DNA from: Aquitalea magnusonii
GTDB lineage: Bacteria > Pseudomonadota > Gammaproteobacteria > Burkholderiales > Chromobacteriaceae
Reading direction: 5' to 3'
NCBI RefSeq assembly: GCF_002217795.2
Contig: NZ_AP018823.1
Span: 1,116,001 to 1,180,000, forward strand
DNA: 64,000 bases
Below are positions 1 to 64,000 of the stretch, piece by piece; position 1 is the stretch's first letter, and the number at the start of each line of letters is the position of its first letter. The notes under the pieces are model-generated. The model saw only the letters and a list, made by a program, of their open reading frames with translations, searched no databases and was not told where the DNA came from. Position numbers and translations under genes: made by a program.

Positions 1-756
1 CCGTTTGATGGGATTCGCGACGCGTTGGAGCAGGGGAGTCTGCAGGCACTGGCGCTGACCGCATCCTGTTTCAGTACCGGTATGTCGGTTACTTTTTTTG
101 AAAGTCAGCCCCATATTGACGAATGGTCGCGCCATCAGCGCATGGGGGTGCGTGAACGTATTTCGCTGGATCACCTGATGGCAACGTCGGCCATTCCGCT
201 GATTTTCCCCTCCACCCAGATTGGCAAGCAGTATTACTGCGATGGTGCCATCCGGCAATTGACGCCGCTGTCGCCCGCTTTGCATCTGGGTGCGGACAAG
301 CTGTTCATTGTGGGCCTTACCAGCCAGCGGCCAACAGCAGCCGAACGCCGGATAAGCAGTGTGGTGCCCACGCCAGCACAGATTTTCGGGCATCTGCTCA
401 ATAGCATTTTTGTCGATAGCATGTCCATAGACATGGAACGCCTGTTACGTGTCAATCACACGGTATCGTTGCTGCAGGGGCATCAGGATTTGTGCGCACA
501 AACCAGCCTCAAGCAAGTGGATGTTTTCATGCTCAGCCCCAGTCAGTCGCTGGAGAGTATTGCCTATCAGCATGCGCACGAATTTCCACCGGTTTTGCGC
601 TTCCTGATGAAGGGGGCTGGTGGAACCAGAAAGCGCGGCATGACACTGGCTACTTATCTGCTGTTTGAGCCAGGTTATTGCCGTGCCTTGATTGCACTTG
701 GCTACAAGGATGCGCTGGCACAAAAAGATGCCATCAGACAATTTCTGGAACTTTGA
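1..756 (+). CDS. Patatin-like phospholipase, C-terminal part (5' end outside window)
   Basis: The frame is already open at base 1 and runs to a TGA at 754-756, so this is the C-terminal 251 residues of a longer protein. The stretch around residues 57-85 (DHLMATSAIPLIFP, then YCDGAIR) is typical of patatin-like acyl hydrolases. Asp81 in the DGA motif would be the Asp of the Ser-Asp dyad. The GXSXG nucleophile should lie upstream, outside the window. Such proteins hydrolyse acyl esters of lipids, either in the cytoplasm or as secreted effectors. No membrane segment is visible in this part. Family call is fairly secure; substrate unknown. Confidence 0.75.
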   Translation, partial: PFDGIRDALEQGSLQALALTASCFSTGMSVTFFESQPHIDEWSRHQRMGVRERISLDHLMATSAIPLIFPSTQIGKQYYCDGAIRQLTPLSPALHLGADKLFIVGLTSQRPTAAERRISSVVPTPAQIFGHLLNSIFVDSMSIDMERLLRVNHTVSLLQGHQDLCAQTSLKQVDVFMLSPSQSLESIAYQHAHEFPPVLRFLMKGAGGTRKRGMTLATYLLFEPGYCRALIALGYKDALAQKDAIRQFLEL

Positions 757-816
757 ATCAGGACTAAAATCCTAGAGGTTCCATTTTCAAGCCCAATACA
801 AAGACAAGGGGAAGTT

Positions 817-1311
817 GTGAGTATTCGTTTATCACGCAGACAGGGTTTTTTTCTGGTGGCGGTCGGCTGCGCCGCAGCAATGGCTTTTGCCCTTTATTCG
901 CAATATGTATTGCATCTGGAGCCCTGCCCCTTGTGCATTTTTCAGCGGGTCGGGGTGATTTCCGTCGGTATTATTGCCTTGCTGGCTGCCCTGCATAACC
1001 CGGGGCGCACTGGTTACAGGGTTTGGGGTGTATTGGGCGTGCTGGCCGCGATGGCTGGTGGTGCGGTGTCTTTGCGTCAGTTGTGGCTGCAAAGCCTGCC
1101 GGAAGACATGGTTCCTGCTTGTGGGCCTGGCCTGGATTACCTGATGGAAACTTCTCCGCTGTGGGATGTGCTGTCCAAGGTATTCAAAGGCAGTGGCGAG
1201 TGTGCCAAGGTTGACTGGACCTTCCTGGGGCAGGCGATGCCATTCTGGGTGGCGGTTTTCTTTGTCGGCGTGATTGCGCTGCAACTATGGTTGGCGTTTC
1301 GCAAATCCTGA
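817..1311 (+). CDS. dsbB: Disulfide bond formation protein B
   Basis: Inner-membrane quinone reductase of 164 aa that reoxidises DsbA. Both redox pairs are visible: Cys37-Cys40 in CPLC after the first membrane segment, and Cys102 and Cys129 in the second periplasmic loop. Four hydrophobic segments lie at about residues 10-30, 44-59, 68-86 and 140-160. The GTG start at 817 has an AAGGGGAAG ribosome site just upstream. A rho-independent terminator follows directly, so it is probably transcribed alone or with the lipase gene. Length and layout match DsbB of other betaproteobacteria. Confidence 0.95.
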   Translation: MSIRLSRRQGFFLVAVGCAAAMAFALYSQYVLHLEPCPLCIFQRVGVISVGIIALLAALHNPGRTGYRVWGVLGVLAAMAGGAVSLRQLWLQSLPEDMVPACGPGLDYLMETSPLWDVLSKVFKGSGECAKVDWTFLGQAMPFWVAVFFVGVIALQLWLAFRKS

Positions 1312-1326
1312 TTCAGTCAATTGATC

Positions 1327-1366
1327 AAGCCGGTATTTTGCATGATGCGAAATACCGGCTTTTTTA
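1327..1366 (+). terminator. Rho-independent terminator after dsbB
   Basis: A 12-bp perfect stem (AAGCCGGTATTT paired with AAATACCGGCTT) is followed by a run of T, 15 bases after the dsbB stop codon. Confidence 0.85.
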
Positions 1367-1393
1367 CGTGGGAAGCGGGGCAGTGGCTAAATG

Positions 1394-1420
1394 CAAAAAA
1401 GCAGCCTTAGGCTGCTTTTT
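1394..1420 (-). terminator. Terminator of the tRNA array
   Basis: The hairpin AAGCAGCC-TAA-GGCTGCTT, read on the minus strand, is followed by a T run. It lies 7 bases beyond the last tRNA-Asp and would end the minus-strand tRNA transcript. Confidence 0.8.
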
Positions 1421-1426
1421 GATTAT

Positions 1427-1503
1427 TGGCGGAGTGGACGGGACTCGAACCCGCGACCCCCGGCGTGACAGGCCGGTATTCTAACCAACTGAACTACCAC
1501 TCC
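1427..1503 (-). tRNA. tRNA-Asp(GUC), array unit 6 (last)
   Basis: Same 77-base sequence as the other copies. It is the last gene of the array and is followed by the terminator at 1394-1420. Confidence 0.97.
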
Positions 1504-1508
1504 AACCT

Positions 1509-1584
1509 TGGTGGGCGTTGACGGAGTCGAACCGCCGACATTCTGCTTGTAAGGCAGACGCTCTACCAACTGAGCTAAACGCCC
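1509..1584 (-). tRNA. tRNA-Val(UAC), array unit 6
   Basis: Same 76-base sequence as the other copies; preceded by the 26-base spacer type. Confidence 0.97.
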
Positions 1585-1610
1585 GAAAAGGGTTACTGCT
1601 TTTAAACTGT

Positions 1611-1687
1611 TGGCGGAGTGGACGGGACTCGAACCCGCGACCCCCGGCGTGACAGGCCGGTATTCTAACCAACTGAACTACCACTCC
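1611..1687 (-). tRNA. tRNA-Asp(GUC), array unit 5
   Basis: Same 77-base sequence as the other copies; 5 bases behind its tRNA-Val partner. Confidence 0.97.
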
Positions 1688-1692
1688 AACCT

Positions 1693-1768
1693 TGGTGGGC
1701 GTTGACGGAGTCGAACCGCCGACATTCTGCTTGTAAGGCAGACGCTCTACCAACTGAGCTAAACGCCC
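1693..1768 (-). tRNA. tRNA-Val(UAC), array unit 5
   Basis: Same 76-base sequence as the other copies; preceded by the 27-base spacer type. Confidence 0.97.
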
Positions 1769-1795
1769 GAAAAGGGTTACTGCTGTGTAAACTGT

Positions 1796-1872
1796 TGGCG
1801 GAGTGGACGGGACTCGAACCCGCGACCCCCGGCGTGACAGGCCGGTATTCTAACCAACTGAACTACCACTCC
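1796..1872 (-). tRNA. tRNA-Asp(GUC), array unit 4
   Basis: Same 77-base sequence as the other copies. The gap to its tRNA-Val partner is only 4 bases. Confidence 0.97.
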
Positions 1873-1876
1873 AACC

Positions 1877-1952
1877 TGGTGGGCGTTGACGGAGTCGAAC
1901 CGCCGACATTCTGCTTGTAAGGCAGACGCTCTACCAACTGAGCTAAACGCCC
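1877..1952 (-). tRNA. tRNA-Val(UAC), array unit 4
   Basis: Same 76-base sequence as the other copies; preceded by the 27-base spacer type. Confidence 0.97.
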
Positions 1953-1979
1953 GAAAAGGGTTACTGCTGTGTAAACTGT

Positions 1980-2056
1980 TGGCGGAGTGGACGGGACTCG
2001 AACCCGCGACCCCCGGCGTGACAGGCCGGTATTCTAACCAACTGAACTACCACTCC
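1980..2056 (-). tRNA. tRNA-Asp(GUC), array unit 3
   Basis: Same 77-base sequence as the other copies. The gap to its tRNA-Val partner is 6 bases, one more than usual. Confidence 0.97.
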
Positions 2057-2062
2057 AAACCT

Positions 2063-2138
2063 TGGTGGGCGTTGACGGAGTCGAACCGCCGACATTCTGC
2101 TTGTAAGGCAGACGCTCTACCAACTGAGCTAAACGCCC
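2063..2138 (-). tRNA. tRNA-Val(UAC), array unit 3
   Basis: Same 76-base sequence as the other copies; preceded by the 26-base spacer type. Confidence 0.97.
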
Positions 2139-2164
2139 GAAAAGGGTTACTGCTTTTAAACTGT

Positions 2165-2241
2165 TGGCGGAGTGGACGGGACTCGAACCCGCGACCCCCG
2201 GCGTGACAGGCCGGTATTCTAACCAACTGAACTACCACTCC
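2165..2241 (-). tRNA. tRNA-Asp(GUC), array unit 2
   Basis: Same 77-base sequence as the other copies; 5 bases behind its tRNA-Val partner. Confidence 0.97.
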
Positions 2242-2246
2242 AACCT

Positions 2247-2322
2247 TGGTGGGCGTTGACGGAGTCGAACCGCCGACATTCTGCTTGTAAGGCAGACGCT
2301 CTACCAACTGAGCTAAACGCCC
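2247..2322 (-). tRNA. tRNA-Val(UAC), array unit 2
   Basis: Same 76-base sequence as the unit 1 copy. It is separated from the tRNA-Asp of unit 1 by the 27-base spacer type. Confidence 0.97.
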
Positions 2323-2349
2323 GAAAAGGGTTACTGCTGTGTAAACTGT

Positions 2350-2426
2350 TGGCGGAGTGGACGGGACTCGAACCCGCGACCCCCGGCGTGACAGGCCGGT
2401 ATTCTAACCAACTGAACTACCACTCC
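2350..2426 (-). tRNA. tRNA-Asp(GUC), array unit 1
   Basis: Complete 77-base cloverleaf with acceptor GGAGTGG, anticodon GTC in CCGGCCTGTCACGCCGG and encoded CCA. It follows its tRNA-Val partner by 5 bases. Confidence 0.97.
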
Positions 2427-2431
2427 AACCT

Positions 2432-2507
2432 TGGTGGGCGTTGACGGAGTCGAACCGCCGACATTCTGCTTGTAAGGCAGACGCTCTACCAACTGAGCTA
2501 AACGCCC
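2432..2507 (-). tRNA. tRNA-Val(UAC), array unit 1 (promoter-proximal)
   Basis: Complete 76-base cloverleaf with acceptor GGGCGTT, anticodon TAC in CTGCCTTACAAGCAG, T-loop GTTCGACTC and encoded CCA. It is the first gene transcribed from the array. Confidence 0.97.
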
Positions 2508-2552
2508 TGAAATCTGTTCGCTGTCTGCGTTTGCGTCTCAGCGAGGAGGCGA

Positions 2553-2581
2553 ATTAAAGCACAGCCTAAAAGTCCGCGCAA
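2553..2581 (-). promoter_or_regulatory. Probable promoter of the tRNA array
   Basis: Read on the minus strand: a -35 TTGCGC (2581-2576), a 17-base spacer and a -10 TTTAAT (2558-2553), followed by a GC-rich discriminator. A GC-rich discriminator is typical of stringently controlled stable-RNA promoters. The start would be about 40 bases ahead of the first tRNA-Val. Confidence 0.6.
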
Positions 2582-2725
2582 GGGGGAGGTTTCACTTTTT
2601 TGCATAAATCCGGGAATAATCAAATCGCCCGCTTATGCCGACTGAATTTTGTCAGACAGGGGCGTGACGGACTCTTTGGCAGTCATGTATGATTGCCCGA
2701 TTCGCTTAATCGGATGATGTGCATA

Positions 2726-3691
2726 ATGAAGCCGACCTTTCTCGATTTTGAGCAGCCTATCGCCGAGCTCGAGAACAAGATAGAAGAGCTGCGATTCGTA
2801 CAGGACGATTCCGTACTGGATATCTCCGAAGAAATCGCACGCCTGCAAAAGAAGAGTCTGGAACTGACCAAGACTCTATATGCCAAACTGTCCCCCTCGC
2901 AGATCTCCCAGGTGGCACGCCACCCGCAGCGTCCATATACATTGGATTACCTGCGCAGCATCTTCACTGACTTCGAAGAGCTGCATGGCGATCGTGCTTT
3001 TGCCGATGATCCGGCAATCGTGGGTGGCCTGGCCCGTTTCAATGGCCAGCCCGTGATGGTGATTGGCCATCAGAAGGGCCGCGATACCAAGGAAAAGATT
3101 TATCGCAATTTCGGCATGCCGCGTCCGGAAGGCTATCGCAAGGCATTGCGCCTGATGAAGCTGGCCGAGAAGTTTGGCATTCCCATCATCACCTTTATCG
3201 ATACGCCGGGTGCTTATCCGGGCATTGGCGCAGAAGAGCGCGGCCAGTCCGAGGCAATTGGTCGCAATCTTTACGAGATGACGCGTCTGCGTGTTCCCAT
3301 CATCTGCACGGTGATTGGTGAGGGTGGTTCCGGTGGCGCGCTTGCCATTGCCGTGGGCGATCAAGTCAACATGTTGCAATATTCAACCTACTCGGTGATT
3401 TCACCTGAAGGTTGTGCGTCCATTCTGTGGAAAACTGCAGAACGTGCTTCTGAGGCTGCCGAGGCGCTGGGTATTACAGCCAATAGACTGAAGACTCTGG
3501 GCTTGATCGATCGTGTGATCAACGAGCCGGTTGGCGGTGCGCATCGTGATCATGCTCAGATGATGAATGCGATGAAGCGGGTAATTCAGGAGCAACTGAA
3601 AGACTTTGCCAATCGTCCGATTGATGCGCTTCTTAAAGAGCGTTTCGATCGTCTGATGAGTTACGGGCGTTTCAAGGAAGATGCAGCCTGA
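2726..3691 (+). CDS. accA: Acetyl-CoA carboxylase carboxyltransferase subunit alpha
   Basis: Cytoplasmic subunit of the carboxyltransferase that, with AccD, moves the carboxyl group from biotin carrier protein to acetyl-CoA to give malonyl-CoA, the first step of fatty acid synthesis. The protein is 321 aa, close to the usual 319. The N-terminus [12 protein letters not shown] is typical of the family and sets the start at 2726, although in-frame ATGs at 2714 and 2717 and a TTG at 2693 exist. The glycine-rich [11 protein letters not shown] segment and the [15 protein letters not shown] block are intact. The stop codon lies inside the first codons of tilS, an 11-base overlap that suggests coupled translation. 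Confidence 0.96.
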
Positions 3692-4994
3692 CCTGCTGCC
3701 TGACCTGTTAGCCAGTTGGCCGGACAATTTGTCCGGCCTTTCTGCTTTTGAAGTGGGGCTAAGTGGCGGGCTTGACTCCATGGTATTGCTGTCATTGCTG
3801 GTGCGAGCAAGGCAGTACCGTCCGCAGTTGCAGATATCTGCTGTGCATGTGCATCACGGTCTTAGTGATCATGCCGAGGCTTGGGTGCAGCATTGCCAGT
3901 CGGTCTGTACCAACTGGGATGTCCCCTTGCGTGTGGCGCGGGTCAGTGTGAATCGGGCTGCCCCGCAGGGGGTGGAGGCTCATGCCCGCTTATTGCGTTA
4001 CCAGGCTTATGCCCAAGCGTCTGCCCAGGTAATGGTGCTGGCCCAGCATCAGGATGACCAGGCAGAAACGGTATTGTTGCAGCTTCTGCGCGGTGGCGGT
4101 GTCAAGGCGCTTGCTGGCATGCCGGCTTGCCGGTCATTGGCCGGCTTGGTCTTGTGGCGCCCCTTGTTGGCCTACTCGCGGCAGCAGTTGGAACAGTATG
4201 CCGCGCTGTTCCAGCTGCGCTGGGTGGAGGATGACAGCAATATTGATACCCGTTACCGCCGCAACATGTTGCGTCATTGCGTGATGCCTTTGCTGGCTGA
4301 ACACTTGCCTGCTTATCGCCAGCATATTGTGCGAACTGCCTGGCATATGAGCCAGGCATCAGCACTGATTGATGAGGTTGTTGCTGCTGATCTGGCGCAG
4401 GGCAGGAGAGGGCATGGTTTTGATGTAGCCAGCCTGCTGGCCTTGTCGGAAGTCAGGCAGGGGTTTGTCTTGCTCGCCTGGCTGCATGAGCAGGGGGTGG
4501 GAGCGGTGGCTCCAGATCGTGTGCAGGAATTTCTGCGCCAGCTCAGGTGTGCTGCTGAGCAAAGCCAGCCCAGTCTGGTTGTGCGCGAAGTGGTCGTATT
4601 GCGCTACCGTGGCAATCTGCATGTGTTTCGTCTGCGGGAGGGTTTGCAGTCGCAATTTATGCAGCCCGCGCTCATGGAGCAGGTGCATGAGCAGCGCGTC
4701 CCATCCTGGGGGGGGTGTTTGCGCTGGGAGCGCCGCGGTGGAATTTCCCCTGATGTGCTGGAGCGCGGGTTTTACCTGTCGCCAAGGCGTGGGGGCGAGT
4801 TGTTGTTGCAGCCCGCGGGCAGGCGGCAGGTGAAGAAGTTGCTGCAGGAAGCGGGGATTCCGCCCTTGTTGCGCAAGCAGTGGCCTTTGCTGTCTGATGC
4901 GGATGGGAAATTGCTGGCATTGCCTGGCGTGGCAGTTTCCAGCGAGTGTTATGATCCGGATGGTTATTGGCCGGAATGGTTGCCGGAGCAATAA
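3681..4994 (+). CDS. tilS: tRNA(Ile)-lysidine synthetase
   Basis: Modifies C34 of the CAU-anticodon tRNA-Ile to lysidine using lysine and ATP, so that the tRNA reads AUA. The PP-loop SGGLDS lies at residues 28-33, followed by VHVHHGLS and the QHQDDQAET motif typical of TilS. The C-terminal third (from about residue 340) carries the RRGG and LLQEAGIP features of the tRNA-binding domain. Length 437 aa is normal. It overlaps the end of accA by 11 bases and is followed by a terminator. Confidence 0.94.
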
Positions 4995-5025
4995 AAAAGC
5001 GCCTTTTGACAAGGCGCTTTTTGCT
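4994..5025. terminator. Bidirectional terminator between tilS and the BI-1 gene
   Basis: The stem AAGCGCCTT-TTGAC-AAGGCGCTT has A residues on its left and T residues on its right, so it can serve both converging genes. Confidence 0.85.
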
Positions 5026-5039
5026 ATGCGGCTAATGAC

Positions 5040-5729
5040 TCAGTCGCGATCGCCACTGAAGGCCAGCAGTAGTTGCAGCAGGCTGGTAAACAAATTGTAG
5101 ATGCTGATGTAGATCGACAGCGCGGCCGATACATAGCTGGTTTCACCGCCATCCACAACAACCTTTACCTGCCAGAGGATCATCAGCGAACTGAACAAGG
5201 CAAATGCAGCGGCAATTGCCAACTGAACCCCGGGCATCTGCAAGAAAAGGTTGGCGACAACAGCCACCATTAGCACAATGGCACCAACGGTGAGGAAGCT
5301 GCCTAGTGCTGACAGGTCTCGTTTGGTGGTGCTGGCAATGCCGGCCATGACGGCGAAGACCAGTGCCGTGGCAGCACCTGCGGTCATGATCAACTGTCCT
5401 CCGTTACTGAAACGCAGCGCAAACTGCAGCAACGGTCCGAGCAGCAGACCCATCATGAAGGTGAAGCCCAGCATCAGGAACACGCCCAGCGAATTATTGC
5501 GGTTCTTTTCGATGGCGAATACCAGGCCATAAAAAACAGCCATGATGGCAAGCATGCCCATGATAGGGCTGGCGGCCATGAAGGCAAAGTTCAGATGTGT
5601 GCCAATGAGCGCACCCATGATGGTAGGGATCATGGAAAGGCCGAGCAAGCCATAGGTGTTGCGCAAAACCTTGTTACGCGCAAGGCCGACGGTGCTGGCC
5701 TGGTAAGTATTGTGCAGGTCTGGTTGCAT
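5040..5729 (-). CDS. Bax inhibitor-1 (YccA/YbhL) family membrane protein
   Basis: 229 aa with about seven hydrophobic segments, beginning with the soluble MQPDLHNTYQAST tail typical of this bacterial family. Homologues such as E. coli YccA bind and modulate the FtsH protease, and other BI-1 proteins act as calcium leak channels. The late segment with paired glycines and the Asp-rich C-terminus (FSGDRD) fit the family. The start is supported by an AGAGAGG ribosome site. It is a single gene converging on tilS. Exact function here is not established. Confidence 0.85.
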   Translation of the reverse strand: MQPDLHNTYQASTVGLARNKVLRNTYGLLGLSMIPTIMGALIGTHLNFAFMAASPIMGMLAIMAVFYGLVFAIEKNRNNSLGVFLMLGFTFMMGLLLGPLLQFALRFSNGGQLIMTAGAATALVFAVMAGIASTTKRDLSALGSFLTVGAIVLMVAVVANLFLQMPGVQLAIAAAFALFSSLMILWQVKVVVDGGETSYVSAALSIYISIYNLFTSLLQLLLAFSGDRD

Positions 5730-5833
5730 GCTGCCCTCTCTTGGTGTGGTGTTTGCTGTTCAAAACAGCTGGCATGATAATCAAGTGCCAGCATTGTGAC
5801 ATGAAACCATGCCAATAGTTCATTGTGAATGGC

Positions 5834-5862
5834 TTGAAAGATAAACTGGGCTGGGGTATAGT
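5834..5862 (+). promoter_or_regulatory. Promoter of tRNA-Leu
   Basis: -35 TTGAAA (5834-5839), a 17-base spacer and -10 TATAGT (5857-5862), followed by GCGCCC. This is a near-consensus sigma-70 promoter with the GC-rich discriminator of stable-RNA genes. Transcription would start about 30 bases before the tRNA. Confidence 0.75.
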
Positions 5863-5900
5863 GCGCCCTCTTCGTCGGTGATATTCAATGTCCTGACAGG

Positions 5901-5985
5901 GCGAGCGTGGCGGAATTGGTAGACGCACTGGATTTAGGTTCCAGCGCCGCAAGGCGTGAGAGTTCGAGTCTCTCCGCTCGCACCA
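5901..5985 (+). tRNA. tRNA-Leu(UAG)
   Basis: An 85-base tRNA with acceptor GCGAGCG paired to CGCTCGC, the long variable arm of a class II tRNA, anticodon TAG in CTGGATTTAGGTTCCAG, T-loop GTTCGAGTC and encoded ACCA. Confidence 0.97.
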
Positions 5986-6456
5986 CACATATTTCCTGAT
6001 TTTCCCAAGTAGTAACTCCCCTTGTTGTCCAGTGTGATGCATTACTGGTGATTTCATGCCCCTGTTTGCTGCATGGCTTCAGCGATGACTGCCGAGATCT
6101 GACTTTTTTGGGCAGGATGGTTGCGGCATGCGGTGCATGTGTCTGTTTTGCAGTACTTAATAAATTCATCAATATGAAGGCGCCCTGTTGTCCGCACGCT
6201 GTGTTGAATGCTTGGCTTGGCCGCATGATTCGCCTGCATACAAAAACAGGCTGCATGCTATACTGCGCGTTTTCGCAATGGGATGCTGTCCAGTCGTGGC
6301 TGCGTTACGCAGGCAAGGGTGGGGACTGCACTTGTAGCCGGGGCTTGTGGCCCCATATAGAGCCGAAGCCCTAGGGGGTTTCACCTGTTTTCCAAAATAC
6401 GAAATGTTCGTGCAAGGGCCGAACTCGTATTCAGATGACTAGTTTAAGGATTGAAC
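5986..6456 (+). other. Intergenic region with the tig leader
   Basis: 471 bases between tRNA-Leu and tig. No convincing gene is visible. An extended -10 box TGCTATACT (6256-6264) is the best promoter candidate and would give a leader of about 185 bases before tig. The leader contains GC-rich self-complementary stretches around 6335-6385 (for example GGGGC-TTGT-GGCCC), so it may fold. No known riboswitch class was recognised. Confidence 0.5.
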
Positions 6457-7764
6457 ATGCAAGTACAACTGGAAACGTTGAGCAATCTTGAGCGTCGCAT
6501 GAACATCGCTCTGCCGATGGCTGCCATTGATGCTCAAGTGACTGAGCGCCTGAAGCGCGTGGCACGTACTGCCAAGATTCAAGGTTTCCGCCCGGGCAAG
6601 GCTCCGCTGAAAATCGTTGAAGCCAACTACGGTGCCCAGGTGCGTGAAGAAGTGTTGGGCGAGCAGGTTCAGCAAGGTTTCTACAGCGCAGTGAACGAAC
6701 AAAAGCTGCGCGTTGCCGGCTATCCGCGTTTTGAGCCGGTTGCAGCCGAGGGCGATGCAGAAAACTTCAAGTTTGCTGCAACCTTCGAGGTTTACCCGGA
6801 AGTGAAAGTTGGCGAACTGGCCGACAAGGAAATCAAGAAGCCTTCCACGCCGGTAACTGATGTTGAAATCGAAAAAACCATCGATATCCTGCGCAAGCAG
6901 CGTACCCGTTATAACCGCGTAGAGCGCGCTGCTGCCGAAGGCGACCGCGTGATCATCGACTTCAAGGGTAGTATCGACGGGGTACTGTTTGATGGCGGTT
7001 CCTCCGAGAACTTCCCCTTCGTGATTGGTCAGGGCCAGATGCTGGCTGACTTCGAAGCTGGCGTGACCGGCATGAAGGAAGGTGAAGTCAAGAACGTGGA
7101 AGTGTCCTTCCCGGCTGACTATCATGGCAAGGATGTTGCCGGCAAGACTGCCGTCTTCGAAATCACCGTGAAGAATGTTGCTGAAGCAACGCTGCCGGAA
7201 GTGAATGAAGAGTTCGCCAAGCTGCTGGGTATCGCTGATGGCGACGTAGAAAAGATGCGCGCTGAGATCCGCAAGAATGTGGAGCGTGAAGTAAAGCGTC
7301 GTCTGCAAGCCCGCACCAAGGAAGCCGTGATGCAGGCACTGCTGGATGCCACTGAAATCACCCTGCCCAAGGCACTGGTTCAGCTGGAAATCGGCCGTCT
7401 GATCGAACAGGCACAACGCGACATGCAGCAACGCGGCATGAACGTGAAGGATATGCCCTTCCCGCCGGAACTGTTTGCCCAGCAAGCAGAGCGCCGCGTG
7501 GCGCTGGGTCTGATCCTGGCTGAGGTAGTGGATGCTAACAAGCTGGAAGCCAAGCCGGAGCAGGTGAAGGCCATGATCGAAGAGTTTGCCGACAGCTATG
7601 AGCATCCGGAAGAAGTGCTGACCTGGTACTACGCCAGCGCCGACCGTCTGGAAGGTCCGACCTCCATGGTGCTGGAAGACAATGTGGTGGAATTCGTTCT
7701 GTCCAAGGCCAAGGTTGAAGTAGAAGAACTGTCCTTTGATGCCCTGATGGGTAACAACGCCTGA
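6457..7764 (+). CDS. tig: Trigger factor, ribosome-associated chaperone
   Basis: 435 aa chaperone that binds nascent chains at the ribosome exit site through its N-terminal domain. The ribosome-binding signature is visible as GFRPGKAP at residues 43-50. A central FKBP-type prolyl isomerase domain spans about 150-245 (DFKGSIDGVLFDGG onward), and the rest is the helical chaperone domain. The ATG at 6457 has an AAGGA six bases upstream; an earlier TTG at 6451 would overlap that ribosome site's spacing. It heads the tig-clpP-clpX row, and the arrangement next to lon is common in proteobacteria. Confidence 0.97.
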   Translation: MQVQLETLSNLERRMNIALPMAAIDAQVTERLKRVARTAKIQGFRPGKAPLKIVEANYGAQVREEVLGEQVQQGFYSAVNEQKLRVAGYPRFEPVAAEGDAENFKFAATFEVYPEVKVGELADKEIKKPSTPVTDVEIEKTIDILRKQRTRYNRVERAAAEGDRVIIDFKGSIDGVLFDGGSSENFPFVIGQGQMLADFEAGVTGMKEGEVKNVEVSFPADYHGKDVAGKTAVFEITVKNVAEATLPEVNEEFAKLLGIADGDVEKMRAEIRKNVEREVKRRLQARTKEAVMQALLDATEITLPKALVQLEIGRLIEQAQRDMQQRGMNVKDMPFPPELFAQQAERRVALGLILAEVVDANKLEAKPEQVKAMIEEFADSYEHPEEVLTWYYASADRLEGPTSMVLEDNVVEFVLSKAKVEVEELSFDALMGNNA

Positions 7765-7788
7765 TAACGACGCAAACGGAGTTGGTCG

Positions 7789-8421
7789 ATGAAATCGATG
7801 ATTGAACCGCAAGGGCTGGGTCTGGTGCCCATGGTAGTGGAGCAGAGTGGTCGTGGCGAACGTGCTTACGACATCTACTCGCGCCTGCTCAAGGAGCGTA
7901 TCGTGTTCCTGGTGGGGCCCGTCACCGACGAATCGGCCAACCTGGTTGTGGCGCAGATGCTGTTCCTTGAGTCGGAAAATCCGGACAAGGACATCTACTT
8001 CTACATCAATTCGCCAGGTGGCTCGATTACGGCGGGCATGTCCATTTACGACACGATGAATTTCATCAAGCCGGACATCTCAACTCTGTGCATTGGCCAG
8101 GCTGCAAGCATGGGTGCTTTCCTGCTGTCTGCCGGTACTCATGGCAAGCGCTTTGCCTTGACCAATAGCCGGGTGATGATTCACCAGCCGTTGTTGTATG
8201 GCGGTGGTCTGAGTGGCCAGGTAACCGATATCGAGATCCATGCCCGCGAATTGGTGAAGGTGAAGGCCAAGATGAATGAATTGCTGGCCAAGCATTCCGG
8301 CCAGACCATTGAGCGTTTGCAGGCTGATACCGAGCGTGACAATTTCATGTCCGCCGACGAGGCACGCGAATACGGCCTGATTGATAAAGTGCTGACTTCC
8401 CGCAAGGATGTCACGGCGTAA
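7789..8421 (+). CDS. clpP: ATP-dependent Clp protease proteolytic subunit
   Basis: Serine protease of 210 aa that forms the double-heptamer chamber used by ClpX and ClpA. The catalytic Ser107 sits in GQAASMGA and His132 in MIHQPL; the third member is probably Asp180 in the ADTERD segment. An N-terminal propeptide of about a dozen residues before the mature core is likely, as in other ClpP. It lies 24 bases after tig and 16 bases before clpX, with no terminator between them, so the three are probably co-transcribed. Confidence 0.97.
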
Positions 8422-8437
8422 GCAGTGGAAATAGCTA

Positions 8438-9718
8438 ATGGCTGATAAAAACAGCAACGAAAAACTTCTGTATTGCTCTTTCTGCGGCAAGAGCCAGCAT
8501 GAAGTCCAGCGTCTGATCGCCGGCCCCCAGGTCTTTATCTGCAATGAGTGCGTTGAGTTGTGCAACGACATCATTCGTGAAGAACTGGAAAAAGTGGTCG
8601 GTGAAATCGGTGAGGCAGCCACTGCTTCGACGACTTTGCCGACGCCGCAGGAAATCCGTGCCGATCTTGACCAATACATCATTGGCCAGGATTTTGCCAA
8701 GAAAACCCTGTCGGTTGCCGTGTACAACCACTACAAGCGGCTGTACACCCCGGCAAGCGACAAGGATGAGGTTGAGCTGGCCAAGAGTAATATCTTGCTG
8801 GTTGGCCCTACTGGTTCCGGCAAGACCTTGCTGGCACAGTCGCTGGCACGCCTGCTGGATGTGCCGTTCGTGATTGCGGATGCCACCACGCTGACCGAAG
8901 CCGGTTACGTGGGGGAAGACGTTGAGCACATCATCCAGAAGCTGCTGCAAAAGTGCGACTACGATGTGGAAAAGGCCCAGCGCGGCATTGTCTATATCGA
9001 TGAAATCGACAAGATCTCGCGCAAGTCGGAAAACCCGTCCATCACCCGTGATGTTTCCGGTGAGGGTGTGCAGCAGGCCTTGCTTAAGCTGATCGAAGGA
9101 ACGGTTGCCTCCATTCCGCCGCAAGGTGGGCGCAAGCATCCGAACCAGGAATTCATTCAGGTGGATACCACCAATATCCTGTTCATTTGCGGTGGTGCGT
9201 TTGATGGTCTGGAAAAGATCATCCGCCGCCGCTCGGAAAAGGGTGGCATCGGTTTTGGCGCGGAAGTCAGCTCCAAGGATGACAGCAAGTCCACCTCGGC
9301 CTTGTTCAAGGAGGCTGAGCCGGAAGACCTCATCCGTTTTGGTCTGATTCCCGAACTGATTGGCCGTCTGCCTGTGGTGGCCACGCTGGAAGAGCTGGAC
9401 GAAGAGGCCATGGTCACCATCCTGACCCAGCCGAAGAATGCATTGATCAAGCAGTATCAGCGCTTGTTCCGCATGGAAAACGTCGAGTTGGAAGTACGCC
9501 CGTCCGCATTGCGCGTTATTGCCAAACAGGCACTGATTCGCAAGACCGGTGCGCGTGGCTTGCGTTCCATCATCGAGCGCGTGCTGCTGGATACCATGTA
9601 TGAGCTGCCTTCCATGGAAAATGTGGAAAAAGTCGTGGTGGATGAAAAGGTTATCGAAAAGGGTGAAAAGCCTTTGTTCATCTATCGCGATAAGGATGAG
9701 CAGGTTCAGTCCGCCTGA
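8438..9718 (+). CDS. clpX: ATP-dependent Clp protease ATP-binding subunit ClpX
   Basis: AAA+ unfoldase of 426 aa that feeds substrates to ClpP. The zinc-binding domain has Cys13, Cys16, Cys35 and Cys38. Walker A GPTGSGKT is at residues 123-130, and Walker B lies in the YIDEIDKI segment. The pore-loop and [11 protein letters not shown] sensor-2 regions are present. The IGF-type loop for ClpP docking would be expected near residue 270. Gene order and short spacing fit translation from the same mRNA as clpP. A terminator follows. Confidence 0.97.
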
Positions 9719-9735
9719 GTTGACTCTGTAACAGG

Positions 9736-9766
9736 CAAAGCCGCCCTTAAGGGGCGGTTTTCTTTT
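9736..9766 (+). terminator. Terminator after clpX
   Basis: The stem GCCGCCC-TTAAG-GGGCGGT is followed by TTTCTTTT, 20 bases after the clpX stop codon. Confidence 0.8.
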
Positions 9767-9861
9767 GTAATGCCGCCAAACTGATTTAGTATGGGGTGTT
9801 GATTTTCAGCATGACTGCCCCATCTTTCATGCAATGTTTCACGTACGCAAGGTTAGGTGAT

Positions 9862-12276
9862 ATGCCCCAACCCGCAGAACTCCGCGAAGAAACCACATTG
9901 CCCCTGCTCCCGCTGCGGGATGTGGTTGTTTTCCCCCACATGGTCATCCCGCTGTTTGTCGGCAGGGCCAAGTCCATTCGTGCCCTGGAAAGCGCCATGG
10001 ATGAAGGCAAGCAGGTGTTGCTGGTTGCCCAGCGCTCTGCCTCCAAGGACGAACCTGAAGCGGATGACCTTTACAGCGTCGGCACGATAGCCTCGGTGCT
10101 GCAAATGCTCAAGCTCCCTGACGGCACGGTAAAAGTGCTGGTCGAGGGGCGTCAGCGTGCGCAAATTTCCCAGGTTGAAGAGGATGGTGGCTGCTTTGTT
10201 GGCACCCTTACTCCGCTGGCCGCTGACGGTGAGGACTCCACTGAGTCTGAAGCCATGCGCCGCGCCTTGCTGGCCCAGTTTGAACAGTACGTCAAACTCA
10301 ACAAGAAAATTCCTCCTGAGGTCATGACCTCTCTGGCAGGCATTGAGCGTGCCGGACGGATGGCGGATACCATCGTTGCCCATCTGCCGCTCAAGCTGGA
10401 GCAAAAGCAGGAAGTGCTGGAGATGTTCGATGTGCGCGCTCGACTGGAGCATTTGCTGTCCCAGCTCGAGGGTGAGATCGATATCCTGCAGGTGGAAAAG
10501 CGCATCCGTGGTCGCGTCAAGCGCCAGATGGAAAAGAGTCAGCGCGAGTACTACCTCAACGAGCAGGTCAAGGCCATCCAGAAAGAGCTGGGTGACATGG
10601 ATGAGGTTAGCGATCTTGATGAGCTTGAGAAGAAGATTCGTCTGGCTGGCATGCCCAAGGAAGCCAAGGACAAGGTCAGTGCCGAGCTTAAAAAGCTCAA
10701 GATGATGTCGCCGATGTCGGCTGAAGCCACGGTGGTGCGCAACTACATCGATACCCTGCTTGAGTTGCCGTGGAAGAAGAAGACCAAGATCAACAAGGAT
10801 GTGGCCAATGCCGAGTCCGTGCTGGATGAAGACCACTTTGGCCTGGAAAAGGTCAAAGAGCGCATTCTGGAGTACCTGGCGGTGCAGCAGCGGGTGGACA
10901 AGCTCAAGGCACCGATTCTCTGCCTGGTAGGCCCTCCGGGCGTGGGTAAGACTTCGCTGGGCCAGTCCATTGCCCGCGCCACCAATCGCAAGTTCGTGCG
11001 CATGGCACTGGGCGGTGTGCGGGATGAGTCCGAGATTCGTGGTCATCGTCGTACCTATATTGGCTCCATGCCAGGCAAGGTATTGCAGAACATGAGCAAG
11101 GTTGGGGTGAAGAACCCGCTGTTCCTGTTGGATGAGGTGGACAAAATGGGTGCTGATTTCCGTGGCGATCCCTCATCTGCCTTGCTGGAAGTGCTGGATC
11201 CGGAGCAGAATCACTCTTTTGTCGATCACTACGCCGAGGTTGAGTACGACCTGTCGGATGTGATGTTTGTCGCAACCGCCAACTCCTTGAACATCCCGCA
11301 TGCCCTGCTTGATCGGATGGAAATCATCCGACTGGCTGGTTACACCGAGGACGAGAAGGTCAATATCGCGCTGAAGTATTTGGTACCGAAGCAGATGAAG
11401 GCCAACGGGGTGCAGGAAGGCGAGCTTGTTGTGCAAGAAAGCGCCTTGCGCGACATCGTGCGCTACTACACGCGTGAAGCTGGCGTGCGTAGCCTGGACC
11501 GGGAAATCGCCAAGATTTGCCGCAAGGTGGTAACGGGAGCGCTGCTTGGCAAGAGCAAGGCCGCCAAAGTAACGGTAAACGCCAAGAATCTGGACAAGTA
11601 TCTGGGTGTACATCGTTTTGATTATGGTGTGGCCGAGAAGGAAAACCGTATCGGACAGGTTACCGGTCTGGCCTGGACCGAAGTGGGTGGCGAGCTGCTG
11701 ACCATTGAAGCGGTATCGCTGCCGGGCAAGGGTAATATCGTGCGTACCGGCCAGTTGGGCGAGGTGATGCAAGAGTCGATTACCGCGGCGATGAGTGTGG
11801 TGCGCAGTCGTTCGCGCACATTGGGCATTAAGCCCGATTTTCATGAAAAACATGACATGCACATTCACGTGCCGGAAGGTGCAACACCCAAGGATGGACC
11901 GAGTGCCGGTATCGCGATGACAACCGCAATTGTTTCCGTTCTGGCGGGAATTCCGGTACGCTCTGATGTTGCCATGACCGGTGAGATTACCTTGCGCGGT
12001 GAAGTGCTGCCCATCGGTGGACTGAAGGAAAAACTGCTTGCCGCACATCGTGGTGGAATCAAGCATGTATTGATTCCGCACGGCAATGCCAAGGATTTGG
12101 TGGATATTCCTGCCAACATCAAGCAGAAGCTGGAAATTCATCCTGTTAAGTGGATCGACGAGGTATTGGCCCTGGCACTTGAGCGTCAGCCCGAACCCTT
12201 GCCCGAAGAAACGAAGCCGGACGAGTTGCACCCCGCATCGGAAGGTGCGTCTGGTGTATCCGTAATGACGCATTAA
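9862..12276 (+). CDS. lon: ATP-dependent Lon protease
   Basis: Cytoplasmic AAA+ serine protease of 804 aa that degrades misfolded and regulatory proteins. The N-terminal substrate-binding domain begins with [16 protein letters not shown]. Walker A GPPGVGKT is at residues 357-364, Walker B is in LLDEVDKM, and the Ser681-Lys724 catalytic dyad lies in DGPSAG and GGLKEKLL. The open frame extends up to a GTG at 9796, but the ATG at 9862 with TTAGGTGA before it matches the family start. A possible promoter is TTGTAA (9765-9770), 16 bases, TAGTAT (9787-9792). No sigma-32 site was seen. Confidence 0.96.
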
Positions 12277-12367
12277 AAATCAGTATGTTGCAGCCGTAGT
12301 TAAATTACCGGGCCGCTTGTGCTTTCCAGCCGGGTTTGCCAAATGGCAATAATCCGCTGGAAGCCGC

Positions 12368-12397
12368 TTGACACAAGGATTTTGACCTTGCTATAAA
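12368..12397 (+). promoter_or_regulatory. Promoter of hupB
   Basis: -35 TTGACA (12368-12373), an 18-base spacer and -10 TATAAA (12392-12397). This is close to sigma-70 consensus, as expected for an abundant nucleoid protein. The leader is about 48 bases and carries an AAAGGGGA ribosome site. Confidence 0.75.
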
Positions 12398-12452
12398 GCA
12401 AGCGGTTTTTATCCGAATTACGTAGACCGAAGAACGACGAAAGGGGACTTAC

Positions 12453-12722
12453 GTGAACAAGTCTGAACTGATTGATGCAATCGCCGCTGAAGCCGATATT
12501 TCCAAAGCTGCAGCTGCCAAGGCACTGGATGGTATGGTTGCCGCTGTTACCGACGCCCTGAAAAAAGGCGACACCGTGACTCTGGTAGGTTTTGGCACTT
12601 TCTATGTTGGCGAGCGTGCTGAGCGCAGCGGTCGCAACCCGAAAACCGGCGAAACCATCAAGATCCCGGCTGCACGTTCTCCGAAGTTCCGTGCTGGCAA
12701 GGCACTGAAAGACGCGCTATAA
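12453..12722 (+). CDS. hupB: DNA-binding protein HU
   Basis: 89 aa nucleoid protein of the HU/IHF family that bends and compacts DNA. The arm signature [18 protein letters not shown] and the usual [10 protein letters not shown] tail are present. The start is a GTG at 12453 preceded by AAAGGGGA. Position directly after lon and before ppiD is typical of HU-beta (hupB), which is why that symbol is used. A weak hairpin and the tRNA-Val/Asp pair follow within 45 bases. Confidence 0.95.
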
Positions 12723-12727
12723 TATCC

Positions 12728-12760
12728 AACCTTGTCGTTAGAAATAGCGGCAAGGTTTTA
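12728..12760 (+). terminator. Hairpin after hupB, possible partial terminator
   Basis: A stem of about ten pairs (AACCTTGTCG with CGGCAAGGTT, one G-U) is followed by only TTTTA before the tRNA-Val at 12765. With so few T residues and no room for a promoter downstream, it may let polymerase through to the tRNAs. Confidence 0.6.
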
Positions 12761-12764
12761 TAGC

Positions 12765-12840
12765 GGGCGTTTAGCTCAGTTGGTAGAGCGTCTGCCTTAC
12801 AAGCAGAATGTCGGCGGTTCGACTCCGTCAACGCCCACCA
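12765..12840 (+). tRNA. tRNA-Val(UAC), seventh copy
   Basis: Same 76-base sequence as the copies in the 1.4-2.5 kb array, but on the opposite strand. It is four bases beyond the hupB hairpin. Confidence 0.97.
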
Positions 12841-12846
12841 TAGTTT

Positions 12847-12923
12847 GGAGTGGTAGTTCAGTTGGTTAGAATACCGGCCTGTCACGCCGGGGGTCGCGGG
12901 TTCGAGTCCCGTCCACTCCGCCA
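12847..12923 (+). tRNA. tRNA-Asp(GUC), seventh copy
   Basis: Same 77-base sequence as the array copies, six bases after the tRNA-Val. A strong terminator follows. Confidence 0.97.
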
Positions 12924-12933
12924 GAATCTACAG

Positions 12934-12970
12934 AAAAGGTGAACGTGTTCAGTCGTTCACCTTTTTTTTT
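12934..12970 (+). terminator. Terminator after tRNA-Asp
   Basis: The stem AAAAGGTGAACG / CGTTCACCTTTT is followed by an uninterrupted run of T to 12970. Confidence 0.9.
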
Positions 12971-13000
12971 ACCATTGGGGTGGCTCGCGCCGATATCGCC

Positions 13001-14845
13001 ATGTTCGATTTTGTTCAGAATAATAAAATTGCCATTCAAGTCATTCTGGGCGCGGTAGCGCTGACCTTTGTTGGCTTTGGCGTGGGGAGCTATACCTCCG
13101 CCGTGGATGATCCATATCTGGTCAAGGTAGGATCGGCCAAGATTTACAAACGCGATCTTGATCGTATTCTGGAGGGGCAGCCCTCTGACGCAGCAACACG
13201 TCAACAAGCCTTGGATGACCTGATCCGTCAGGACTTGCTGCTGGCGGCCGCTCAGGATGGTGGCGCTACCGTCAGTCCCGAGCAATTGCGCAAAGTCATT
13301 GCTGGTATAGCTGAGCTGCAGGAAAACGGTCAGTTCAGCGCTGCGCGTTACAAGGAATTCCTGGCGGCACGCAATCTGTCGCCCGAGGCTTTTGAAGCCA
13401 AAATCAGCCGTGACATCATGCTGCAAAACCAGATCAATAATTTTGCTGGCACTGGTTTTGTTTCCCGCAGTATGGTGGAGCGCATGGGGGGGCTGATGGC
13501 GCAGGAGCGCCAAGTGCGTCTGCTGCTGTTGAAGCCGGCAGATTTTGCCTCCCAAGTCAAAACCGACGATGCTGCCCTAAAGGCATTTTACGATGCCAAC
13601 GCCAAGCGTTTCCGTACGGCTGAATCGGTCAAACTGGATTATGTCGTATTGTCGCCGCAAGCCGTTGCTGACGGTTTGACTGTCAGTGATGCAGAGGTGA
13701 AGCAATATTACGAGCAGCACAAGGCTGATCTGGCTGGTGAAGAGCGCCGTGCCTCACATATCCTGCTGAGCGTACCCAAGGATGCCAAGCCGGCAGACAA
13801 GGCCAAAGTTAAAGCTGAAGCCGAATCCCTGCTCAAACAACTGCGTGCAGATCCCAGCAAGTTTGCCGAGTTGGCCAAGTCCAAATCTCAAGATCCGGGC
13901 TCTGCGGCCAATGGGGGTGATCTGGGCTTCTTTGCCCGTGGTGCGATGGTCAAGCCGTTTGATGATGTGGTGTTCCGCATGCAGCCGGGTAAGATCAGTG
14001 AAGTGGTGGAAACCGAATATGGCTATCACATCATCAAGCTGGATGAGGTGAAGCAGCCGGATTTTGCTGCGGTAAAAGCGGCGGTAGAAGCCAAGTTGAA
14101 ACAGCAGAAAGCCGCAGGCCAACTGCGCAGCATGGCCGACAAGCTGGCTGAGGTGGCGTATCAGCAGGCTGATTCGCTCAAGGGTGTGCAAGATGCCCTC
14201 AAGCTGCAAATCAAGCATTCTGACTGGTTGTCGCGCGACAAGAAATCCACGGATCCGGTGCTGGCAAATCCCAAGGTGCTGGATGCAGCATTCAGTGATG
14301 ATGTACTGAAGAAAAAGCACAATAGCGAACCGGTGGATATCGGTGGCGGTAATCTGGTGGTGGTGCGTGTGGCTGATCATCAGCCAGAGCGTCAGCAGAA
14401 GCTGGATGAAGTGCGTGATGGCATCAAGAATGAGCTGATTGCTACCCAGGGGGCCAAACTGGCAGAGAAGCAGGGGCAGGCCTTGCTGGCACAGCTTAAG
14501 TCAGGCAAGGGTATTGATGCGCAGAAGTGGAGTGAGCCGCTGACCATATCGCGCCGTAATCCTGGAGCCATGGCCGCTGCTGACGTGCGTGCGGTGTTTG
14601 CAGCACAGAGCAGCCCGCTGCCATCATTTGCCGGTAGCAAGCATGATAATGGTGACTACGCCATTTATCAGATCGCCAGTGTCGCGCCTGGTGCTGCAGT
14701 AACGGATGAAGAGCGTACACAGTTGGCTGCTGCCATGGTGCAGATGACTGCGCGCAGTCAGCTTGGCAGCTATCTGGAAACCTTGCGGCAGAAATACCCG
14801 GTCAAGATGGGCAAGCAGCAGCTTAACGATCAGAGTGAGCAATAA
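13001..14845 (+). CDS. ppiD: Membrane-anchored peptidyl-prolyl isomerase, PpiD type
   Basis: 614 aa periplasmic chaperone tied to the inner membrane. One membrane helix lies at about residues 12-32, followed by a SurA-like N-terminal chaperone region and a parvulin-type rotamase domain (RASHILLSV through EYGYHIIKLDEV, about residues 248-350). PpiD works at the SecYEG exit on newly exported proteins. The ATG at 13001 gives the usual MFDFVQNNK start; a GTG at 12980 is in frame but sits just behind the terminator T run. Neither has a strong ribosome site. Position after hupB is the common one. Confidence 0.9.
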   Translation: MFDFVQNNKIAIQVILGAVALTFVGFGVGSYTSAVDDPYLVKVGSAKIYKRDLDRILEGQPSDAATRQQALDDLIRQDLLLAAAQDGGATVSPEQLRKVIAGIAELQENGQFSAARYKEFLAARNLSPEAFEAKISRDIMLQNQINNFAGTGFVSRSMVERMGGLMAQERQVRLLLLKPADFASQVKTDDAALKAFYDANAKRFRTAESVKLDYVVLSPQAVADGLTVSDAEVKQYYEQHKADLAGEERRASHILLSVPKDAKPADKAKVKAEAESLLKQLRADPSKFAELAKSKSQDPGSAANGGDLGFFARGAMVKPFDDVVFRMQPGKISEVVETEYGYHIIKLDEVKQPDFAAVKAAVEAKLKQQKAAGQLRSMADKLAEVAYQQADSLKGVQDALKLQIKHSDWLSRDKKSTDPVLANPKVLDAAFSDDVLKKKHNSEPVDIGGGNLVVVRVADHQPERQQKLDEVRDGIKNELIATQGAKLAEKQGQALLAQLKSGKGIDAQKWSEPLTISRRNPGAMAAADVRAVFAAQSSPLPSFAGSKHDNGDYAIYQIASVAPGAAVTDEERTQLAAAMVQMTARSQLGSYLETLRQKYPVKMGKQQLNDQSEQ

Positions 14846-14897
14846 GGGCATGACAGGCAAGGCCATAACCGGCCTTGCCGCCTGCTGCATTGCCATG

Positions 14898-14929
14898 CAA
14901 TAAAAAAAGGGCCGAAAGGCCCTTTAATG
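14898..14929. terminator. Bidirectional terminator between ppiD and sodB
   Basis: The stem AAAGGGCC-GAAA-GGCCCTTT has A residues to its left and T residues to its right, so it can end both converging transcripts. Confidence 0.8.
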
Positions 14930-14944
14930 CTGTCTGGTAATGGC

Positions 14945-15526
14945 TCAGGCTGCGAAGTTCTTGGCAGCAAAATCCCAATTAACCAGCTTCCAGAAGCTGT
15001 CCAGATAGTTAGGACGGCTGTTGCGGTAGTCGATGTAGTAGGCGTGTTCCCACACATCACAGGTCAGGATCGGGGTCTTGTCGGTGGTCAGCGGAGTGGC
15101 GGCATTGCTGGTGGATACCAGGTCCAACGAGCCATCGCTGTTCTTTACCAGCCAAGCCCAGCCGGAGCCGAAGGTGCCAACGGCAGTCTGGGTAAAGGCT
15201 TTTTTGAACTCTTCGAAGGAGCCCCACTTGGCGTTGATGGCATCAGCCAGTGCGCCGGTCGGTTCGCCACCCGCATTCGGTGCCAGGCCAAACCAGTAGA
15301 AAGTGTGGTTCCATACCTGAGCGGCATTATTGAAGATGCCACCGGAAGATTTCTTGACGATTTCTTCCAGCGAGGCATTTTCAAACTCGGTGCCCTTGAT
15401 CAGGTTGTTGAGGTTGGTGATGTAGGTCTGATGATGCTTGCCGTAGTGGAATTCCAGGGTTTCCTTGGAGATGTGGGGGGCCAGCGCATCCAGTGCGTAA
15501 GGCAGTTCCGGCAGTTTGTGTTCCAT
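14945..15526 (-). CDS. sodB: Superoxide dismutase, iron type
   Basis: 193 aa cytoplasmic enzyme that converts superoxide to oxygen and hydrogen peroxide. The metal ligands are visible: His27 in EFHYGKHH, a His in the WNHTFYW block, and Asp and His in [11 protein letters not shown]. The [13 protein letters not shown] block favours the iron type over manganese. Two adjacent ATG codons exist (15529 and 15526); the second leaves six bases to the AAGGAG site and is preferred. Cambialistic metal use cannot be excluded. Confidence 0.94.
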
Positions 15527-15655
15527 CATGCTCTCCTTGTTGAGAATTGGGCTTGCGAAATTGCGAAAGCCGTATCTAGCGGATTACTGTAACAGCAAGT
15601 GTACTGGATTCAACTGTTGATCGCCAATAGTTGACTAAATAAGTAAAGTAAGAAA

Positions 15656-16837
15656 ATGAATAAGTCATACGATGTCGTGGTGCTGGGTGCCGGGGCGGCT
15701 GGCATGATGTGTGCAGCCATCGCGGGCCAGCGTGGGCGCAAGGTTTTGCTGCTTGACCATGCAGAGAAATTGGCAGAGAAAATCAGAATTTCTGGTGGTG
15801 GTCGCTGTAATTTCACCAATATCGATGCCAGACCAGATCGCTATATTTCAGAAAATTCTCATTTTTGCCGTTCGGCACTGGCACAGTTTGGTCCGCAGAA
15901 CTTTATAGCCATGATTGAAGGCCATGGCATCGCCTATCACGAAAAGAAACTGGGCCAGTTGTTTTGTGATGACTCCAGTCAGCAGGTCATCGATATGCTG
16001 GACGCCGAATGTCAAAAAGGCGGGGTGGTCCGTCAGATGGGTATCAGCATTGGTGCTGTTCGCAAGGATGAGGCCGGTTTGTTCTGGGTGGAAACCTCTG
16101 TGGGTGTCTTCGGTGCAACGGCCCTTGTGGTGGCCACCGGCGGCTTGTCCATCCCGCAAATCGGCGCAACACCGCTGGGCTACCGTATTGCCGAGCAGTT
16201 TGGGTTGCCGGTAACAGGGCTGAGTCCTGCTCTGGTGCCGCTGACTTTCCATGTAGCGGATGCCGAGGCTTTTGCTCCCTTGGCCGGGGTGTCGCTGGAT
16301 GTGGAAGTGCGCGCCGGCAAGGGGCGTTTTCGTGAGCAGATCCTGTTTACCCATAAAGGCTTGTCTGGTCCGGCCATCCTGCAGATTTCCTCTTACTGGG
16401 AACCGGGCATGGATGTGGTGATCAATCTGCTGCCGGACTGTGACGTCCAGGCATTTCTGGACGAGCGGCAAAGCAGTGAACAACTGGTGAGCAACGCGCT
16501 GGCCGAGCTGGGTTGGCCCAAGCGTTTTGCCGAGGCGTGGTTGAGCCGGCTGGGTTTCAATGTCCGGCTGAAGGATTTGTCGCCCAAAAAGCGCTTGCAG
16601 CTGGCTGAACAGGTACAGCATTGGCGCATCAAGCCCAATGGCACCCAGGGTTACAAGAAGGCTGAGGTGACGCGCGGCGGGGTTTCCACCAAAGCGCTAT
16701 CTTCCAAAACCATGGCAGCCAAGGATGTTCCGGGTTTGTTCTTTATCGGCGAAGTGGTTGATGTCACCGGCTGGTTGGGTGGTTACAACTTTCAGTGGGC
16801 GTGGTCATCCGGCTATGTGGCCGGCAAAAACTGCTAG
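15656..16837 (+). CDS. HI0933/BaiN-family FAD-dependent flavoprotein
   Basis: 393 aa. The N-terminal Rossmann motif GAGAAGMM for FAD lies at residues 11-18, followed by the family signature ISGGGRCNFTN. The C-terminus has the conserved GEVVDVTGWLGGYNFQWAW segment that completes the FAD site. Homologues are E. coli YhiN and clostridial BaiN; their physiological substrates are mostly unknown. It stands between sodB, read the other way, and dnaB. Family certain, function not. Confidence 0.88.
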   Translation: MNKSYDVVVLGAGAAGMMCAAIAGQRGRKVLLLDHAEKLAEKIRISGGGRCNFTNIDARPDRYISENSHFCRSALAQFGPQNFIAMIEGHGIAYHEKKLGQLFCDDSSQQVIDMLDAECQKGGVVRQMGISIGAVRKDEAGLFWVETSVGVFGATALVVATGGLSIPQIGATPLGYRIAEQFGLPVTGLSPALVPLTFHVADAEAFAPLAGVSLDVEVRAGKGRFREQILFTHKGLSGPAILQISSYWEPGMDVVINLLPDCDVQAFLDERQSSEQLVSNALAELGWPKRFAEAWLSRLGFNVRLKDLSPKKRLQLAEQVQHWRIKPNGTQGYKKAEVTRGGVSTKALSSKTMAAKDVPGLFFIGEVVDVTGWLGGYNFQWAWSSGYVAGKNC

Positions 16838-16889
16838 AATTGCCGTCTTATCCCATGCTGTTGCCTGTTGCACATTTCATTGAGTCTCC

Positions 16890-18299
16890 ATGACCGAACA
16901 GTACGAAAATTTTGATGGTGCCATGGCATCCCTGCGCACACCGCCACATTCGACCGAGGCCGAGCAGTCGGTCCTTGGCGGTTTGATGCTGGATAATGGC
17001 GCTTTCGACAAGATTGCCGACGTTGTCTCCGAGGCCGACTTCTATCGTCACGACCACAAACTCATTTTCAAGCACATAGCGCGCTTGATCGAGCTGGGGC
17101 GTCCTGCCGATGTTGTCACGGTATCCGAGGTGCTGGACAAGAACGCCGAGCTGGCAGATGTGGGCGGTCTGTCTTACCTGGCAACGCTGGCGCAGAACAC
17201 GCCGTCGGCCGCCAATATCCGTCGCTATGCGGAAATCGTGCGCGAACGTTCCATCATGCGTCAGTTGGCGGTGGTTGGGGCGGAGATTGCCGAATCGGCA
17301 TACACGCCACAAGGACGCGATGCTGCCCAGTTGCTGGACGAGGCTGAAGGCAAGGTGTTCCAGATTGCCGAATCCACTGCCAAGTCCAAGCAGGGTTTTC
17401 TGGAAATGCCGGGCTTGCTCAAAGAGGTGGTCGAGCGGATTGACATGCTGTACAGCCGGGATAATCCGGACGAAGTCACTGGTATTCCCACTGGCTTTAT
17501 CGATCTGGATGCCAAGACATCCGGCCTGCAGCCGGGGGATTTGGTCATCGTTGCCGGGCGTCCGTCCATGGGTAAAACCGCTTTCTCGATGAATATTGCC
17601 GAGCATGTGGCGGTGGAGGCACATTTGCCGGTGGCCGTGTTCTCCATGGAAATGGGCGGGGCACAGTTGGTGATGCGGATGCTCGGCTCGGTTGGACGGC
17701 TGGATCAGCATGTGTTGCGTACCGGCAAGCTGGGTGACGAGGACTGGCAAAAACTCACCTACGCCATTGGCAAGCTGTCTGAAGCGCCGATGTATATTGA
17801 CGAAACCCCGGCACTCACCGCTCTGGAACTACGTGCCCGTGCCCGCCGTCTGGCACGCCAGCATGGCGGCAAGCTTGGCTTGATCGTGATCGACTATTTG
17901 CAGCTGATGTCGGGTTCGGGGCGTGGGGATAACCGCACCGCCGAACTGGGTGAAATTTCGCGTGGCCTGAAAGGCCTGGCCAAGGAGTTGCAGGTGCCGG
18001 TGATTGCGCTGTCGCAGCTATCGCGTGCGGTGGAGCAGCGTCCCAATAAGCGCCCGATGATGTCTGACTTGCGGGAATCCGGCGCAATCGAACAGGATGC
18101 CGATATCATCATCTTCATGTATCGCGAAGAGTACTACAACCCGGAAAACGCGGAAGTGAAGGGTATGGCCGAGGCCATCATCGGCAAGCATCGTAACGGC
18201 CCTACCGGTGCGGTGCGGCTGGCATTTGTCGGCAAGCATGCCAAGTTTGAGAATGCCGCCACGCTGGGTATCAGCGGTTGGGCGGACAGCGACGGCTAA
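16890..18299 (+). CDS. dnaB: Replicative DNA helicase DnaB
   Basis: 469 aa hexameric helicase that unwinds DNA ahead of the replication fork. The N-terminal domain for primase contact opens with the typical PPHSTEAEQSVLGGLMLD. The RecA-like domain has Walker A GRPSMGKT at residues 223-230, Walker B in LIVIDYLQLM and the arginine-rich GPTGAVRLAF tail. No intein interrupts it. It lies 52 bases after the flavoprotein gene. Confidence 0.97.
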   Translation: MTEQYENFDGAMASLRTPPHSTEAEQSVLGGLMLDNGAFDKIADVVSEADFYRHDHKLIFKHIARLIELGRPADVVTVSEVLDKNAELADVGGLSYLATLAQNTPSAANIRRYAEIVRERSIMRQLAVVGAEIAESAYTPQGRDAAQLLDEAEGKVFQIAESTAKSKQGFLEMPGLLKEVVERIDMLYSRDNPDEVTGIPTGFIDLDAKTSGLQPGDLVIVAGRPSMGKTAFSMNIAEHVAVEAHLPVAVFSMEMGGAQLVMRMLGSVGRLDQHVLRTGKLGDEDWQKLTYAIGKLSEAPMYIDETPALTALELRARARRLARQHGGKLGLIVIDYLQLMSGSGRGDNRTAELGEISRGLKGLAKELQVPVIALSQLSRAVEQRPNKRPMMSDLRESGAIEQDADIIIFMYREEYYNPENAEVKGMAEAIIGKHRNGPTGAVRLAFVGKHAKFENAATLGISGWADSDG

Positions 18300-18351
18300 G
18301 CCTGTCGGTTAGCAAGAGTCAGGGTGTGCATTCCTACAGGAAAGGTAGTTC

Positions 18352-18660
18352 ATGAGCTTTTTCGACCAACATGTATTTATCTGCTGCAACCAGCGTGCTG
18401 CCGGAGAAGATTGCTGCAATAACCACGGTTCCAGCGAACTGCTGGGCTATATGAAGGACCGGGTCAAGGCATTGGGGCTGGCGGGGGAAGGCAAGGTCCG
18501 CATCAACAAGGCTGGTTGTCTGGGGCGTTGTGATGATGGTCCGGTGATGGTGGTGTATCCGCAAGAGACCTGGTACACCTTTATCGACCGCGAAGACATC
18601 GACGAAATCATCGATGAGCACGTAGTGGCTGGGCGTATTGTTGAAAGGTTGAAGATCTGA
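18352..18660 (+). CDS. Thioredoxin-like 2Fe-2S ferredoxin
   Basis: 102 aa. Cysteines at 11, 12, 21, 22, 56 and 60 fit the C-x(9)-C ... C-x3-C pattern of the thioredoxin-like 2Fe-2S family (NuoE C-terminal domain type), with KAGCLGRCDDGP as the second half. These small proteins probably carry electrons, but no partner is known for this subgroup. The start has an AGGAAAGG ribosome site. Its stop codon overlaps the ATG of the next gene by one base, so the two are translationally coupled. Confidence 0.88.
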   Translation: MSFFDQHVFICCNQRAAGEDCCNNHGSSELLGYMKDRVKALGLAGEGKVRINKAGCLGRCDDGPVMVVYPQETWYTFIDREDIDEIIDEHVVAGRIVERLKI

Positions 18661-19268
18661 TGTTGAAAGCCCTGAACAAGTGTGTGATTCCCGGCCCGGT
18701 AGGCGAGTTGGAGACCATCGTGGTATTGCCGCAAGGCGAGCCGCAGGGAATTGCCGTCATTTGCCATCCCAACCCGCTGCAGGGGGGCACCAATACCAAT
18801 AAGGTGGTGCAGACAGCCGCCAAGGCGCTGTCACAGTTGGGTTATGCCTGCTACTGTCCTAACCTGCGCGGGGTGGGGGAGAGTGGTGGTCAGCATGACC
18901 ATGGGGTTGGCGAGGTGGAGGATGTCATTGCCGTGGTCGAGCATGCCCGCACCGTGCATGGCCAGTTGCCGCTGGCACTGGCAGGGTTTTCGTTTGGTGG
19001 TTTTGTGGCAGCGCGTACCCGTGCCGTGATTGAGGCTGACAAGTTGTTGCTGATGGGCGTGGCGGTTGGCAAGTATGAAATCCCCACACCGCCAGTGCCG
19101 GCAAATACGCTGGTGATCCACGGAGAGGAAGACGAGGTGATTCCACTGTCTGCGGTGTTGGATTGGGCGCGCCCGCAGGACTTGCCTGTCCTGGTATTCC
19201 CTGGGGCGGGGCATTTCTTCCATGGCAAGCTGATCAAACTGGGGCAAATGATTCAGCGCTGTTGGTAA
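18660..19268 (+). CDS. Alpha/beta hydrolase (dienelactone hydrolase-like)
   Basis: 202 aa with an alpha/beta-hydrolase fold. Nucleophile Ser111 lies in GFSFGG, a catalytic Asp is likely in the GEEDEVIP segment, and His is in GAGHFFHGKL near the end. The opening HPNPLQGGTNTNKVV and NLRGVGES are characteristic of the COG2945 group. Substrate unknown. It is coupled to the 2Fe-2S protein by a one-base TGATG overlap and ends at a terminator. Confidence 0.85.
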   Translation: MLKALNKCVIPGPVGELETIVVLPQGEPQGIAVICHPNPLQGGTNTNKVVQTAAKALSQLGYACYCPNLRGVGESGGQHDHGVGEVEDVIAVVEHARTVHGQLPLALAGFSFGGFVAARTRAVIEADKLLLMGVAVGKYEIPTPPVPANTLVIHGEEDEVIPLSAVLDWARPQDLPVLVFPGAGHFFHGKLIKLGQMIQRCW

Positions 19269-19286
19269 GCCGCTGTTGCCAATATG

Positions 19287-19316
19287 AAAATAGCCAGTCT
19301 GTTGACTGGCTATTTT
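19287..19316. terminator. Bidirectional terminator between the hydrolase gene and rnk
   Basis: A near-perfect stem of 13 pairs (AAAATAGCCAGTC / GACTGGCTATTTT) with A/T flanks on both sides, between convergent genes. Confidence 0.85.
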
Positions 19317-19319
19317 TAA

Positions 19320-19730
19320 TTAGCGGTGCAGATCGCCTGCCGCTTCAGGCTGGTAGGTGACTTCCAGCACGGTGAGTCGGGTTTGACCTGCCAGCGTGGG
19401 CCAATCAATCGACTGGCCTTCGGCCAGGCCTAGCAGTGCTGCGCCAACTGGGGCCAGAACAGAAACATGCCCTGCAGTGCCATCCGCCTGATTAGGGTAG
19501 ACCAGTGTCAGCAGTTTTTCTTCGCCACTTTGTTCGATACGCACGCGCGCCGTACTGTTCATGGTGATGATGCCGGCCGGAATGTCTTCCGGCTCTACCA
19601 CTTCGGCACGTTCCAGCTCGGCTTCCAGCGCTGCCAGCGTTGTCTTGTCCTGTGCTGGCGTACGCTCCATCCAGGCTGCCAGCCTTTCGTAATCAAGACT
19701 GGAAACAATGATGGATGGTTGGCTGGGCAT
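19320..19730 (-). CDS. rnk: Nucleoside diphosphate kinase regulator Rnk
   Basis: 136 aa. A short helical N-terminal region (to about residue 50) precedes a GreA-like C-terminal FKBP-fold domain with LVYPNQAD and VLAPVGAALLGL. Rnk resembles GreA/GreB and binds RNA polymerase; in Escherichia it affects nucleoside diphosphate kinase levels. The open frame extends 18 codons further, but the ATG at 19730 has AAGGAG seven bases before it and gives the usual start. The upstream hairpin at 19751-19780 separates it from the flagellin gene. Confidence 0.88.
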   Translation of the reverse strand: MPSQPSIIVSSLDYERLAAWMERTPAQDKTTLAALEAELERAEVVEPEDIPAGIITMNSTARVRIEQSGEEKLLTLVYPNQADGTAGHVSVLAPVGAALLGLAEGQSIDWPTLAGQTRLTVLEVTYQPEAAGDLHR

Positions 19731-19750
19731 GGTTGACTCCTTCTCGCAAT

Positions 19751-19780
19751 AAAAAACACAGGCATTTTCAATGCCTGTGC
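19751..19780 (-). terminator. Terminator after the orphan flagellin gene
   Basis: On the minus strand the stem CACAGGCATT-GAA-AATGCCTGTG is followed by TTTTTTA, between the flagellin stop codon and the rnk start. Confidence 0.8.
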
Positions 19781-19841
19781 GCATGGTGGTAAATGAAGTA
19801 TTGGAGTTGGAGTGTCTGAACGACGGAAAGTTGCCTCTGTC

Positions 19842-20696
19842 CTAGCCAAGCAGGCTGAGTGTGCTGCGTTGCGAAAGATTGGCTTGCGCCTGCACGGCGA
19901 TGGCGGATTGGCTAAGGATTTGCTGCTGCACCAATTGCGCAGTTGCTGCGGCAAAGTCGGTGTCACTGATGCGACTGTTGGCGGCCTGTGCATTGAGCGA
20001 GGCATTCTGCAAATTACTGATGGCCGTGGAAAACTGATTGCTGGCTGTCCCCATCTGGGTGCGTGAGCTGGCAATGGTGTTCAGGTCGGACTCAATCTTG
20101 GACTGTGCGGCAATGGCATTTGCCGGGCTGGATATATCGATGGTGCCGGTGGCTGACAGATTGGCATTGTAGCTGTTGAGGCCGCCACTGGATGGGGACG
20201 CTGACAGATTGCTGGTGCTGACATTGATCTGATTGCTGTTGTTTCCATCCGGACCAACCTGGAACTGCAGGCTGTTATTGCTACTCAGCAATGCCGTGCC
20301 ATTGTATTGGGTGCTTTGAATGATGGCCGAGTTGCTTTGGGTGAGCTGATCCACCTGTTGTTGCAAAGCTTGGCGGTTGCTGCTGCTAAGTGCTGCATTG
20401 CCAGCCTGTATCGCCAGCTCCTGAATCTGCTGGCTATTGCTTTGTAATTGCGACAAGGCACCATCGGCGGTCTGAACCAGTGAAATCCCATCCAGTGCGT
20501 TACTGCTGGCCTGATTGTCGCCACGAATCTGCGCCTCCAGGGATTGCGACAAGGCGGTATTGGCTGCATTGACCGCAGCGCTGTTCAACTGGCTGCCGGA
20601 TGCCAGTTGGGCCAGAGTCTGCTCGGTATTCTTGCGCGACTTGTCCAGTTGGGTCTGGGCATTCAGGGCGCCAAGGTTGCTGTTGATGCCAAGCAT
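19842..20696 (-). CDS. Divergent orphan flagellin
   Basis: 284 aa with the D0/D1 coiled-coil ends of flagellins: N-terminal NSNLGALNAQTQLDKS and a C-terminal block ending NLSQRSTLSLLG, rich in Gln, Ser and Ala. The usual GxRINSAxDDAAGLAI box is altered to GSQLNSAAVNAANTAL, and the central variable region is short. It stands alone between rnk and map with no chaperone, cap or regulator gene nearby. It may be a minor filament subunit or a secreted flagellin-like protein. A possible sigma-28 promoter lies upstream. Confidence 0.8.
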   Translation of the reverse strand: MLGINSNLGALNAQTQLDKSRKNTEQTLAQLASGSQLNSAAVNAANTALSQSLEAQIRGDNQASSNALDGISLVQTADGALSQLQSNSQQIQELAIQAGNAALSSSNRQALQQQVDQLTQSNSAIIQSTQYNGTALLSSNNSLQFQVGPDGNNSNQINVSTSNLSASPSSGGLNSYNANLSATGTIDISSPANAIAAQSKIESDLNTIASSRTQMGTASNQFSTAISNLQNASLNAQAANSRISDTDFAAATAQLVQQQILSQSAIAVQAQANLSQRSTLSLLG

Positions 20697-20741
20697 GCAA
20701 TGCTCACTTTATGCTGTCAGATCATGTGTTTGACTATAGCG

Positions 20742-20768
20742 CTGTCGATGCGTATTAACCAGTTTTTA
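20742..20768 (-). promoter_or_regulatory. Possible sigma-28 promoter of the orphan flagellin
   Basis: On the minus strand: TAAA (20768-20765), 15 bases, then ATCGACAG (20749-20742). The invariant CGA core and spacing match the FliA pattern TAAA-N15-GCCGATAA; the outer -10 bases do not. Confidence 0.4.
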
Positions 20769-20774
20769 CATGCA

Positions 20775-20799
20775 AAAACACCCGCTGGTAGCGGGTGTG
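20775..20799 (-). terminator. Terminator after map
   Basis: On the minus strand the stem ACACCCGC-TACCA-GCGGGTGT is followed by TTTTT. Confidence 0.75.
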
Positions 20800-20834
20800 G
20801 TATGCATTGATGCGGTGTTTGCAGGTGTTGCCAG

Positions 20835-21629
20835 TTAGCGGCTTGGCTTTGCGGGGGTGCCGGCCGACTGAGTGAGTACTTCGTAGCCGGTTTCGGTAAC
20901 CAGAATGGTGTGCTCCCACTGTGCCGACAGGCTGCGGTCCTTGGTGGCGACTGTCCAGCCATCGCCCATCATGCGCAGATGGCGTTTGCCTTGGTTGATC
21001 ATCGGTTCGATGGTGAAGATCATGCCGGCTTCCAGCTTCAGGCCAGTGCCTGGACGACCGTAGTGCAGCACTTGTGGTTCCTCGTGGAAGCGCTTGCCAA
21101 TGCCGTGTCCGCAGAACTCTTGTACTACGCTGTAACCGCTGCTCTCGGCATATTGCTGAATGGCATAGCCGATATCACCCAGCGTGGCGCCTGGTTTGAC
21201 CTTTTCGATGCCGCGCCACATGCATTCATAAGTAATCTTGCACAGGCGGCGGGCGTGTTCGCTGACTTCACCGACATAGAACATGCGGCTGGTGTCGCCG
21301 TGGTAACCATCCTTGATGACGGTAATGTCGATGTTCATGATGTCGCCGTTCTTCAGAGGCTTGTCATTGGGAATGCCATGGCACACCACGCTGTTGATCG
21401 AGGTGCAGATGGACTTGGGGTAGGGGTTGTGGCCGTCCGGCGCGTAGTTGAGCGGAGCCGGAATGCAGCCTTGCACATTGACCATGTAGTCATGGCAAAG
21501 CTTGTCGATGGCCTCGGTGGTGACACCGGGTTTGACGAAAGGAGTGATGTAGTCGAGTACTTCGGAAGCCAGCTTGCCGGCGATACGCATTTTCTCGATA
21601 TCGGCGGGAGTTTTCAGTTCAACGCTCAT
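20835..21629 (-). CDS. map: Type I methionine aminopeptidase
   Basis: 264 aa metalloprotease that removes the initiator methionine from new proteins. Metal ligands are visible as Asp residues in NIDITV and GDTSRMF, His in FCGHGIG, Glu in TIEPM and Glu in EHTILV. The open frame extends 14 codons further, but MSVELKTPADIEKMR from the ATG at 21629 is the family N-terminus. It has no cysteine-rich zinc-finger extension. Here it stands away from rpsB/tsf, its neighbour in many bacteria. Confidence 0.95.
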   Translation of the reverse strand: MSVELKTPADIEKMRIAGKLASEVLDYITPFVKPGVTTEAIDKLCHDYMVNVQGCIPAPLNYAPDGHNPYPKSICTSINSVVCHGIPNDKPLKNGDIMNIDITVIKDGYHGDTSRMFYVGEVSEHARRLCKITYECMWRGIEKVKPGATLGDIGYAIQQYAESSGYSVVQEFCGHGIGKRFHEEPQVLHYGRPGTGLKLEAGMIFTIEPMINQGKRHLRMMGDGWTVATKDRSLSAQWEHTILVTETGYEVLTQSAGTPAKPSR

Positions 21630-21678
21630 TGTGGTGGTCTTGGTGTGTGCGGCAATGTTCCATTCTAGCAAATGATGA

Positions 21679-21707
21679 AAAAACGGGCATCCATGGGATG
21701 CCCGTTT
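21679..21707 (-). terminator. Terminator after the porin gene
   Basis: A 13-pair stem (AAAACGGGCATCC / GGATGCCCGTTTT) is followed on the minus strand by more T. It lies between the porin stop codon and the map start. Confidence 0.85.
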
Positions 21708-21735
21708 TCACGTTTGTCACTAAACAGTGTTCAGC

Positions 21736-22890
21736 TTAGAACGCAACTTTCAGACCAACACCGAAGGCTTGCGGATCAACACCCTTGGAAAGCGAAGCAC
21801 CGGAATTGCCAACGTTCGAAGTGTAGATCGGAGTGTTAGCAAAGTTGGCGTTCTGAGAGGCTTTGTTGGTGATCTTGGTGTAGTAGCTGAACACCTTGGT
21901 GGTCTTGCTCAGGTTGTAGTCAGCACCCAGCGCCCACTGATGCGCTTTGTAATCACCTTCAGTACCTGCGGCTGCACCTTTCAGGCGACCCAGCGAACTG
22001 TATTCCAGCTTCAGGGTGGCTGCACCGATATCTTGGCCAACGGACAGAGTCCAGTCGTCCTGCTTCAGCGTATTGCCACTGTTGTTGGAATCAAAGCGAC
22101 CAAATTCATAACCAGCACCTACAAAAGTGCCGGTGGCAAATTTGTAGCTGGTAGCCAGTTTGTAGAAGGTGGTGTTTTTGCCGGATACGTTGCTGGAAGA
22201 GTTGGCACTGCTCAGTGCCTTGTCATTCTGGCGATCCCAGCCAGCAGCAACTTGCAGGCCACCATTGGTGTAGTTGGCTGCCAAGGAGATGCGGGAAGCG
22301 TTGGTTTGTGCGCTGTTTACGTCCAGAGCACGGGTCTCATCCACACCGTAGGATAGGCCAAACTGGAAGCCGGACCAGTTCGGGGAGAAGTAGTGAATGG
22401 AGTTTTTCAGGCGAGTTTCGGCGCGGCTGTAAACCTGGCTGGAGCCGTTGTTTTCAGCGGTGGTATCGCCAAACAGGTTCAGGCCGATGTTGGTCAGGGT
22501 TTTGTATGCAGTGTCGTTTTGACCCAGCAGTACCTTACCGAAGGTGCCGTTGTCCAGGCCAACAAAGCTGTTGCGGGTGGCGAAGGTGGCGGTTTCGCCC
22601 TTGTCGTTGGTGCCGCCCTGTTCAAAGTACTTCAGGCTGCTTTCAACCTGCCAGATGGCCTTGGTGCCATTGCCCAGGTCTTCATTGCCCTTGAAACCGA
22701 TGCGGGAGTTGTCATCAACGACACGGGTACGGGACTTGTAGTCACCAGCTGTATTCGCGCTTGCGCCAGTAGCTTTGGTGGATTCGATGCTGCTGCTCAG
22801 GAAACCATAAATGGTTACGTCAGCGTGAGCGGCGAACGGAACGGCGAACAGGGTTGCAACCAGTGCGGCTAGGCTTTTCTTGTGCATCAT
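21736..22890 (-). CDS. Gram-negative outer-membrane porin
   Basis: 384 aa. A signal peptide ends at AAHA just before DVTIYGFLSSS, the classical start of neisserial/burkholderial porins. The body is rich in alternating beta-strand sequence, and the last residue is Phe (VGLKVAF), as required for BAM-mediated assembly. GGAG before two adjacent ATG codons supports the start. General trimeric porins let small solutes through; specificity cannot be read here. Single gene with its own terminator. Confidence 0.92.
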   Translation of the reverse strand: MMHKKSLAALVATLFAVPFAAHADVTIYGFLSSSIESTKATGASANTAGDYKSRTRVVDDNSRIGFKGNEDLGNGTKAIWQVESSLKYFEQGGTNDKGETATFATRNSFVGLDNGTFGKVLLGQNDTAYKTLTNIGLNLFGDTTAENNGSSQVYSRAETRLKNSIHYFSPNWSGFQFGLSYGVDETRALDVNSAQTNASRISLAANYTNGGLQVAAGWDRQNDKALSSANSSSNVSGKNTTFYKLATSYKFATGTFVGAGYEFGRFDSNNSGNTLKQDDWTLSVGQDIGAATLKLEYSSLGRLKGAAAGTEGDYKAHQWALGADYNLSKTTKVFSYYTKITNKASQNANFANTPIYTSNVGNSGASLSKGVDPQAFGVGLKVAF

Positions 22891-23057
22891 CAGTGCTCCA
22901 TCAGGGGTTTTGTGTTTCGTTATGCGTACTGGCTGTGGCGGAACTCTATGTATGAGCCGTCCAGCACGTCAGTACTGTCGAAGTTTAACCACAAAATGTG
23001 ACGCTGATGTTGCAGTAATGATGCAGATCAAGCCTCGCCAAACCGGATTTGTTGTAT

Positions 23058-23372
23058 TTACGCCAAAAACTTGTTGGGGTAGATCTCGTCGATCAGGGTT
23101 CGACAATCGACAATACGCAAATCATTGTCCTTGGCGAAGTCCATCAGAAACTGAAAGACCTGCGGATCGATCTTCTGCAGCTTCTTGTCGACGGCCACGC
23201 AACGCACGCCCTCAAGCAGCATCGGGCGTACGTAGGCGTGGTAGGAAAGTTTCTGATCGCCACCGAAAGAGGCCAGGATGCCTGCCAGACGTTCGGCCCA
23301 GTCGCTGGGGCGGAAGGTGCGGCCTTCGGAGGTGAGTCCCTGGATGACTACTTCATATGGATTGCAAATCAT
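23058..23372 (-). CDS. DUF3579 family protein
   Basis: 104 aa, soluble and compact. The opening VIQGLTSEGRTFRPSDWAERL and the central LSYHAYVRPML followed by EGVRCVAVDKKL are characteristic of the betaproteobacterial DUF3579 family, whose function is unknown. No signal peptide or membrane segment. It lies between the porin gene and dinG on the same strand, but with gaps of over 120 bases, so an operon is not obvious. Confidence 0.85.
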   Translation of the reverse strand: MICNPYEVVIQGLTSEGRTFRPSDWAERLAGILASFGGDQKLSYHAYVRPMLLEGVRCVAVDKKLQKIDPQVFQFLMDFAKDNDLRIVDCRTLIDEIYPNKFLA

Positions 23373-23498
23373 GGTGATGAACCGGGTGTGCTTTTAAGGT
23401 GTGGTCTCTGTATTTATCTATAGCAAAGACAGGATTTTTGTTTTGGTCTGTCTTTGTTGCAGGGCAATAGCGGGTTTACCCGCAATTTTACCTGAAAA

Positions 23499-25625
23499 TC
23501 AGATGCGCTTGAATGGCGGTAACGAGGCTAACAATTTTTTTCCGTAACTTTGTTTCACCAGACGGTTGTCCAGAATGGTGACACGGCCGTAATCCCGCTC
23601 GGTGCGTATCAGCCGGCCGACTGCCTGAATCAGTTTGATGGATGCCTCCGGAACAGTGAGTTCGACAAAAGGGTTGCCACCGCGCTTTTCAATCCAGCGT
23701 GACAGGGTTTTCCCCACCGGATCATCCGGCATGGCAAACGGCAGTTTGGCAATGATAACGTGGACACAGCTTTCACCGGGTAAGTCCAGTCCCTCAGAAA
23801 AGGAATCCAGCCCGAAGATGACGCTGGCCTGGCTATTCTTGAGGCGGGTATGGTGGGTTTCCAGCAAGACCGATTTGGGAATCTCGCCCTGGATCAGCAA
23901 CTGAGTGCGCAGGTTCTCCGGCAGCCCGGCTGCAACTTCCTGCATCTGCTTGCGTGAGGAGAACAGCACCAGCGTACCAACCGGTTCGGCAATATCCACC
24001 AGCTTGGGCAGCCATTCGACAATTTCGCGGGTATGGCCTTGTGGGTCCTTGGGGCTGGCCAGCATGGGCGGCAGGTAGAGTTCGCCTTGCTCGGTGAAGT
24101 TGAAGGGTGAATCCAGTGCCACACAGCTAACTTGGGGCAACCATTTCAGCCCGGTTTGCGATAGCAGCAGGTCAAATGCGCCGAGTGAGCGCAGGGTGGC
24201 CGAGGTGAGGACTGCTCCGGCGGCACGACGCCACAAGGTGGCTGCCAGGCTGGCGGCTGCGCTGACGGGGGAGGCGGAGAAAATATAGTCACCCTTGCCC
24301 TCGATGCGGCGGGTAATCCACTTGGCAATGGGCGGCGCGCTTTCTTCTGTTTCTTTTTCAAACAGGTCCCATACCGCCATCAGTTGCTCGGCCCGGCCAT
24401 TGAGAAAGCCGATATCGGCGGCAGCTTTGTCAATTTGCGTGGTGTCGCTGCCTTTTTCCTTGCGCGCCTCGGTCAGTGCATCGTTCAGTGCGGACAGATG
24501 TTTGAAGATGGCGCGCGCGGCCATGGCCATATTGCGCGCTGGCTGTTGCAGACGTTCCGGCAATTGGCCGTCTTCCATCAGCCAGGTGGGTTCCATGTTT
24601 TCGCTGTTGGCGCTGAGGGACTCTTCGCCGCTGAGCAGCCACAACCATTCGTTCAGTGTTTCCATGCAGGCGCTGGCGGCATCCATGGCTTGTGTGGTGA
24701 TTTCCACCTTGCCGGTCAGGGTTTCCACCCGTGCGGCAGTGGGCGCTACCTTGTCCAGCCAGCCCATGGCTTGGGCCAGTGAGTGTTCAGCCGAGAACTG
24801 GTTGATGGCCTTTTTGGCCAGATGGTGCGCCTCGTCAATACAGTAGTAGCTGTCTTCCGGTGCGGGCAGGATGACGCCGCCGCCCATCGAGACATCGGCC
24901 AGCATCAGGTCGTGGTTGGCGACGATGACATCCACGGTTTCCAGGGTGTCGCGCGCCAGGTAGAACGGGCATTCCGGCCGGTTGGGGCAGGCGGCTTTCA
25001 GGCAGCCGTGGCGGTCGTTGGTGACACGGCTCCACAGGCCGTCTTCGATCACTTCTTTCCAGGTGTCGCGGTCGCCATTCCAGCGCCGGTAGTAGAACTC
25101 ATCCGCCATGCTGCGCAGGGCTTCAATTTCGCCAGCCTGTGGCTTGCGGTCCCACAATGCCAGCATCGGGTCCGGAGCCAGCAGTTGCCCCTGGGCATTT
25201 TCTGCGGTCAGGGCGTAGATGCGTTGCGGGCACAGATAACGGCCACGGCCCTTGGCCAGGGCAAAGGTCAGTGGCAGGCCGCTGTTTTCCACCACGAAGG
25301 GCAGGTCGCGGTTGACCAGTTGCTCTTGCAGGGCGACGGTGGCGCTGGTGACCACCAGCTTTTTGCCGCGCGACCTTGCCATGACGCCACCGGCCAGCAA
25401 ATAAGCGAGGCTTTTGCCAACGCCGGTTGGCCCTTCGATCACCGCGATGCTTTCACCCTCGCGGTTGGGATAAGCATCGCCTTGCTTTTCCAGGCTGCGG
25501 GACAGGGCGTTGGCGATTTCGGCCAGCATGCGGCGTTGTGCCGCGCGCGGGCGAAAGCCGGGCAGGTTGTCGGCAATGGTGCGGTAGTGGTCGCGAATGG
25601 CGTCTTTTTCGGCATCGGTCAGCAT
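23499..25625 (-). CDS. dinG: ATP-dependent DNA helicase DinG
   Basis: 708 aa XPD-like superfamily 2 helicase, 5'-3' in known members, that resolves R-loops and D-loops. Walker A GPTGVGKSLAYLL and the DEAH box in YYCIDEAHHLAKKA are clear. Cysteines in GCLKAACP and ECPFYLARD form the 4Fe-4S domain between them. The C-terminal helicase half has the SFSEGLDLPG and QAVGRLIRT motifs. The ATG at 25625 gives the usual MLTDAEKDAIR; the frame extends six codons further. DinG is often LexA-controlled, but no convincing LexA box was found upstream. Confidence 0.93.
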   Translation of the reverse strand: MLTDAEKDAIRDHYRTIADNLPGFRPRAAQRRMLAEIANALSRSLEKQGDAYPNREGESIAVIEGPTGVGKSLAYLLAGGVMARSRGKKLVVTSATVALQEQLVNRDLPFVVENSGLPLTFALAKGRGRYLCPQRIYALTAENAQGQLLAPDPMLALWDRKPQAGEIEALRSMADEFYYRRWNGDRDTWKEVIEDGLWSRVTNDRHGCLKAACPNRPECPFYLARDTLETVDVIVANHDLMLADVSMGGGVILPAPEDSYYCIDEAHHLAKKAINQFSAEHSLAQAMGWLDKVAPTAARVETLTGKVEITTQAMDAASACMETLNEWLWLLSGEESLSANSENMEPTWLMEDGQLPERLQQPARNMAMAARAIFKHLSALNDALTEARKEKGSDTTQIDKAAADIGFLNGRAEQLMAVWDLFEKETEESAPPIAKWITRRIEGKGDYIFSASPVSAAASLAATLWRRAAGAVLTSATLRSLGAFDLLLSQTGLKWLPQVSCVALDSPFNFTEQGELYLPPMLASPKDPQGHTREIVEWLPKLVDIAEPVGTLVLFSSRKQMQEVAAGLPENLRTQLLIQGEIPKSVLLETHHTRLKNSQASVIFGLDSFSEGLDLPGESCVHVIIAKLPFAMPDDPVGKTLSRWIEKRGGNPFVELTVPEASIKLIQAVGRLIRTERDYGRVTILDNRLVKQSYGKKLLASLPPFKRI

Positions 25626-25894
25626 GGCGCGATTGTACCGCAAGGAGGGGGTGGTTTAGGTGCTAAAGCGTCATGGATTTTCGTCTGCGCGCAAATGTTG
25701 CTTTGCAAAATGACGCCGCGCTCTGCTTGTGGCTAGGATAGCCGCAAAACAATTCATCAGGCGTGATCAGAAATGGCGCAGTCACCAGCGGAAGCTGGTT
25801 GAGGTGTGACAAGAAAAAAGCTGACACGTTTTGCGTACGCACGGACAGACAAATAACAAGTACGCAGTGTTCTGCACACAGGAGAAATGAGTTG

Positions 25895-27853
25895 ATGACA
25901 CCCGTTAGCCGCGTTTTGGTGGTAAGCGATGATGCAAAGTGGCAGTCCGACGTTCTGGCCGGGCTGGGTGCCGTGGCCGTGCGGCTGGAAAACCCTTATG
26001 GCCTGACTTTTATCGGTGCCTCCCGTTTGAAGGAGGCGATGGACATCATCCGGCGTGATGGTGATATCCAGGCTGTGCTGGTAGACAAGCAGTTGCAGGA
26101 GAAGGGACTGAATCAGGCGGCGGTTGCGCTGGCCAATCAGATCAGCGACTTCCGGCCCGAGCTGTCCTTATATGTATTGCTGATGGATGATGACGAGCGT
26201 GTGCTGGTGGAGAATCTGGCCAGCCACGCGGTGGATGGCTATTTCTACCGCGACGAAACCGACTACAACGGCTGGTTCCGTATCCTCACTGCCGAACTGG
26301 CGGAAAAGTCTGCCACGCCGTTTTACGACAAGCTGAAGCAATACGTGCGCATGGCCAAGGATTCCTGGCACACGCCCGGCCACGCTGGTGGCGATTCGCT
26401 CAAGGGCAGCCCGTGGGTCGGCGATTTTTACGACTTTGTCGGCGAGAACATGTTGCGCGCCGACCTGTCCGTTTCCGTACCGATGCTGGATTCCCTGCTG
26501 CACCCGACCGGGGTGATTGCCGAGTCGCAAAAGCTGGCTGCCAAAGCCTTTGGCGGGCGCAAGACCTATTTCGCCACCAACGGTACTTCCACCTCCAACA
26601 AGGTAATCTTCCAGACCTTGCTGGCTCCGGGTGACAAGCTGTTGCTGGACCGCAATTGCCATAAGTCGGTGCATCACGGGGTGATCTTGTCGGGTGCCTT
26701 GCCGGTGTATCTGGACTCCTCCATCAACAAGCAGTACGGCATTTTCGGCCCGGTGCCCAAGGCCACCATCTTTGCCGCCATCGAAGCCAACCCGGATGCG
26801 CGGGTGCTGATTCTGACTTCCTGCACCTATGATGGCCTGCGATACGATCTGGTGCCCATCATTGAAGCTGCGCATGCAAAGGGCATCAAGGTGATTGTGG
26901 ATGAGGCCTGGTACGGTTTTGCCCGCTTCCACCCGGCCTTCCGCCCCACAGCCTTGGAGTCCGGTGCCGACTATGTCACGCAAAGCACTCACAAGATTCT
27001 GTCCGCCTTCTCGCAGGCCAGCATGATTCACGTGAATGACCCCGGATTTGACGAGCATCTGTTCCGGGAAAACTTCAACATGCATACCTCCACCAGCCCG
27101 CAATACAACCTGATTGCCAGTCTGGACGTGGCGCGCAAGCAGGCAGTGACCGAGGGCTACCGGCTGCTGGACCGTACGCTGAAGCTGGCGGAGGAGCTGC
27201 GCGACAAGATCAACTCCACCGGGGCTTTCCGTGTGCTGGAGCTGGAAGACCTGCTGCCCGAGGAGATGCGCGAGGATGGCATCCGGCTGGACCCGACCAA
27301 GCTGACCGTGGATATCAGCCAGTCCGGTTTTACCACCGATGAGCTGCAACACGAGTTGTTCGAGCGTTACAACATCCAGGTGGAGAAATCCACTTTCAGC
27401 ACCATCACCCTGCTGCTGACCATGGGTACTACGCGCAGCAAGGTATCACGGCTGTATGATGCGCTGCTGCGGCTGGCCAAGGAAAAGCGCGCACCGCGTG
27501 CCGTCGGCCGCATGCCGGAGATCCCACGTTTTTCCCGCCTGGCCTGCCTGCCGCGCGACGCGTTTTACGAAGCCGGCGAGCGCCTGCCCTTGCTGGATGA
27601 TGATGGTCGACCCAATGCGGCCCTGAATGGACGGGTGTGTTGCGACCAGATCGTGCCTTACCCGCCCGGCATTCCTGTTCTGGTACCGGGGCAGGTGATT
27701 GACGACAGTATCCTGTCTTATCTGGCGCGTCTGCAAAAGACACAAAAGACCATAGAAATGCATGGACTGGCCGAAGATGGCGGGGAAATGTATGTCAGAG
27801 TGCTAAAAGATAGGGAACTTTCCCATTTGCCTGACAGATTATTGTTCGGCTGA
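25895..27853 (+). CDS. Orn/Lys/Arg decarboxylase, PLP-dependent
   Basis: 652 aa fold-type I decarboxylase. Residues 1 to about 115 form the receiver-like wing domain, followed by the PLP domain with CHKSVHHG and the Schiff-base Lys367 in STHKILSA. Such enzymes make cadaverine, agmatine or putrescine and often serve acid resistance. It is shorter than the 710-755 aa E. coli inducible enzymes, and no antiporter gene adjoins it. The ATG at 25895 has GGAG ten bases upstream; the open frame extends 44 codons further without support. Substrate not determined, though the argF/argG neighbours make ornithine or arginine plausible. Confidence 0.85.
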   Translation: MTPVSRVLVVSDDAKWQSDVLAGLGAVAVRLENPYGLTFIGASRLKEAMDIIRRDGDIQAVLVDKQLQEKGLNQAAVALANQISDFRPELSLYVLLMDDDERVLVENLASHAVDGYFYRDETDYNGWFRILTAELAEKSATPFYDKLKQYVRMAKDSWHTPGHAGGDSLKGSPWVGDFYDFVGENMLRADLSVSVPMLDSLLHPTGVIAESQKLAAKAFGGRKTYFATNGTSTSNKVIFQTLLAPGDKLLLDRNCHKSVHHGVILSGALPVYLDSSINKQYGIFGPVPKATIFAAIEANPDARVLILTSCTYDGLRYDLVPIIEAAHAKGIKVIVDEAWYGFARFHPAFRPTALESGADYVTQSTHKILSAFSQASMIHVNDPGFDEHLFRENFNMHTSTSPQYNLIASLDVARKQAVTEGYRLLDRTLKLAEELRDKINSTGAFRVLELEDLLPEEMREDGIRLDPTKLTVDISQSGFTTDELQHELFERYNIQVEKSTFSTITLLLTMGTTRSKVSRLYDALLRLAKEKRAPRAVGRMPEIPRFSRLACLPRDAFYEAGERLPLLDDDGRPNAALNGRVCCDQIVPYPPGIPVLVPGQVIDDSILSYLARLQKTQKTIEMHGLAEDGGEMYVRVLKDRELSHLPDRLLFG

Positions 27854-27857
27854 GACC

Positions 27858-27921
27858 TTGTCAGAATGGTCAATTTCCGATAAATATAACAATTGTCGCA
27901 AATATATAAATCCAGTATCCA
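27858..27921 (+). promoter_or_regulatory. Candidate promoter region of argF
   Basis: The gap after the decarboxylase gene is AT-rich. TTGTCG (27893-27898), 17 bases, TATCCA (27916-27921) is one candidate. An alternative uses TTGTCA (27858-27863) with TAAATA or TATAAC at 27881-27890. Any promoter here must lie ahead of the hairpin at 27978-28031. Confidence 0.4.
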
Positions 27922-27977
27922 ATTGCTACGGGATTGCGACACCAGTTAACTGACTTGAGACCTGCGTGTAGTAATGT

Positions 27978-28031
27978 GCCATTGCGCATGAAGACACACA
28001 CCGTGTTCTATGCGCGATGGTCTTTTTTTTT
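27978..28031 (+). terminator. Terminator hairpin in the argF leader, possible attenuator
   Basis: GCCATTGCGCAT (27978-27989) pairs with ATGCGCGATGGT (28010-28021), allowing G-U pairs, and is followed by a run of T to 28031. The T run ends only 13 bases before the argF ATG, leaving no space for a promoter after it. It either ends the decarboxylase mRNA or attenuates argF. Confidence 0.75.
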
Positions 28032-28044
28032 GGAAATCTTACCC

Positions 28045-28968
28045 ATGAAGCAAGTAGGACATTACCTGCAATTCAGCGACCTGAATCACGAGGAGTATCG
28101 TCACATCTTCGAGCGTGCCAAGGTTCTGAAGCGACGACACAGCGAAAAACAGCTGTATCAGCCGCTGGTAGGCCGCGTAATGTCCATGATCTTCGAAAAG
28201 AATTCCACGCGTACGCGGGTTTCCTTTGAAGCCGGCATGGCCCAGCTTGGCGGCCATGCGATGTTCCTGGACACCAAAACCTCCCAGTTGGGGCGTGGTG
28301 AGCCAATCGAAGACACGGCACGGGTGCTGTCGCGCATGAGCGATATCATCATGATCCGTACCTTCGAACAGTCGCTGGTAGAGCGTCTGGCGGCGCATTC
28401 CAAAGTGCCGGTGATCAACGGTCTGACCAATGAATACCACCCCTGTCAGATTCTGGCGGACATCTTTACCTTCATCGAGCATCGTGGCTCGATCAAGGGC
28501 AAGACCGTTGCCTGGATCGGCGATGGCAACAATGTCTGCCGTACCTGGCTGCAGGCGGCCAAGATTCTTGGCTTCAAGCTGAAGGTGGCAACCCCGGTAG
28601 GCTACGAGCTGACCGTGCTGGATGGTGAGCATTACGGCCCGGAACACTTCGAGCCCAGCCACAGTGCCGTCAAGGCCGTGGAAGGCGCTGATCTGGTGAC
28701 CACCGACGTGTTCACCAGCATGGGCTACGAGGCCGAAAGTGCCACCCGTCTGGAAGCCTTTGCCAGCTACCAGGTAAATGCCGAGCTGATGAAGCATGCC
28801 AAGCCGGACGCATTGTTCATGCACTGTCTGCCGGCCCACCGCGGCGAGGAAGTGACCGCCGAGGTCATCGACGGCCCGCAGAGCGTGGTATGGGATGAGG
28901 CGGAAAACCGCATGCATGCCCAGAAAGCCCTGATCGAATATCTGCTGCTTGGTCATCAGTACGACTGA
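28045..28968 (+). CDS. argF: Ornithine carbamoyltransferase
   Basis: 307 aa cytoplasmic enzyme that joins ornithine and carbamoyl phosphate to citrulline in arginine synthesis. The carbamoyl-phosphate site STRTR is at residues 54-58, HPCQ at 132-135 and HCLP at 260-263, all intact. The start [10 protein letters not shown] at 28045 is the family N-terminus. The frame is open upstream to 27934, but that part lies inside the terminator hairpin and is not family-like. argG follows 44 bases later, so the two are probably one transcript. Confidence 0.95.
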
Positions 28969-29012
28969 ACTGGCAGGACAACCCACTAGATTCGCTGGAA
29001 AGAAAACGCATC

Positions 29013-30239
29013 ATGTCTGACATCAAAAAAGTAGTGCTGGCCTACTCCGGTGGCCTGGATACCTCCGTCATCCTGAAATGGCTGCAAGACACCTATCACT
29101 GTGAAGTAGTCACTTTCACCGCCGACATCGGCCAGGGTGAAGAAGTGGAACCGGCCCGCAAGAAAGCCATTGCGCTGGGCATCAAGCCGGAAAACATCTT
29201 TATCGAAGACCTGCGCGAAGAGTTTGTGCGCGACTACGTGTACCCGATGTTCCGTGCCAACGCCATCTACGAAGGCGAGTACCTGCTGGGTACTTCCATT
29301 GCCCGTCCGCTGATCTCCAAGCGCCAGATCGAAATCGCCAATGCGGTGGGCGGCGATGCGGTATCGCACGGTGCCACCGGCAAGGGTAACGACCAGGTGC
29401 GTTTCGAGCTGGGCTACTACGCGCTGAAACCGGACGTCAAGGTGATTGCACCGTGGCGCGAATGGGACCTGCTGTCCCGTGAAAAACTGCTGGCCTACGC
29501 TGAAAAGCATGGCATCGACATCAGCAAGAAAAAGAATGGTGGCAGCCCGTACTCCATGGATGCCAACCTGCTGCACATCTCCTACGAAGGCACCGTGCTG
29601 GAAAACCCGGCAGCCGAGCCGGAAGAAGATATGTGGCTGTGGACGGTCAGCCCGGAGAATGCCCCGGACCAGGCCGAATACATCGAGCTGAGCTACGAAA
29701 AGGGTGATATCACCGCCATCAACGGCGTGGCCATGACCCCGGCACAAGTGCTGACCGAGCTGAACCGTCTGGGCGGCAAGCATGGTATCGGTCGTCTGGA
29801 CATCGTGGAAAACCGTTATGTGGGCATGAAGTCCCGTGGCTGCTACGAAACTCCGGGCGGCACCATCATGCTCAAGGCGCACCGCGCCATCGAATCCATC
29901 ACGCTGGACCGCGAAGTGGCCCACCTGAAGGATGAGCTGATGCCGAAGTACGCCAAGCTGATCTACACCGGCTACTGGTGGAGCCCGGAGCGTCAGATGC
30001 TGCAAGGCCTGATCGACGCTTCGCAAGCCACGGTCAACGGCTGGGTACGCCTGAAACTGTACAAGGGCAATGTCATCGTGGTGGGGCGCGAATCCAAGAC
30101 CGATTCGCTGTTCGACCCGAACATCGCCACCTTCGACGAAGACGGCGGCGCATACAACCACGCCGATGCAGCCGGCTTCATCCGCCTCAATGCCCTGCGC
30201 ATGCGGATTGCCGCCAATGCCAAACTCAAGCGCGGCTGA
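29013..30239 (+). CDS. argG: Argininosuccinate synthase
   Basis: 408 aa enzyme that condenses citrulline and aspartate with ATP, the step after ArgF. The N-type ATP pyrophosphatase loop AYSGGLDTS is at residues 10-18, with [11 protein letters not shown] after it and [10 protein letters not shown] in the substrate domain. Length is normal for the type I enzyme. A strong terminator follows. The other arginine genes (argB, argC, argH and so on) are not in this window. Confidence 0.96.
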
Positions 30240-30249
30240 TTGGCCCGCT

Positions 30250-30284
30250 AAAAAAAACCGCCTTCGGGCGGTTTTTGTTTTTTG
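30250..30284 (+). terminator. Terminator after argG
   Basis: The stem AAAACCGCC-TTC-GGGCGGTTTTT is followed by more T, 12 bases after the argG stop codon. Confidence 0.9.
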
Positions 30285-30414
30285 CTGCATTTATCTGGTG
30301 GAAAAGTTGAGAGCCGGCTCAGGGCGGCGTATCGTATCGATTCTGTTTGCCTGACTGGCAGATGTCACGACAAGCCATGTGAGCCCATTACTGCATTCAT
30401 CAAGGAACATCAGG

Positions 30415-30618
30415 GTGTCTGAAGAGCAATTTACCGATATTTCCATGACCGTGTGTCTGACCGGTCTCATCATCTTCATGGGTTTCATCATCTGGGACCT
30501 GGGCAAGAAGTCCCAGGCAGGCAAGATGGGTACTGCCGTGCTGTTTCTGGTACTGGGTTTCGGGGTGGTCGGCTTCATCTTCAAGAACGTGCTGGTGGAG
30601 TTCCTGGTACTGAAGTAA
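30415..30618 (+). CDS. Small DUF2788 membrane protein
   Basis: 67 aa with two hydrophobic segments (about residues 9-27 and 39-60) around a KKSQAGK loop. It resembles the short betaproteobacterial DUF2788 family of unknown function. The GTG at 30415 has AAGGA eight bases upstream, which decides it over an unsupported ATG at 30379. Single gene between two terminators. Confidence 0.75.
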   Translation: MSEEQFTDISMTVCLTGLIIFMGFIIWDLGKKSQAGKMGTAVLFLVLGFGVVGFIFKNVLVEFLVLK

Positions 30619-30632
30619 ACAGCACTACGTAA

Positions 30633-30668
30633 TGAAAACGGGTTGGCCATTGCCAACCCGTTTTTTTA
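30633..30668. terminator. Terminator between the DUF2788 gene and the LysE-type gene
   Basis: The stem AACGGGTTGGC-CAT-TGCCAACCCGTT is followed by seven T. On the other strand it is followed by TTTTC, so it may also serve the minus-strand transporter gene. Confidence 0.85.
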
Positions 30669-30696
30669 TGGTGATATGCACTGTTTGCCGTGCCGC

Positions 30697-31335
30697 TTAG
30701 CGCGGTGGCAACAGGATCAGCCGCAGGCCAAGAGCGATGAAAATGCTACCGGCCAGGCGATCCAGCCACTGGCTGGCCTTGGGGGTGCGCTTAAACCAGT
30801 TGCCAATGGCACCGGCAAAATAACCCAGGCTGCCAAACAAGATTGCGGCTTGTGCGGTGAAGATCAGCCCCAGAATCGCTGTTTGCCAGCCACTGTGGCC
30901 CTGGGCCGGATTGACGAACTGCGGCAGGAAGGCCAGAAAGAACAGCACGACTTTGGGGTTGATGGCATTGGCAATCAGGCCCTTGCGAAAATGTGCTGCC
31001 AGCGGGGTGTTCCCAGCCTGACTGCCATCGGCGTGCAGGCTGCTTCCCTTGCTGTGGATAGCCTGCCAGCCCAGATATACCAGATACGCGCCTCCGGCAA
31101 ATTTCAGCAGGCCAAAGGCAGTGGGCGAGGCGGCAATCAGTGCGCTCACCCCCAGTGCCGCCAGCAGGGTGTGGGTGATGCAGCCCAGCGCGCAGCCCAG
31201 GCCAAATACCATGCCCTGCCGCCGCCCCTTGGCGATGCCCAGGCTCAGGACCATCAGATTGTCAGGTCCGGGGGAGAGGGTGATCAGTACTGCTGCGGCA
31301 GTGAAGGCTGCCAGTTGCTCAGGGCTTACGATCAT
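30697..31335 (-). CDS. LysE/RhtB-family amino acid exporter
   Basis: 212 aa inner-membrane protein with about six hydrophobic segments. The start LITLSPGPDNLMVLSLGIAKGRRQG is the LysE/RhtB signature. These proteins export amino acids such as homoserine, threonine, lysine or their analogues. It is the last minus-strand gene of this block, with its own spacing of about 150 bases from the permease gene, so it may not belong to the amine-catabolism set. Substrate unknown. Confidence 0.85.
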   Translation of the reverse strand: MIVSPEQLAAFTAAAVLITLSPGPDNLMVLSLGIAKGRRQGMVFGLGCALGCITHTLLAALGVSALIAASPTAFGLLKFAGGAYLVYLGWQAIHSKGSSLHADGSQAGNTPLAAHFRKGLIANAINPKVVLFFLAFLPQFVNPAQGHSGWQTAILGLIFTAQAAILFGSLGYFAGAIGNWFKRTPKASQWLDRLAGSIFIALGLRLILLPPR

Positions 31336-31437
31336 GGCGACGCTCTCAGGGTAAACAAGACAACATCATTAAGTATTTTCTGGCAGCGGACAAGCAGGCT
31401 TGTCCGGTTGGCTTGCTTTGTTCCCGGTGTATTCAAC

Positions 31438-31466
31438 AGAAAACGGCCATGCTGGGCATGGCCGTC
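31438..31466 (-). terminator. Terminator after the APC permease gene
   Basis: The stem ACGGCCATGC-CCA-GCATGGCCGT on the minus strand is followed by TTTTC, 20 bases after the permease stop codon. Confidence 0.75.
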
Positions 31467-31485
31467 ATGGTTGCCGACCTCAGGG

Positions 31486-33024
31486 TCAGGCGGTCTTGTC
31501 CAGCGCACTCTCGATCTCGCGGATGTGTGCCTGATGTTTCTGGATGCGCTCACCGATGGGCGGCCCCTTGAACTGCTTGCGCACCCCCAGTACGAACCAG
31601 AAAAACAGCAGCACCAGCAGCAGTGCCACGGTGAGGTATAACACCTTCTGATTGGGCGGCTGCATGCCGACAAAGGCCAGAATGGCACCGCCAAGAGTGG
31701 CCAGCAGGGCGATCGGTTTTGATGCCGCGCCCAGGCTGAACGGACCTTTGTGCGTCCAGGTCTTGCCTTCGGCAAACATCCCTGCAGTCACCGGAATGAT
31801 GTAGGAAATGTACAGGAATACCGCAGAACCGGCGGACAATACGGTAAAGGCATCTCCGTACAGGGTGGCGACGATAGCCAGGGTGGCGCTCACCCAGATG
31901 GCCAGGCCGGGGGTGCGGTGAACCGGGTGTACCTGTTTAAGCTGGTGGGAGAAGGGCAGGCCGCCATCACGGGCAAAGGCATACATCATGCGAGAGGTGG
32001 ATGTCAGGCAGGCCAGGCCGCACAGATAGTTCACCAGGAAAATGCCGATGCCCAGCACGGCCTTCAGCAGCGGCGGCAGGCTGCCCAGCAGCAGGTCAAA
32101 AAAGCCCATGCCGGCCTTGACGCCAGCCTGCATGCTGGGCAGTACCAGCACGAAGGTGCAGATCAGGATGTAGCCGAACAGGGCGGACCATAGCACGGAG
32201 CGCAAAATGCCCTTGGGTACATTGTGGGCGGCCTGATGGGTTTCTTCGGAAGTGTGGGCCGAAGCGTCATAGCCGGTGAGGGTGTACACCGTCAGCAGCA
32301 GACCGGAGAGGAAAACCAGCAGGCTGCTGTCCGTCTTGGGCCAGGTGCCGCCATCGGCACCGCTGAAGTTGCTGAAGGTGAACAGGCGGGAGAAGTCCAG
32401 CGGTCCGGGGGCATAGGCCAGCAGCGCAACGGTCAGGACCACGGCAATGACGAAAATCAGGTAGCCGGACATATCGGTCAGACGGGTGGTGATCTTGATG
32501 CCCAGATGGTTGAGCCATGCCTGGCTGATGGTGATGCCCGCCAGAAACAGGGTTTGTTCCGTCCAGGTGAGTTGCTCTGGATTGATGCCCAGCAGGGGGG
32601 CAATCAGGGTTTTGAAAAAGGGGTCATACACGCCGAAATTGACCGAAGCCACTACGAAGATCAGCCCTAGCAGATTGATCCAGGCGGTGACCCAACCCAA
32701 GCCCTTGCCGCCGAGGATGGACGACCAGTGATACAGGCCGCCGGCGGTGGGGTAGGAAGAGGCAATTTGCGCCATGGCCGCAGCGACAATGCTGGCAAAC
32801 AGGGCACCCACCGGCCAGCCTATGCCGATGGATGCGCCGCCTCCGGCGCTCAGTCCGGCGGGAAAGGCGGTGATGCCGCCGGCCAGGATGCAGATGATGG
32901 AAAAGGAAATGGCAAAGTTGGAAAAACCGCTCATGCGTCTGGACAACTCCTGAGCGTAACCCATGCTGTGTAACAGTTTCTCGTCCTCGCCCGGCGGCGT
33001 GGCGGCGTGCTGATCTCGCTTCAT
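31486..33024 (-). CDS. APC-superfamily amine/amino acid permease
   Basis: 512 aa with about twelve hydrophobic segments. The start LHSMGYAQELSRRMSGFSNF and the SIICILAGGITAF segment match the amino acid/choline transporter (ACT) branch of the APC superfamily, which includes fungal GABA and choline/ethanolamine carriers. The ATG at 33024 has AAGGA seven bases before it. It lies downstream of the hydrolase, dehydrogenase and ligase genes on the same strand, so it is the likely uptake system of amine set I. Substrate is inferred only. Confidence 0.85.
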   Translation of the reverse strand: MKRDQHAATPPGEDEKLLHSMGYAQELSRRMSGFSNFAISFSIICILAGGITAFPAGLSAGGGASIGIGWPVGALFASIVAAAMAQIASSYPTAGGLYHWSSILGGKGLGWVTAWINLLGLIFVVASVNFGVYDPFFKTLIAPLLGINPEQLTWTEQTLFLAGITISQAWLNHLGIKITTRLTDMSGYLIFVIAVVLTVALLAYAPGPLDFSRLFTFSNFSGADGGTWPKTDSSLLVFLSGLLLTVYTLTGYDASAHTSEETHQAAHNVPKGILRSVLWSALFGYILICTFVLVLPSMQAGVKAGMGFFDLLLGSLPPLLKAVLGIGIFLVNYLCGLACLTSTSRMMYAFARDGGLPFSHQLKQVHPVHRTPGLAIWVSATLAIVATLYGDAFTVLSAGSAVFLYISYIIPVTAGMFAEGKTWTHKGPFSLGAASKPIALLATLGGAILAFVGMQPPNQKVLYLTVALLLVLLFFWFVLGVRKQFKGPPIGERIQKHQAHIREIESALDKTA

Positions 33025-33247
33025 GATGATCCTTTTTCCTGTGTTGAATGACACCTTGTGGAAATGCACTTGCTGAAACATCACCCTTTGCATTACCAGC
33101 AAGCGCCGGGCAAGAGGATGGCCGAGGGTCGGTGTTGCCTATTGCTCGCCCCCATGGCGGCGATCCTGTTCCTGCCGGTCTGCTGCTGGTGTTCTGCGGC
33201 ACGTTGCTGCCGTAATGACCGAATGGCGGTGCGTGCAGCCACCGGCT

Positions 33248-33955
33248 TCAGTTCTTGTTGCTGCTCATGCGGATCAATGCATCAAACAGCGCCTGCTGGC
33301 GGCTGTCTTCGGCAGCGGAAAGCTCCGGATGCCACTGCACTGCAATCACCTGCGGTGCATCATCGATTTCAATGGCTTCAATCACGCCATCCTCGGCCCA
33401 GGCGACGGCGCGCACGCCATGGCCTGCACGGTCGATTGCCTGGTGGTGCCAGGATTTGCTGCTGATTTGCGTGCTGCCCAGCAGCCCGGCCAGGCAGGAG
33501 TTTGCGGCCACCCGCACCCTGTGCAGGGTGGGGTCGCGTGGCGGCACCCGGTGTTCTACCGCTTCACCCACCACATCCGGCAGATGCAGATGCAAGCTGC
33601 CACCCAGCACGGTATTGATAATCTGCAAACCGCGGCAGATGGCCAGCGTGGGCAGCTTGCATGCAAGCAGGGAGCGTGCCAGTGCGATTTCGGTTTCGTC
33701 CCGTTCCGGGCTGAGGTTGTAGATGGTGGGGTGCAAGCCACCATCGAACAGCGCTGGCGCAATATCGCCGCCACCAATCAGCACAACCCCGTCCAGGGCA
33801 GCCAGCCAGCTGTCGATGGCGGATTGCCCCACCGGGGGAAGCAATACCGGTGCCCCGCCCGCCCGCACCACGGCGTGTACATAGTCCAGCGGGGTGTGAT
33901 AGCCATGGCCCTGGCCGGCGGGGTAGGTGGTCAGGCCGATCAGCGGGGGCTTCAT
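33248..33955 (-). CDS. Class I amidotransferase-like gamma-glutamyl hydrolase (PuuD-like), set I
   Basis: 235 aa, peptidase C26 type. Nucleophile Cys107 is in AICRGLQ and the catalytic His/Glu are in QWHPE near residue 210. In the Puu pathway such enzymes release glutamate from gamma-glutamyl-GABA. It overlaps the iron alcohol dehydrogenase gene by 4 bases (ATGA), so it is translationally coupled. It is only distantly like the second PuuD at 45905-46660, which suggests another gamma-glutamyl substrate. Confidence 0.82.
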   Translation of the reverse strand: MKPPLIGLTTYPAGQGHGYHTPLDYVHAVVRAGGAPVLLPPVGQSAIDSWLAALDGVVLIGGGDIAPALFDGGLHPTIYNLSPERDETEIALARSLLACKLPTLAICRGLQIINTVLGGSLHLHLPDVVGEAVEHRVPPRDPTLHRVRVAANSCLAGLLGSTQISSKSWHHQAIDRAGHGVRAVAWAEDGVIEAIEIDDAPQVIAVQWHPELSAAEDSRQQALFDALIRMSSNKN

Positions 33956-35115
33956 GGCAGCCTTCCTTCCACGGCGGCCTGATAGATGCTGCTGTAGTCG
34001 CTGGCGCTGAGCGCGAGCGGATTGCCGCCATCGCTGGGATCGGCCTTGGCCATGCGGCCGATGGTGTCAGCCTGCCCGATCGGGAGGTTGATCTGACCCA
34101 GGCTGTGCGGAATGCCCAGCGCGCTGCGCAATTGCAGTATCCAGGCCAGGAAACCGTCAAAACTGCTATCGGCCAGACCGATATAGCGCGCCGCGGCGGT
34201 CAGTTTGTCGGCAATGGCAGGACGATTGCGCACCATCACATAGGGCAGCAGGATGGCATTGGCCAGGCCGTGGTGGGTGTCGAACACCGCACCGATGGGA
34301 TGGGCCAGCGCATGCACGCCGCCCAGTCCCTTCTGGAAGGCGGTGGCGCCCATGATGGACGCCGCCAGCATGTGGGTACGGGCTTCGATATTGCCGCCAT
34401 CGGCATAGGCGGCCGGCAGCCAGTCATGCACCAGTTTCATGCCTTCCAGCGCCACACCCTGTGCCAGTGGGTGATAAAACGGTGAACAATAGGCTTCGAA
34501 ATTGTGCACGAAGGCATCGATGCCGGTGGCCGCGGTTAGCTGTGGCGGCAGGCCGGTGGTGAGTTCCGGGTCGGCCAGAACCAGTCGTGGCAGCATGGAC
34601 GGGTGGAAGATGATGACCTTGCGGTGGTCTTCCTCATCAATGATCAGCGAGGCGCGGCCCACTTCGGAGCCGGTGCCGGCAGTGGTGGGGATGGCAATGG
34701 TGGGGGCCACGCCGGCCACATTCACCCGCAGCCAGTTGTCGCCCACATCTTCAAAATCCCATAGCGGACGATCCTGGCCCACCATCAGGGCAATGGCCTT
34801 GCCCACATCCAGCGCGCTGCCACCCCCCACGGCAATCACGCCATCGTGCCGGCCTTCCTTGTAGGCATGGATGCCGGCGTAGACATCGCGCCCCACCGGA
34901 TTGGGGCGCATGTCGCTAAATAGCTGCGCTGGCAGGCCGGCGGATGCCAGGTAGTCCAGCAAGCGCGCCACCAGCGGCAGCCGACAGAGGCCCGGATCAG
35001 TAACCAGCAGCGGGCGGTGCATGTTCAGTTGTCGGCACAGTGCGGGTAATTCGCTGGCGCGGCCTGCGCCAAAGCGGATGCTGGTCGGATAGTTCCAGTT
35101 GCCTTGCAGTTGCAT
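33952..35115 (-). CDS. Iron-containing alcohol dehydrogenase, set I
   Basis: 387 aa group III NAD-dependent dehydrogenase. Nucleotide-binding GGGSALDVGKA is at residues 97-107. Iron ligands Asp200, His204, His268 and His282 are all present, matching the FucO pattern. It is coupled to the hydrolase gene by a 4-base overlap and follows the aldehyde dehydrogenase by 3 bases. An alcohol dehydrogenase inside a glutamylation operon suggests that the glutamylated substrate carries a hydroxyl group. The proposed reaction, oxidation of a gamma-glutamyl amino alcohol, is an inference. Confidence 0.85.
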   Translation of the reverse strand: MQLQGNWNYPTSIRFGAGRASELPALCRQLNMHRPLLVTDPGLCRLPLVARLLDYLASAGLPAQLFSDMRPNPVGRDVYAGIHAYKEGRHDGVIAVGGGSALDVGKAIALMVGQDRPLWDFEDVGDNWLRVNVAGVAPTIAIPTTAGTGSEVGRASLIIDEEDHRKVIIFHPSMLPRLVLADPELTTGLPPQLTAATGIDAFVHNFEAYCSPFYHPLAQGVALEGMKLVHDWLPAAYADGGNIEARTHMLAASIMGATAFQKGLGGVHALAHPIGAVFDTHHGLANAILLPYVMVRNRPAIADKLTAAARYIGLADSSFDGFLAWILQLRSALGIPHSLGQINLPIGQADTIGRMAKADPSDGGNPLALSASDYSSIYQAAVEGRLP

Positions 35116-35118
35116 GAT

Positions 35119-36504
35119 CTACCCCTTGAGATGGAAGGACTTGATGCGGGTGAGTTGCTGATAGCCCAGTACCGACAGCGAAATGCCCCGGCCAGTGTCC
35201 TTGACCCCGGTCCAGGCGAGGGCAGGGTCCAGGTAGTCGCAACGGTTCATGAACACGGTGCCGGTGGCAAGCTCATCCCCCAAGCGGATTGCCGCCTGGT
35301 GGTCCTGCGTCCACAGCGAGGCAGTCAGGCCGTAGGTGCTGTCATTCATCAGGGCGATGGCCTCGGCATCCGAGTCCACCGGCATGATGCCGATGACCGG
35401 GCCGAAGCTCTCGTCGCGCATTACGCTCATGCCGTGATGCACGTCCACCAGCACCTGCGGGGCCAGATAGGCCGTACCGGGTGCATCGGCGGCAAAGTGG
35501 CCGGCAGGAATCAGGGCCTTGGCCCCGGCGGCCACGGCGTCGGCAATCTGGCCGCGCACAAAACTGGCGGCGCTGGCACGCACCATGGGGCCCAGATTGG
35601 TGTCGGCATCCAGTGGATTGCCAAAGCGGTAAGCCTTGGTGAGCGCGACAAAGCCGTCAACAAAGGCGGCGTAGTGGCTGCGGTGAACATAGATGCGTTC
35701 GATACCGCAGCAGGATTGCCCGGAGTTGAAAAACGCACCGTCCACCAGGTTTTCGATGGCGCAGGCCAGGTCGGCATCGGCGCGCACATAGGCCGGGTCC
35801 TTGCCGCCCAGCTCCAGTCCTACACCGATAAAGCGCTCACTGGCCGCCCGCTGTACGGCACGGCCACCGGCCACCGAGCCGGTAAAGGCAACAAAATCGA
35901 TCTGCGGTGCCGCCACCAGCCGCAGGGTGGCGGCATGGTCCAGTTGCAGGCTCTGGAATACGCCCGGCGGCAGCCCGGCGGCATCAAAAGCCTGCTGGAA
36001 CAGCTCACTCACCAACGGTGTTTGCGAGGAGTGCTTGAGGATGACGCTATTGCCGGCGGCCAGCGCCGGCACGATGGTGTTGATGGCGGTAAGGAAGGGG
36101 TAATTCCATGGTGCCAGTACCAACACCGTACCCAGCGCTTCGCGGCGCAGAAAGCGCTGAAAGCCGGGCTTGGCGGCAGGGTGGATGTCGGCCAGCCCCT
36201 CCTCGGCAATGGACAGCATGTAGCGGGCGCGCTCTTCCAGACCGCGCACTTCGCCGGGCGATTGGCTGATGGGGCGGCCGATCTGGCGGCTAATGGCTTC
36301 GGCACAGGCATTCTTGTGGGCGACCAGCCAGTCCACGGCTAGGCCGATCAAGGCCTGGCGTTCGGCCAGCGGGGTATGCTGCCAGCCGTGCTGTGCTGCC
36401 TTGGCGGCATCCAGTACCGCCTGGGTGTGGCTGGCCGTGGCATAGGGCCGCTCCAGCAGGACGGCACCATCGACGGGAGAAATCACGGAATAAGATGTGC
36501 GCAT
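35119..36504 (-). CDS. NAD(P)-dependent aldehyde dehydrogenase, set I
   Basis: 461 aa. General base Glu231 is in LELGGK and catalytic Cys265 in GQSC, with APWNYP and the FTGSVAGG cofactor loop in place. It is shorter than the usual 480-500 aa and lacks the longer N-terminal arm. The start is adjacent to the stop codon of the ligase gene. In set I it would oxidise the aldehyde made by the iron alcohol dehydrogenase. Clearly different from the PuuC-like enzyme at 43336-44823. Confidence 0.87.
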   Translation of the reverse strand: MRTSYSVISPVDGAVLLERPYATASHTQAVLDAAKAAQHGWQHTPLAERQALIGLAVDWLVAHKNACAEAISRQIGRPISQSPGEVRGLEERARYMLSIAEEGLADIHPAAKPGFQRFLRREALGTVLVLAPWNYPFLTAINTIVPALAAGNSVILKHSSQTPLVSELFQQAFDAAGLPPGVFQSLQLDHAATLRLVAAPQIDFVAFTGSVAGGRAVQRAASERFIGVGLELGGKDPAYVRADADLACAIENLVDGAFFNSGQSCCGIERIYVHRSHYAAFVDGFVALTKAYRFGNPLDADTNLGPMVRASAASFVRGQIADAVAAGAKALIPAGHFAADAPGTAYLAPQVLVDVHHGMSVMRDESFGPVIGIMPVDSDAEAIALMNDSTYGLTASLWTQDHQAAIRLGDELATGTVFMNRCDYLDPALAWTGVKDTGRGISLSVLGYQQLTRIKSFHLKG

Positions 36505-37872
36505 TTAGATGATCTCGAAGTAGCGTTTCAATTCCCAGTCGGTGACATGGCGCTGGAACTCACGTTCTTCCCACTCGCGGGTGGCGGCAAAGTGATCGAC
36601 AAAATCATCACCAAACCAGTCGCGGGCAGCAGACGAGGCGCGCAGGGCCTGGGCGGCATCCCACAGGGTGCGGTGCAGTTGCAGGTGCGGTGGTGCCTGC
36701 ATCAGGTAACCGTTGGCAGTCACCGGTTCTTCCGGCTCAATCTTGTTTTCTATGCCGTACAGTCCGGCGGCCAGACCGCTGGCGAGTGCCAGATAAGGAT
36801 TGGTATCCGCACCCGGCAGGCGGTATTCCACCCGTTGGGATTTGCTGCTGCCCGGAATGGCACGAATGGCCACGGTGCGGTTATCCACGCCCCACAGGGC
36901 GCTGGTGGGAGCCCAGTAGCCGGGTACCAGGCGGCGGAAACTATTGATGGTGGGTGCGGCCAGGCTCATGAATTGCGGCATCAGTTTCTGGATGCCGCCA
37001 ATGAAATGACGCATGGTGTCGCTGATATTGTGCTCACGCCCGTCCTGGTGGAAGGCGCTGTGGCCGTCCCGGTCTTTCAGCGAGATATGGATGTGGCCTC
37101 CCTGGCCGGAGTGCTCCTCGTTCCATTTGGCCATGTAGCACACCATGCGGCCCTGTTTCTCCGCCAGAACCTTGGAAAAGGTTTTGAAGCAGACGGCGTT
37201 GTCGGCCGCCGTCATGGCTTTGTCCACCGTCAGGGCGGCTTCCAGTGCGCCGGGGCCGGTTTCTTCGTGAAAGCCTTCGATCGGCATATCCATCTGTTCG
37301 CACAAATCCAGCAGGCCGCGATAGAACTCGGTATTCACCGAGTTGCGCAAGACCGAGTACCCAAAAGCACCGCTGCCCAGTGGCTTGGGCTGCTGGTATA
37401 GCTTGCCCTGCAGCGCCTCATGGCTTTCGTCGGTGACCAGGAATTCATACTCGAAGCCAGCCATCGGCTCAAAGCCCATGGCACGGGCGCGCTCCACTAC
37501 CCGGCGCAGCACGCCGCGCGGACACAGCCCTTCCAGCCGGCCAAGCACCTCGCCCTGCACGAAGATCATATTGTCTTCCAGCGGCAGCTCGCGGCAGGAC
37601 TCGGGAATCAGCCTGATCTGCGCGTCGCCATAGCCGCGGCCCCAACCGGTAAGCAGGGTGTTGTCGTACAGCTTGTCTCCCACATCCCAGCCGAATACCA
37701 CGTCACAGAAGCCAAAGCCGCCCTCCAGCGAGGACAGGAACTTGTCGCGCGACATGTATTTGCCGCACATCACGCCATCGATATCTACCAGGCCAACCTT
37801 GATCTGCCGTAACTGACGCTGTTCGATCAGGGTTTTCAAATCCGCCATTGTCTTCACATGCCGAGCATCCAT
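36505..37872 (-). CDS. Glutamine-synthetase-family gamma-glutamyl-amine ligase, set I
   Basis: 455 aa. It has the GS beta-grasp start (KVGLVDIDGVMCGKYMSRDKF) and the catalytic domain with GFEYEF, EETGPGALEAAL and the GGHIHISL segment. It belongs to the PuuA-like branch, which glutamylates amines instead of ammonia. The ATG at 37872 has AAGGAG seven bases upstream; the frame is open 63 codons further through the AT-rich promoter region. First gene of the set I row and divergent from the MurR/RpiR-type regulator. Amine substrate unknown; an amino alcohol is proposed. Confidence 0.85.
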   Translation of the reverse strand: MDARHVKTMADLKTLIEQRQLRQIKVGLVDIDGVMCGKYMSRDKFLSSLEGGFGFCDVVFGWDVGDKLYDNTLLTGWGRGYGDAQIRLIPESCRELPLEDNMIFVQGEVLGRLEGLCPRGVLRRVVERARAMGFEPMAGFEYEFLVTDESHEALQGKLYQQPKPLGSGAFGYSVLRNSVNTEFYRGLLDLCEQMDMPIEGFHEETGPGALEAALTVDKAMTAADNAVCFKTFSKVLAEKQGRMVCYMAKWNEEHSGQGGHIHISLKDRDGHSAFHQDGREHNISDTMRHFIGGIQKLMPQFMSLAAPTINSFRRLVPGYWAPTSALWGVDNRTVAIRAIPGSSKSQRVEYRLPGADTNPYLALASGLAAGLYGIENKIEPEEPVTANGYLMQAPPHLQLHRTLWDAAQALRASSAARDWFGDDFVDHFAATREWEEREFQRHVTDWELKRYFEII

Positions 37873-37944
37873 GATTGCTCCTTGTGCTGGTGTTGGGTGG
37901 GTGGCAGGTGTGGTCTTCCTCCTGTTGTGCGCAGTATTGTTCGT

Positions 37945-37983
37945 TAGAAATTTGCAAATCAAGAATAAAATGTAATAGAAATT
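37945..37983. promoter_or_regulatory. Direct repeat and palindrome, candidate operator of set I
   Basis: TAGAAATT occurs at 37945-37952 and again at 37976-37983, 31 bases apart, about three helical turns. The 10-base palindrome ATTTGCAAAT (37950-37959) overlaps the first copy. The site lies in the AT-rich gap between the ligase and regulator genes, and is a candidate binding site for that regulator. Confidence 0.4.
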
Positions 37984-38131
37984 AGATTGTGCTATGCAAT
38001 GTGGAAGCAATGCCACAATGCGGTTTGTTACAAGATGGCTGGTATCATTTGCTTCATGCATCCCGCTGCCGTTTAGCCTGCAGGATTGTTAACAAGGGCT
38101 TGTCAGTCATGGCCTGATTGTGGAGAACACC

Positions 38132-39004
38132 TTGAGTCATCAGCGGTCCATTGCGGAAGAACTCCGCAGTCTGTTTGAAAGCCTGACCCCAACCGAGCGC
38201 AAGGTGGGGCGCGTGCTGCTGGCCAATTACCCGGTGGCCGGACTGGAAACCATTGCCCAACTGGCAGCGCGTGCCGATGTCAGCGGACCAACCGTGCTGC
38301 GGCTGATCAGCAAGTTGGGCTATGACAGCTATACCGCCTTCCAGACTGCGCTGCGGGATGAGCTGGAGGTCAGGCTGCAGTCGCCCTTGCTGCGTCACGA
38401 TCCGGCCCAGTTGCAGGGCGATCACGACTTTCTGGTGGCTTACGCCACTAAGGTGGCGCAGTTGATGCAGCAGACCGTGGCCCATCTGCCGCGTGCCGAA
38501 TTTGATGGTGTGGTGGACATGCTGGGCGAACGCAAACACCGCATCTGGCTATTGGGCGGCCGGCTGACCGATCCGCTGGCGGCCTATTTGTGCCACCACC
38601 TGAAAGTGGTGCGTGCTGATGTGGTGCATCTGCGCGGACTGCCCTCCAGTTGGGCGGACTCGCTGGTGGACATGGGCAAGCACGATGTGCTGGTGATCTT
38701 TGACATCCGGCGCTACTGGGATGGTGCGCTCAACATTGCGCAGATGGCCGCCCAGCGCAAGGTGAACGTGCTGCTGTTTACCGATCAGTGGCTGTCGCCG
38801 GTTTCCCGGGTGGCGCGCTTCACCCTGGCCGCGCATACCGCAGGTCCTTCCGGTTGGGACAGCAATACGCCGCTGATGCTGCTGGTGGATGCGGTGATCG
38901 CCGCGCTTAATACCCGGTACTGGGGATCCATCAGCAACCGTTTGCAGGAAGTGGAGGCCATGCGTGCGCGCCTGGGCGAGGGCGGTGCGCAGGCTGGCGA
39001 GTGA
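38132..39004 (+). CDS. MurR/RpiR-family transcription regulator
   Basis: 290 aa. An N-terminal helix-turn-helix domain (about residues 1-75, with LTPTERKVGRVLL and ADVSGPTVLRLISKLGY) is followed by a SIS domain (about 120-250, with IWLLGGRLTDPLA). SIS domains bind phosphosugars or similar ligands. The TTG at 38132 has GGAG six bases upstream; a GTG at 38120 is in frame but lacks a site. It is divergent from the set I ligase gene and is the likely local regulator of amine set I. Confidence 0.85.
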   Translation: MSHQRSIAEELRSLFESLTPTERKVGRVLLANYPVAGLETIAQLAARADVSGPTVLRLISKLGYDSYTAFQTALRDELEVRLQSPLLRHDPAQLQGDHDFLVAYATKVAQLMQQTVAHLPRAEFDGVVDMLGERKHRIWLLGGRLTDPLAAYLCHHLKVVRADVVHLRGLPSSWADSLVDMGKHDVLVIFDIRRYWDGALNIAQMAAQRKVNVLLFTDQWLSPVSRVARFTLAAHTAGPSGWDSNTPLMLLVDAVIAALNTRYWGSISNRLQEVEAMRARLGEGGAQAGE

Positions 39005-39067
39005 CAAGGCCGTGCGCAATCTCTAGAATTGCGCCATTCAGATATACATGCCTTACAGGATCACGCC

Positions 39068-39568
39068 ATGCCGTCTTTCGATATTGTTTCCGAAGTCAAT
39101 AAAGTAGAAGTACGCAATGCTGTCGAGCAGGCCAACAAGGAAGTGTCCACCCGTTACGACTTCAAGGGCAGCGACTCCCGCATCGAGCAGACCGACAAGG
39201 ACATCACCTTGTATGCGGATGCCGAATTCCAGCTGGACCAGGTCAACGACATCCTGGTCAACAAATTGTCCAAGCGCGGCGTGGATGTGCGCAGCCTGGA
39301 ATACGGCAAGCTGGAAAAAGTCAGCGGCAACAAGGTCAAGAAAGTGCTGACCGTGAAGGAAGGCCTGGAAACCGAGATGGCCAAGAAAATCGTCAAGATC
39401 ATCAAGGATGCCAAACTGAAAGTGCAGGCCAGCATTCAGGGCGAGGCGGTGCGCGTGTCCGGTGCCAAGCGCGACCTGCTGCAAGAGTGCATTGCCCTGC
39501 TGCGCAAGGAAATTGCCGACGACAAGGAAAACGGCGTACCGCTGCAGTTCAACAACTTCCGCGACTAA
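39068..39568 (+). CDS. YajQ-family nucleotide-binding protein
   Basis: 166 aa with two ferredoxin-like halves. The start [19 protein letters not shown] and the [24 protein letters not shown] segment are the YajQ signature. Xanthomonas homologues bind cyclic di-GMP and affect virulence genes, while others bind GTP or tRNA; which applies here is open. The ATG at 39068 has AGGA before it; the frame extends 13 codons further. Single gene with its own terminator. Confidence 0.92.
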
Positions 39569-39583
39569 GCCAGTTTTCTGCCT

Positions 39584-39618
39584 GGCAAAACCGGCCCGCT
39601 GTGGCCGGTTTTGCTTTT
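39584..39618 (+). terminator. Terminator after the YajQ gene
   Basis: The stem GCAAAACCGGCC / GGCCGGTTTTGC is followed by TTTTGC. Confidence 0.8.
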
Positions 39619-39683
39619 GCAGGGCGTCCCTCCTACAATACGGCCCTTGTTGAATAGACAGCAACCAGGGTATTGGAATCAGC

Positions 39684-41285
39684 ATGTTACGCATTACCGA
39701 ACTCAAACTGCCGCTGGATCACAGCGCAGCAGAACTCACCGACGCCATTGTGGCCTATCTGGGCATCAAACCGGCCGACCTGAAAAACTATACCGTCTTC
39801 AAGCGCAGCTACGATGCCCGTCGCGGCGTGATGAGCCTGGCCTACATCATTGATATGGAAGTGGAAGGCGAGGCCAAGCTGCTGGCCCGCTTCAAGGGCA
39901 ATCCCCATGTGCTCTCCACGCCGGATACCAGCTACCATTTTGTTGCCCAGGCACCGGCCACATTGAACAAGCGTCCGGTGGTGGTGGGTTTTGGCCCCTG
40001 TGGCATTCTGGCGGCGCTGGTGCTGGCGCAGATGGGATTCAAGCCCATCGTGCTGGAGCGCGGCAAGAAAGTGCGTGAGCGTACCAAGGACACCTGGGGC
40101 CTGTGGCGCAAGAATGTGCTGAACCCGGAATCCAACGTGCAGTTTGGTGAAGGCGGAGCCGGCACCTTCTCCGACGGCAAGCTGTACAGCCAGATCAAGG
40201 ACCCGCGCCATCTGGGGCGCAAGGTGCTGACCGAGTTCGTCAAGGCCGGCGCACCGGAAGAAATCCTGTTTATTGCCAAGCCGCACATCGGTACCTTCCG
40301 CCTGGTCAGCATGGTGGAAAAAATCCGCGCCGAGATTGAGTCGCTGGGCGGGGAAATCCGTTTCCAGCAGCGCGTGACTGATCTGCATATCGACAATGGT
40401 CATATTCGCGGTCTGACCCTGGCCGATGGCAGTCAGATCGAGGCCGATCACGTCATTCTGGCGCTGGGCCACAGTGCGCGTGACACCTTCGAAATGCTGC
40501 ACCAGCGTGGCGTATTCATGGAAGCCAAACCCTTCTCGGTCGGCTTCCGCATCGAGCATCCGCAAACCATGATCGACAAGGCCCGCTGGGGCAAGTATGC
40601 CGGTCACCCCATTCTGGGCGCTGCCGATTACAAGCTGGTGCATCACGCCAGCAATGGCCGTGCCGTGTACAGCTTCTGTATGTGTCCGGGTGGTCAGGTG
40701 GTAGCGGCCACCTCGGAAGAAGGCCGCGTAGTGACCAATGGCATGAGCCAGTATTCCCGTGCCGAGCGCAATGCCAACTCCGGCATGGTGGTGAGCATCA
40801 ACCCGGAAGACTATCCGGGCGGCCCGCTGGCCGGCATTGCTTTCCAGCGCGCGCTGGAAAGTCACGCCTATGTACTGGGTGGCAGCACCTATGAAGCCCC
40901 GGCCCAACTGGTAGGCGACTTCCTGGCCGGACGCCCCTCCACCGCCGTGGGTTCGGTGGAACCGTCCTACCAGCCCGGCGTTCACTGGACCGACCTGTCC
41001 AGCGCGCTGCCGGATTTTGCCATTGCCGCCATGCGCGAGGCACTGCCGGAGTTTGGCAAGAAAATCCGTGGCTACGACATGCACGACGCCGTGCTGACCG
41101 GGGTGGAAACCCGCACCAGCTCGCCACTGCGCATCACCCGTGGTGAAGATTTGCAAAGCCTGAACGTGAAAGGCCTGTATCCGGCTGGCGAAGGTGCCGG
41201 TTACGCTGGCGGTATTCTGTCTGCCGGGGTGGATGGTATTCGTGTGGCCGAGGCGCTGGCATTGAATATGGCAGCGCAAGCCTGA
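39684..41285 (+). CDS. COG2509-type FAD-dependent dehydrogenase
   Basis: 533 aa. An N-terminal domain of about 95 residues, rich in KRSYDARRG-like basic sequence, precedes a Rossmann FAD-binding motif VVGFGPCGILAAL near residue 100 and the FGEGGAGTFSDGKLY block. The C-terminus EGAGYAGGILSAGVDGIR closes the FAD site. Homologues are widespread but uncharacterised. It is bounded by terminators on both sides, so it is transcribed alone. Confidence 0.85.
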   Translation: MLRITELKLPLDHSAAELTDAIVAYLGIKPADLKNYTVFKRSYDARRGVMSLAYIIDMEVEGEAKLLARFKGNPHVLSTPDTSYHFVAQAPATLNKRPVVVGFGPCGILAALVLAQMGFKPIVLERGKKVRERTKDTWGLWRKNVLNPESNVQFGEGGAGTFSDGKLYSQIKDPRHLGRKVLTEFVKAGAPEEILFIAKPHIGTFRLVSMVEKIRAEIESLGGEIRFQQRVTDLHIDNGHIRGLTLADGSQIEADHVILALGHSARDTFEMLHQRGVFMEAKPFSVGFRIEHPQTMIDKARWGKYAGHPILGAADYKLVHHASNGRAVYSFCMCPGGQVVAATSEEGRVVTNGMSQYSRAERNANSGMVVSINPEDYPGGPLAGIAFQRALESHAYVLGGSTYEAPAQLVGDFLAGRPSTAVGSVEPSYQPGVHWTDLSSALPDFAIAAMREALPEFGKKIRGYDMHDAVLTGVETRTSSPLRITRGEDLQSLNVKGLYPAGEGAGYAGGILSAGVDGIRVAEALALNMAAQA

Positions 41286-41384
41286 CACTGTGTCCCATGG
41301 CCTGAGCAGCAGCCTGCTTCACGCGTGCTGGCTGTCAGGCCGGGTAATGGCTTTGCATTAATCAATCAATACCGATGTTGTTAC

Positions 41385-41412
41385 CAGGCGCTTCTGAGGA
41401 AGCGCCTTTTTT
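41385..41412 (+). terminator. Terminator after the flavoprotein gene
   Basis: The stem AGGCGCTTC-TGA-GGAAGCGCCT is followed by TTTTTTA. Confidence 0.85.
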
Positions 41413-41487
41413 ATTGGGATTTTGAATTTTAATTTATTAATTGCGGTGGCTGGTAAAGGCAGGCTGTATGTAATGAGATTTTGATGA

Positions 41488-41515
41488 TAAAACTGCCTTA
41501 GTTTATAGCCGATTT
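41488..41515 (+). promoter_or_regulatory. Sigma-28 (FliA) promoter of the chemoreceptor gene
   Basis: TAAA (41488-41491), 16 bases, then GCCGATTT (41508-41515). The -10 matches six of eight bases of the FliA consensus GCCGATAA, and shifting the -35 by one base gives the ideal 15-base spacer. Confidence 0.65.
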
Positions 41516-41631
41516 TTTGCAGATATTTCCACCTGTACTAAAGGCTAAGCCGCAGTTATTTGGTAATGCTTGTAGCTGATGATGAGGGTGCTATAAGCAA
41601 GATATTTCCCGCCAAATGACTGAGGTGTGTG

Positions 41632-43254
41632 ATGAAGCTCTCATCAAGATTATTAATGTCCATTCTGGTCTCGGTATTGACCATGCTGATTCTGGTGGTA
41701 ATGGCAATCAGTTTTGAAAAAATGGCAGATCGAAGATTGGATGATGCGTTGAATAATCTGCTGCCATCAGTCAGGGATTTGAATAGTGCTGTTGATGCAT
41801 TTGTAGAAATGCGTACCGATGCCAACAAGACATTGCTGGTGGATTCTGCTGAGGAGCGTAAAAAACTGCTGCAAATGTTTCAGGCGGCAGCAGTGCAACT
41901 GAAGCAGGCGTTGGATCGATATGAAAGCAATGATCTATATGACCAGCAGGATAAGGCACTGCTCTTGAAAAATAAGGAAGCTTTTGATCGCTACCATAAA
42001 GTGGTGCTGTCTGCACTTGCTATGGAAGCCACCGCGACCGGGCGAAGCCTTGCTCTTGCGCAATTTTTGAGTGGAGATGTCAAGGTGGCGGCCGAGGCAT
42101 TCATGCGCGCTATTCGTGAGCATATTGCCTACAATATGAAAATCGCCGAAAAAATTCAGCACGAGGATGCATCTGCTTCGGCCCGCAATGTGCTTATACT
42201 CTCTTCCGTTGCCGGAATTTCTTTTCTGATATTGTCGCTTGTATATTTAAATGTTTATCGGGCTATCGCTGGTGGCTTGGCAGAAATGAAATCCGTTATT
42301 CATCAGTTAAACAAGGATAAGAACCTCACCGTGCGCCATGTGAGAAAGGGTAGGGATGAAGTCAGTGATGTGCTGAATACGGTGAACGCGCTGATTGAGA
42401 ATCTGCATCATAACTTTGGCGAAATGCAGACCAGTGCGCGCGCCGTGATGGTGTCTTCCAAAGATTTCAGTCAGTCAGCCAAAGAGGTAGCCCTGGCTTC
42501 CAGTCAGCAGAGTGAAGCATCTGCCAGTATGGCCGCTTCGATCGAACAAATGACGGTTGCGGTAAACCATATTGCCGAGCGCACGGCGTATGCCCGCAAT
42601 CTTGCACAAGAGGCAGGAACGCTGGCGCATCAGGGATCGGCTACCATTACCCAAACCATTCAGGATATCCGTGAAATCTCCCAGGCGGTGGAACGGTCGG
42701 GAGCCAGCATTCGCGAGCTGGAAAACTATAGCAGCACAGTGAATACCGTGGTGTTGGTGATCAAGGATATTGCCGACCAGACCAATCTGCTGGCCTTGAA
42801 TGCCGCCATTGAAGCCGCGCGGGCCGGGGAGCTGGGACGGGGTTTTGCCGTGGTGGCCGACGAGGTGCGCAAGCTGGCAGAGCGTACCTCGGTTTCCACC
42901 CAGGAAATCGCACAAACCATTCATGCGATGCGTGATAAATCCACCCAGGCCACCGAGCAAATGAAAGTTGCCGAAGCGTTGGCGCGGCTGGGCGTATCCA
43001 GAGCCGATGATGCGGATCAGGCAATCAACAAGATTGGTGATGCGACAGTCAGTACCGTCAAAATGGTAGAGGAAATGGCGATTTCCATTGCCGAGCAGGG
43101 GCAGTCGGCCAACAGCATTGCCCATCGTATCGAGCAGGTGGTGCAAATGGCCGAAGCATCTTCCGTCAGTGCTGCAGACGCTGCGCGTAATGCAGGTCAA
43201 TTGCTGACGCTGGCGGAGCGGCAAATCGGCATCATTCAGCAGTACACCTTGTAA
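41632..43254 (+). CDS. Methyl-accepting chemotaxis protein
   Basis: 540 aa membrane receptor. The first membrane helix is at about residues 8-28 and the second at about 188-208, with a periplasmic four-helix-bundle sensor domain of about 160 residues between. A HAMP region follows, then the signalling domain with the hairpin signature [19 protein letters not shown] and [18 protein letters not shown]. No NWETF-type CheR-binding pentapeptide ends the protein. The ATG at 41632 has GAGG six bases upstream. A FliA-type promoter fits motility control. Ligand unknown; the adjoining polyamine genes are suggestive only. Confidence 0.93.
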
Positions 43255-43275
43255 ATCTGTCGAGCACGTGTATGG

Positions 43276-43311
43276 CAAAACGGGCCTTCGCCATCACTGG
43301 CAAAGGCCCGC
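43276..43311 (-). terminator. Terminator after puuC
   Basis: On the minus strand the stem CGGGCCTTTGCCA-GTGA-TGGCGAAGGCCCG is followed by TTTTG. It lies between the convergent chemoreceptor and puuC genes. Confidence 0.8.
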
Positions 43312-43335
43312 ATGTTTACAACAAGCCGGATTGGC

Positions 43336-44823
43336 TTACAGCTTGATCAGCGTGCTCTTCAACTCGGTGTACTTTTCCAGCGCGTGCAGCGATTTGTCGC
43401 GACCATTACCGGATTGTTTGAAGCCGCCGAAGGGGAAGTTCATGTCGCCACCTTCGTCATAGCAGTTCACCCATACCGTACCGGCACGCAGACGGCGCGC
43501 CACCTGATGCGCGGTGCTGACATTGGATGTCCATACCGCGGCAGCCAGGCCGTACTCGGTATCATTGGCAATGCGGACAGCTTCATCGATGGTATCGAAA
43601 GTAATCACCGACAGGACCGGTCCGAAGATTTCCTCGCGGCAGGTGGTCATGTCCGGGCGCTGGCAATCAAAGGCGGTCGGCTCGATAAACAGGCCCTTGT
43701 CGGTGTGGGCCGCCTTGCCGCCACAAATCAGGCCGGCACCTTCGCTGATGCCCTTGTCCACGTAGGACAGCACCTTGTCGTACTGGATCTTGTCCACGAT
43801 GGCACCCATGCTGGTGGCCGGATCCAGCGGATCGCCCGGATACCAGCCTTGCGCGGCCTGCTTGAATTCAGCCAGGAATTGTTCCTTTACCTTGCGGTGT
43901 ACCAATACGCGGGAGCCGGCGGTACACATTTCCCCCATATTGAAGAAAATGCCGCCGGCAGCGGTGCGGGCAGCCTTGGCGATATCGGCGCAGTCTTCCA
44001 GCACGATATTGGGCGATTTGCCGCCCAGCTCCAGCCACACGCGCTTGAGGTTGGACTGTGCGGCATAGCCGGCAATCAGCTTGCCCACGCCGGTGGAGCC
44101 GGTGAAGGCCAGGCAATCCACGTCCATGTGCAGCGCCAGCGCCTTGCCGACTTCACCGGCACCCGGCAATACCTGGAAAATGCCATCCGGAATGCCGGCA
44201 TCCTTGGCCAGTTGGGCCAGTCGGATGGCGGTGAGCGGAGACTTTTCCGACGGTTTGACGATGACGGCATTGCCGGCAGCCAGCGCCGGGCCGAATTTCC
44301 AGCTTGCCATCAGGATGGGGAAGTTCCACGGCACCACCGCAGCCACCACGCCAATGGCTTCACGGGTGACCAGGCCTACCAGCTTGGGGTCGACCGGGGC
44401 CACTTCGCCACCGATCTTGTCGATGGCTTCGGCAAACCATTCCACGCAATACGCCGCACCCGGCACGTCCACCGTGGTGGAGTCGCCAATCGGCTTGCCC
44501 ATGTCCAGGGTTTCCAGCAGGGCCAGTTCGTCGCCATGCTCACGGATCAGCGCGGCAAAGCGCTTGAGGATCTTGCCGCGTGCCAGCGGAGCCAGCTCGG
44601 ACCATGCGCCGGAATCAAAAGCGGCACGGGCTGCCTTGACCGCTGCATCCACTTCCGCCTCTCCACACCAGGCGATGTCGGCCAGCTTCTGGCCGTTGGC
44701 CGGGTTGATGCAGTCAAAGGTCTTGCCATCGGCGGCGCTGGTGTAAGCGCCGTTGATGAAAGCGCGGCCTTCGATATTGAGTTCGGCAGCAAACTGCTTC
44801 CACTGTGCATGGGTACGAGCCAT
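43336..44823 (-). CDS. puuC: Gamma-glutamyl-gamma-aminobutyraldehyde dehydrogenase
   Basis: 495 aa NAD(P)-dependent enzyme, full length for the family. General base Glu265 is in LELGGKSP and catalytic Cys300 in NMGEMCTAGSR; the latter block is typical of PuuC/betaine-aldehyde-type enzymes. In polyamine breakdown it oxidises gamma-glutamyl-aminobutyraldehyde to gamma-glutamyl-GABA. It sits 59 bases downstream of puuR on the same strand, and across the intergenic region from puuD-puuA. Free aminobutyraldehyde is another possible substrate, since a SpuC-type transaminase is encoded close by. Confidence 0.88.
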   Translation of the reverse strand: MARTHAQWKQFAAELNIEGRAFINGAYTSAADGKTFDCINPANGQKLADIAWCGEAEVDAAVKAARAAFDSGAWSELAPLARGKILKRFAALIREHGDELALLETLDMGKPIGDSTTVDVPGAAYCVEWFAEAIDKIGGEVAPVDPKLVGLVTREAIGVVAAVVPWNFPILMASWKFGPALAAGNAVIVKPSEKSPLTAIRLAQLAKDAGIPDGIFQVLPGAGEVGKALALHMDVDCLAFTGSTGVGKLIAGYAAQSNLKRVWLELGGKSPNIVLEDCADIAKAARTAAGGIFFNMGEMCTAGSRVLVHRKVKEQFLAEFKQAAQGWYPGDPLDPATSMGAIVDKIQYDKVLSYVDKGISEGAGLICGGKAAHTDKGLFIEPTAFDCQRPDMTTCREEIFGPVLSVITFDTIDEAVRIANDTEYGLAAAVWTSNVSTAHQVARRLRAGTVWVNCYDEGGDMNFPFGGFKQSGNGRDKSLHALEKYTELKSTLIKL

Positions 44824-44882
44824 TGGTGTTCTCCTGATGTTATATGCGGTGATCCCGGTTGCTCGTGGCTGGCAACCGTCAA

Positions 44883-45428
44883 TCAGAATGTGGGCGGCGA
44901 GCTGGCGCTGACGATTTCACAGACTTGCTGGCCGATATTGCGAAAACGGTGCGGCAGCTTGCTGTCAAAATAGTAAGAGTCGCCCGGTCCCAGGACACGG
45001 GTTTCATTATTGACCGTGAGTTCGATCGAGCCGGCGATGATGACACCACCTTCCTGGCCTTCATGCGTCAGCATGTCCGGCCCGGTGTCGGCACCCGGTT
45101 CGTAATGTTCTTTCAGAATGGCAATGTCACGCCGTTCGTGCGCAGTGCCAACCAGCAGCAGCTTGATTTGATCATTGCCCAGATTGGGCAGCTCCTTGGC
45201 CTGATAAAACACGCGTGGCTGTTGCGGCTCTACATCAAAAGTGAAGAATTCGGCCAAGGTCATGGGCATGCCCTCCAGCACTTTCTTCAAGGAGCTGATC
45301 GACGGGCTGACGCGATTCTGCTCGATCAGCGAGATCGTGCCGTTTGTGACGCCTGCCCGCTTGGCAAGTTCGCGTTGCGAGAGTCCGAAGCGCTCTCTGA
45401 CCACTCTCAATCGTGCTCCAACATCCAT
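44883..45428 (-). CDS. puuR: Cupin-containing XRE regulator, PuuR-like
   Basis: 181 aa. An XRE helix-turn-helix domain (residues 1 to about 60, with GLSQRELAKRAGVTNGTIS) is joined to a C-terminal cupin domain (about 108-175, with GPGDSYYFDSKLPHRF). This is the layout of PuuR, the putrescine-responsive repressor of the puu genes. It is divergent from puuD-puuA and probably controls both directions and itself. Inverted repeats in the shared upstream region are candidate operators. Confidence 0.87.
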   Translation of the reverse strand: MDVGARLRVVRERFGLSQRELAKRAGVTNGTISLIEQNRVSPSISSLKKVLEGMPMTLAEFFTFDVEPQQPRVFYQAKELPNLGNDQIKLLLVGTAHERRDIAILKEHYEPGADTGPDMLTHEGQEGGVIIAGSIELTVNNETRVLGPGDSYYFDSKLPHRFRNIGQQVCEIVSASSPPTF

Positions 45429-45904
45429 CTGGCGGTTTCCATCTATGTTAATAATTTTAGACGTTCCATCATAGGGTTTTTGATCGTATCCTGCATCTGT
45501 TGTTGCGTCGCAAAATCAAATTATTTTGCAAGTTTTCGAGTTTATAGCCAGAATCGACCACAGGAATCAAGTGCGCTGTGGATTTTTTTAAACAAGCGCA
45601 ACGGTATATTTGATCAAACCTTGGCTTGATGCAAGAACCATGGCATGCTGTTTCGTGCTGGTATTCTGCACAGCGACAGCATACTTTCCACTGCGTAGTT
45701 GTTTTGTCCCTTGCCTGGCAATGGCGAGACTGGCTGGGCAGTTGCGGTAGCAGGGCGCAGAATATGTCATGCCAATGAAGGCCCCCGGCCGGTGTTGCCG
45801 GGTTTGCGCCGGCCAGTCCCGCCCGGTCGGCGCACCAGCGCAGTGAAGTTGCAACTGTCGGCGCTCGCAGTAGCGAACGCCTCAATCGAGTTAACGAGGT
45901 CCTT
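45429..45904. other. Regulatory gap between puuR and puuD
   Basis: 476 bases without a convincing gene. It holds the inverted repeat at 45510-45529, the palindrome TTTGATCAAA at 45609-45618 and a further TTTGATC at 45479-45485. Near puuD is a GGCCGG/CCGGCC hairpin (45787-45814), probably in the mRNA leader. No riboswitch was recognised, and a clear -35/-10 pair could not be picked out. Confidence 0.6.
45510..45529. promoter_or_regulatory. Candidate PuuR operator, inverted repeat
   Basis: GCAAAAT (45510-45516) and ATTTTGC (45523-45529) form a perfect inverted repeat around CAAATT. It lies 82 bases ahead of puuR, in the shared control region. Confidence 0.45.
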
Positions 45905-46660
45905 ATGCAGCAACCGATCATCGGCATTCCGTGTGATGTGAAACTGGTAAGCGGTCTGCCATTTCACGCGGTTGGCGAGAAGTACATTGCCGCTGCCGCA
46001 GGTGGCGTGGGCGGTATTCCGGTGCTGATCCCGTCGCTGGGTGATGCAGCGCCGCTGCGCGAATATCTCAAATTGGTGGACGGCGTACTGCTGCCAGGTT
46101 CGCTGTCCAATGTAGAGCCACATCGTTATGGCGGAGAAGCCAGCCGCCAGGGAACACTTCATGATCCGGCGCGTGACGCAACCACGCTGCCGTTCATCGA
46201 CCTTCTTCTGCAAGAAGGCATCCCGCTTCTGGGTATTTGCCGCGGTTTCCAGGAAATCAATGTTGCACTGGGCGGCGAACTCTTCCAGCACGTACAGGAA
46301 GAGCCAGGTTTCCGCGATCATCGCGAGCCGGATACTCAGAATCTGGATGAGATGTATGGTCTGGCTCACGCCTTGCACCTGCAACCGGACAGCTTGCTCA
46401 AGAGCTGGCTGGGGCAGGATGAAGTCAAGGTGAACTCGCTGCACCAGCAAGGTATCAAACGTCTGGCCGACCGCCTGATTGCGGAAGGTGTGGCGGATGA
46501 CGGGCTGGTGGAGGCATACCGGGTCCGCGATGCCAAGGGCTTTGCCTATGGCGCGCAGTGGCATCCGGAATGGAAATACTGGGAAAACCCGGTGTCCATG
46601 GCCATTTTCAACGCGTTCGGTGACGCTTGCCGCGCGCGTCGTGCCAGCCGCCAGGGCTGA
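45905..46660 (+). CDS. puuD: Gamma-glutamyl-GABA hydrolase
   Basis: 251 aa class I amidotransferase-like hydrolase (peptidase C26). Nucleophile Cys112 is in GICRGFQE, and the His/Glu pair is in AQWHPEWKYWENP. PuuD releases glutamate and GABA from gamma-glutamyl-GABA. Residues such as HDPARD and FRDHR are typical of PuuD proper. The puuA gene follows 53 bases later, so both are probably on one transcript starting in the puuR-puuD gap. Confidence 0.9.
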   Translation: MQQPIIGIPCDVKLVSGLPFHAVGEKYIAAAAGGVGGIPVLIPSLGDAAPLREYLKLVDGVLLPGSLSNVEPHRYGGEASRQGTLHDPARDATTLPFIDLLLQEGIPLLGICRGFQEINVALGGELFQHVQEEPGFRDHREPDTQNLDEMYGLAHALHLQPDSLLKSWLGQDEVKVNSLHQQGIKRLADRLIAEGVADDGLVEAYRVRDAKGFAYGAQWHPEWKYWENPVSMAIFNAFGDACRARRASRQG

Positions 46661-46713
46661 GACGCACGTCATCCAGAGCCGGTTTACCGGCCACTATGGA
46701 AGTAGAGGAAAAC

Positions 46714-48045
46714 ATGAATCAAATCAATGATTGGCTGCGAGAACATCGCATCACGGAAGTCGAGTGCATCGTACCGGACATGACCGGCGTGGCACGCGGC
46801 AAGATTGTTCCCAAGGATAAATTTGTCTCCGACCCGGAAATGCGTCTTCCGGAAGCGGTGCTGATCCAGACTGTGACCGGCGACTATCCGGACGACAGCA
46901 TGCTGGACCTGACCGATCCGGACATGGTGCTGACACCGGATCCCAACTCCCTGCGCTTTGTGCCATGGGCTGTGGACCCGACCGCCCAACTGATTTACGA
47001 CTGCTACCGCGCCGATGGCTCGCTGGTGGACGTGGCACCGCGCAGCGTGCTCAAGCGCGTGCTGGGCCTGTTTGACGAACTGGGCTTCGAGCCGGTGCTG
47101 GCACCGGAAATGGAGTTCTACCTGATGTCGCCGAACCCGGATCCGGACATTCCGCTGTCCGCCCCGATCGGCCGTACCGGTCGTGCCGAATTCGGCCGCC
47201 GTTCCTATTCGATTGATGCGGTGAACGAATTCGATCCGCTGTTCGAAGACATCTACGACTACTGCCATGCGCAGAATCTGGAAGTGGACACGCTGATTCA
47301 CGAAATCGGCACCGCCCAGATGGAAATCAACTTCCTGCATGGCAATCCGCTGGATCTGGCCGACCAGGTATTCCTGTTCAAGCGTACCGTGCGCGAAGCG
47401 GCATTCCGCCACAATATGTACGCCACCTTCATGGCCAAGCCGATGGAGAACGAGCCGGGCTCCGCCATGCACATGCACCAGAGCCTGATCGACAAGAACA
47501 CCGGCAAGAACGTGTTCACCAATGAAGATGGCAGCCCGTCCGACATCTTCTTCCACTTCATTGGCGGCATGCAGCACTACATTCCGGAAGTGATGCCGTT
47601 CTTTGCGCCGTACGTAAACTCCTTCCGTCGTCTGAGCCCGTATACCGCGGCACCGACCAATGTGGAGTGGGGCTACGACAACCGTACCGTCGGTCTGCGC
47701 GTGCCGCATTCTTCCCCGGCCGCCCGCCGCGTGGAAAACCGCGTGCCTGGCGTGGACGTGAACCCGTACATCGCCATGGCGGCCACCCTGGCTTGTGGCT
47801 ATCTGGGCATCGTCAACAAGATCAAGCCGCGCGAGCCGATGTCCACCGATGCTTACGAGCTGCCTTTCCAGTTCCCGCACGGTGCGGAAGAGTCGCTCAA
47901 GCGTCTGGCTGCCTGCCCGGATATTCCGGAAGTCATGGGTCCGCACTTTGTGAAGATGTACCTGGGCATGAAGGAGAAGGAATTCTCCGAATACTTCCGC
48001 GTCATCAGCCCGTGGGAGCGCAAGTTCCTGCTGCTGCACGTATAA
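46714..48045 (+). CDS. puuA: Gamma-glutamylputrescine synthetase
   Basis: 443 aa member of the glutamine synthetase superfamily that joins glutamate to putrescine with ATP. The GS beta-grasp start (VECIVPDMTGVARGKIVPKDKF) and catalytic blocks (EMEFYLMSP, EIGTAQMEINF, SAMHMHQSL, RVENRVPGVDVNPYIAMAA) are intact. The ATG at 46714 gives the usual MNQINDWL; another in-frame ATG at 46696 is possible. GAGGA lies four bases before the chosen start. It is closer to classical PuuA than the set I ligase. Polyamine substrates other than putrescine are possible. Confidence 0.88.
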   Translation: MNQINDWLREHRITEVECIVPDMTGVARGKIVPKDKFVSDPEMRLPEAVLIQTVTGDYPDDSMLDLTDPDMVLTPDPNSLRFVPWAVDPTAQLIYDCYRADGSLVDVAPRSVLKRVLGLFDELGFEPVLAPEMEFYLMSPNPDPDIPLSAPIGRTGRAEFGRRSYSIDAVNEFDPLFEDIYDYCHAQNLEVDTLIHEIGTAQMEINFLHGNPLDLADQVFLFKRTVREAAFRHNMYATFMAKPMENEPGSAMHMHQSLIDKNTGKNVFTNEDGSPSDIFFHFIGGMQHYIPEVMPFFAPYVNSFRRLSPYTAAPTNVEWGYDNRTVGLRVPHSSPAARRVENRVPGVDVNPYIAMAATLACGYLGIVNKIKPREPMSTDAYELPFQFPHGAEESLKRLAACPDIPEVMGPHFVKMYLGMKEKEFSEYFRVISPWERKFLLLHV

Positions 48046-48269
48046 GAAGAAGCTTCAGGTGAGTGCTGCCGGTCAGCGATGATCGGCAGCCGACGTTCGG
48101 GGTGCCGGATGTCAGGGTAGTGACAGTTGCAAGGGATGGCTTGATTCCGCCGCCCGCACCGCCGGGTTTGGTGTGGAAAGCGTCCTGTTGCAGCCTGAGG
48201 CTGGCCGATTCCGGTCAGCCCAACAATAAGCCCCCAGAGGGCTGGAGAGATAGTAGAGAGGAAGCTTTT

Positions 48270-49649
48270 ATGCAGAACCAACGTACTACGACCGAATGGC
48301 GCGAACTGGATGCAGCACACCATCTGCACCCGTTTACTGACACCAACTCGCTCAACCAGCAGGGTGCGCGTGTCATCACCAAGGCAGAAGGTATCTACCT
48401 GTACGACTCCGAAGGGAACAAGATTCTCGACGGCATGGCGGGCCTGTGGTGTGTCAATATCGGTTATGGCCGCAAGGATCTGCCGGAAGTAGCCAAGCAA
48501 CAGATGGAACAGCTGGCTTACTACAACACCTTCTTCAAGACCACGCATCCGGCGGTGGTGGAGCTGTCCCACCTGCTGTCCGAAGTGGCACCGGAAGGTT
48601 TCAAGCACGTTTTCTATACCAACTCCGGCTCTGAATCCGTCGACACCATGATTCGCATGGTGCGTCGCTACTGGGATGTGAAGGGCAAGAAGGACAAGAA
48701 AACCCTGATTGGCCGCTGGAACGGTTATCACGGCTCCACCATCGGTGGCGCCAGCCTGGGCGGCATGACTTATATGCACGAACAGGGCGACCTGCCGATT
48801 CCGGGCATCGTCCATGTGGAACAGCCGTGGTGGTACAAGCACGGCAAGGACATGACGCCGGAAGAATTCGGCCTGGCTGCTGCCAAGTGGGTGGAAGACA
48901 AGATTCTGGAAGTGGGTGCCGACAAGGTGGCCGCTTTTGTGGGTGAGCCCATCCAGGGCGCGGGTGGCGTGATTGTGCCGCCGTCCACCTACTGGCCGGA
49001 AATCCAGCGTATCTGTCAGAAATACGACATCCTGCTGGTGGCCGATGAAGTCATCTGTGGCTTTGGTCGCACTGGTGAATGGTTTGGCCAGCAGGTATTC
49101 GGCTTCAAGCCGGACATCTTTACTACCGCCAAGGGCCTGTCCTCCGGCTATCAGCCGATTGGCGCGGTATTCGTCAACGACAAGGTTGCCACCACCCTGG
49201 CCGCAGGCGGTGATTTCAATCACGGCTTTACCTACTCCGGTCACCCGGTGGCTGCTGCCGTGGCGCACGCCAATGTCAAGGCGCTGCGTGACGAAGGCAT
49301 AGTCGATCGCGTCAAGAACGACACCGGCCCCTACATGCAAAAACGCTGGCGCGAGGTGTTCAGCCAGTTCGAGCATGTGGACGACGTCCGCGGCGTGGGC
49401 CTGATCCAGGCGTTTACCCTGGTGAAGAACAAGGCCACGCGTGAGCTGTTCCCGGATTTTGGCGAAATCGGCACCATGTGCCGCGATATCTTCTTCAAGA
49501 ACAATCTGATCATGCGCGCCTGCGGCGACCATATCGTGTCGGCTCCGCCGCTGGTGATCAGCAAGGAAGAAATCGACCAGATGCTGGAAACCGCCGCCAA
49601 ATGCATGGTGGAGTTCGAGAAACAACTGAAAGAACGCGGCCTGGTGTGA
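48270..49649 (+). CDS. spuC: Polyamine:pyruvate aminotransferase, SpuC-like
   Basis: 459 aa class III PLP aminotransferase. The start HHLHPFTD and the LDGMAGLWCVNIGYGRKDL block match Pseudomonas SpuC closely. PLP-binding Lys288 is in TTAKGLSSGY. SpuC transfers an amino group from putrescine or cadaverine to pyruvate. The ATG at 48270 has AGAGGA eight bases upstream; the frame is open 69 codons further with no support. The 224-base gap after puuA contains a hairpin (about 48066-48089), so it may have its own promoter. It ends at a terminator. Confidence 0.87.
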   Translation: MQNQRTTTEWRELDAAHHLHPFTDTNSLNQQGARVITKAEGIYLYDSEGNKILDGMAGLWCVNIGYGRKDLPEVAKQQMEQLAYYNTFFKTTHPAVVELSHLLSEVAPEGFKHVFYTNSGSESVDTMIRMVRRYWDVKGKKDKKTLIGRWNGYHGSTIGGASLGGMTYMHEQGDLPIPGIVHVEQPWWYKHGKDMTPEEFGLAAAKWVEDKILEVGADKVAAFVGEPIQGAGGVIVPPSTYWPEIQRICQKYDILLVADEVICGFGRTGEWFGQQVFGFKPDIFTTAKGLSSGYQPIGAVFVNDKVATTLAAGGDFNHGFTYSGHPVAAAVAHANVKALRDEGIVDRVKNDTGPYMQKRWREVFSQFEHVDDVRGVGLIQAFTLVKNKATRELFPDFGEIGTMCRDIFFKNNLIMRACGDHIVSAPPLVISKEEIDQMLETAAKCMVEFEKQLKERGLV

Positions 49650-49968
49650 CGGGCTGATGGCTTGAGCCATGACGGGCTGCCCCTGCGGGTAGCCCGTTTT
49701 TCATGTTGGCCGTGTCATGCCCGACTTGCCTGCCGGCAAGGCTGGCAGCTACAAAAGATAAACGCAGGCGCGCTGCAAGCGAGGCATGCCATGCTATTAT
49801 TCGTGCTGTCATTGCCTTGTCAGGGGGTTGCTACGGCTGCTCTGGGGCCTGCAAGAAAGCATGTGACGTTGATGCCTGATGTCCGTTATGGTCTTGGCGG
49901 GGATGCCGGATTCAGCAACCAGTAACGGACAATCGAGTCGCGATAATCACAATTACAGGATCAAGCTA
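49650..49968 (+). other. Gap between spuC and motA
   Basis: 319 bases with no convincing gene. It holds the spuC terminator and, near motA, the octamer CGCGATAA (49939-49946). This octamer matches the last six bases of the FliA -10 box, but no TAAA lies at the right distance, so a sigma-28 promoter remains doubtful. Confidence 0.6.
49671..49702 (+). terminator. Terminator after spuC
   Basis: The stem ACGGGCTGCCC / GGGTAGCCCGT (one G-U pair, short loop) is followed by TTTTTC. Confidence 0.85.
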
Positions 49969-50826
49969 ATGTTTGTCGGAATCGGCTATCTCATCATCCT
50001 TGGCTCCGTGCTGGGGGGCTTTGTTGCTGCCGGGGGCCATCTGGGCGCGCTGATGCAGCCGCTGGAAGTGGTCATGATTGCCGGTGCGGCCATTGGTGCC
50101 TTTGTGGTGGCCAACGGTGGTGCGCCGCTGAAGGCCACCACCAAGGCACTGCCTACCGTGTTCAAGGGCAGTCCTTACAACAAGGCTTTCTACATGGAGC
50201 TGTTCACCTTGCTGTTTGAAATTCTGTCCAAGGTGCGCAAGGAAGGCCTGATGTCGGTCGAAGCCGATGTGGAAAACCCCGAGGCCAGCCCGGTATTCTC
50301 CAAATATCCTGCGGTATTGCACGATCACCATGTGGTGGAGTTCATCTGCGACTACCTGCGGCTGATGGTGGGTGGCAACCTCAATGCCTTTGAGATCGAA
50401 AACCTGATGGATGTGGAAATCGAGACCCACCATCATGAAGGCGAAGTCCCGGTCAATGCCGTGAAGGGCCTGGCCGACGGTCTGCCGGCCTTCGGTATTG
50501 TGGCGGCGGTGATGGGGGTGGTACACACCATGGAATCGGTGGGCGCACCGCCATCCGAGCTGGGCATGCTGATTGCTCACGCACTGGTGGGTACTTTCCT
50601 TGGTATTCTGCTGGCCTACGGTTTTGTCGGTCCGCTGGCTACCATTCTGGAACACAAGCTGGGCGACGGCACCCGTGTCTATCAGACCATCAAGGTGACC
50701 TTGCTGGCCAGCCTCAACGGCTATGCCCCGCAGGTGGCCGTTGAATTTGGTCGCAAGGTGCTGACTTCGACGGATCGTCCTTCCTTCAAGGAACTGGAAG
50801 ACCACGTCAAGCAGGCCAAGAAATAA
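49969..50826 (+). CDS. motA: Flagellar motor stator protein MotA
   Basis: 285 aa inner-membrane stator subunit that conducts ions with MotB and pushes on the rotor. It opens with MFVGIGYLIILGSVLGGF; four membrane helices lie at about residues 1-20, 30-50, 170-190 and 200-225. The cytoplasmic loop carries charged residues (KVRKEG, EADVENP) that meet FliG. The ATG at 49969 has AGGA before it; the open frame runs 30 codons further upstream. motB follows 18 bases later. Lack of polar residues typical of sodium stators suggests proton drive, but this is not certain. Confidence 0.95.
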   Translation: MFVGIGYLIILGSVLGGFVAAGGHLGALMQPLEVVMIAGAAIGAFVVANGGAPLKATTKALPTVFKGSPYNKAFYMELFTLLFEILSKVRKEGLMSVEADVENPEASPVFSKYPAVLHDHHVVEFICDYLRLMVGGNLNAFEIENLMDVEIETHHHEGEVPVNAVKGLADGLPAFGIVAAVMGVVHTMESVGAPPSELGMLIAHALVGTFLGILLAYGFVGPLATILEHKLGDGTRVYQTIKVTLLASLNGYAPQVAVEFGRKVLTSTDRPSFKELEDHVKQAKK

Positions 50827-50844
50827 GCGAGGCAGGGTTGGATC

Positions 50845-51747
50845 ATGGCTGACGAATCGCAACGCCCCATTATTGTCAAACGCATCAAGAAAGGCGGGCA
50901 TGGCCATCATGGCGGTGCCTGGAAGATTGCCTATGCCGACTTCGTGACGGCAATGATGGCCTTCTTCCTGCTGATGTGGCTGTTGGGCTCCGCCTCGCAG
51001 GGGACGCTGAACGGGATTGCCGAATACTTCAAGACGCCACTCAAGGTGGCCATGTCCGGCGGCGATGGTGCTGGTGATGCCACTTCGGTGGTGAAGGGCG
51101 GCGGCAACGACCTCACCAAGAAAGCCGGCCAGGTCAACAAGAGCAGCAAGGAACAAGAACGCAAGGTACTGGAAAAGCAGGCGCTGGATAATCTGCAGCA
51201 GAAAATCCAGTCCAGCGTCGAACAAAGCCAGGTGCTGAAGGACTACAAGAACCAGATGAAGCTGGAAATGACGCCGGAAGGGCTGAAAATCCAGATTGTC
51301 GACGAGCAGAACCGTCCCATGTTTGACTCCGGCAGCTCACGCATGCTGCCGCACACCCGCGTCTTGCTGCAGCAATTGGCGCAGCAGCTCAACCAGTTGC
51401 CCAACCGTATCAGCATCTCCGGTCATACCGACGCCACACCGTTTGGTAATGGGCAAAACGGTTACAGCAACTGGGAGTTGTCGGCTGATCGTGCCAATAC
51501 CGCCCGCCGCGAACTGATCGCAGGTGGCCTGCAAGATGACAAGGTGATGCGCGTGGTTGGCGTGGCGGCAGCCAACCCGCTGATCAAGAGTAATGTGTTC
51601 AGCCCGGAAAACCGCCGTATCACCATTGTGGTCCTCAACAAGGATGCCGAGCAGGCCATCCAGAACGATGGCGTGAAGCCAACTCTCAGTCAGGAGCCGA
51701 TCGGACCTATCGGTCCGGCTGAAAGCCCGTCCGCCAAGAGCGAATAA
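50845..51747 (+). CDS. motB: Flagellar motor stator protein MotB
   Basis: 300 aa partner of MotA. The single membrane helix at about residues 28-49 carries the ion-binding Asp32 in YADFVTAMM. A plug and linker follow, then an OmpA-like peptidoglycan-binding domain (about 140-275, with ISGHTDATPFGNG and NWELSADRAN). The N-terminal IIVKRIKKGGHGHHGGAWK is typical of proton-type MotB. It is in an operon with motA, and the methyltransferase gene starts 6 bases after its stop codon. Confidence 0.95.
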   Translation: MADESQRPIIVKRIKKGGHGHHGGAWKIAYADFVTAMMAFFLLMWLLGSASQGTLNGIAEYFKTPLKVAMSGGDGAGDATSVVKGGGNDLTKKAGQVNKSSKEQERKVLEKQALDNLQQKIQSSVEQSQVLKDYKNQMKLEMTPEGLKIQIVDEQNRPMFDSGSSRMLPHTRVLLQQLAQQLNQLPNRISISGHTDATPFGNGQNGYSNWELSADRANTARRELIAGGLQDDKVMRVVGVAAANPLIKSNVFSPENRRITIVVLNKDAEQAIQNDGVKPTLSQEPIGPIGPAESPSAKSE

Positions 51748-51753
51748 ACCGGC

Positions 51754-52500
51754 ATGCGCGCATCCCTGCTGCGACATCTGCTGCTTCAGCTACTGGCGGC
51801 CATGCTGGCATGGTTTTTTATTGCGCCGGCGGTACAGCCGCAGGCTTGGGCCATCTTGCAGGGGTTGTTTGCCGTTTTGCTGACTTATGTATGGCGGATG
51901 CCGGGCTGGCAAAAGTTTGTGCATGGCCTGTTTGTGCCTGCGGTAGTGGTGTTGCAGCAGTTGGCGCTACCCGGCTGGGTGTATCTGCTGGGTTTGCTGC
52001 TGACTTTTGCTCTGGGCAGAAATGCCCTGACCGAGCGCGTGCCGCTCTACCGTTCCGCGCAGGAGGTTGCCGACAGGCTGGCCGCTTATCTGCCGCAGGG
52101 CGCACGTGTGCTGGAGGCCGGTTGTGGCGATGGCCGGCTGGCCATGCAATTGGCGGCGCTGCGGCCGGATCTGCACATTCTCGGCCTGGAAAATGCCTGG
52201 GGTAGCTGCTTGCTGGCCTGGTTGCGCTGGTATTTTTCCGGTCGCCCGGTGCAGGTGCGCTTTGGCTGTCGCAGTTTCTGGCATGAGCACTGGGGCCAGC
52301 ATGATGCGGTATATGCCTTTTTGTCGCCGGCTCCCATGCCGCGCGTCTGGCACAAATTTCTGACCGAAGGTGCTGCGGCCAGTGTGCTGGTCAGCAATAC
52401 CTTCACGGTTCCCGATGTCCAACCTGATAGCCGGATTCCGCTTGGCGGTCCGCTGCAGAAAGAATTGCTGATCTGGTGCCACCCTCATGGATCTCGCTAA
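51754..52500 (+). CDS. Class I SAM-dependent methyltransferase with membrane N-terminus
   Basis: 248 aa. The first 90 residues hold about three hydrophobic segments, then the Rossmann motif I VLEAGCGDGRLAMQLA near residue 117 begins a class I methyltransferase domain. The residues after motif I (GLENAWGSCLLAWL) form a short acidic-loop variant. Substrate unknown. It starts 6 bases after motB and overlaps the HDOD gene by 14 bases, so it appears to be part of the motAB transcript. Confidence 0.75.
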   Translation: MRASLLRHLLLQLLAAMLAWFFIAPAVQPQAWAILQGLFAVLLTYVWRMPGWQKFVHGLFVPAVVVLQQLALPGWVYLLGLLLTFALGRNALTERVPLYRSAQEVADRLAAYLPQGARVLEAGCGDGRLAMQLAALRPDLHILGLENAWGSCLLAWLRWYFSGRPVQVRFGCRSFWHEHWGQHDAVYAFLSPAPMPRVWHKFLTEGAAASVLVSNTFTVPDVQPDSRIPLGGPLQKELLIWCHPHGSR

Positions 52501-53809
52501 CTGGTTTCAGTCCATCTCCGAGCGGCGCTGGCCGATTCTCCCGTCCACACTGAATGGGGTGAAGGATGCCTGCGCACGTCACAACGACCTGATCAGCTTT
52601 ACCGATCTGGCCAATCTTTGTCTGTCCGATCCGCTGCTGCTGTTTGACCTGCTGCGGGTGGTGGGTGGTTCGCGTGCCTTGCAGCGCAATGAATCGGTTC
52701 CCTCGGTTGAGCAGACCCTGATGCTGATGGGGCTGGAGGCGGTGGTGGCACGTTTTGGCAAGCTCTCCGCCATGCATGTGATTCCGGACAAGCTGGATGC
52801 CGAGGTGGTGGAAGCGGTAGAGGATTGGCTGGGCCGCAGCCGGGTTGCCGCGCTGATCATCAAGGAATGGCTTTCCATTGCGGGTGAGCACAAGGTGGAA
52901 GACTGCTTTGTCGCGGCGCTCATCTACAATCTGCCAGCCTGCCTGTACCTGATCTATCGCAACCAGTTGCCGGACAAGCCCTTGTTGCAAGAGGTTGCCG
53001 ATCATTTCGGCAGCGATTATTCCAAGCTGCTGGAGCAGTTTGTCCGTGCCATTCCCTTGCCCGCCGGTTTGCTTACCTTGCTGGGTGGTGGCGCACCCAC
53101 CAAGCGCAAGCAATTGCTCAAGCTGGCCATGGCCACCGCCAATTCCTTGGAGCAGGGCTGGTGGCGAGCACCATGGAATGTCGGACTGGATGTGGCGGCC
53201 AAGTTGATCGGTGCCACTTCGCAGCAGGTGTATCTGGGGGTGGTGCAGGCCTGCCTCACCGTAGCCCGCCAGCCCCGCGCCCCGGCCTATACCTATCCGG
53301 CCCGTGCCATCCTGTTCATCGAAGGGGAATACAAACGGCCGCAGATGAAGAAGGCGGTCAGCCTGGCAACGCCGGACCAGTTGGAGCAAGGCATCCGCGA
53401 ATCCATCCGCCACCTGTCCAATGACCTCAAATACGAGCGTGTGCTGTATTACCGCTACGATCACGACAGCCACAGCCTGCGTCTGAAATACCAGGTAGGG
53501 CTGGCAGAGGGGCATGCGCTGCGCAAGCTGGTGCTGGAGCTGGAACCCGGCACTTTCTTTGCCCTGCTCACCAGCAAGGCGCAAAGCTTCCATGCACCGG
53601 AAAGCGTGCGCAATCAACTGGTACGCAAGTACGAGGATGACTTTTTCGAACACATCGGTGATAGCGAGTTTGCTGTCATGAGCCTTTACCTTGGTCATCG
53701 TCTGGCCGGGGTGTTCTATGTGGATAATGGCCGCAGCGGGCGGGCTATCGACGACACGAGCTATCACCGTTTCAAGGAACTGGTGGCCAGGCTGACGCCG
53801 CACCATTGA
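52487..53809 (+). CDS. HDOD-domain protein with C-terminal GAF-like domain
   Basis: 440 aa. The HDOD domain covers about residues 15-220 (DLANLCLSDPLLLFDLLRVV, TLMLMGLEAVVARFG, EDCFVAALIYNLP). A GAF-like sensor region follows to the end (RVLYYRYDHDS, LYLGHRLAGVFYVDN). HDOD proteins resemble HD phosphohydrolases without the metal residues and act as signalling platforms, sometimes in motility control. It overlaps the methyltransferase gene by 14 bases and lies 3 bases before the RNA methyltransferase gene. Confidence 0.8.
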   Translation: MDLANWFQSISERRWPILPSTLNGVKDACARHNDLISFTDLANLCLSDPLLLFDLLRVVGGSRALQRNESVPSVEQTLMLMGLEAVVARFGKLSAMHVIPDKLDAEVVEAVEDWLGRSRVAALIIKEWLSIAGEHKVEDCFVAALIYNLPACLYLIYRNQLPDKPLLQEVADHFGSDYSKLLEQFVRAIPLPAGLLTLLGGGAPTKRKQLLKLAMATANSLEQGWWRAPWNVGLDVAAKLIGATSQQVYLGVVQACLTVARQPRAPAYTYPARAILFIEGEYKRPQMKKAVSLATPDQLEQGIRESIRHLSNDLKYERVLYYRYDHDSHSLRLKYQVGLAEGHALRKLVLELEPGTFFALLTSKAQSFHAPESVRNQLVRKYEDDFFEHIGDSEFAVMSLYLGHRLAGVFYVDNGRSGRAIDDTSYHRFKELVARLTPHH

Positions 53810-53812
53810 TGC

Positions 53813-54616
53813 ATGTTGTACACCGTTAAAACCATAAGTTCTCCGCATAACGAAGAAATCAAGCAACTGGCGCGGCTGGTGCAAAACAGCCGCGAACGGC
53901 GCAAGCAGGGCCTGATGGTGCTGGAAGGGATTCACCTGGCCGAGGCCTGTCTGGCCACGCCGCAGCCACCACACCGGCTGTACCTGAATGAAGCGGCCAG
54001 CCAGCACGCAGAAGTGCAGGCCCTGCTGGCGCGGCTGCCGGCCAGCGTGACGCTGATCATGCTGCCGGAATCCATCATGGCCAAGGTGAGCGCCCTGACC
54101 ACACCGCCTGAGCTGCTGGCGCTATGTGAGCGCCCTCAACCGCCGTTACCGGCAGCGGATGCGTCACGGGTGGTGCTGGAAGACATTCAGGATCCGGGCA
54201 ATCTGGGCACCATCCTGCGCTGTGCTGCCGCCTCCGGAGTGCGCGACGTGCTGCTGTCCAAGGGCTGTGTCGATGTCTACTCGCCCAAGGTGCTGCGTGC
54301 CGGCATGGGTGCCCATTTTGTCCTGCACATTCACGAGCAGGTTGATCTGCAAGCTGCGCTGGCTGATTTTACTGGTCGCACCCTGGTTACCTATCTGGAA
54401 GGGAGCTGTTCGCTGTATAGCCAGGATCTTACCGGGCCAGTCGCACTGGTGTTCGGCAATGAAGGCGCGGGTGTCAGCCAGGACTTGCTGGCACTGGCCG
54501 ATGCCAGGGTACGCATTCCCATGCCGGGGCATGCCGAATCCCTTAATGTGGCGATGGCCGCCACAGTCTGCCTGTTCGAGCGGGTAAGGCAGTTGGAAGC
54601 GCGGGCAGCATGTTGA
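53813..54616 (+). CDS. SpoU/TrmH-type RNA 2'-O-methyltransferase
   Basis: 267 aa SPOUT enzyme. The three signature blocks are clear: LEDIQDPGNLGTILRCAAASG (motif 1), LVFGNEGAGVS (motif 2) and IPMPGHAESLNVAMAATV (motif 3). A substrate-binding N-terminal domain of about 110 residues precedes them. It methylates ribose 2'-OH groups of rRNA or tRNA, but the exact target cannot be told. The end overlaps the start of the amidase gene by 7 bases. Confidence 0.9.
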   Translation: MLYTVKTISSPHNEEIKQLARLVQNSRERRKQGLMVLEGIHLAEACLATPQPPHRLYLNEAASQHAEVQALLARLPASVTLIMLPESIMAKVSALTTPPELLALCERPQPPLPAADASRVVLEDIQDPGNLGTILRCAAASGVRDVLLSKGCVDVYSPKVLRAGMGAHFVLHIHEQVDLQAALADFTGRTLVTYLEGSCSLYSQDLTGPVALVFGNEGAGVSQDLLALADARVRIPMPGHAESLNVAMAATVCLFERVRQLEARAAC

Positions 54617-55302
54617 GCGGCCGGCTATTACTGTGCGGCTTGCTCGCCGCGCTGGCGCTGCCAGTTTCTGCCGCCGAGGTGCGGTCGGTTGCCGTGGATA
54701 TCGGCCACTCGCTGCAGGCATCCGGAGCCCGCAGTGCCAGTGGACAGACCGAGTTCAGCTTCAATCGCCGAGCCGGGCTGCTGTTGGCCCAGCAACTGCG
54801 TGAACGCGGGCTGGAGGTGAGTGTGATCGGGGCTGAGGGCAATATCACACAACTGAGCGAGCGTAGCCGGCTGGCGCAAGGCCGGCAGTTATTGCTGTCG
54901 GTGCATCATGATTCGGTGCAGCCGCAATATTTGCCGGAAGCCAGGCGTTTTCATGGCTATTCGCTGTTTGTGTCGCGCAAGAACCCGTTTGCCGAACTCA
55001 GCCTGGCCTGCGCCCGCCAGATCGCCCTGTCCTTGCAAGAGGCGGGCGAACGACCCACCTTGCACCATGCCGAGCCGATTGCCGGCGAAAACCGCCCGCT
55101 GGCTGATGCTGCACTGGGTATTTACTGGTTTGATGATCTGGTGGTGCTGAAGACGGCCACCCAGCCTGCGGTGCTGATCGAGCATGGGGTGATTGTGAAC
55201 GCGGCGGAAGAGGAGAGGCTGTCCCAGCCTGCGGTGACTGCCGGGCTGGCGCGTGCCATTGCTGCCGGTGCCGCCCGTTGTCAGGCGGCCGTCCGGCAGT
55301 AA
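54610..55302 (+). CDS. Periplasmic N-acetylmuramoyl-L-alanine amidase
   Basis: 230 aa with a signal peptide likely cleaved after VSA near residue 21. The amidase_3 zinc ligands are visible as His in VDIGHSLQ, Glu in GQTEFSFN and His in LSVHHDS, with the catalytic Glu in LIEHGVIVN. It cleaves the bond between muramic acid and the stem peptide. It lacks the AMIN and LysM domains of AmiA/B/C, so its targeting is different. Translationally coupled to the preceding RNA methyltransferase gene. Confidence 0.85.
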   Translation: MLSGRLLLCGLLAALALPVSAAEVRSVAVDIGHSLQASGARSASGQTEFSFNRRAGLLLAQQLRERGLEVSVIGAEGNITQLSERSRLAQGRQLLLSVHHDSVQPQYLPEARRFHGYSLFVSRKNPFAELSLACARQIALSLQEAGERPTLHHAEPIAGENRPLADAALGIYWFDDLVVLKTATQPAVLIEHGVIVNAAEEERLSQPAVTAGLARAIAAGAARCQAAVRQ

Positions 55303-55326
55303 TAGTCCTGCGCTGCTGGGGGCGGT

Positions 55327-55701
55327 TTATTGCAGCTTGCTGTTCATGCAGCCTGCACTCTTGCACTCGCGCTTGCGATCATTGATGAATTGCAGACGGT
55401 CGATGGTGGTGCGGGTGGCGCAATCCAGATTGACAAAGAAGCCACGCGAATCGCTGTAGCTGCAGTCGGCATTGCGCTGGCGAATCCACTCCAACTGGCT
55501 GCTTTTCAGTTGCTTCCTGCCGTTGGCATCCAGCATTTTGGCCAATTCGCCATAGCTCTCGTTCAGGTCTTTGTCTGCCTGGCTGTACACCTTGTTCAGA
55601 CAGTACAGGCCGTCAAAATCGTTCTTGGGTTTGTCACAAGCCGAGTTGGCCAGTGCGCTGGTGCTCAATGCCAGCAGAATCAGGCTGAGGCAGGTTTTCA
55701 T
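55327..55701 (-). CDS. LprI/DUF1311-like secreted protein
   Basis: 124 aa. A signal peptide (to ALA at about residue 18) is followed by a Cys-containing domain with six cysteines and the family-like LNKVYSQADKDLNESYGEL and SQLEWIRQRNADC segments. It resembles the LprI-type lysozyme inhibitors (DUF1311). The ATG at 55701 has AGGAGA six bases before it; the frame is open 33 codons further. It lies convergent to the amidase gene, so control of muramidases is conceivable. Confidence 0.8.
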   Translation of the reverse strand: MKTCLSLILLALSTSALANSACDKPKNDFDGLYCLNKVYSQADKDLNESYGELAKMLDANGRKQLKSSQLEWIRQRNADCSYSDSRGFFVNLDCATRTTIDRLQFINDRKRECKSAGCMNSKLQ

Positions 55702-55750
55702 AGGGGTTCTCCTGGGCTGGGAATGTGCGCAGTTTAGCACATTGGCATCG

Positions 55751-56980
55751 TTATGCCGCGGAGGATGGCAAGGCTTGCCGGGCGCGGGTGATGGCGGCAA
55801 CGCGGGCGGCTTCTACCTGGGCGGGTATCTGGCGCGGGTCGTCACAATTGCGGGCAATGGCTCCGGCGTCCACCTCCAACGCGGCGCGCAGCATCTCTTC
55901 CATCCACTCCACTTGCGGATAGGCGCAGTCTTCAAAATGCAGGCGGCCACGGGCGTCGGTCAGTACGGCGCACAGCATCTGGCGGAAGCGATCCGGGCGG
56001 CGCAGCGCGTCGCAGTCTTTGAACAAGCGCAAGATGGTGGCCGGCTTCATCTGGGCGGTGCCGTGAATCTTGGTGTGGTTGAGCACGGTGATGCGCGCCA
56101 GATCACGGCATTCCGCCGGCACGCGCAGCCGTTCGCACAATGCCAGCAAGGGTTTTTCACCGTGGTGTTCATGGCCGATATGGCGCGGCAGCACATCGGC
56201 AGGTGTCAGCGCCTTGCCCAGGTCGTGGGTCAGGGCGGCAAACCGTACCGCCAATGGCTGCTGCATGCTGGCTGCCATGTCGATGACGCGCATCACATGA
56301 TCGCCGGTGTCGATTTCCGGGTGGTAATCCGCCCGTTGCGGCACGCCGAACAAGGCATCGATTTCCGGCAGGATGCGTTGCAAGGCACCACACTCACGCA
56401 ATACCAGAAAGAAGCGCGATGGATTGTCCTCCATCAGTGCCTTGGCCATTTCCTGCCACACCCGCTCGGCTACCAGGGCGTCCACCTCGCCGGCAGCCAC
56501 CATGTTCTGCATCAATTGCATGGTTTGCGGCGCAACGCTGAAGCCGAAGCGGGCGGCGAAGCGCGCCAGGCGCAGGATGCGCACCGGGTCTTCGGCAAAA
56601 GCCGGGCTGACATGGCGCAGTATGCCGGCGCGCAGGTCTTGCTGGCCGTGATAAGGGTCAATCACCCGACCCTGTTCATCCTCGGCAATGGCATTGATGG
56701 TGAGGTCGCGCCGCGCCAGATCTTGCTCCAGCGTGACGCTTTCATCGGCATGAAAGGCAAAGCCGTGATAACCCTTGCCGGTTTTGCGCTCGGTGCGTGC
56801 CAGTGCGTATTCTTCGTGACTGCGCGGGTGCAGGAATACCGGGAAATCCTTGCCCACCGGTTTGTAGCCCTGCTTGAGCATGGCTTCCACGCTGGCACCC
56901 ACCACCACCCAGTCCCTGTCCTTGACCGGCAGGCCCAGCAAGCGGTCACGCACCGCACCACCAACCAGGTAGATTTGCAT
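55751..56980 (-). CDS. cca: Multifunctional CCA-adding tRNA nucleotidyltransferase
   Basis: 409 aa. It adds or repairs the 3' CCA of tRNAs. The class II nucleotidyltransferase motif GGAVRD is at residues 7-12 with DRDWVVVG after it, and the arginine-rich RILRLARFAARF follows. A C-terminal HD domain (HVMRVIDMAA, LTHDLGK) gives the phosphohydrolase activity of the long gamma/betaproteobacterial form. The start overlaps the stop codon of the NDUFA9-like gene by one base. Confidence 0.94.
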   Translation of the reverse strand: MQIYLVGGAVRDRLLGLPVKDRDWVVVGASVEAMLKQGYKPVGKDFPVFLHPRSHEEYALARTERKTGKGYHGFAFHADESVTLEQDLARRDLTINAIAEDEQGRVIDPYHGQQDLRAGILRHVSPAFAEDPVRILRLARFAARFGFSVAPQTMQLMQNMVAAGEVDALVAERVWQEMAKALMEDNPSRFFLVLRECGALQRILPEIDALFGVPQRADYHPEIDTGDHVMRVIDMAASMQQPLAVRFAALTHDLGKALTPADVLPRHIGHEHHGEKPLLALCERLRVPAECRDLARITVLNHTKIHGTAQMKPATILRLFKDCDALRRPDRFRQMLCAVLTDARGRLHFEDCAYPQVEWMEEMLRAALEVDAGAIARNCDDPRQIPAQVEAARVAAITRARQALPSSAA

Positions 56981-57927
56981 CAGCGTGCTGCTTCCCGGCG
57001 ATAAGCCGACAAAACCAGATTGAATTCGTCCTGCCCCAGATACTGCGGTGCCACTACTTCCAGTGGCGTGGGGCTGAAGCCCAGCAAGTCGCTGGGGAAG
57101 GGATGGGGGCTGATATTGTCGATGGCGAGCGAACGGACATTGTCACGGCTCATCAGGGTGGGGCCGGGCAGCAGCTCCATCAGGCCGGCTTGCAGCATGG
57201 CCAGGTTTTGCGGCAGGGCGATTAGCGGACGCTGCGTACCGCGCAGTCGGCCAACATAGGTCACCAGTTCGGCCAGGCTATAGCTGCGGGGGCCAGTCAG
57301 ATCCAGGCTTTGGCCTATGCTCTCCGGCTTGCTCAGGCAGGCAAGCACCGCCCGCGCCAGGTCATCTGCCCAGATCGGGGCAAAGCGGGTGTGGGCTCCG
57401 GCCAAGGGCAGGAAGGGTAGCTTGTCGAGCAGGCCGGCAAACAGGGTAAGGAAGCTGTCGCCGCGTCCGAAGACAACCGAAGGACGCAGGATGGTCCAGT
57501 CCAGTGCGCTGTCGCGCAAATGCTGTTCGGCAATGCCCTTGGTCTGCTGGTAGTCGCTGGGGCCGTGCGGGTTCGCCCCCAGCGCGCTGATGTGTACGAT
57601 GCGGCGGATGCCCTGCTTGTGGCAACTGTCGATGATCTTGTCCAGCAGTTCCACATGCGCCCGCTCAAAGTCCTTGCGCGAACCGTGCAGGATGCCGACC
57701 ATGCTGATCACGGCATCGTGGCCGGCCAGCAATTGCTGCAGGGCCAGCGGGTGGTGAACATTGGTGGAAACCACTTCGGTTTTGGGCAGTACGATGAGTG
57801 CTGCCTTGTGACGGTCGCGATTGCGCGTGGCAATGGTGAGTTCGGCTTCCTGTTCTGCCAGGCGTTCTGCAATATAACTGCCGATGAAGCCACTGCCACC
57901 AATAAGACAAATGCGCTGCTCATGCAT
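56980..57927 (-). CDS. NDUFA9-like NAD(P)-dependent reductase
   Basis: 315 aa atypical short-chain dehydrogenase. The Rossmann motif GGSGFIGSYIAERL is at residues 10-23, with ILRPSVVFGRGDSF and FAPIWADDLARAV in the usual places of the complex I NDUFA9 subfamily. Bacterial members are often annotated as epimerases; the real role is not settled. It is coupled to cca by a one-base overlap and lies 26 bases after slt. Confidence 0.82.
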   Translation of the reverse strand: MHEQRICLIGGSGFIGSYIAERLAEQEAELTIATRNRDRHKAALIVLPKTEVVSTNVHHPLALQQLLAGHDAVISMVGILHGSRKDFERAHVELLDKIIDSCHKQGIRRIVHISALGANPHGPSDYQQTKGIAEQHLRDSALDWTILRPSVVFGRGDSFLTLFAGLLDKLPFLPLAGAHTRFAPIWADDLARAVLACLSKPESIGQSLDLTGPRSYSLAELVTYVGRLRGTQRPLIALPQNLAMLQAGLMELLPGPTLMSRDNVRSLAIDNISPHPFPSDLLGFSPTPLEVVAPQYLGQDEFNLVLSAYRREAAR

Positions 57928-57953
57928 TGCTCTCTCCTGTGCTGCAAAGTGGG

Positions 57954-59843
57954 CTAACGGGCCGGAATGGTGCCCATACGGGTTTTCAGCGAAATATTGT
58001 CGTGACCAAAGGTACTGGCATAGTAGGCCGCATTGGCCATCACCTTTTGAACATAGTCGCGCGTTTCGCTAAATGGAATGGTTTCGGCATAAATGGTGCC
58101 ATCCAGCGGGCGGCTATCCTGCCAGGCGCGGGCGCGTGCCGGGCCGGCATTATACGCTGCGGTGGCCATTACCTCGTTGCCGGACAGGCTGTCGCGCACA
58201 TAACGCAGATACCACGTCCCGAGCTGGACATTGGTTTCAATATCGGTGACCGAATAATTGCCCAGCCCCATCTTTTTGGCCACCCACTTGGCGGTGGCTG
58301 GCATCAGCTGCATCAGGCCGGATGCCCCCACGCCGGATCGGGCCGCGGTAATGAAGCGGCTTTCCTGGCGGATCAAGCCGTAGACCCAGGCATCATCCAC
58401 ATTCAACTGGCGGGCGTAGCGCTGGGTGACATCCCGGTAAGGCGTCAGGTAGCGCAGGGAATAGTCGTGGTCTTCCTTGGTGCGTTCGGCGCTGTAAATG
58501 GCCATGTCGTAAAAGGCCTCACGGCGACCGATTTCGGCGGCAGCCAGCAGCTCCATATCATTGCGACCGCGCATGGCCCAGCGCCATTCCCGCTGTGCAT
58601 CACTGCGCAGTTCGGCCCGGCCCTCGCTATTGCTGATGTCCAGCAAGGCAAGCGCGCGCTGGATGGCCGGATTGGCGCGCATGGCGGCAATATCGGCATT
58701 GCTGGGGACGGTTTTGCTGGCCGGCGTGGACAGGGTGTTGCCCAGCTCCTCCAGCGATAGCAGCGCGTAGTAGTGGTGCCCGCTGCTGGCTTTGGCAAAC
58801 AGGGCAGGGGCCTCACTGCCGCGGCCCAGTTGCTTCAGGCTGCGGGCGCGCCAATATTGCCATGCCGGTTTGTTGGCCACCGCCATCGGCATATTGCGGG
58901 TGATCTGTTCCAGAGCGGCCCATTGCTCGCCGCGCAGCGCGGCACGTGCCCACCACTCCCATTGTTCGCTGGTCAGTTGCTGGGGATCCGCCTTGGCATA
59001 CCATTGCAGTGCCTGTCCCATGATTTGTTTGCGTGCCGATAACAGCGCGAGCTGGCCCCAGGCAAACGCGCTGCGGTCCTTGCTCAAGGACGCTTCAATT
59101 GCGCTCAGGCGGGCGGCGGCACCGCTGATGTCACTTCTGGCCTTGCTGACAATGCCGTAGACGATGGCTTCCTGGCCGCCCGGCGTGGTCGGGCTGGCGC
59201 TGGCCGGATTATTCAGGCTGGCATTGTCCAGCGGCAGATTGGTGGCATCGGCCAGTTGGCGTGCTTGCGAGACGAAATTGCCTGCCAGCAGCAGACGTTC
59301 CCGGCGCCACAGCCAGTCCTGCGACAGCATGCCCTGGGCTGCGGCTGCCGTGATCAGCTGGTTACAGCCATCCGGAGCGGCACGCATGTCCAAAAAACGG
59401 TTGAGATCGTCTGGTTTGCGGCCCTGGCGGACATCCAGCAACTGCCCGTAGCAGATGGATTCCTCATCCCGCGCTTCTGCAGGCAGTTTCTTCCATTCGG
59501 CGGTAAAGCTGCCCCAGTCTTCGCGTTTGCCCAGTTTTTTCAGCCATTCGTTACGAATTTTCTCCGGCATCCAGCCTTCGCGCACACTGTTGAGAAAACC
59601 GACGATCTGCCTGTCATTGTCTTTGTCCAGCGCCTTCAGGGTCAGCCAATAAGCTGGATAGTCCTTGAGCGGATAATTGTCCGGCATATCGCTGACGATG
59701 GCGCTGAGCTTGCTCAGATTGTTACTGCGGTAAGCATCGCGGGCGGCGATCAATTCATCATTGCTGTTGGCCATGGCATGCCACGAGCTTGCCAAGGTGC
59801 AGATCAGTGTCAGGGTTTGCAGTGTGCTGAACGGGCGGGTCAT
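57954..59843 (-). CDS. slt: Soluble lytic murein transglycosylase
   Basis: 629 aa periplasmic enzyme with a signal peptide ending near MAMA (about residue 25). A long helical superhelix of TPR-like repeats (about 30-440) precedes the catalytic SLT domain (about 455-610), where the general acid is Glu in RQESRF, with GLMQLMPATA and AYNAGPARA blocks. It cleaves peptidoglycan with formation of 1,6-anhydro ends. First gene of the slt-NDUFA9-cca row. Confidence 0.94.
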   Translation of the reverse strand: MTRPFSTLQTLTLICTLASSWHAMANSNDELIAARDAYRSNNLSKLSAIVSDMPDNYPLKDYPAYWLTLKALDKDNDRQIVGFLNSVREGWMPEKIRNEWLKKLGKREDWGSFTAEWKKLPAEARDEESICYGQLLDVRQGRKPDDLNRFLDMRAAPDGCNQLITAAAAQGMLSQDWLWRRERLLLAGNFVSQARQLADATNLPLDNASLNNPASASPTTPGGQEAIVYGIVSKARSDISGAAARLSAIEASLSKDRSAFAWGQLALLSARKQIMGQALQWYAKADPQQLTSEQWEWWARAALRGEQWAALEQITRNMPMAVANKPAWQYWRARSLKQLGRGSEAPALFAKASSGHHYYALLSLEELGNTLSTPASKTVPSNADIAAMRANPAIQRALALLDISNSEGRAELRSDAQREWRWAMRGRNDMELLAAAEIGRREAFYDMAIYSAERTKEDHDYSLRYLTPYRDVTQRYARQLNVDDAWVYGLIRQESRFITAARSGVGASGLMQLMPATAKWVAKKMGLGNYSVTDIETNVQLGTWYLRYVRDSLSGNEVMATAAYNAGPARARAWQDSRPLDGTIYAETIPFSETRDYVQKVMANAAYYASTFGHDNISLKTRMGTIPAR

Positions 59844-60213
59844 GTAAACGGATCTTCTCTTCGATGGTCGGTCAGTCTCAGTCTCGCCGTGTCAGATAAC
59901 GAATGGCATCCAGTGGCGTAAGAGCGTGACCGGCTGATTATACCTGCTTCTGCCGCCTCACCGATGCTGAATGTGCCACTGCCTGGCTGGTCAGCGTTGC
60001 CTGTGAATGACAAATTCCAAGAAGTTTCTGATTTATTGCCGCATGGCCGGGAGCTAAATTAGTAGTTTTGAAATTAGCTCGGCTTGCCTAGTTGCGGCCG
60101 GTTTCTTTTTTGTCTTTTCATTTGGACTAACAGAATAAAAGTGTTGTTGCCTACTGCCTTGGCCCTTGACTTTTTTTGGCTGGTTTTGATCGCAATGAGG
60201 TTTGGAGGTGGGT
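59844..60213 (+). other. Gap leading into the T-rich island
   Basis: 370 bases between slt and the first small membrane-protein gene. No gene, RNA or clear promoter was recognised. Composition changes from GC-rich to markedly T-rich from about 60,000 onward. Confidence 0.6.
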
Positions 60214-60909
60214 ATGCCCAATAATAATTACCTGCGATATACGGCATTTCATTATGTGCAATTGTTGCTGGCAAATATGCCGCTTATTTATGTGCACTTT
60301 CTGGCTTTTTTTGTTGTGTGGTCAGTTTGTCGTTATCTTTTTTTGGATGGGTTGCTTTTTTTTCGGCATCGTGTGGGTGTTAAATGGTTTTATTTTTACA
60401 TTTTTGTCTTGCTGGCGTTGATGGTGTTGGTAAGCCTTTTTATTTCTATTTCGTTTTATCAGGATAGAATTCTGTTTATGCGGAATGATTTTATTTTTCT
60501 GGCTGGTGTTCTGTTGGTGCCGGTGCGTGCAGTTTTTATTTTGATATTGGCTTTGCTGTGTAGTGCTGTCAAGCTGGGAGAGTTGCAGTTGGATGTGCCA
60601 TTTTTTCAGCGGTTTATTGATATGTTGATTTATGGCTTGGTTGGTGTGCTTGTGCGCAAATCGTTGAATGTTGATTTGCAAAATATGGTGTGGAGTGATT
60701 TTTGGTTTATTGCTGTTAATAAATTATTGGCCAGTGTCTGCTCTGCCGGCGTCTTTGCTATTTTCTTTTCAGATACCTGGAATCTGTTTTTTGATGTTTT
60801 GGTGTTGAGAGTGCTTGGCTGGCCAGTGGTGTCGTTGCCATTGCTGGTTGGCTTTATTTATTGCGTACAAATGGATTGGCGGGAATATCGTCAGCAGATA
60901 CCTGTGTGA
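60214..60909 (+). CDS. Unknown polytopic membrane protein, tandem paralogue A
   Basis: 231 aa, almost entirely hydrophobic, with about six membrane segments. The ATG at 60214 has GGAGG five bases upstream, which overrides a TTG at 60202. The stretch RNDFIFLAGVLL near residue 89 resembles the conserved part of 5TM LytS/YhcK-type sensor domains, and the same spot in paralogue B reads GNDFVYLAGILV. No kinase, GGDEF or other signalling domain follows. Codon use is strikingly rich in TTT and TTG. Function unknown; a sensor, a transporter fragment or a phage-type membrane protein are all possible. Confidence 0.65.
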   Translation: MPNNNYLRYTAFHYVQLLLANMPLIYVHFLAFFVVWSVCRYLFLDGLLFFRHRVGVKWFYFYIFVLLALMVLVSLFISISFYQDRILFMRNDFIFLAGVLLVPVRAVFILILALLCSAVKLGELQLDVPFFQRFIDMLIYGLVGVLVRKSLNVDLQNMVWSDFWFIAVNKLLASVCSAGVFAIFFSDTWNLFFDVLVLRVLGWPVVSLPLLVGFIYCVQMDWREYRQQIPV

Positions 60910-61050
60910 GGCTTGCGTCATCAGTATGGTGTTGTAGGGGTATTGTTTGGTTTAAATGCTTGGGTTGATTGCTGTTGTATTTATCGGCTGGTGTTGTGAG
61001 ATTGCTGCAATATATTTAGATTGATGTTAATTTATTTGTTGGAGGTTGCA

Positions 61051-61758
61051 ATGTATCAGTTGAGCGATTTTTTTATGTTGCTGCAATATCATTTACGCTA
61101 TGTTTGGGAAGGTTATCCGTATATAGTTTTACTGTTTTTGTTGATGTATGGCTTGTTTTTCTTGTCGAAAAGTGGATTTCTGGATGCTGTCTTTTCTATA
61201 TTTTCACCAGATTTCTTTTGTCGGCAATATACGTTTTGTATGTTGTTTTTAATGACTTTTCTAGTGGTGTCGGTGGGGATATTTTGTCTTGTCTTTAGTC
61301 GTTTTGTATTTTACATGGGTAATGATTTTGTTTATTTGGCGGGTATTTTGGTGGGTTTTCGCAAGGGGATTCTGGTTTTGCTGTTGGGGTATTTTTATAT
61401 GATCTCTATGCAGCATTTTGAACCAGGGGATATTTTTTGGACATTGTATATGTTTATGGATTCTGCATTTTATTTTGTAGCAGGATTGTTTTTTTCGACC
61501 ATGCTTTACGCTAAGCTGGAAAATTTTACTGGCAGTGAAATTTTTTTCATTTGCCTGAATAAAATTATTGTGTCTATGGTATCGGCCACCTGTTGGTTTT
61601 TCTTGATGGGTGATTCATGGTTTGCAGGTTTTAATATCTTGTTGTTCCGCTTGGTGGCTTGGCCAATGGCAACCCTGCCCTTGATGGCAGTATTTCTGTG
61701 GCAGTTACGGCAAAGTGTACGCAACCGGCCAAAACGACAGTGTGTATACCCAACATGA
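61051..61758 (+). CDS. Unknown polytopic membrane protein, tandem paralogue B
   Basis: 235 aa with about six membrane segments, aligned by eye with paralogue A over most of its length (NDFxxLAGxL; FxxxNKxxxSxxSA; FxxxLxRxxxWPxxxLPL). The ATG at 61051 has GGAGG five bases upstream; an ATG at 61024 is in frame but unsupported. It ends in a basic tail (RNRPKRQ). It is separated from paralogue A by 141 bases and converges on trpE. No signalling domain is attached. Function unknown. Confidence 0.65.
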   Translation: MYQLSDFFMLLQYHLRYVWEGYPYIVLLFLLMYGLFFLSKSGFLDAVFSIFSPDFFCRQYTFCMLFLMTFLVVSVGIFCLVFSRFVFYMGNDFVYLAGILVGFRKGILVLLLGYFYMISMQHFEPGDIFWTLYMFMDSAFYFVAGLFFSTMLYAKLENFTGSEIFFICLNKIIVSMVSATCWFFLMGDSWFAGFNILLFRLVAWPMATLPLMAVFLWQLRQSVRNRPKRQCVYPT

Positions 61759-61781
61759 AAAACCCCGCTTTGGCGGGGTTG
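61757..61781 (-). terminator. Terminator after trpE
   Basis: On the minus strand the stem AACCCCGC-CAA-AGCGGGGTT is followed by TTTTC. It may also act for paralogue B on the other strand. Confidence 0.75.
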
Positions 61782-61807
61782 CTGGGCAGGGTGGGGTAAG
61801 TGATTGC

Positions 61808-63271
61808 TTAGGCATCAAGTCCGGCTTGCGCCAGCTCTGCTGCGCGGATGACGGCACGTGCCTTGTTCTGCGTTTCCTGCCATTCGGATTCCGGCACCGA
61901 GTCGGCCACGATGCCGGCACCGGATTGCACGTAGAGCGTGTCGTTCTTGATGACTGCGGTGCGGATGGCGATGGCCAGGTCCATGTCTCCGTTAAAGCCC
62001 AGGTAGCCGACGGCACCGCCGTAAACGCCGCGCTTGGTCGGTTCGAATTCGTCGATGATTTCCATGGCACGTACCTTGGGGGCACCGGACAGGGTGCCGG
62101 CAGGGAAGGTGGCCTTGAGGATGTCGATATTGGACACATCGCCTTTGACGCGACCTTCCACGCTGGAAACGATGTGCATCACGTGGGAATAGCGTTCGAT
62201 CACCATATTGTCGGTAATGTTGACACTGCCGGTGTTGGCCACGCGGCCGACATCGTTGCGGCCAAGGTCCATCAGCATCACGTGTTCGGCAATTTCCTTG
62301 GGGTCGGAGAGCAACTCTTCGGCCAGTGCTTCGTCTTCCTCACGGTTCTTGCCGCGGACGCGGGTGCCGGCAATGGGGCGAACGGTAACGGTTTCCTGCT
62401 CGCGGCGCACCAGGATTTCCGGTGACGAGCCTACGATGTGGAAGTCGTCGAAATGGTAGAAGAACATATAGGGTGAGGGGTTCAGGCTGCGCAGCGCGCG
62501 GTATAGCGACAGCGGCGAGTCGCTATAGGGCATTTGCATGCGCTGCGCCAGTACCACTTGCATGATGTCGCCATCGACGATGTAGCGCTTGCACTGTTCG
62601 ACCGCCTGTTTGAATTCTTCCTGGCCATATTCAGAGATGGCTTTGCTGATTTGCGAGGGCAGCGACAGTGGAATTTCCATCGGTTCGCGCAGGCGTGCGC
62701 GCAATTGCCCGAGCCGGCTTTCTGCCTTGGCCAGTGCGTTCGGTACCGCCGGATCGGCGTACACAATCAGGTAGAGTTTGCCGGACAGGTTGTCCACTAC
62801 CGCCAGTTCTTCGGACACCATCAGCAGGATGTCGGGTGTGCCGATAGGGTCGGGCTTTTGCGTGGCGGCCAGGCGCTTTTCCACATAGCGGATGGTGTCG
62901 TAGCCAAAGTAGCCCACCAGGCCGCCGGTAAAGCGCGGCAGGCCTTCTACCGGCGGGGCGGTAAAGCGCTGCTGGAAGCTTTCGATAAAGGCCAGCGGGT
63001 CGCCTTCGTGTTGCTCAATCACCTTGTCGCCATACTCCACCTGTACCTTGCGCGCATTGACACGCAGCCGCGTGGTGGCGGGCAGGCCGATGAAGGAGTA
63101 GCGACCGAAACGCTCTCCACCCACTACCGACTCCAGCAGATAGGAGTAGGGCTGATTGGCCAGCTTGAGATACACGGACAGCGGGGTGTCCAGGTCGGCA
63201 AACAATTCCAGCGTGACTGGAATGCGGTTATAGCCGGCGGTGGCCAGCCGGTTGAATTCGTCTTGCGTCAT
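61808..63271 (-). CDS. trpE: Anthranilate synthase component I
   Basis: 487 aa enzyme that turns chorismate and an amino group into anthranilate, the first step of tryptophan synthesis. The chorismate-binding blocks are intact ([44 protein letters not shown]). The N-terminal region with [18 protein letters not shown] would contain the tryptophan feedback site. A terminator follows directly, and trpG, trpD and trpC are not downstream within this window. Gene order gph-trpE matches many betaproteobacteria. Confidence 0.95.
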
Positions 63272-63409
63272 GAGTGAGCTACCTTGAAACCGGATTGAAA
63301 GCGAAAGGGATGAACAGGATGTGGCTCAGCGTTGCCATCGCCAACTGGCCGGTGCGGGCAGGAAAGTCATGATGCAGGCTTTATCCATGTGGAATGAAAA
63401 ATCGAGGCT

Positions 63410-64000
63410 TTATTTTTTCATCAAATCGTACAGTTCGGCAAGGTTGCCGATGACGAGGTCGGCTTGCAACTGCGTGGCATCGGCATAGCCGTAATTCACC
63501 GCAATGGCGGTGGACCCGGCAGCACGGGCCGACAGGATGTCGTTTTCGGAGTCGCCAACCATGGCCAGTTCGCTGGTCTGGATGTCCAGTACATCGCAAA
63601 CATGCTGCAAGGGCAGGGCGGAAGGTTTTTTCTCGGCCAGGGTGTCGCCGCCGATTACCAGGCTGAAGGCATCGCGCAGATCCAGCTGCTCCAGCAGCGG
63701 AACGGCCAGGTATTCCGATTTGTTGGTGATCACCACCACCGGCAGTTGCAAGGCCCGCAGCAGGCCCAGGCCATCGCGCACACCGGGATAAACCCTGGTG
63801 TTGTCAGTCAGGTGGGCGTGATAGTAACGCACGAAGAAGTTGAAGCCTTGCTCCCAGATGGCAGCGTCGGCCTGGCCGTGGCGTTCGTCGGTGATGGCGC
63901 GGTGGACCAGGCTGGCAATGCCGTCACCGACATGCTCCTGAATGCGCAAGTCGGTGAGGGCGGGCAGGCCCAGATGCTCACGCATGGCGTTGGCCGCAGC
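63410..64000 (-). CDS. gph: Phosphoglycolate phosphatase, C-terminal part (5' end outside window)
   Basis: The last 197 residues of a HAD-family phosphatase; the frame remains open at the window edge. Visible are the VVITNKSEYLA (motif II) and MVGDSENDILSARAAG (motif IV) segments; the DxDGTL nucleophile of motif I lies outside. Gph removes phosphate from 2-phosphoglycolate formed during DNA repair and oxygenation. It lies 138 bases upstream of trpE on the same strand, a familiar betaproteobacterial arrangement. Confidence 0.88.
   Translation of the reverse strand, partial: AAANAMREHLGLPALTDLRIQEHVGDGIASLVHRAITDERHGQADAAIWEQGFNFFVRYYHAHLTDNTRVYPGVRDGLGLLRALQLPVVVITNKSEYLAVPLLEQLDLRDAFSLVIGGDTLAEKKPSALPLQHVCDVLDIQTSELAMVGDSENDILSARAAGSTAIAVNYGYADATQLQADLVIGNLAELYDLMKK

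Follow-up and report, generated by a model that had tools for sequence, protein, structure and literature searches.

A six-gene set, set I, in a 64,000-nucleotide stretch of the Aquitalea magnusonii genome (the window) is read here, with a probability of roughly 0.8, as a variant form of the gamma-glutamyl route for ethanolamine, which needs no cobalamin. Genes for a GS-like ligase, an aldehyde dehydrogenase (ALDH), an iron alcohol dehydrogenase (Fe-ADH), a C26 hydrolase and an APC permease form a single minus-strand run, with an RpiR-type regulator gene divergent from it (Table 1). A first-pass annotation had listed these six genes, and all were found again as profile matches to PF or NCBIfam families; the span it gave, 31486-38131, covers the five enzyme and permease genes but stops within the first few bases of the regulator gene. 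The ligase, ALDH, Fe-ADH and hydrolase genes follow one another with little or no spacing or with a 4-base overlap, and a gap of ~220 bases lies between hydrolase and permease genes. A LysE exporter gene (30697-31335) was considered as an operon member and set aside, since a stem-loop separates it from the permease gene; among the loci examined, only those of Aquitalea and Chromobacterium have LysE after the permease.

Table 1 Features of set I, in window coordinates
Feature	Position	Strand	Basis
GS-like gamma-glutamyl-amine ligase, predicted gamma-glutamylethanolamide synthetase	36505..37872	-	PF00120, 336 bits; ORF open upstream to 38061
ALDH, predicted gamma-glutamyl-aminoacetaldehyde dehydrogenase	35119..36504	-	PF00171, 415 bits
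Fe-ADH, predicted gamma-glutamylethanolamide dehydrogenase	33952..35115	-	PF00465/PF25137
PuuD-like Peptidase_C26, predicted gamma-glutamylglycine hydrolase	33248..33955	-	PF07722, 184 bits
APC permease, TIGR00907-like, predicted ethanolamine importer	31486..33024	-	PF13520, 171 bits; ORF open to 33102, start 33024 probable
RpiR/MurR-type regulator (HTH_6 + SIS)	38120..39004	+	PF01418, PF01380
Candidate operator TAATTTCTATTAC	37972..37984	-	Divergent intergenic region; similar block in relatives
Candidate terminator, 11-pair stem	31442..31466	-	20 bases past permease stop

Gene context makes ethanolamine the most likely substrate, and we infer the following scheme of oxidations and control. 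The APC permease would import ethanolamine, and the ligase would use ATP to couple it to glutamate as gamma-glutamylethanolamide. Two oxidations would follow, first of the alcohol to an aldehyde by the Fe-ADH, then of this aldehyde to gamma-glutamylglycine by the ALDH, with the intermediate glutamyl-bound throughout and free aminoacetaldehyde never formed; in the last step the C26 hydrolase would free glycine together with glutamate. Set I is probably kept repressed by the RpiR-type protein, bound at about the candidate operator, as long as neither ethanolamine nor an intermediate is present. The first-pass annotation had proposed capture of an amino alcohol as its gamma-glutamyl amide, two oxidations and hydrolysis, which is right in outline and corresponds to the known gamma-glutamyl ethanolamine route; between the candidates it had named, gene context favours ethanolamine over 3-aminopropanol.

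The Streptomyces precedent it had invoked also holds, but the closest system is the MED193 operon (MED193_10021-10056, Phaeobacter/Roseobacter), and the idea is largely in print. This operon is described as RpiR-FGase-TRAP-GS-ALDH-FeADH, its set rises on phosphorylethanolamine, and the route is backed by proteomics (PMC10132767); the same route is said to have been proposed earlier for Chromohalobacter and Agrobacterium (PMC10132767, PMC6529630). Set I shares with it an RpiR regulator (35% identity), a GS-like ligase, a predicted glutamyl-glycine hydrolase, a dedicated transporter, and an ALDH and Fe-ADH that are 54.6% and 52.6% identical to their MED193 counterparts, a match to a phosphorylethanolamine-responsive set that argues for the ethanolamine route. 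The two differ in the ligase, which belongs to another GS-like branch, in the hydrolase (FGase in MED193, C26 in the window) and in the transporter (TRAP EtoX against the APC permease). In the Streptomyces GlnA4 cluster (SCO1610-1615), the ligase is active on ethanolamine in the first pathway step, and the description includes a GS-like ligase, an ALDH, a predicted amidotransferase/hydrolase, a divergent regulator and a permease, found in some of the species, that differs from EutH and Eat; it names a short-chain dehydrogenase (orf2) and no Fe-ADH, unlike set I (PMC6529630). The pathway itself is therefore already known, and what is new is the architecture, with an other-branch ligase, C26 for FGase and APC for TRAP.

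The grouping of set I is not due to chance. Relatives were defined as 34 distinct loci with a ligase 54-97% identical to that of the window and at least 4 kb of flank on each side. An ALDH lies within 8 kb in 33 of them, an Fe-ADH in 32, and both in 31; the loci were chosen by ligase similarity alone, the named ones from the best 80 of 593 matches, with some genera or species represented more than once. No Fe-ADH was found within 10 kb of the other five GS-family genes of the window's genome.

Catalytic motifs are present in all four enzymes. The ALDH has the Cys of GQSC and the Glu of LELGGK, the Fe-ADH has DAFVH, HALAH and HGLA, and the hydrolase has AICRG and QWHPE, motifs that represent catalytic or metal sites. 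Eleven of 13 compared GlnA active-site positions are kept in the ligase; the position of Y179 falls in an alignment gap and that of E327 is Trp320. Metal and glutamate sites are thus intact and the ammonium-site Glu is replaced, the pattern expected of a GS-like ligase in the gamma-glutamyl ethanolamine route. The alignment still places Asp at the GlnA Asp50 position, so that loss of ammonium binding would rest on the E327 and Y179 positions. All 33 rows that belong to group A, B or C have Trp at the E327 position, as does 1 of 13 other rows, whereas at this ammonium-flap position the MED193-type branch (group D) has Phe (16/16 rows). The best PDB matches of the ligase are 5dm3 (Csal_0679) and 11zs, nearly tied.

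Could set I instead be the Puu pathway for putrescine or other polyamines, with the Fe-ADH a bystander or aldehyde reducer? The ligase is PuuA-like and the hydrolase PuuD-like, gamma-glutamylation, an ALDH step and a C26 hydrolase are common to both systems, and a Puu-type set II lies ~4 kb away (43336-49649). This separate set, however, already holds PuuA, PuuC, PuuD and PuuR types and an aminotransferase, while set I lacks both a PuuB-type oxidase and an aminotransferase, has a different regulator and permease, and has an Fe-ADH, predicted to act on an alcohol, that is kept in 32/34 relatives. The ligase scores 187 bits against the gamma-glutamylputrescine synthetase model NF045547, below its cut-off of 650. 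Three loci (L100-L102), with ligases 48-49% identical to that of the window, pair a ligase and ALDH of the set I kind with an aminotransferase, which favours a Puu-like role; they have no Fe-ADH, nor do the PuuA-type loci L049-L051, which carry an ALDH and an aminotransferase. The Fe-ADH would so mark an alcohol substrate, and with transporters that point to ethanolamine, the polyamine reading is improbable.

One argument for ethanolamine comes from the exchange of transporters. Among the 34 relatives, 13 have a window-type APC permease, seven an Eat (TIGR00908)-like permease and two an EtoX-type TRAP protein; none of these three was recognised in the other 12. Five of the seven Eat-like permeases were scanned: those of L087, L096 and L246 reach 602-636 bits against TIGR00908 (cut-off 382; 620 bits for L087), and those of L242 and L245 fall just under it with 351 and 360 bits. 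The permeases of L086 and L154, outside the five scanned, are 90-91% identical to that of L087, and in these three loci, whose ligases are 74-77% identical to the window's, Eat follows the C26 gene, in the place of the window APC. EtoX-type proteins occur in L058 and L063, the latter with a ligase of 55% identity; the L063 protein scores 564 bits against PDB 4uab, the structure of Csal_0678 with ethanolamine. It is 72% identical to MED193 EtoX, for which binding of ethanolamine with a Kd of 7.88 uM is reported (PMC10132767). Because relatives swap APC for Eat-like or EtoX-type transporters, ethanolamine is the favoured substrate, and the window's TIGR00907-like APC is predicted to be a further class of ethanolamine importer. 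Its earlier assignment to the choline/ethanolamine-carrier branch is reasonable: TIGR00907 ranks first among its NCBIfam matches (236 bits, under the 598-bit cut-off), and the ethanolamine permease equivalog TIGR00908 is absent from the NCBIfam matches listed. The database name of the protein is "amino acid permease". In 35 other genomes, homologues of this permease lie by a gamma-glutamyl operon in 21, within 6 kb of EutB in eight, and in neither context in six; EutC was confirmed beside EutB in L183, and an EutB-EutC fusion with EutA in L232. The eight EutB neighbourhoods tie the permease type to ethanolamine independently.

Elsewhere than in set I, the window's genome also encodes Eat-EutB-EutC and an EutR-like regulator, a further system for ethanolamine; this rules out that eutBC is absent and set I the sole ethanolamine route. 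Both systems likely act on the same substrate and use an APC-superfamily permease, but Eat-EutBC works by cobalamin-dependent deamination to acetaldehyde, without glutamylation. EutB was found in 11/27 genomes carrying the window's ligase lineage (one, L100, with a near outgroup), so that these genomes do not simply depend on set I for ethanolamine. The genome of A. magnusonii DSM 25134, with a ligase 97% identical to the window's, likewise has EutB. The same chemistry in set I might then serve 3-aminopropanol, aminobutanol, isopropanolamine or 2-aminopropanol, leaving ethanolamine to Eat-EutBC, and two further observations lean this way: a permease homologue (73% identity, G249) adjoins an aminobutyraldehyde dehydrogenase, and the best NCBIfam model for the Fe-ADH is 4-hydroxybutyrate dehydrogenase, at 328 bits far under the 500-bit cut-off. 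An ethanolamine-only role is weakened by Eat-EutBC, by the G249 context and five further permease homologues near neither a gamma-glutamyl operon nor EutB, and by the 12 relatives in which none of the three transporter kinds was recognised. Vogesella oryzae, however, has Eat-EutB together with a set I that carries its own Eat, so that the presence of EutB is no argument for another substrate, and together with the Eat and EtoX replacements and the EutB-linked permeases this leaves another amino alcohol an unlikely, though not negligible, substrate.

Ethanolamine or lipid amines released internally might alternatively be detoxified or recycled, with the permease an exporter or exchanger. Glycerol-kinase- and G3P-oxidase-like genes occur in L240, the oxidase alone in L060, and such genes also adjoin the L232 permease and EutB fusion, neighbours that fit phospholipid headgroup turnover. 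TIGR00908 permeases are, however, generally regarded as uptake systems, as is the TRAP EtoX (PMC10132767). Internal recycling has been suggested for the permease-less S. coelicolor cluster (PMC6529630); for set I, we consider it very improbable.

A TAATTTCTATTAC-like block, with mismatches, is present in 10 aligned intergenic regions (16 extracted); the exact sequence occurs once in the genome, and allowing one mismatch yields 11 matches against 12 for the reversed control. A search for one sigma-54 pattern in the divergent intergenic region found none, and a sigma-70 scan of 30200-39300 gave 3 sites (2.8 in shuffles), none of them in this region. The candidate terminator is weakly supported, because the 8 stems found in the entire scan do not exceed what shuffled sequence yields (mean 6.8).

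At 31% identity to the MED193 ligase and in a different branch, the window ligase is ruled out as its plain orthologue. In the GS tree, from which one long row (L155) was left out, it lies outside group D, with group C between A and D, and a single clade of A and D is rejected (p-AU 1.7e-5). Groups A to D with four other rows stand apart from PuuA and GlnA types with support 96; a split of the four groups from the other 13 rows gave p-AU 0.066. The ALDHs of groups A, B and D nevertheless form one clade (support 100, 52-row tree), and in the Fe-ADH tree, with two own-genome paralogues as outgroups, A and D group with support 93, A with C not being rejected (p-AU 0.18). The disagreement between ligase and ALDH trees implies that ligase and dehydrogenases were exchanged between operons. 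The characterised marine operons may have acquired a substitute ligase while the window kept the older partner, a direction compatible with the trees though not demonstrated by them. Hydrolases vary as well: PF05013 (FGase) was confirmed in L048 and L052, loci ordered like MED193, the MED193 FGase being 43% identical to that of L052, and an M81 MlrC-type protein is the hydrolase candidate in 8/34 relatives. We give even odds to a view of ethanolamine glutamylation as a mosaic, in which closely related Fe-ADH/ALDH pairs would combine with two ligase branches, several unrelated hydrolases (C26, FGase, M81 MlrC-type) and several importers, including the window APC as an unrecognised class.

These results provide a specific predicted function for generally named genes in Aquitalea, Chromobacterium, Vogesella and relatives. 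They also caution against predicting substrates in the GS-like superfamily from ligase similarity, because enzymes with only 31% identity seem to share one function, and the closer L100-L102 enzymes sit in aminotransferase operons. Since a single genome is predicted to hold a cobalamin-free route as well as EutBC, why bacteria keep both becomes testable.

The five minus-strand genes and the divergent regulator described in the first-pass annotation are present in the window, whose genome is a single contig of 4.85 Mb. Genes for the GS-like ligase, ALDH, Fe-ADH and C26 hydrolase abut, almost abut or share 4 bases; ~220 bases beyond the hydrolase gene comes that of the APC permease, and a stem-loop sits 20 bases 3' of the permease stop, in a scan that overall did not exceed shuffled sequences. 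The LysE-family exporter gene downstream of the permease is likewise placed in Aquitalea and Chromobacterium loci. ORFs adjoining the Orn/Lys/Arg decarboxylase gene resemble argF and argG. Set II is a Puu-type set, with an aminotransferase replacing the oxidase. By coordinates, no Fe-ADH gene was found within 10 kb of the other GS-family genes of this genome.

Features of the window and of the wider genome discussed here
Feature	Coordinates	Strand
Orn/Lys/Arg decarboxylase	25763-27853	
LysE-family exporter	30697-31335	
Set I: APC permease, C26 hydrolase, Fe-ADH, ALDH, GS-like ligase	31486-37872	minus
TAATTTCTATTAC, candidate operator	37972-37984	
RpiR/MurR-type regulator	38120-39004	plus
Set II: PuuC-like ALDH, HTH-cupin (PuuR-like) regulator, C26, GS-like ligase, class III aminotransferase	43336-49649	
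Eat-EutB-EutC with divergent EutR-like regulator (outside set I, own genome)	G000:C1:971686-976689 (fetched locus L180, 7687-12690)	

Catalytic motifs are retained in C26, ALDH and Fe-ADH of set I. Compared with GlnA of the same genome, the ligase retains 11 of the 13 active-site positions compared; Asp50 is kept, the flap glutamate (E327) is replaced by Trp, a change shared by all 33 rows of ligase groups A, B and C, and the Y179 position falls in an alignment gap, as in nearly all rows.

A route from ethanolamine via gamma-glutamylethanolamide to gamma-glutamylglycine has precedents. According to PMC10132767, the operon of Roseobacter sp. MED193 encodes RpiR, a hydrolase, a TRAP transporter, an ethanolamine gamma-glutamylase, ALDH and an alcohol dehydrogenase; phosphorylethanolamine raises five of its proteins (Table 2 there), the TRAP binding protein EtoX binds ethanolamine with a Kd of 7.88 uM, and Chromohalobacter and Agrobacterium are cited as earlier cases. 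Streptomyces, which the first-pass annotation had named as a precedent, indeed makes gamma-glutamylethanolamide by GlnA4, as shown in PMC6529630. The MED193 locus (L263, genome G414) shows the published gene order, and its products are 54.6% (ALDH), 52.6% (ADH), 35% (RpiR) and 31% (ligase) identical to those of the window. A literature search covering titles and the beginnings of abstracts, with few subscription papers and with one listing limited to 20 of 458 records, returned no description of this ligase lineage, of an ethanolamine-permease role for the APC type or of the pathway in Chromobacteriaceae; among the best 120 of 6949 permease hits, those bearing a name are mostly called "amino acid permease" or "amino acid transporter".

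Relatives' loci were picked by ligase similarity alone, from 40 of 60 match rows outside the own genome, the best 80 of 593 ligase relatives in named genomes (the closest three being Aquitalea, 96-98% identical) and 9 of 16 non-own matches in the order (L240-L248; five from the window's genus left out). Group A, with ligases at least 54% identical to that of the window, comprises 42 loci, 41 of them distinct and 34 flanked on each side by 4 kb or more. The gene-neighbourhood comparison suggested by the first-pass annotation revealed a conserved set, with ALDH in 33, Fe-ADH in 32 and both in 31 of these 34 loci, several of which share a genus or species, so that counts overstate independence. 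RpiR homologues occur in 15/34, and the hydrolase is C26 in 17, MlrC-like in eight, M20-type in one, FGase-like in one and not recognised in seven. The MlrC-like proteins (L062, L098, L099, L152, L240, L241, L246 and L247), assigned by an M81 profile match in L098 and by similarity in the other seven, lie near the ligase operon at loci where C26 was not found, and are candidates for an alternative gamma-glutamylglycine hydrolase. Beyond group A, loci L100-L103 have a class III aminotransferase beside a ligase (48-49% identical) and an ALDH (57-59% identical) and lack Fe-ADH, L100 additionally encoding a histone-deacetylase-like protein; they probably serve a diamine or polyamine route. Ligases of L104-L150, many from Bacteroidota, are 42-48% identical, and the genes there are frequently arranged as Eat-like permease, GS, Fe-ADH, C26, ALDH. 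Among group C/B loci, 31 distinct ones have 4 kb flanks, and 16 of these carry an Eat-like permease.

Ethanolamine is favoured as substrate because operons of close relatives carry a permease of the ethanolamine type (TIGR00908) or an EtoX-type TRAP protein. Five of the seven Eat-like permeases of group A were scanned: those of L087, L096 and L246 reach 602-636 bits, above the cut-off of 382, and two further ones 351 and 360 bits. EtoX-type proteins are encoded in L058 and L063, the latter scoring 564 bits to PDB 4uab and being 72% identical to MED193 EtoX. Transporters in group A (n = 34) are APC in 13, Eat-like in seven, EtoX in two and none of these in 12 loci. Group D, with MED193-type ligases (n = 28), has EtoX in nine, APC in nine, Eat-like in three and none in seven, six of the nine APC loci having been fetched for their permease and L263 as MED193; the unbiased 21 loci give 8, 3, 3 and 7, respectively. 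Group D Eat-like permeases, assigned by similarity, are 36-38% identical to that of L087.

Searches of 398 genomes from the phylum (E up to 1e-90) and 399 from the order (E up to 1e-170) placed homologues of the window's permease in 35 other genomes. In 21, five of them from the window's own genus, the gene adjoins a gamma-glutamyl operon whose ligase is no more than ~5 kb away, and in eight (L183, L184, L232-L236, L239) it lies no further than 6 kb from an EutB homologue. EutC was confirmed at L183, the one checked of L183 and L184; EutB of the other six is 39-42% identical to the window genome's own, and L232, the one scanned among them, encodes an EutB-EutC fusion and EutA. Glycerol-kinase-like and type 2 G3P-oxidase-like proteins are also encoded near the L232 permease and fusion, and such glycerol genes also adjoin the ligase operon of L240 and, as the oxidase alone, that of L060, a pattern that suggests glycerophosphoethanolamine salvage. 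Neither context was seen in six genomes (G249, G324, G321 and G333, together with G590 and G474, whose contigs measure 21 and 17 kb, respectively); G474, like G479, has a group A operon on a different contig. In G249 the homologue adjoins an aminobutyraldehyde dehydrogenase gene, which counts against an ethanolamine-only view.

The divergent region of set I spans 247 bases, and the block around TAATTTCTATTAC recurs with mismatches in 10 aligned intergenic regions (16 extracted). Its sole exact match in the genome is this one; with up to one mismatch it has 11 matches genome-wide, no more than the 12 of a reversed control, and with up to two it has two in the window against 0.97 expected. TAATTTCTATTAC ranks as a candidate operator only.

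Quick trees of chosen rows (GS 62, ALDH 52, Fe-ADH 48; SH-aLRT support), which include some long rows and in which tested groups were named after identities had been seen, point to different histories within the operon. The GS tree separates groups A, B and C, joined by three L067-type rows, from D and the PuuA types (support 99); a single A+D clade is rejected (p-AU 1.7e-5), as is A+B+D+L067-type without C (p 0.004). With L151 included, all these groups branch off together from the PuuA and GlnA types (support 96), which makes A and D deep branches within one larger ligase clade. For ALDH, a clade of A, B and D excludes C (support 100), A+B+C being rejected (p 0.0025); for Fe-ADH, A+D has support 93 and A+C is not rejected (p 0.18). 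Ligase and at least ALDH histories are therefore discordant and, judging from these trees, some exchange between operons occurred. Either D may have acquired a new ligase or dehydrogenases may have moved between A and D; D is nested inside A in both dehydrogenase trees, on branches lacking strong support, which fits the acquisition of a new ligase by D.

The genome also carries the Eat-EutB-EutC locus, and with it a second route for ethanolamine. Among 27 genomes, of known completeness for eight only (26 with this ligase lineage plus that of L100, a near outgroup), EutB is present in 11 and absent in 16. By the glutamyl route a cell would save cobalamin and obtain glycine.
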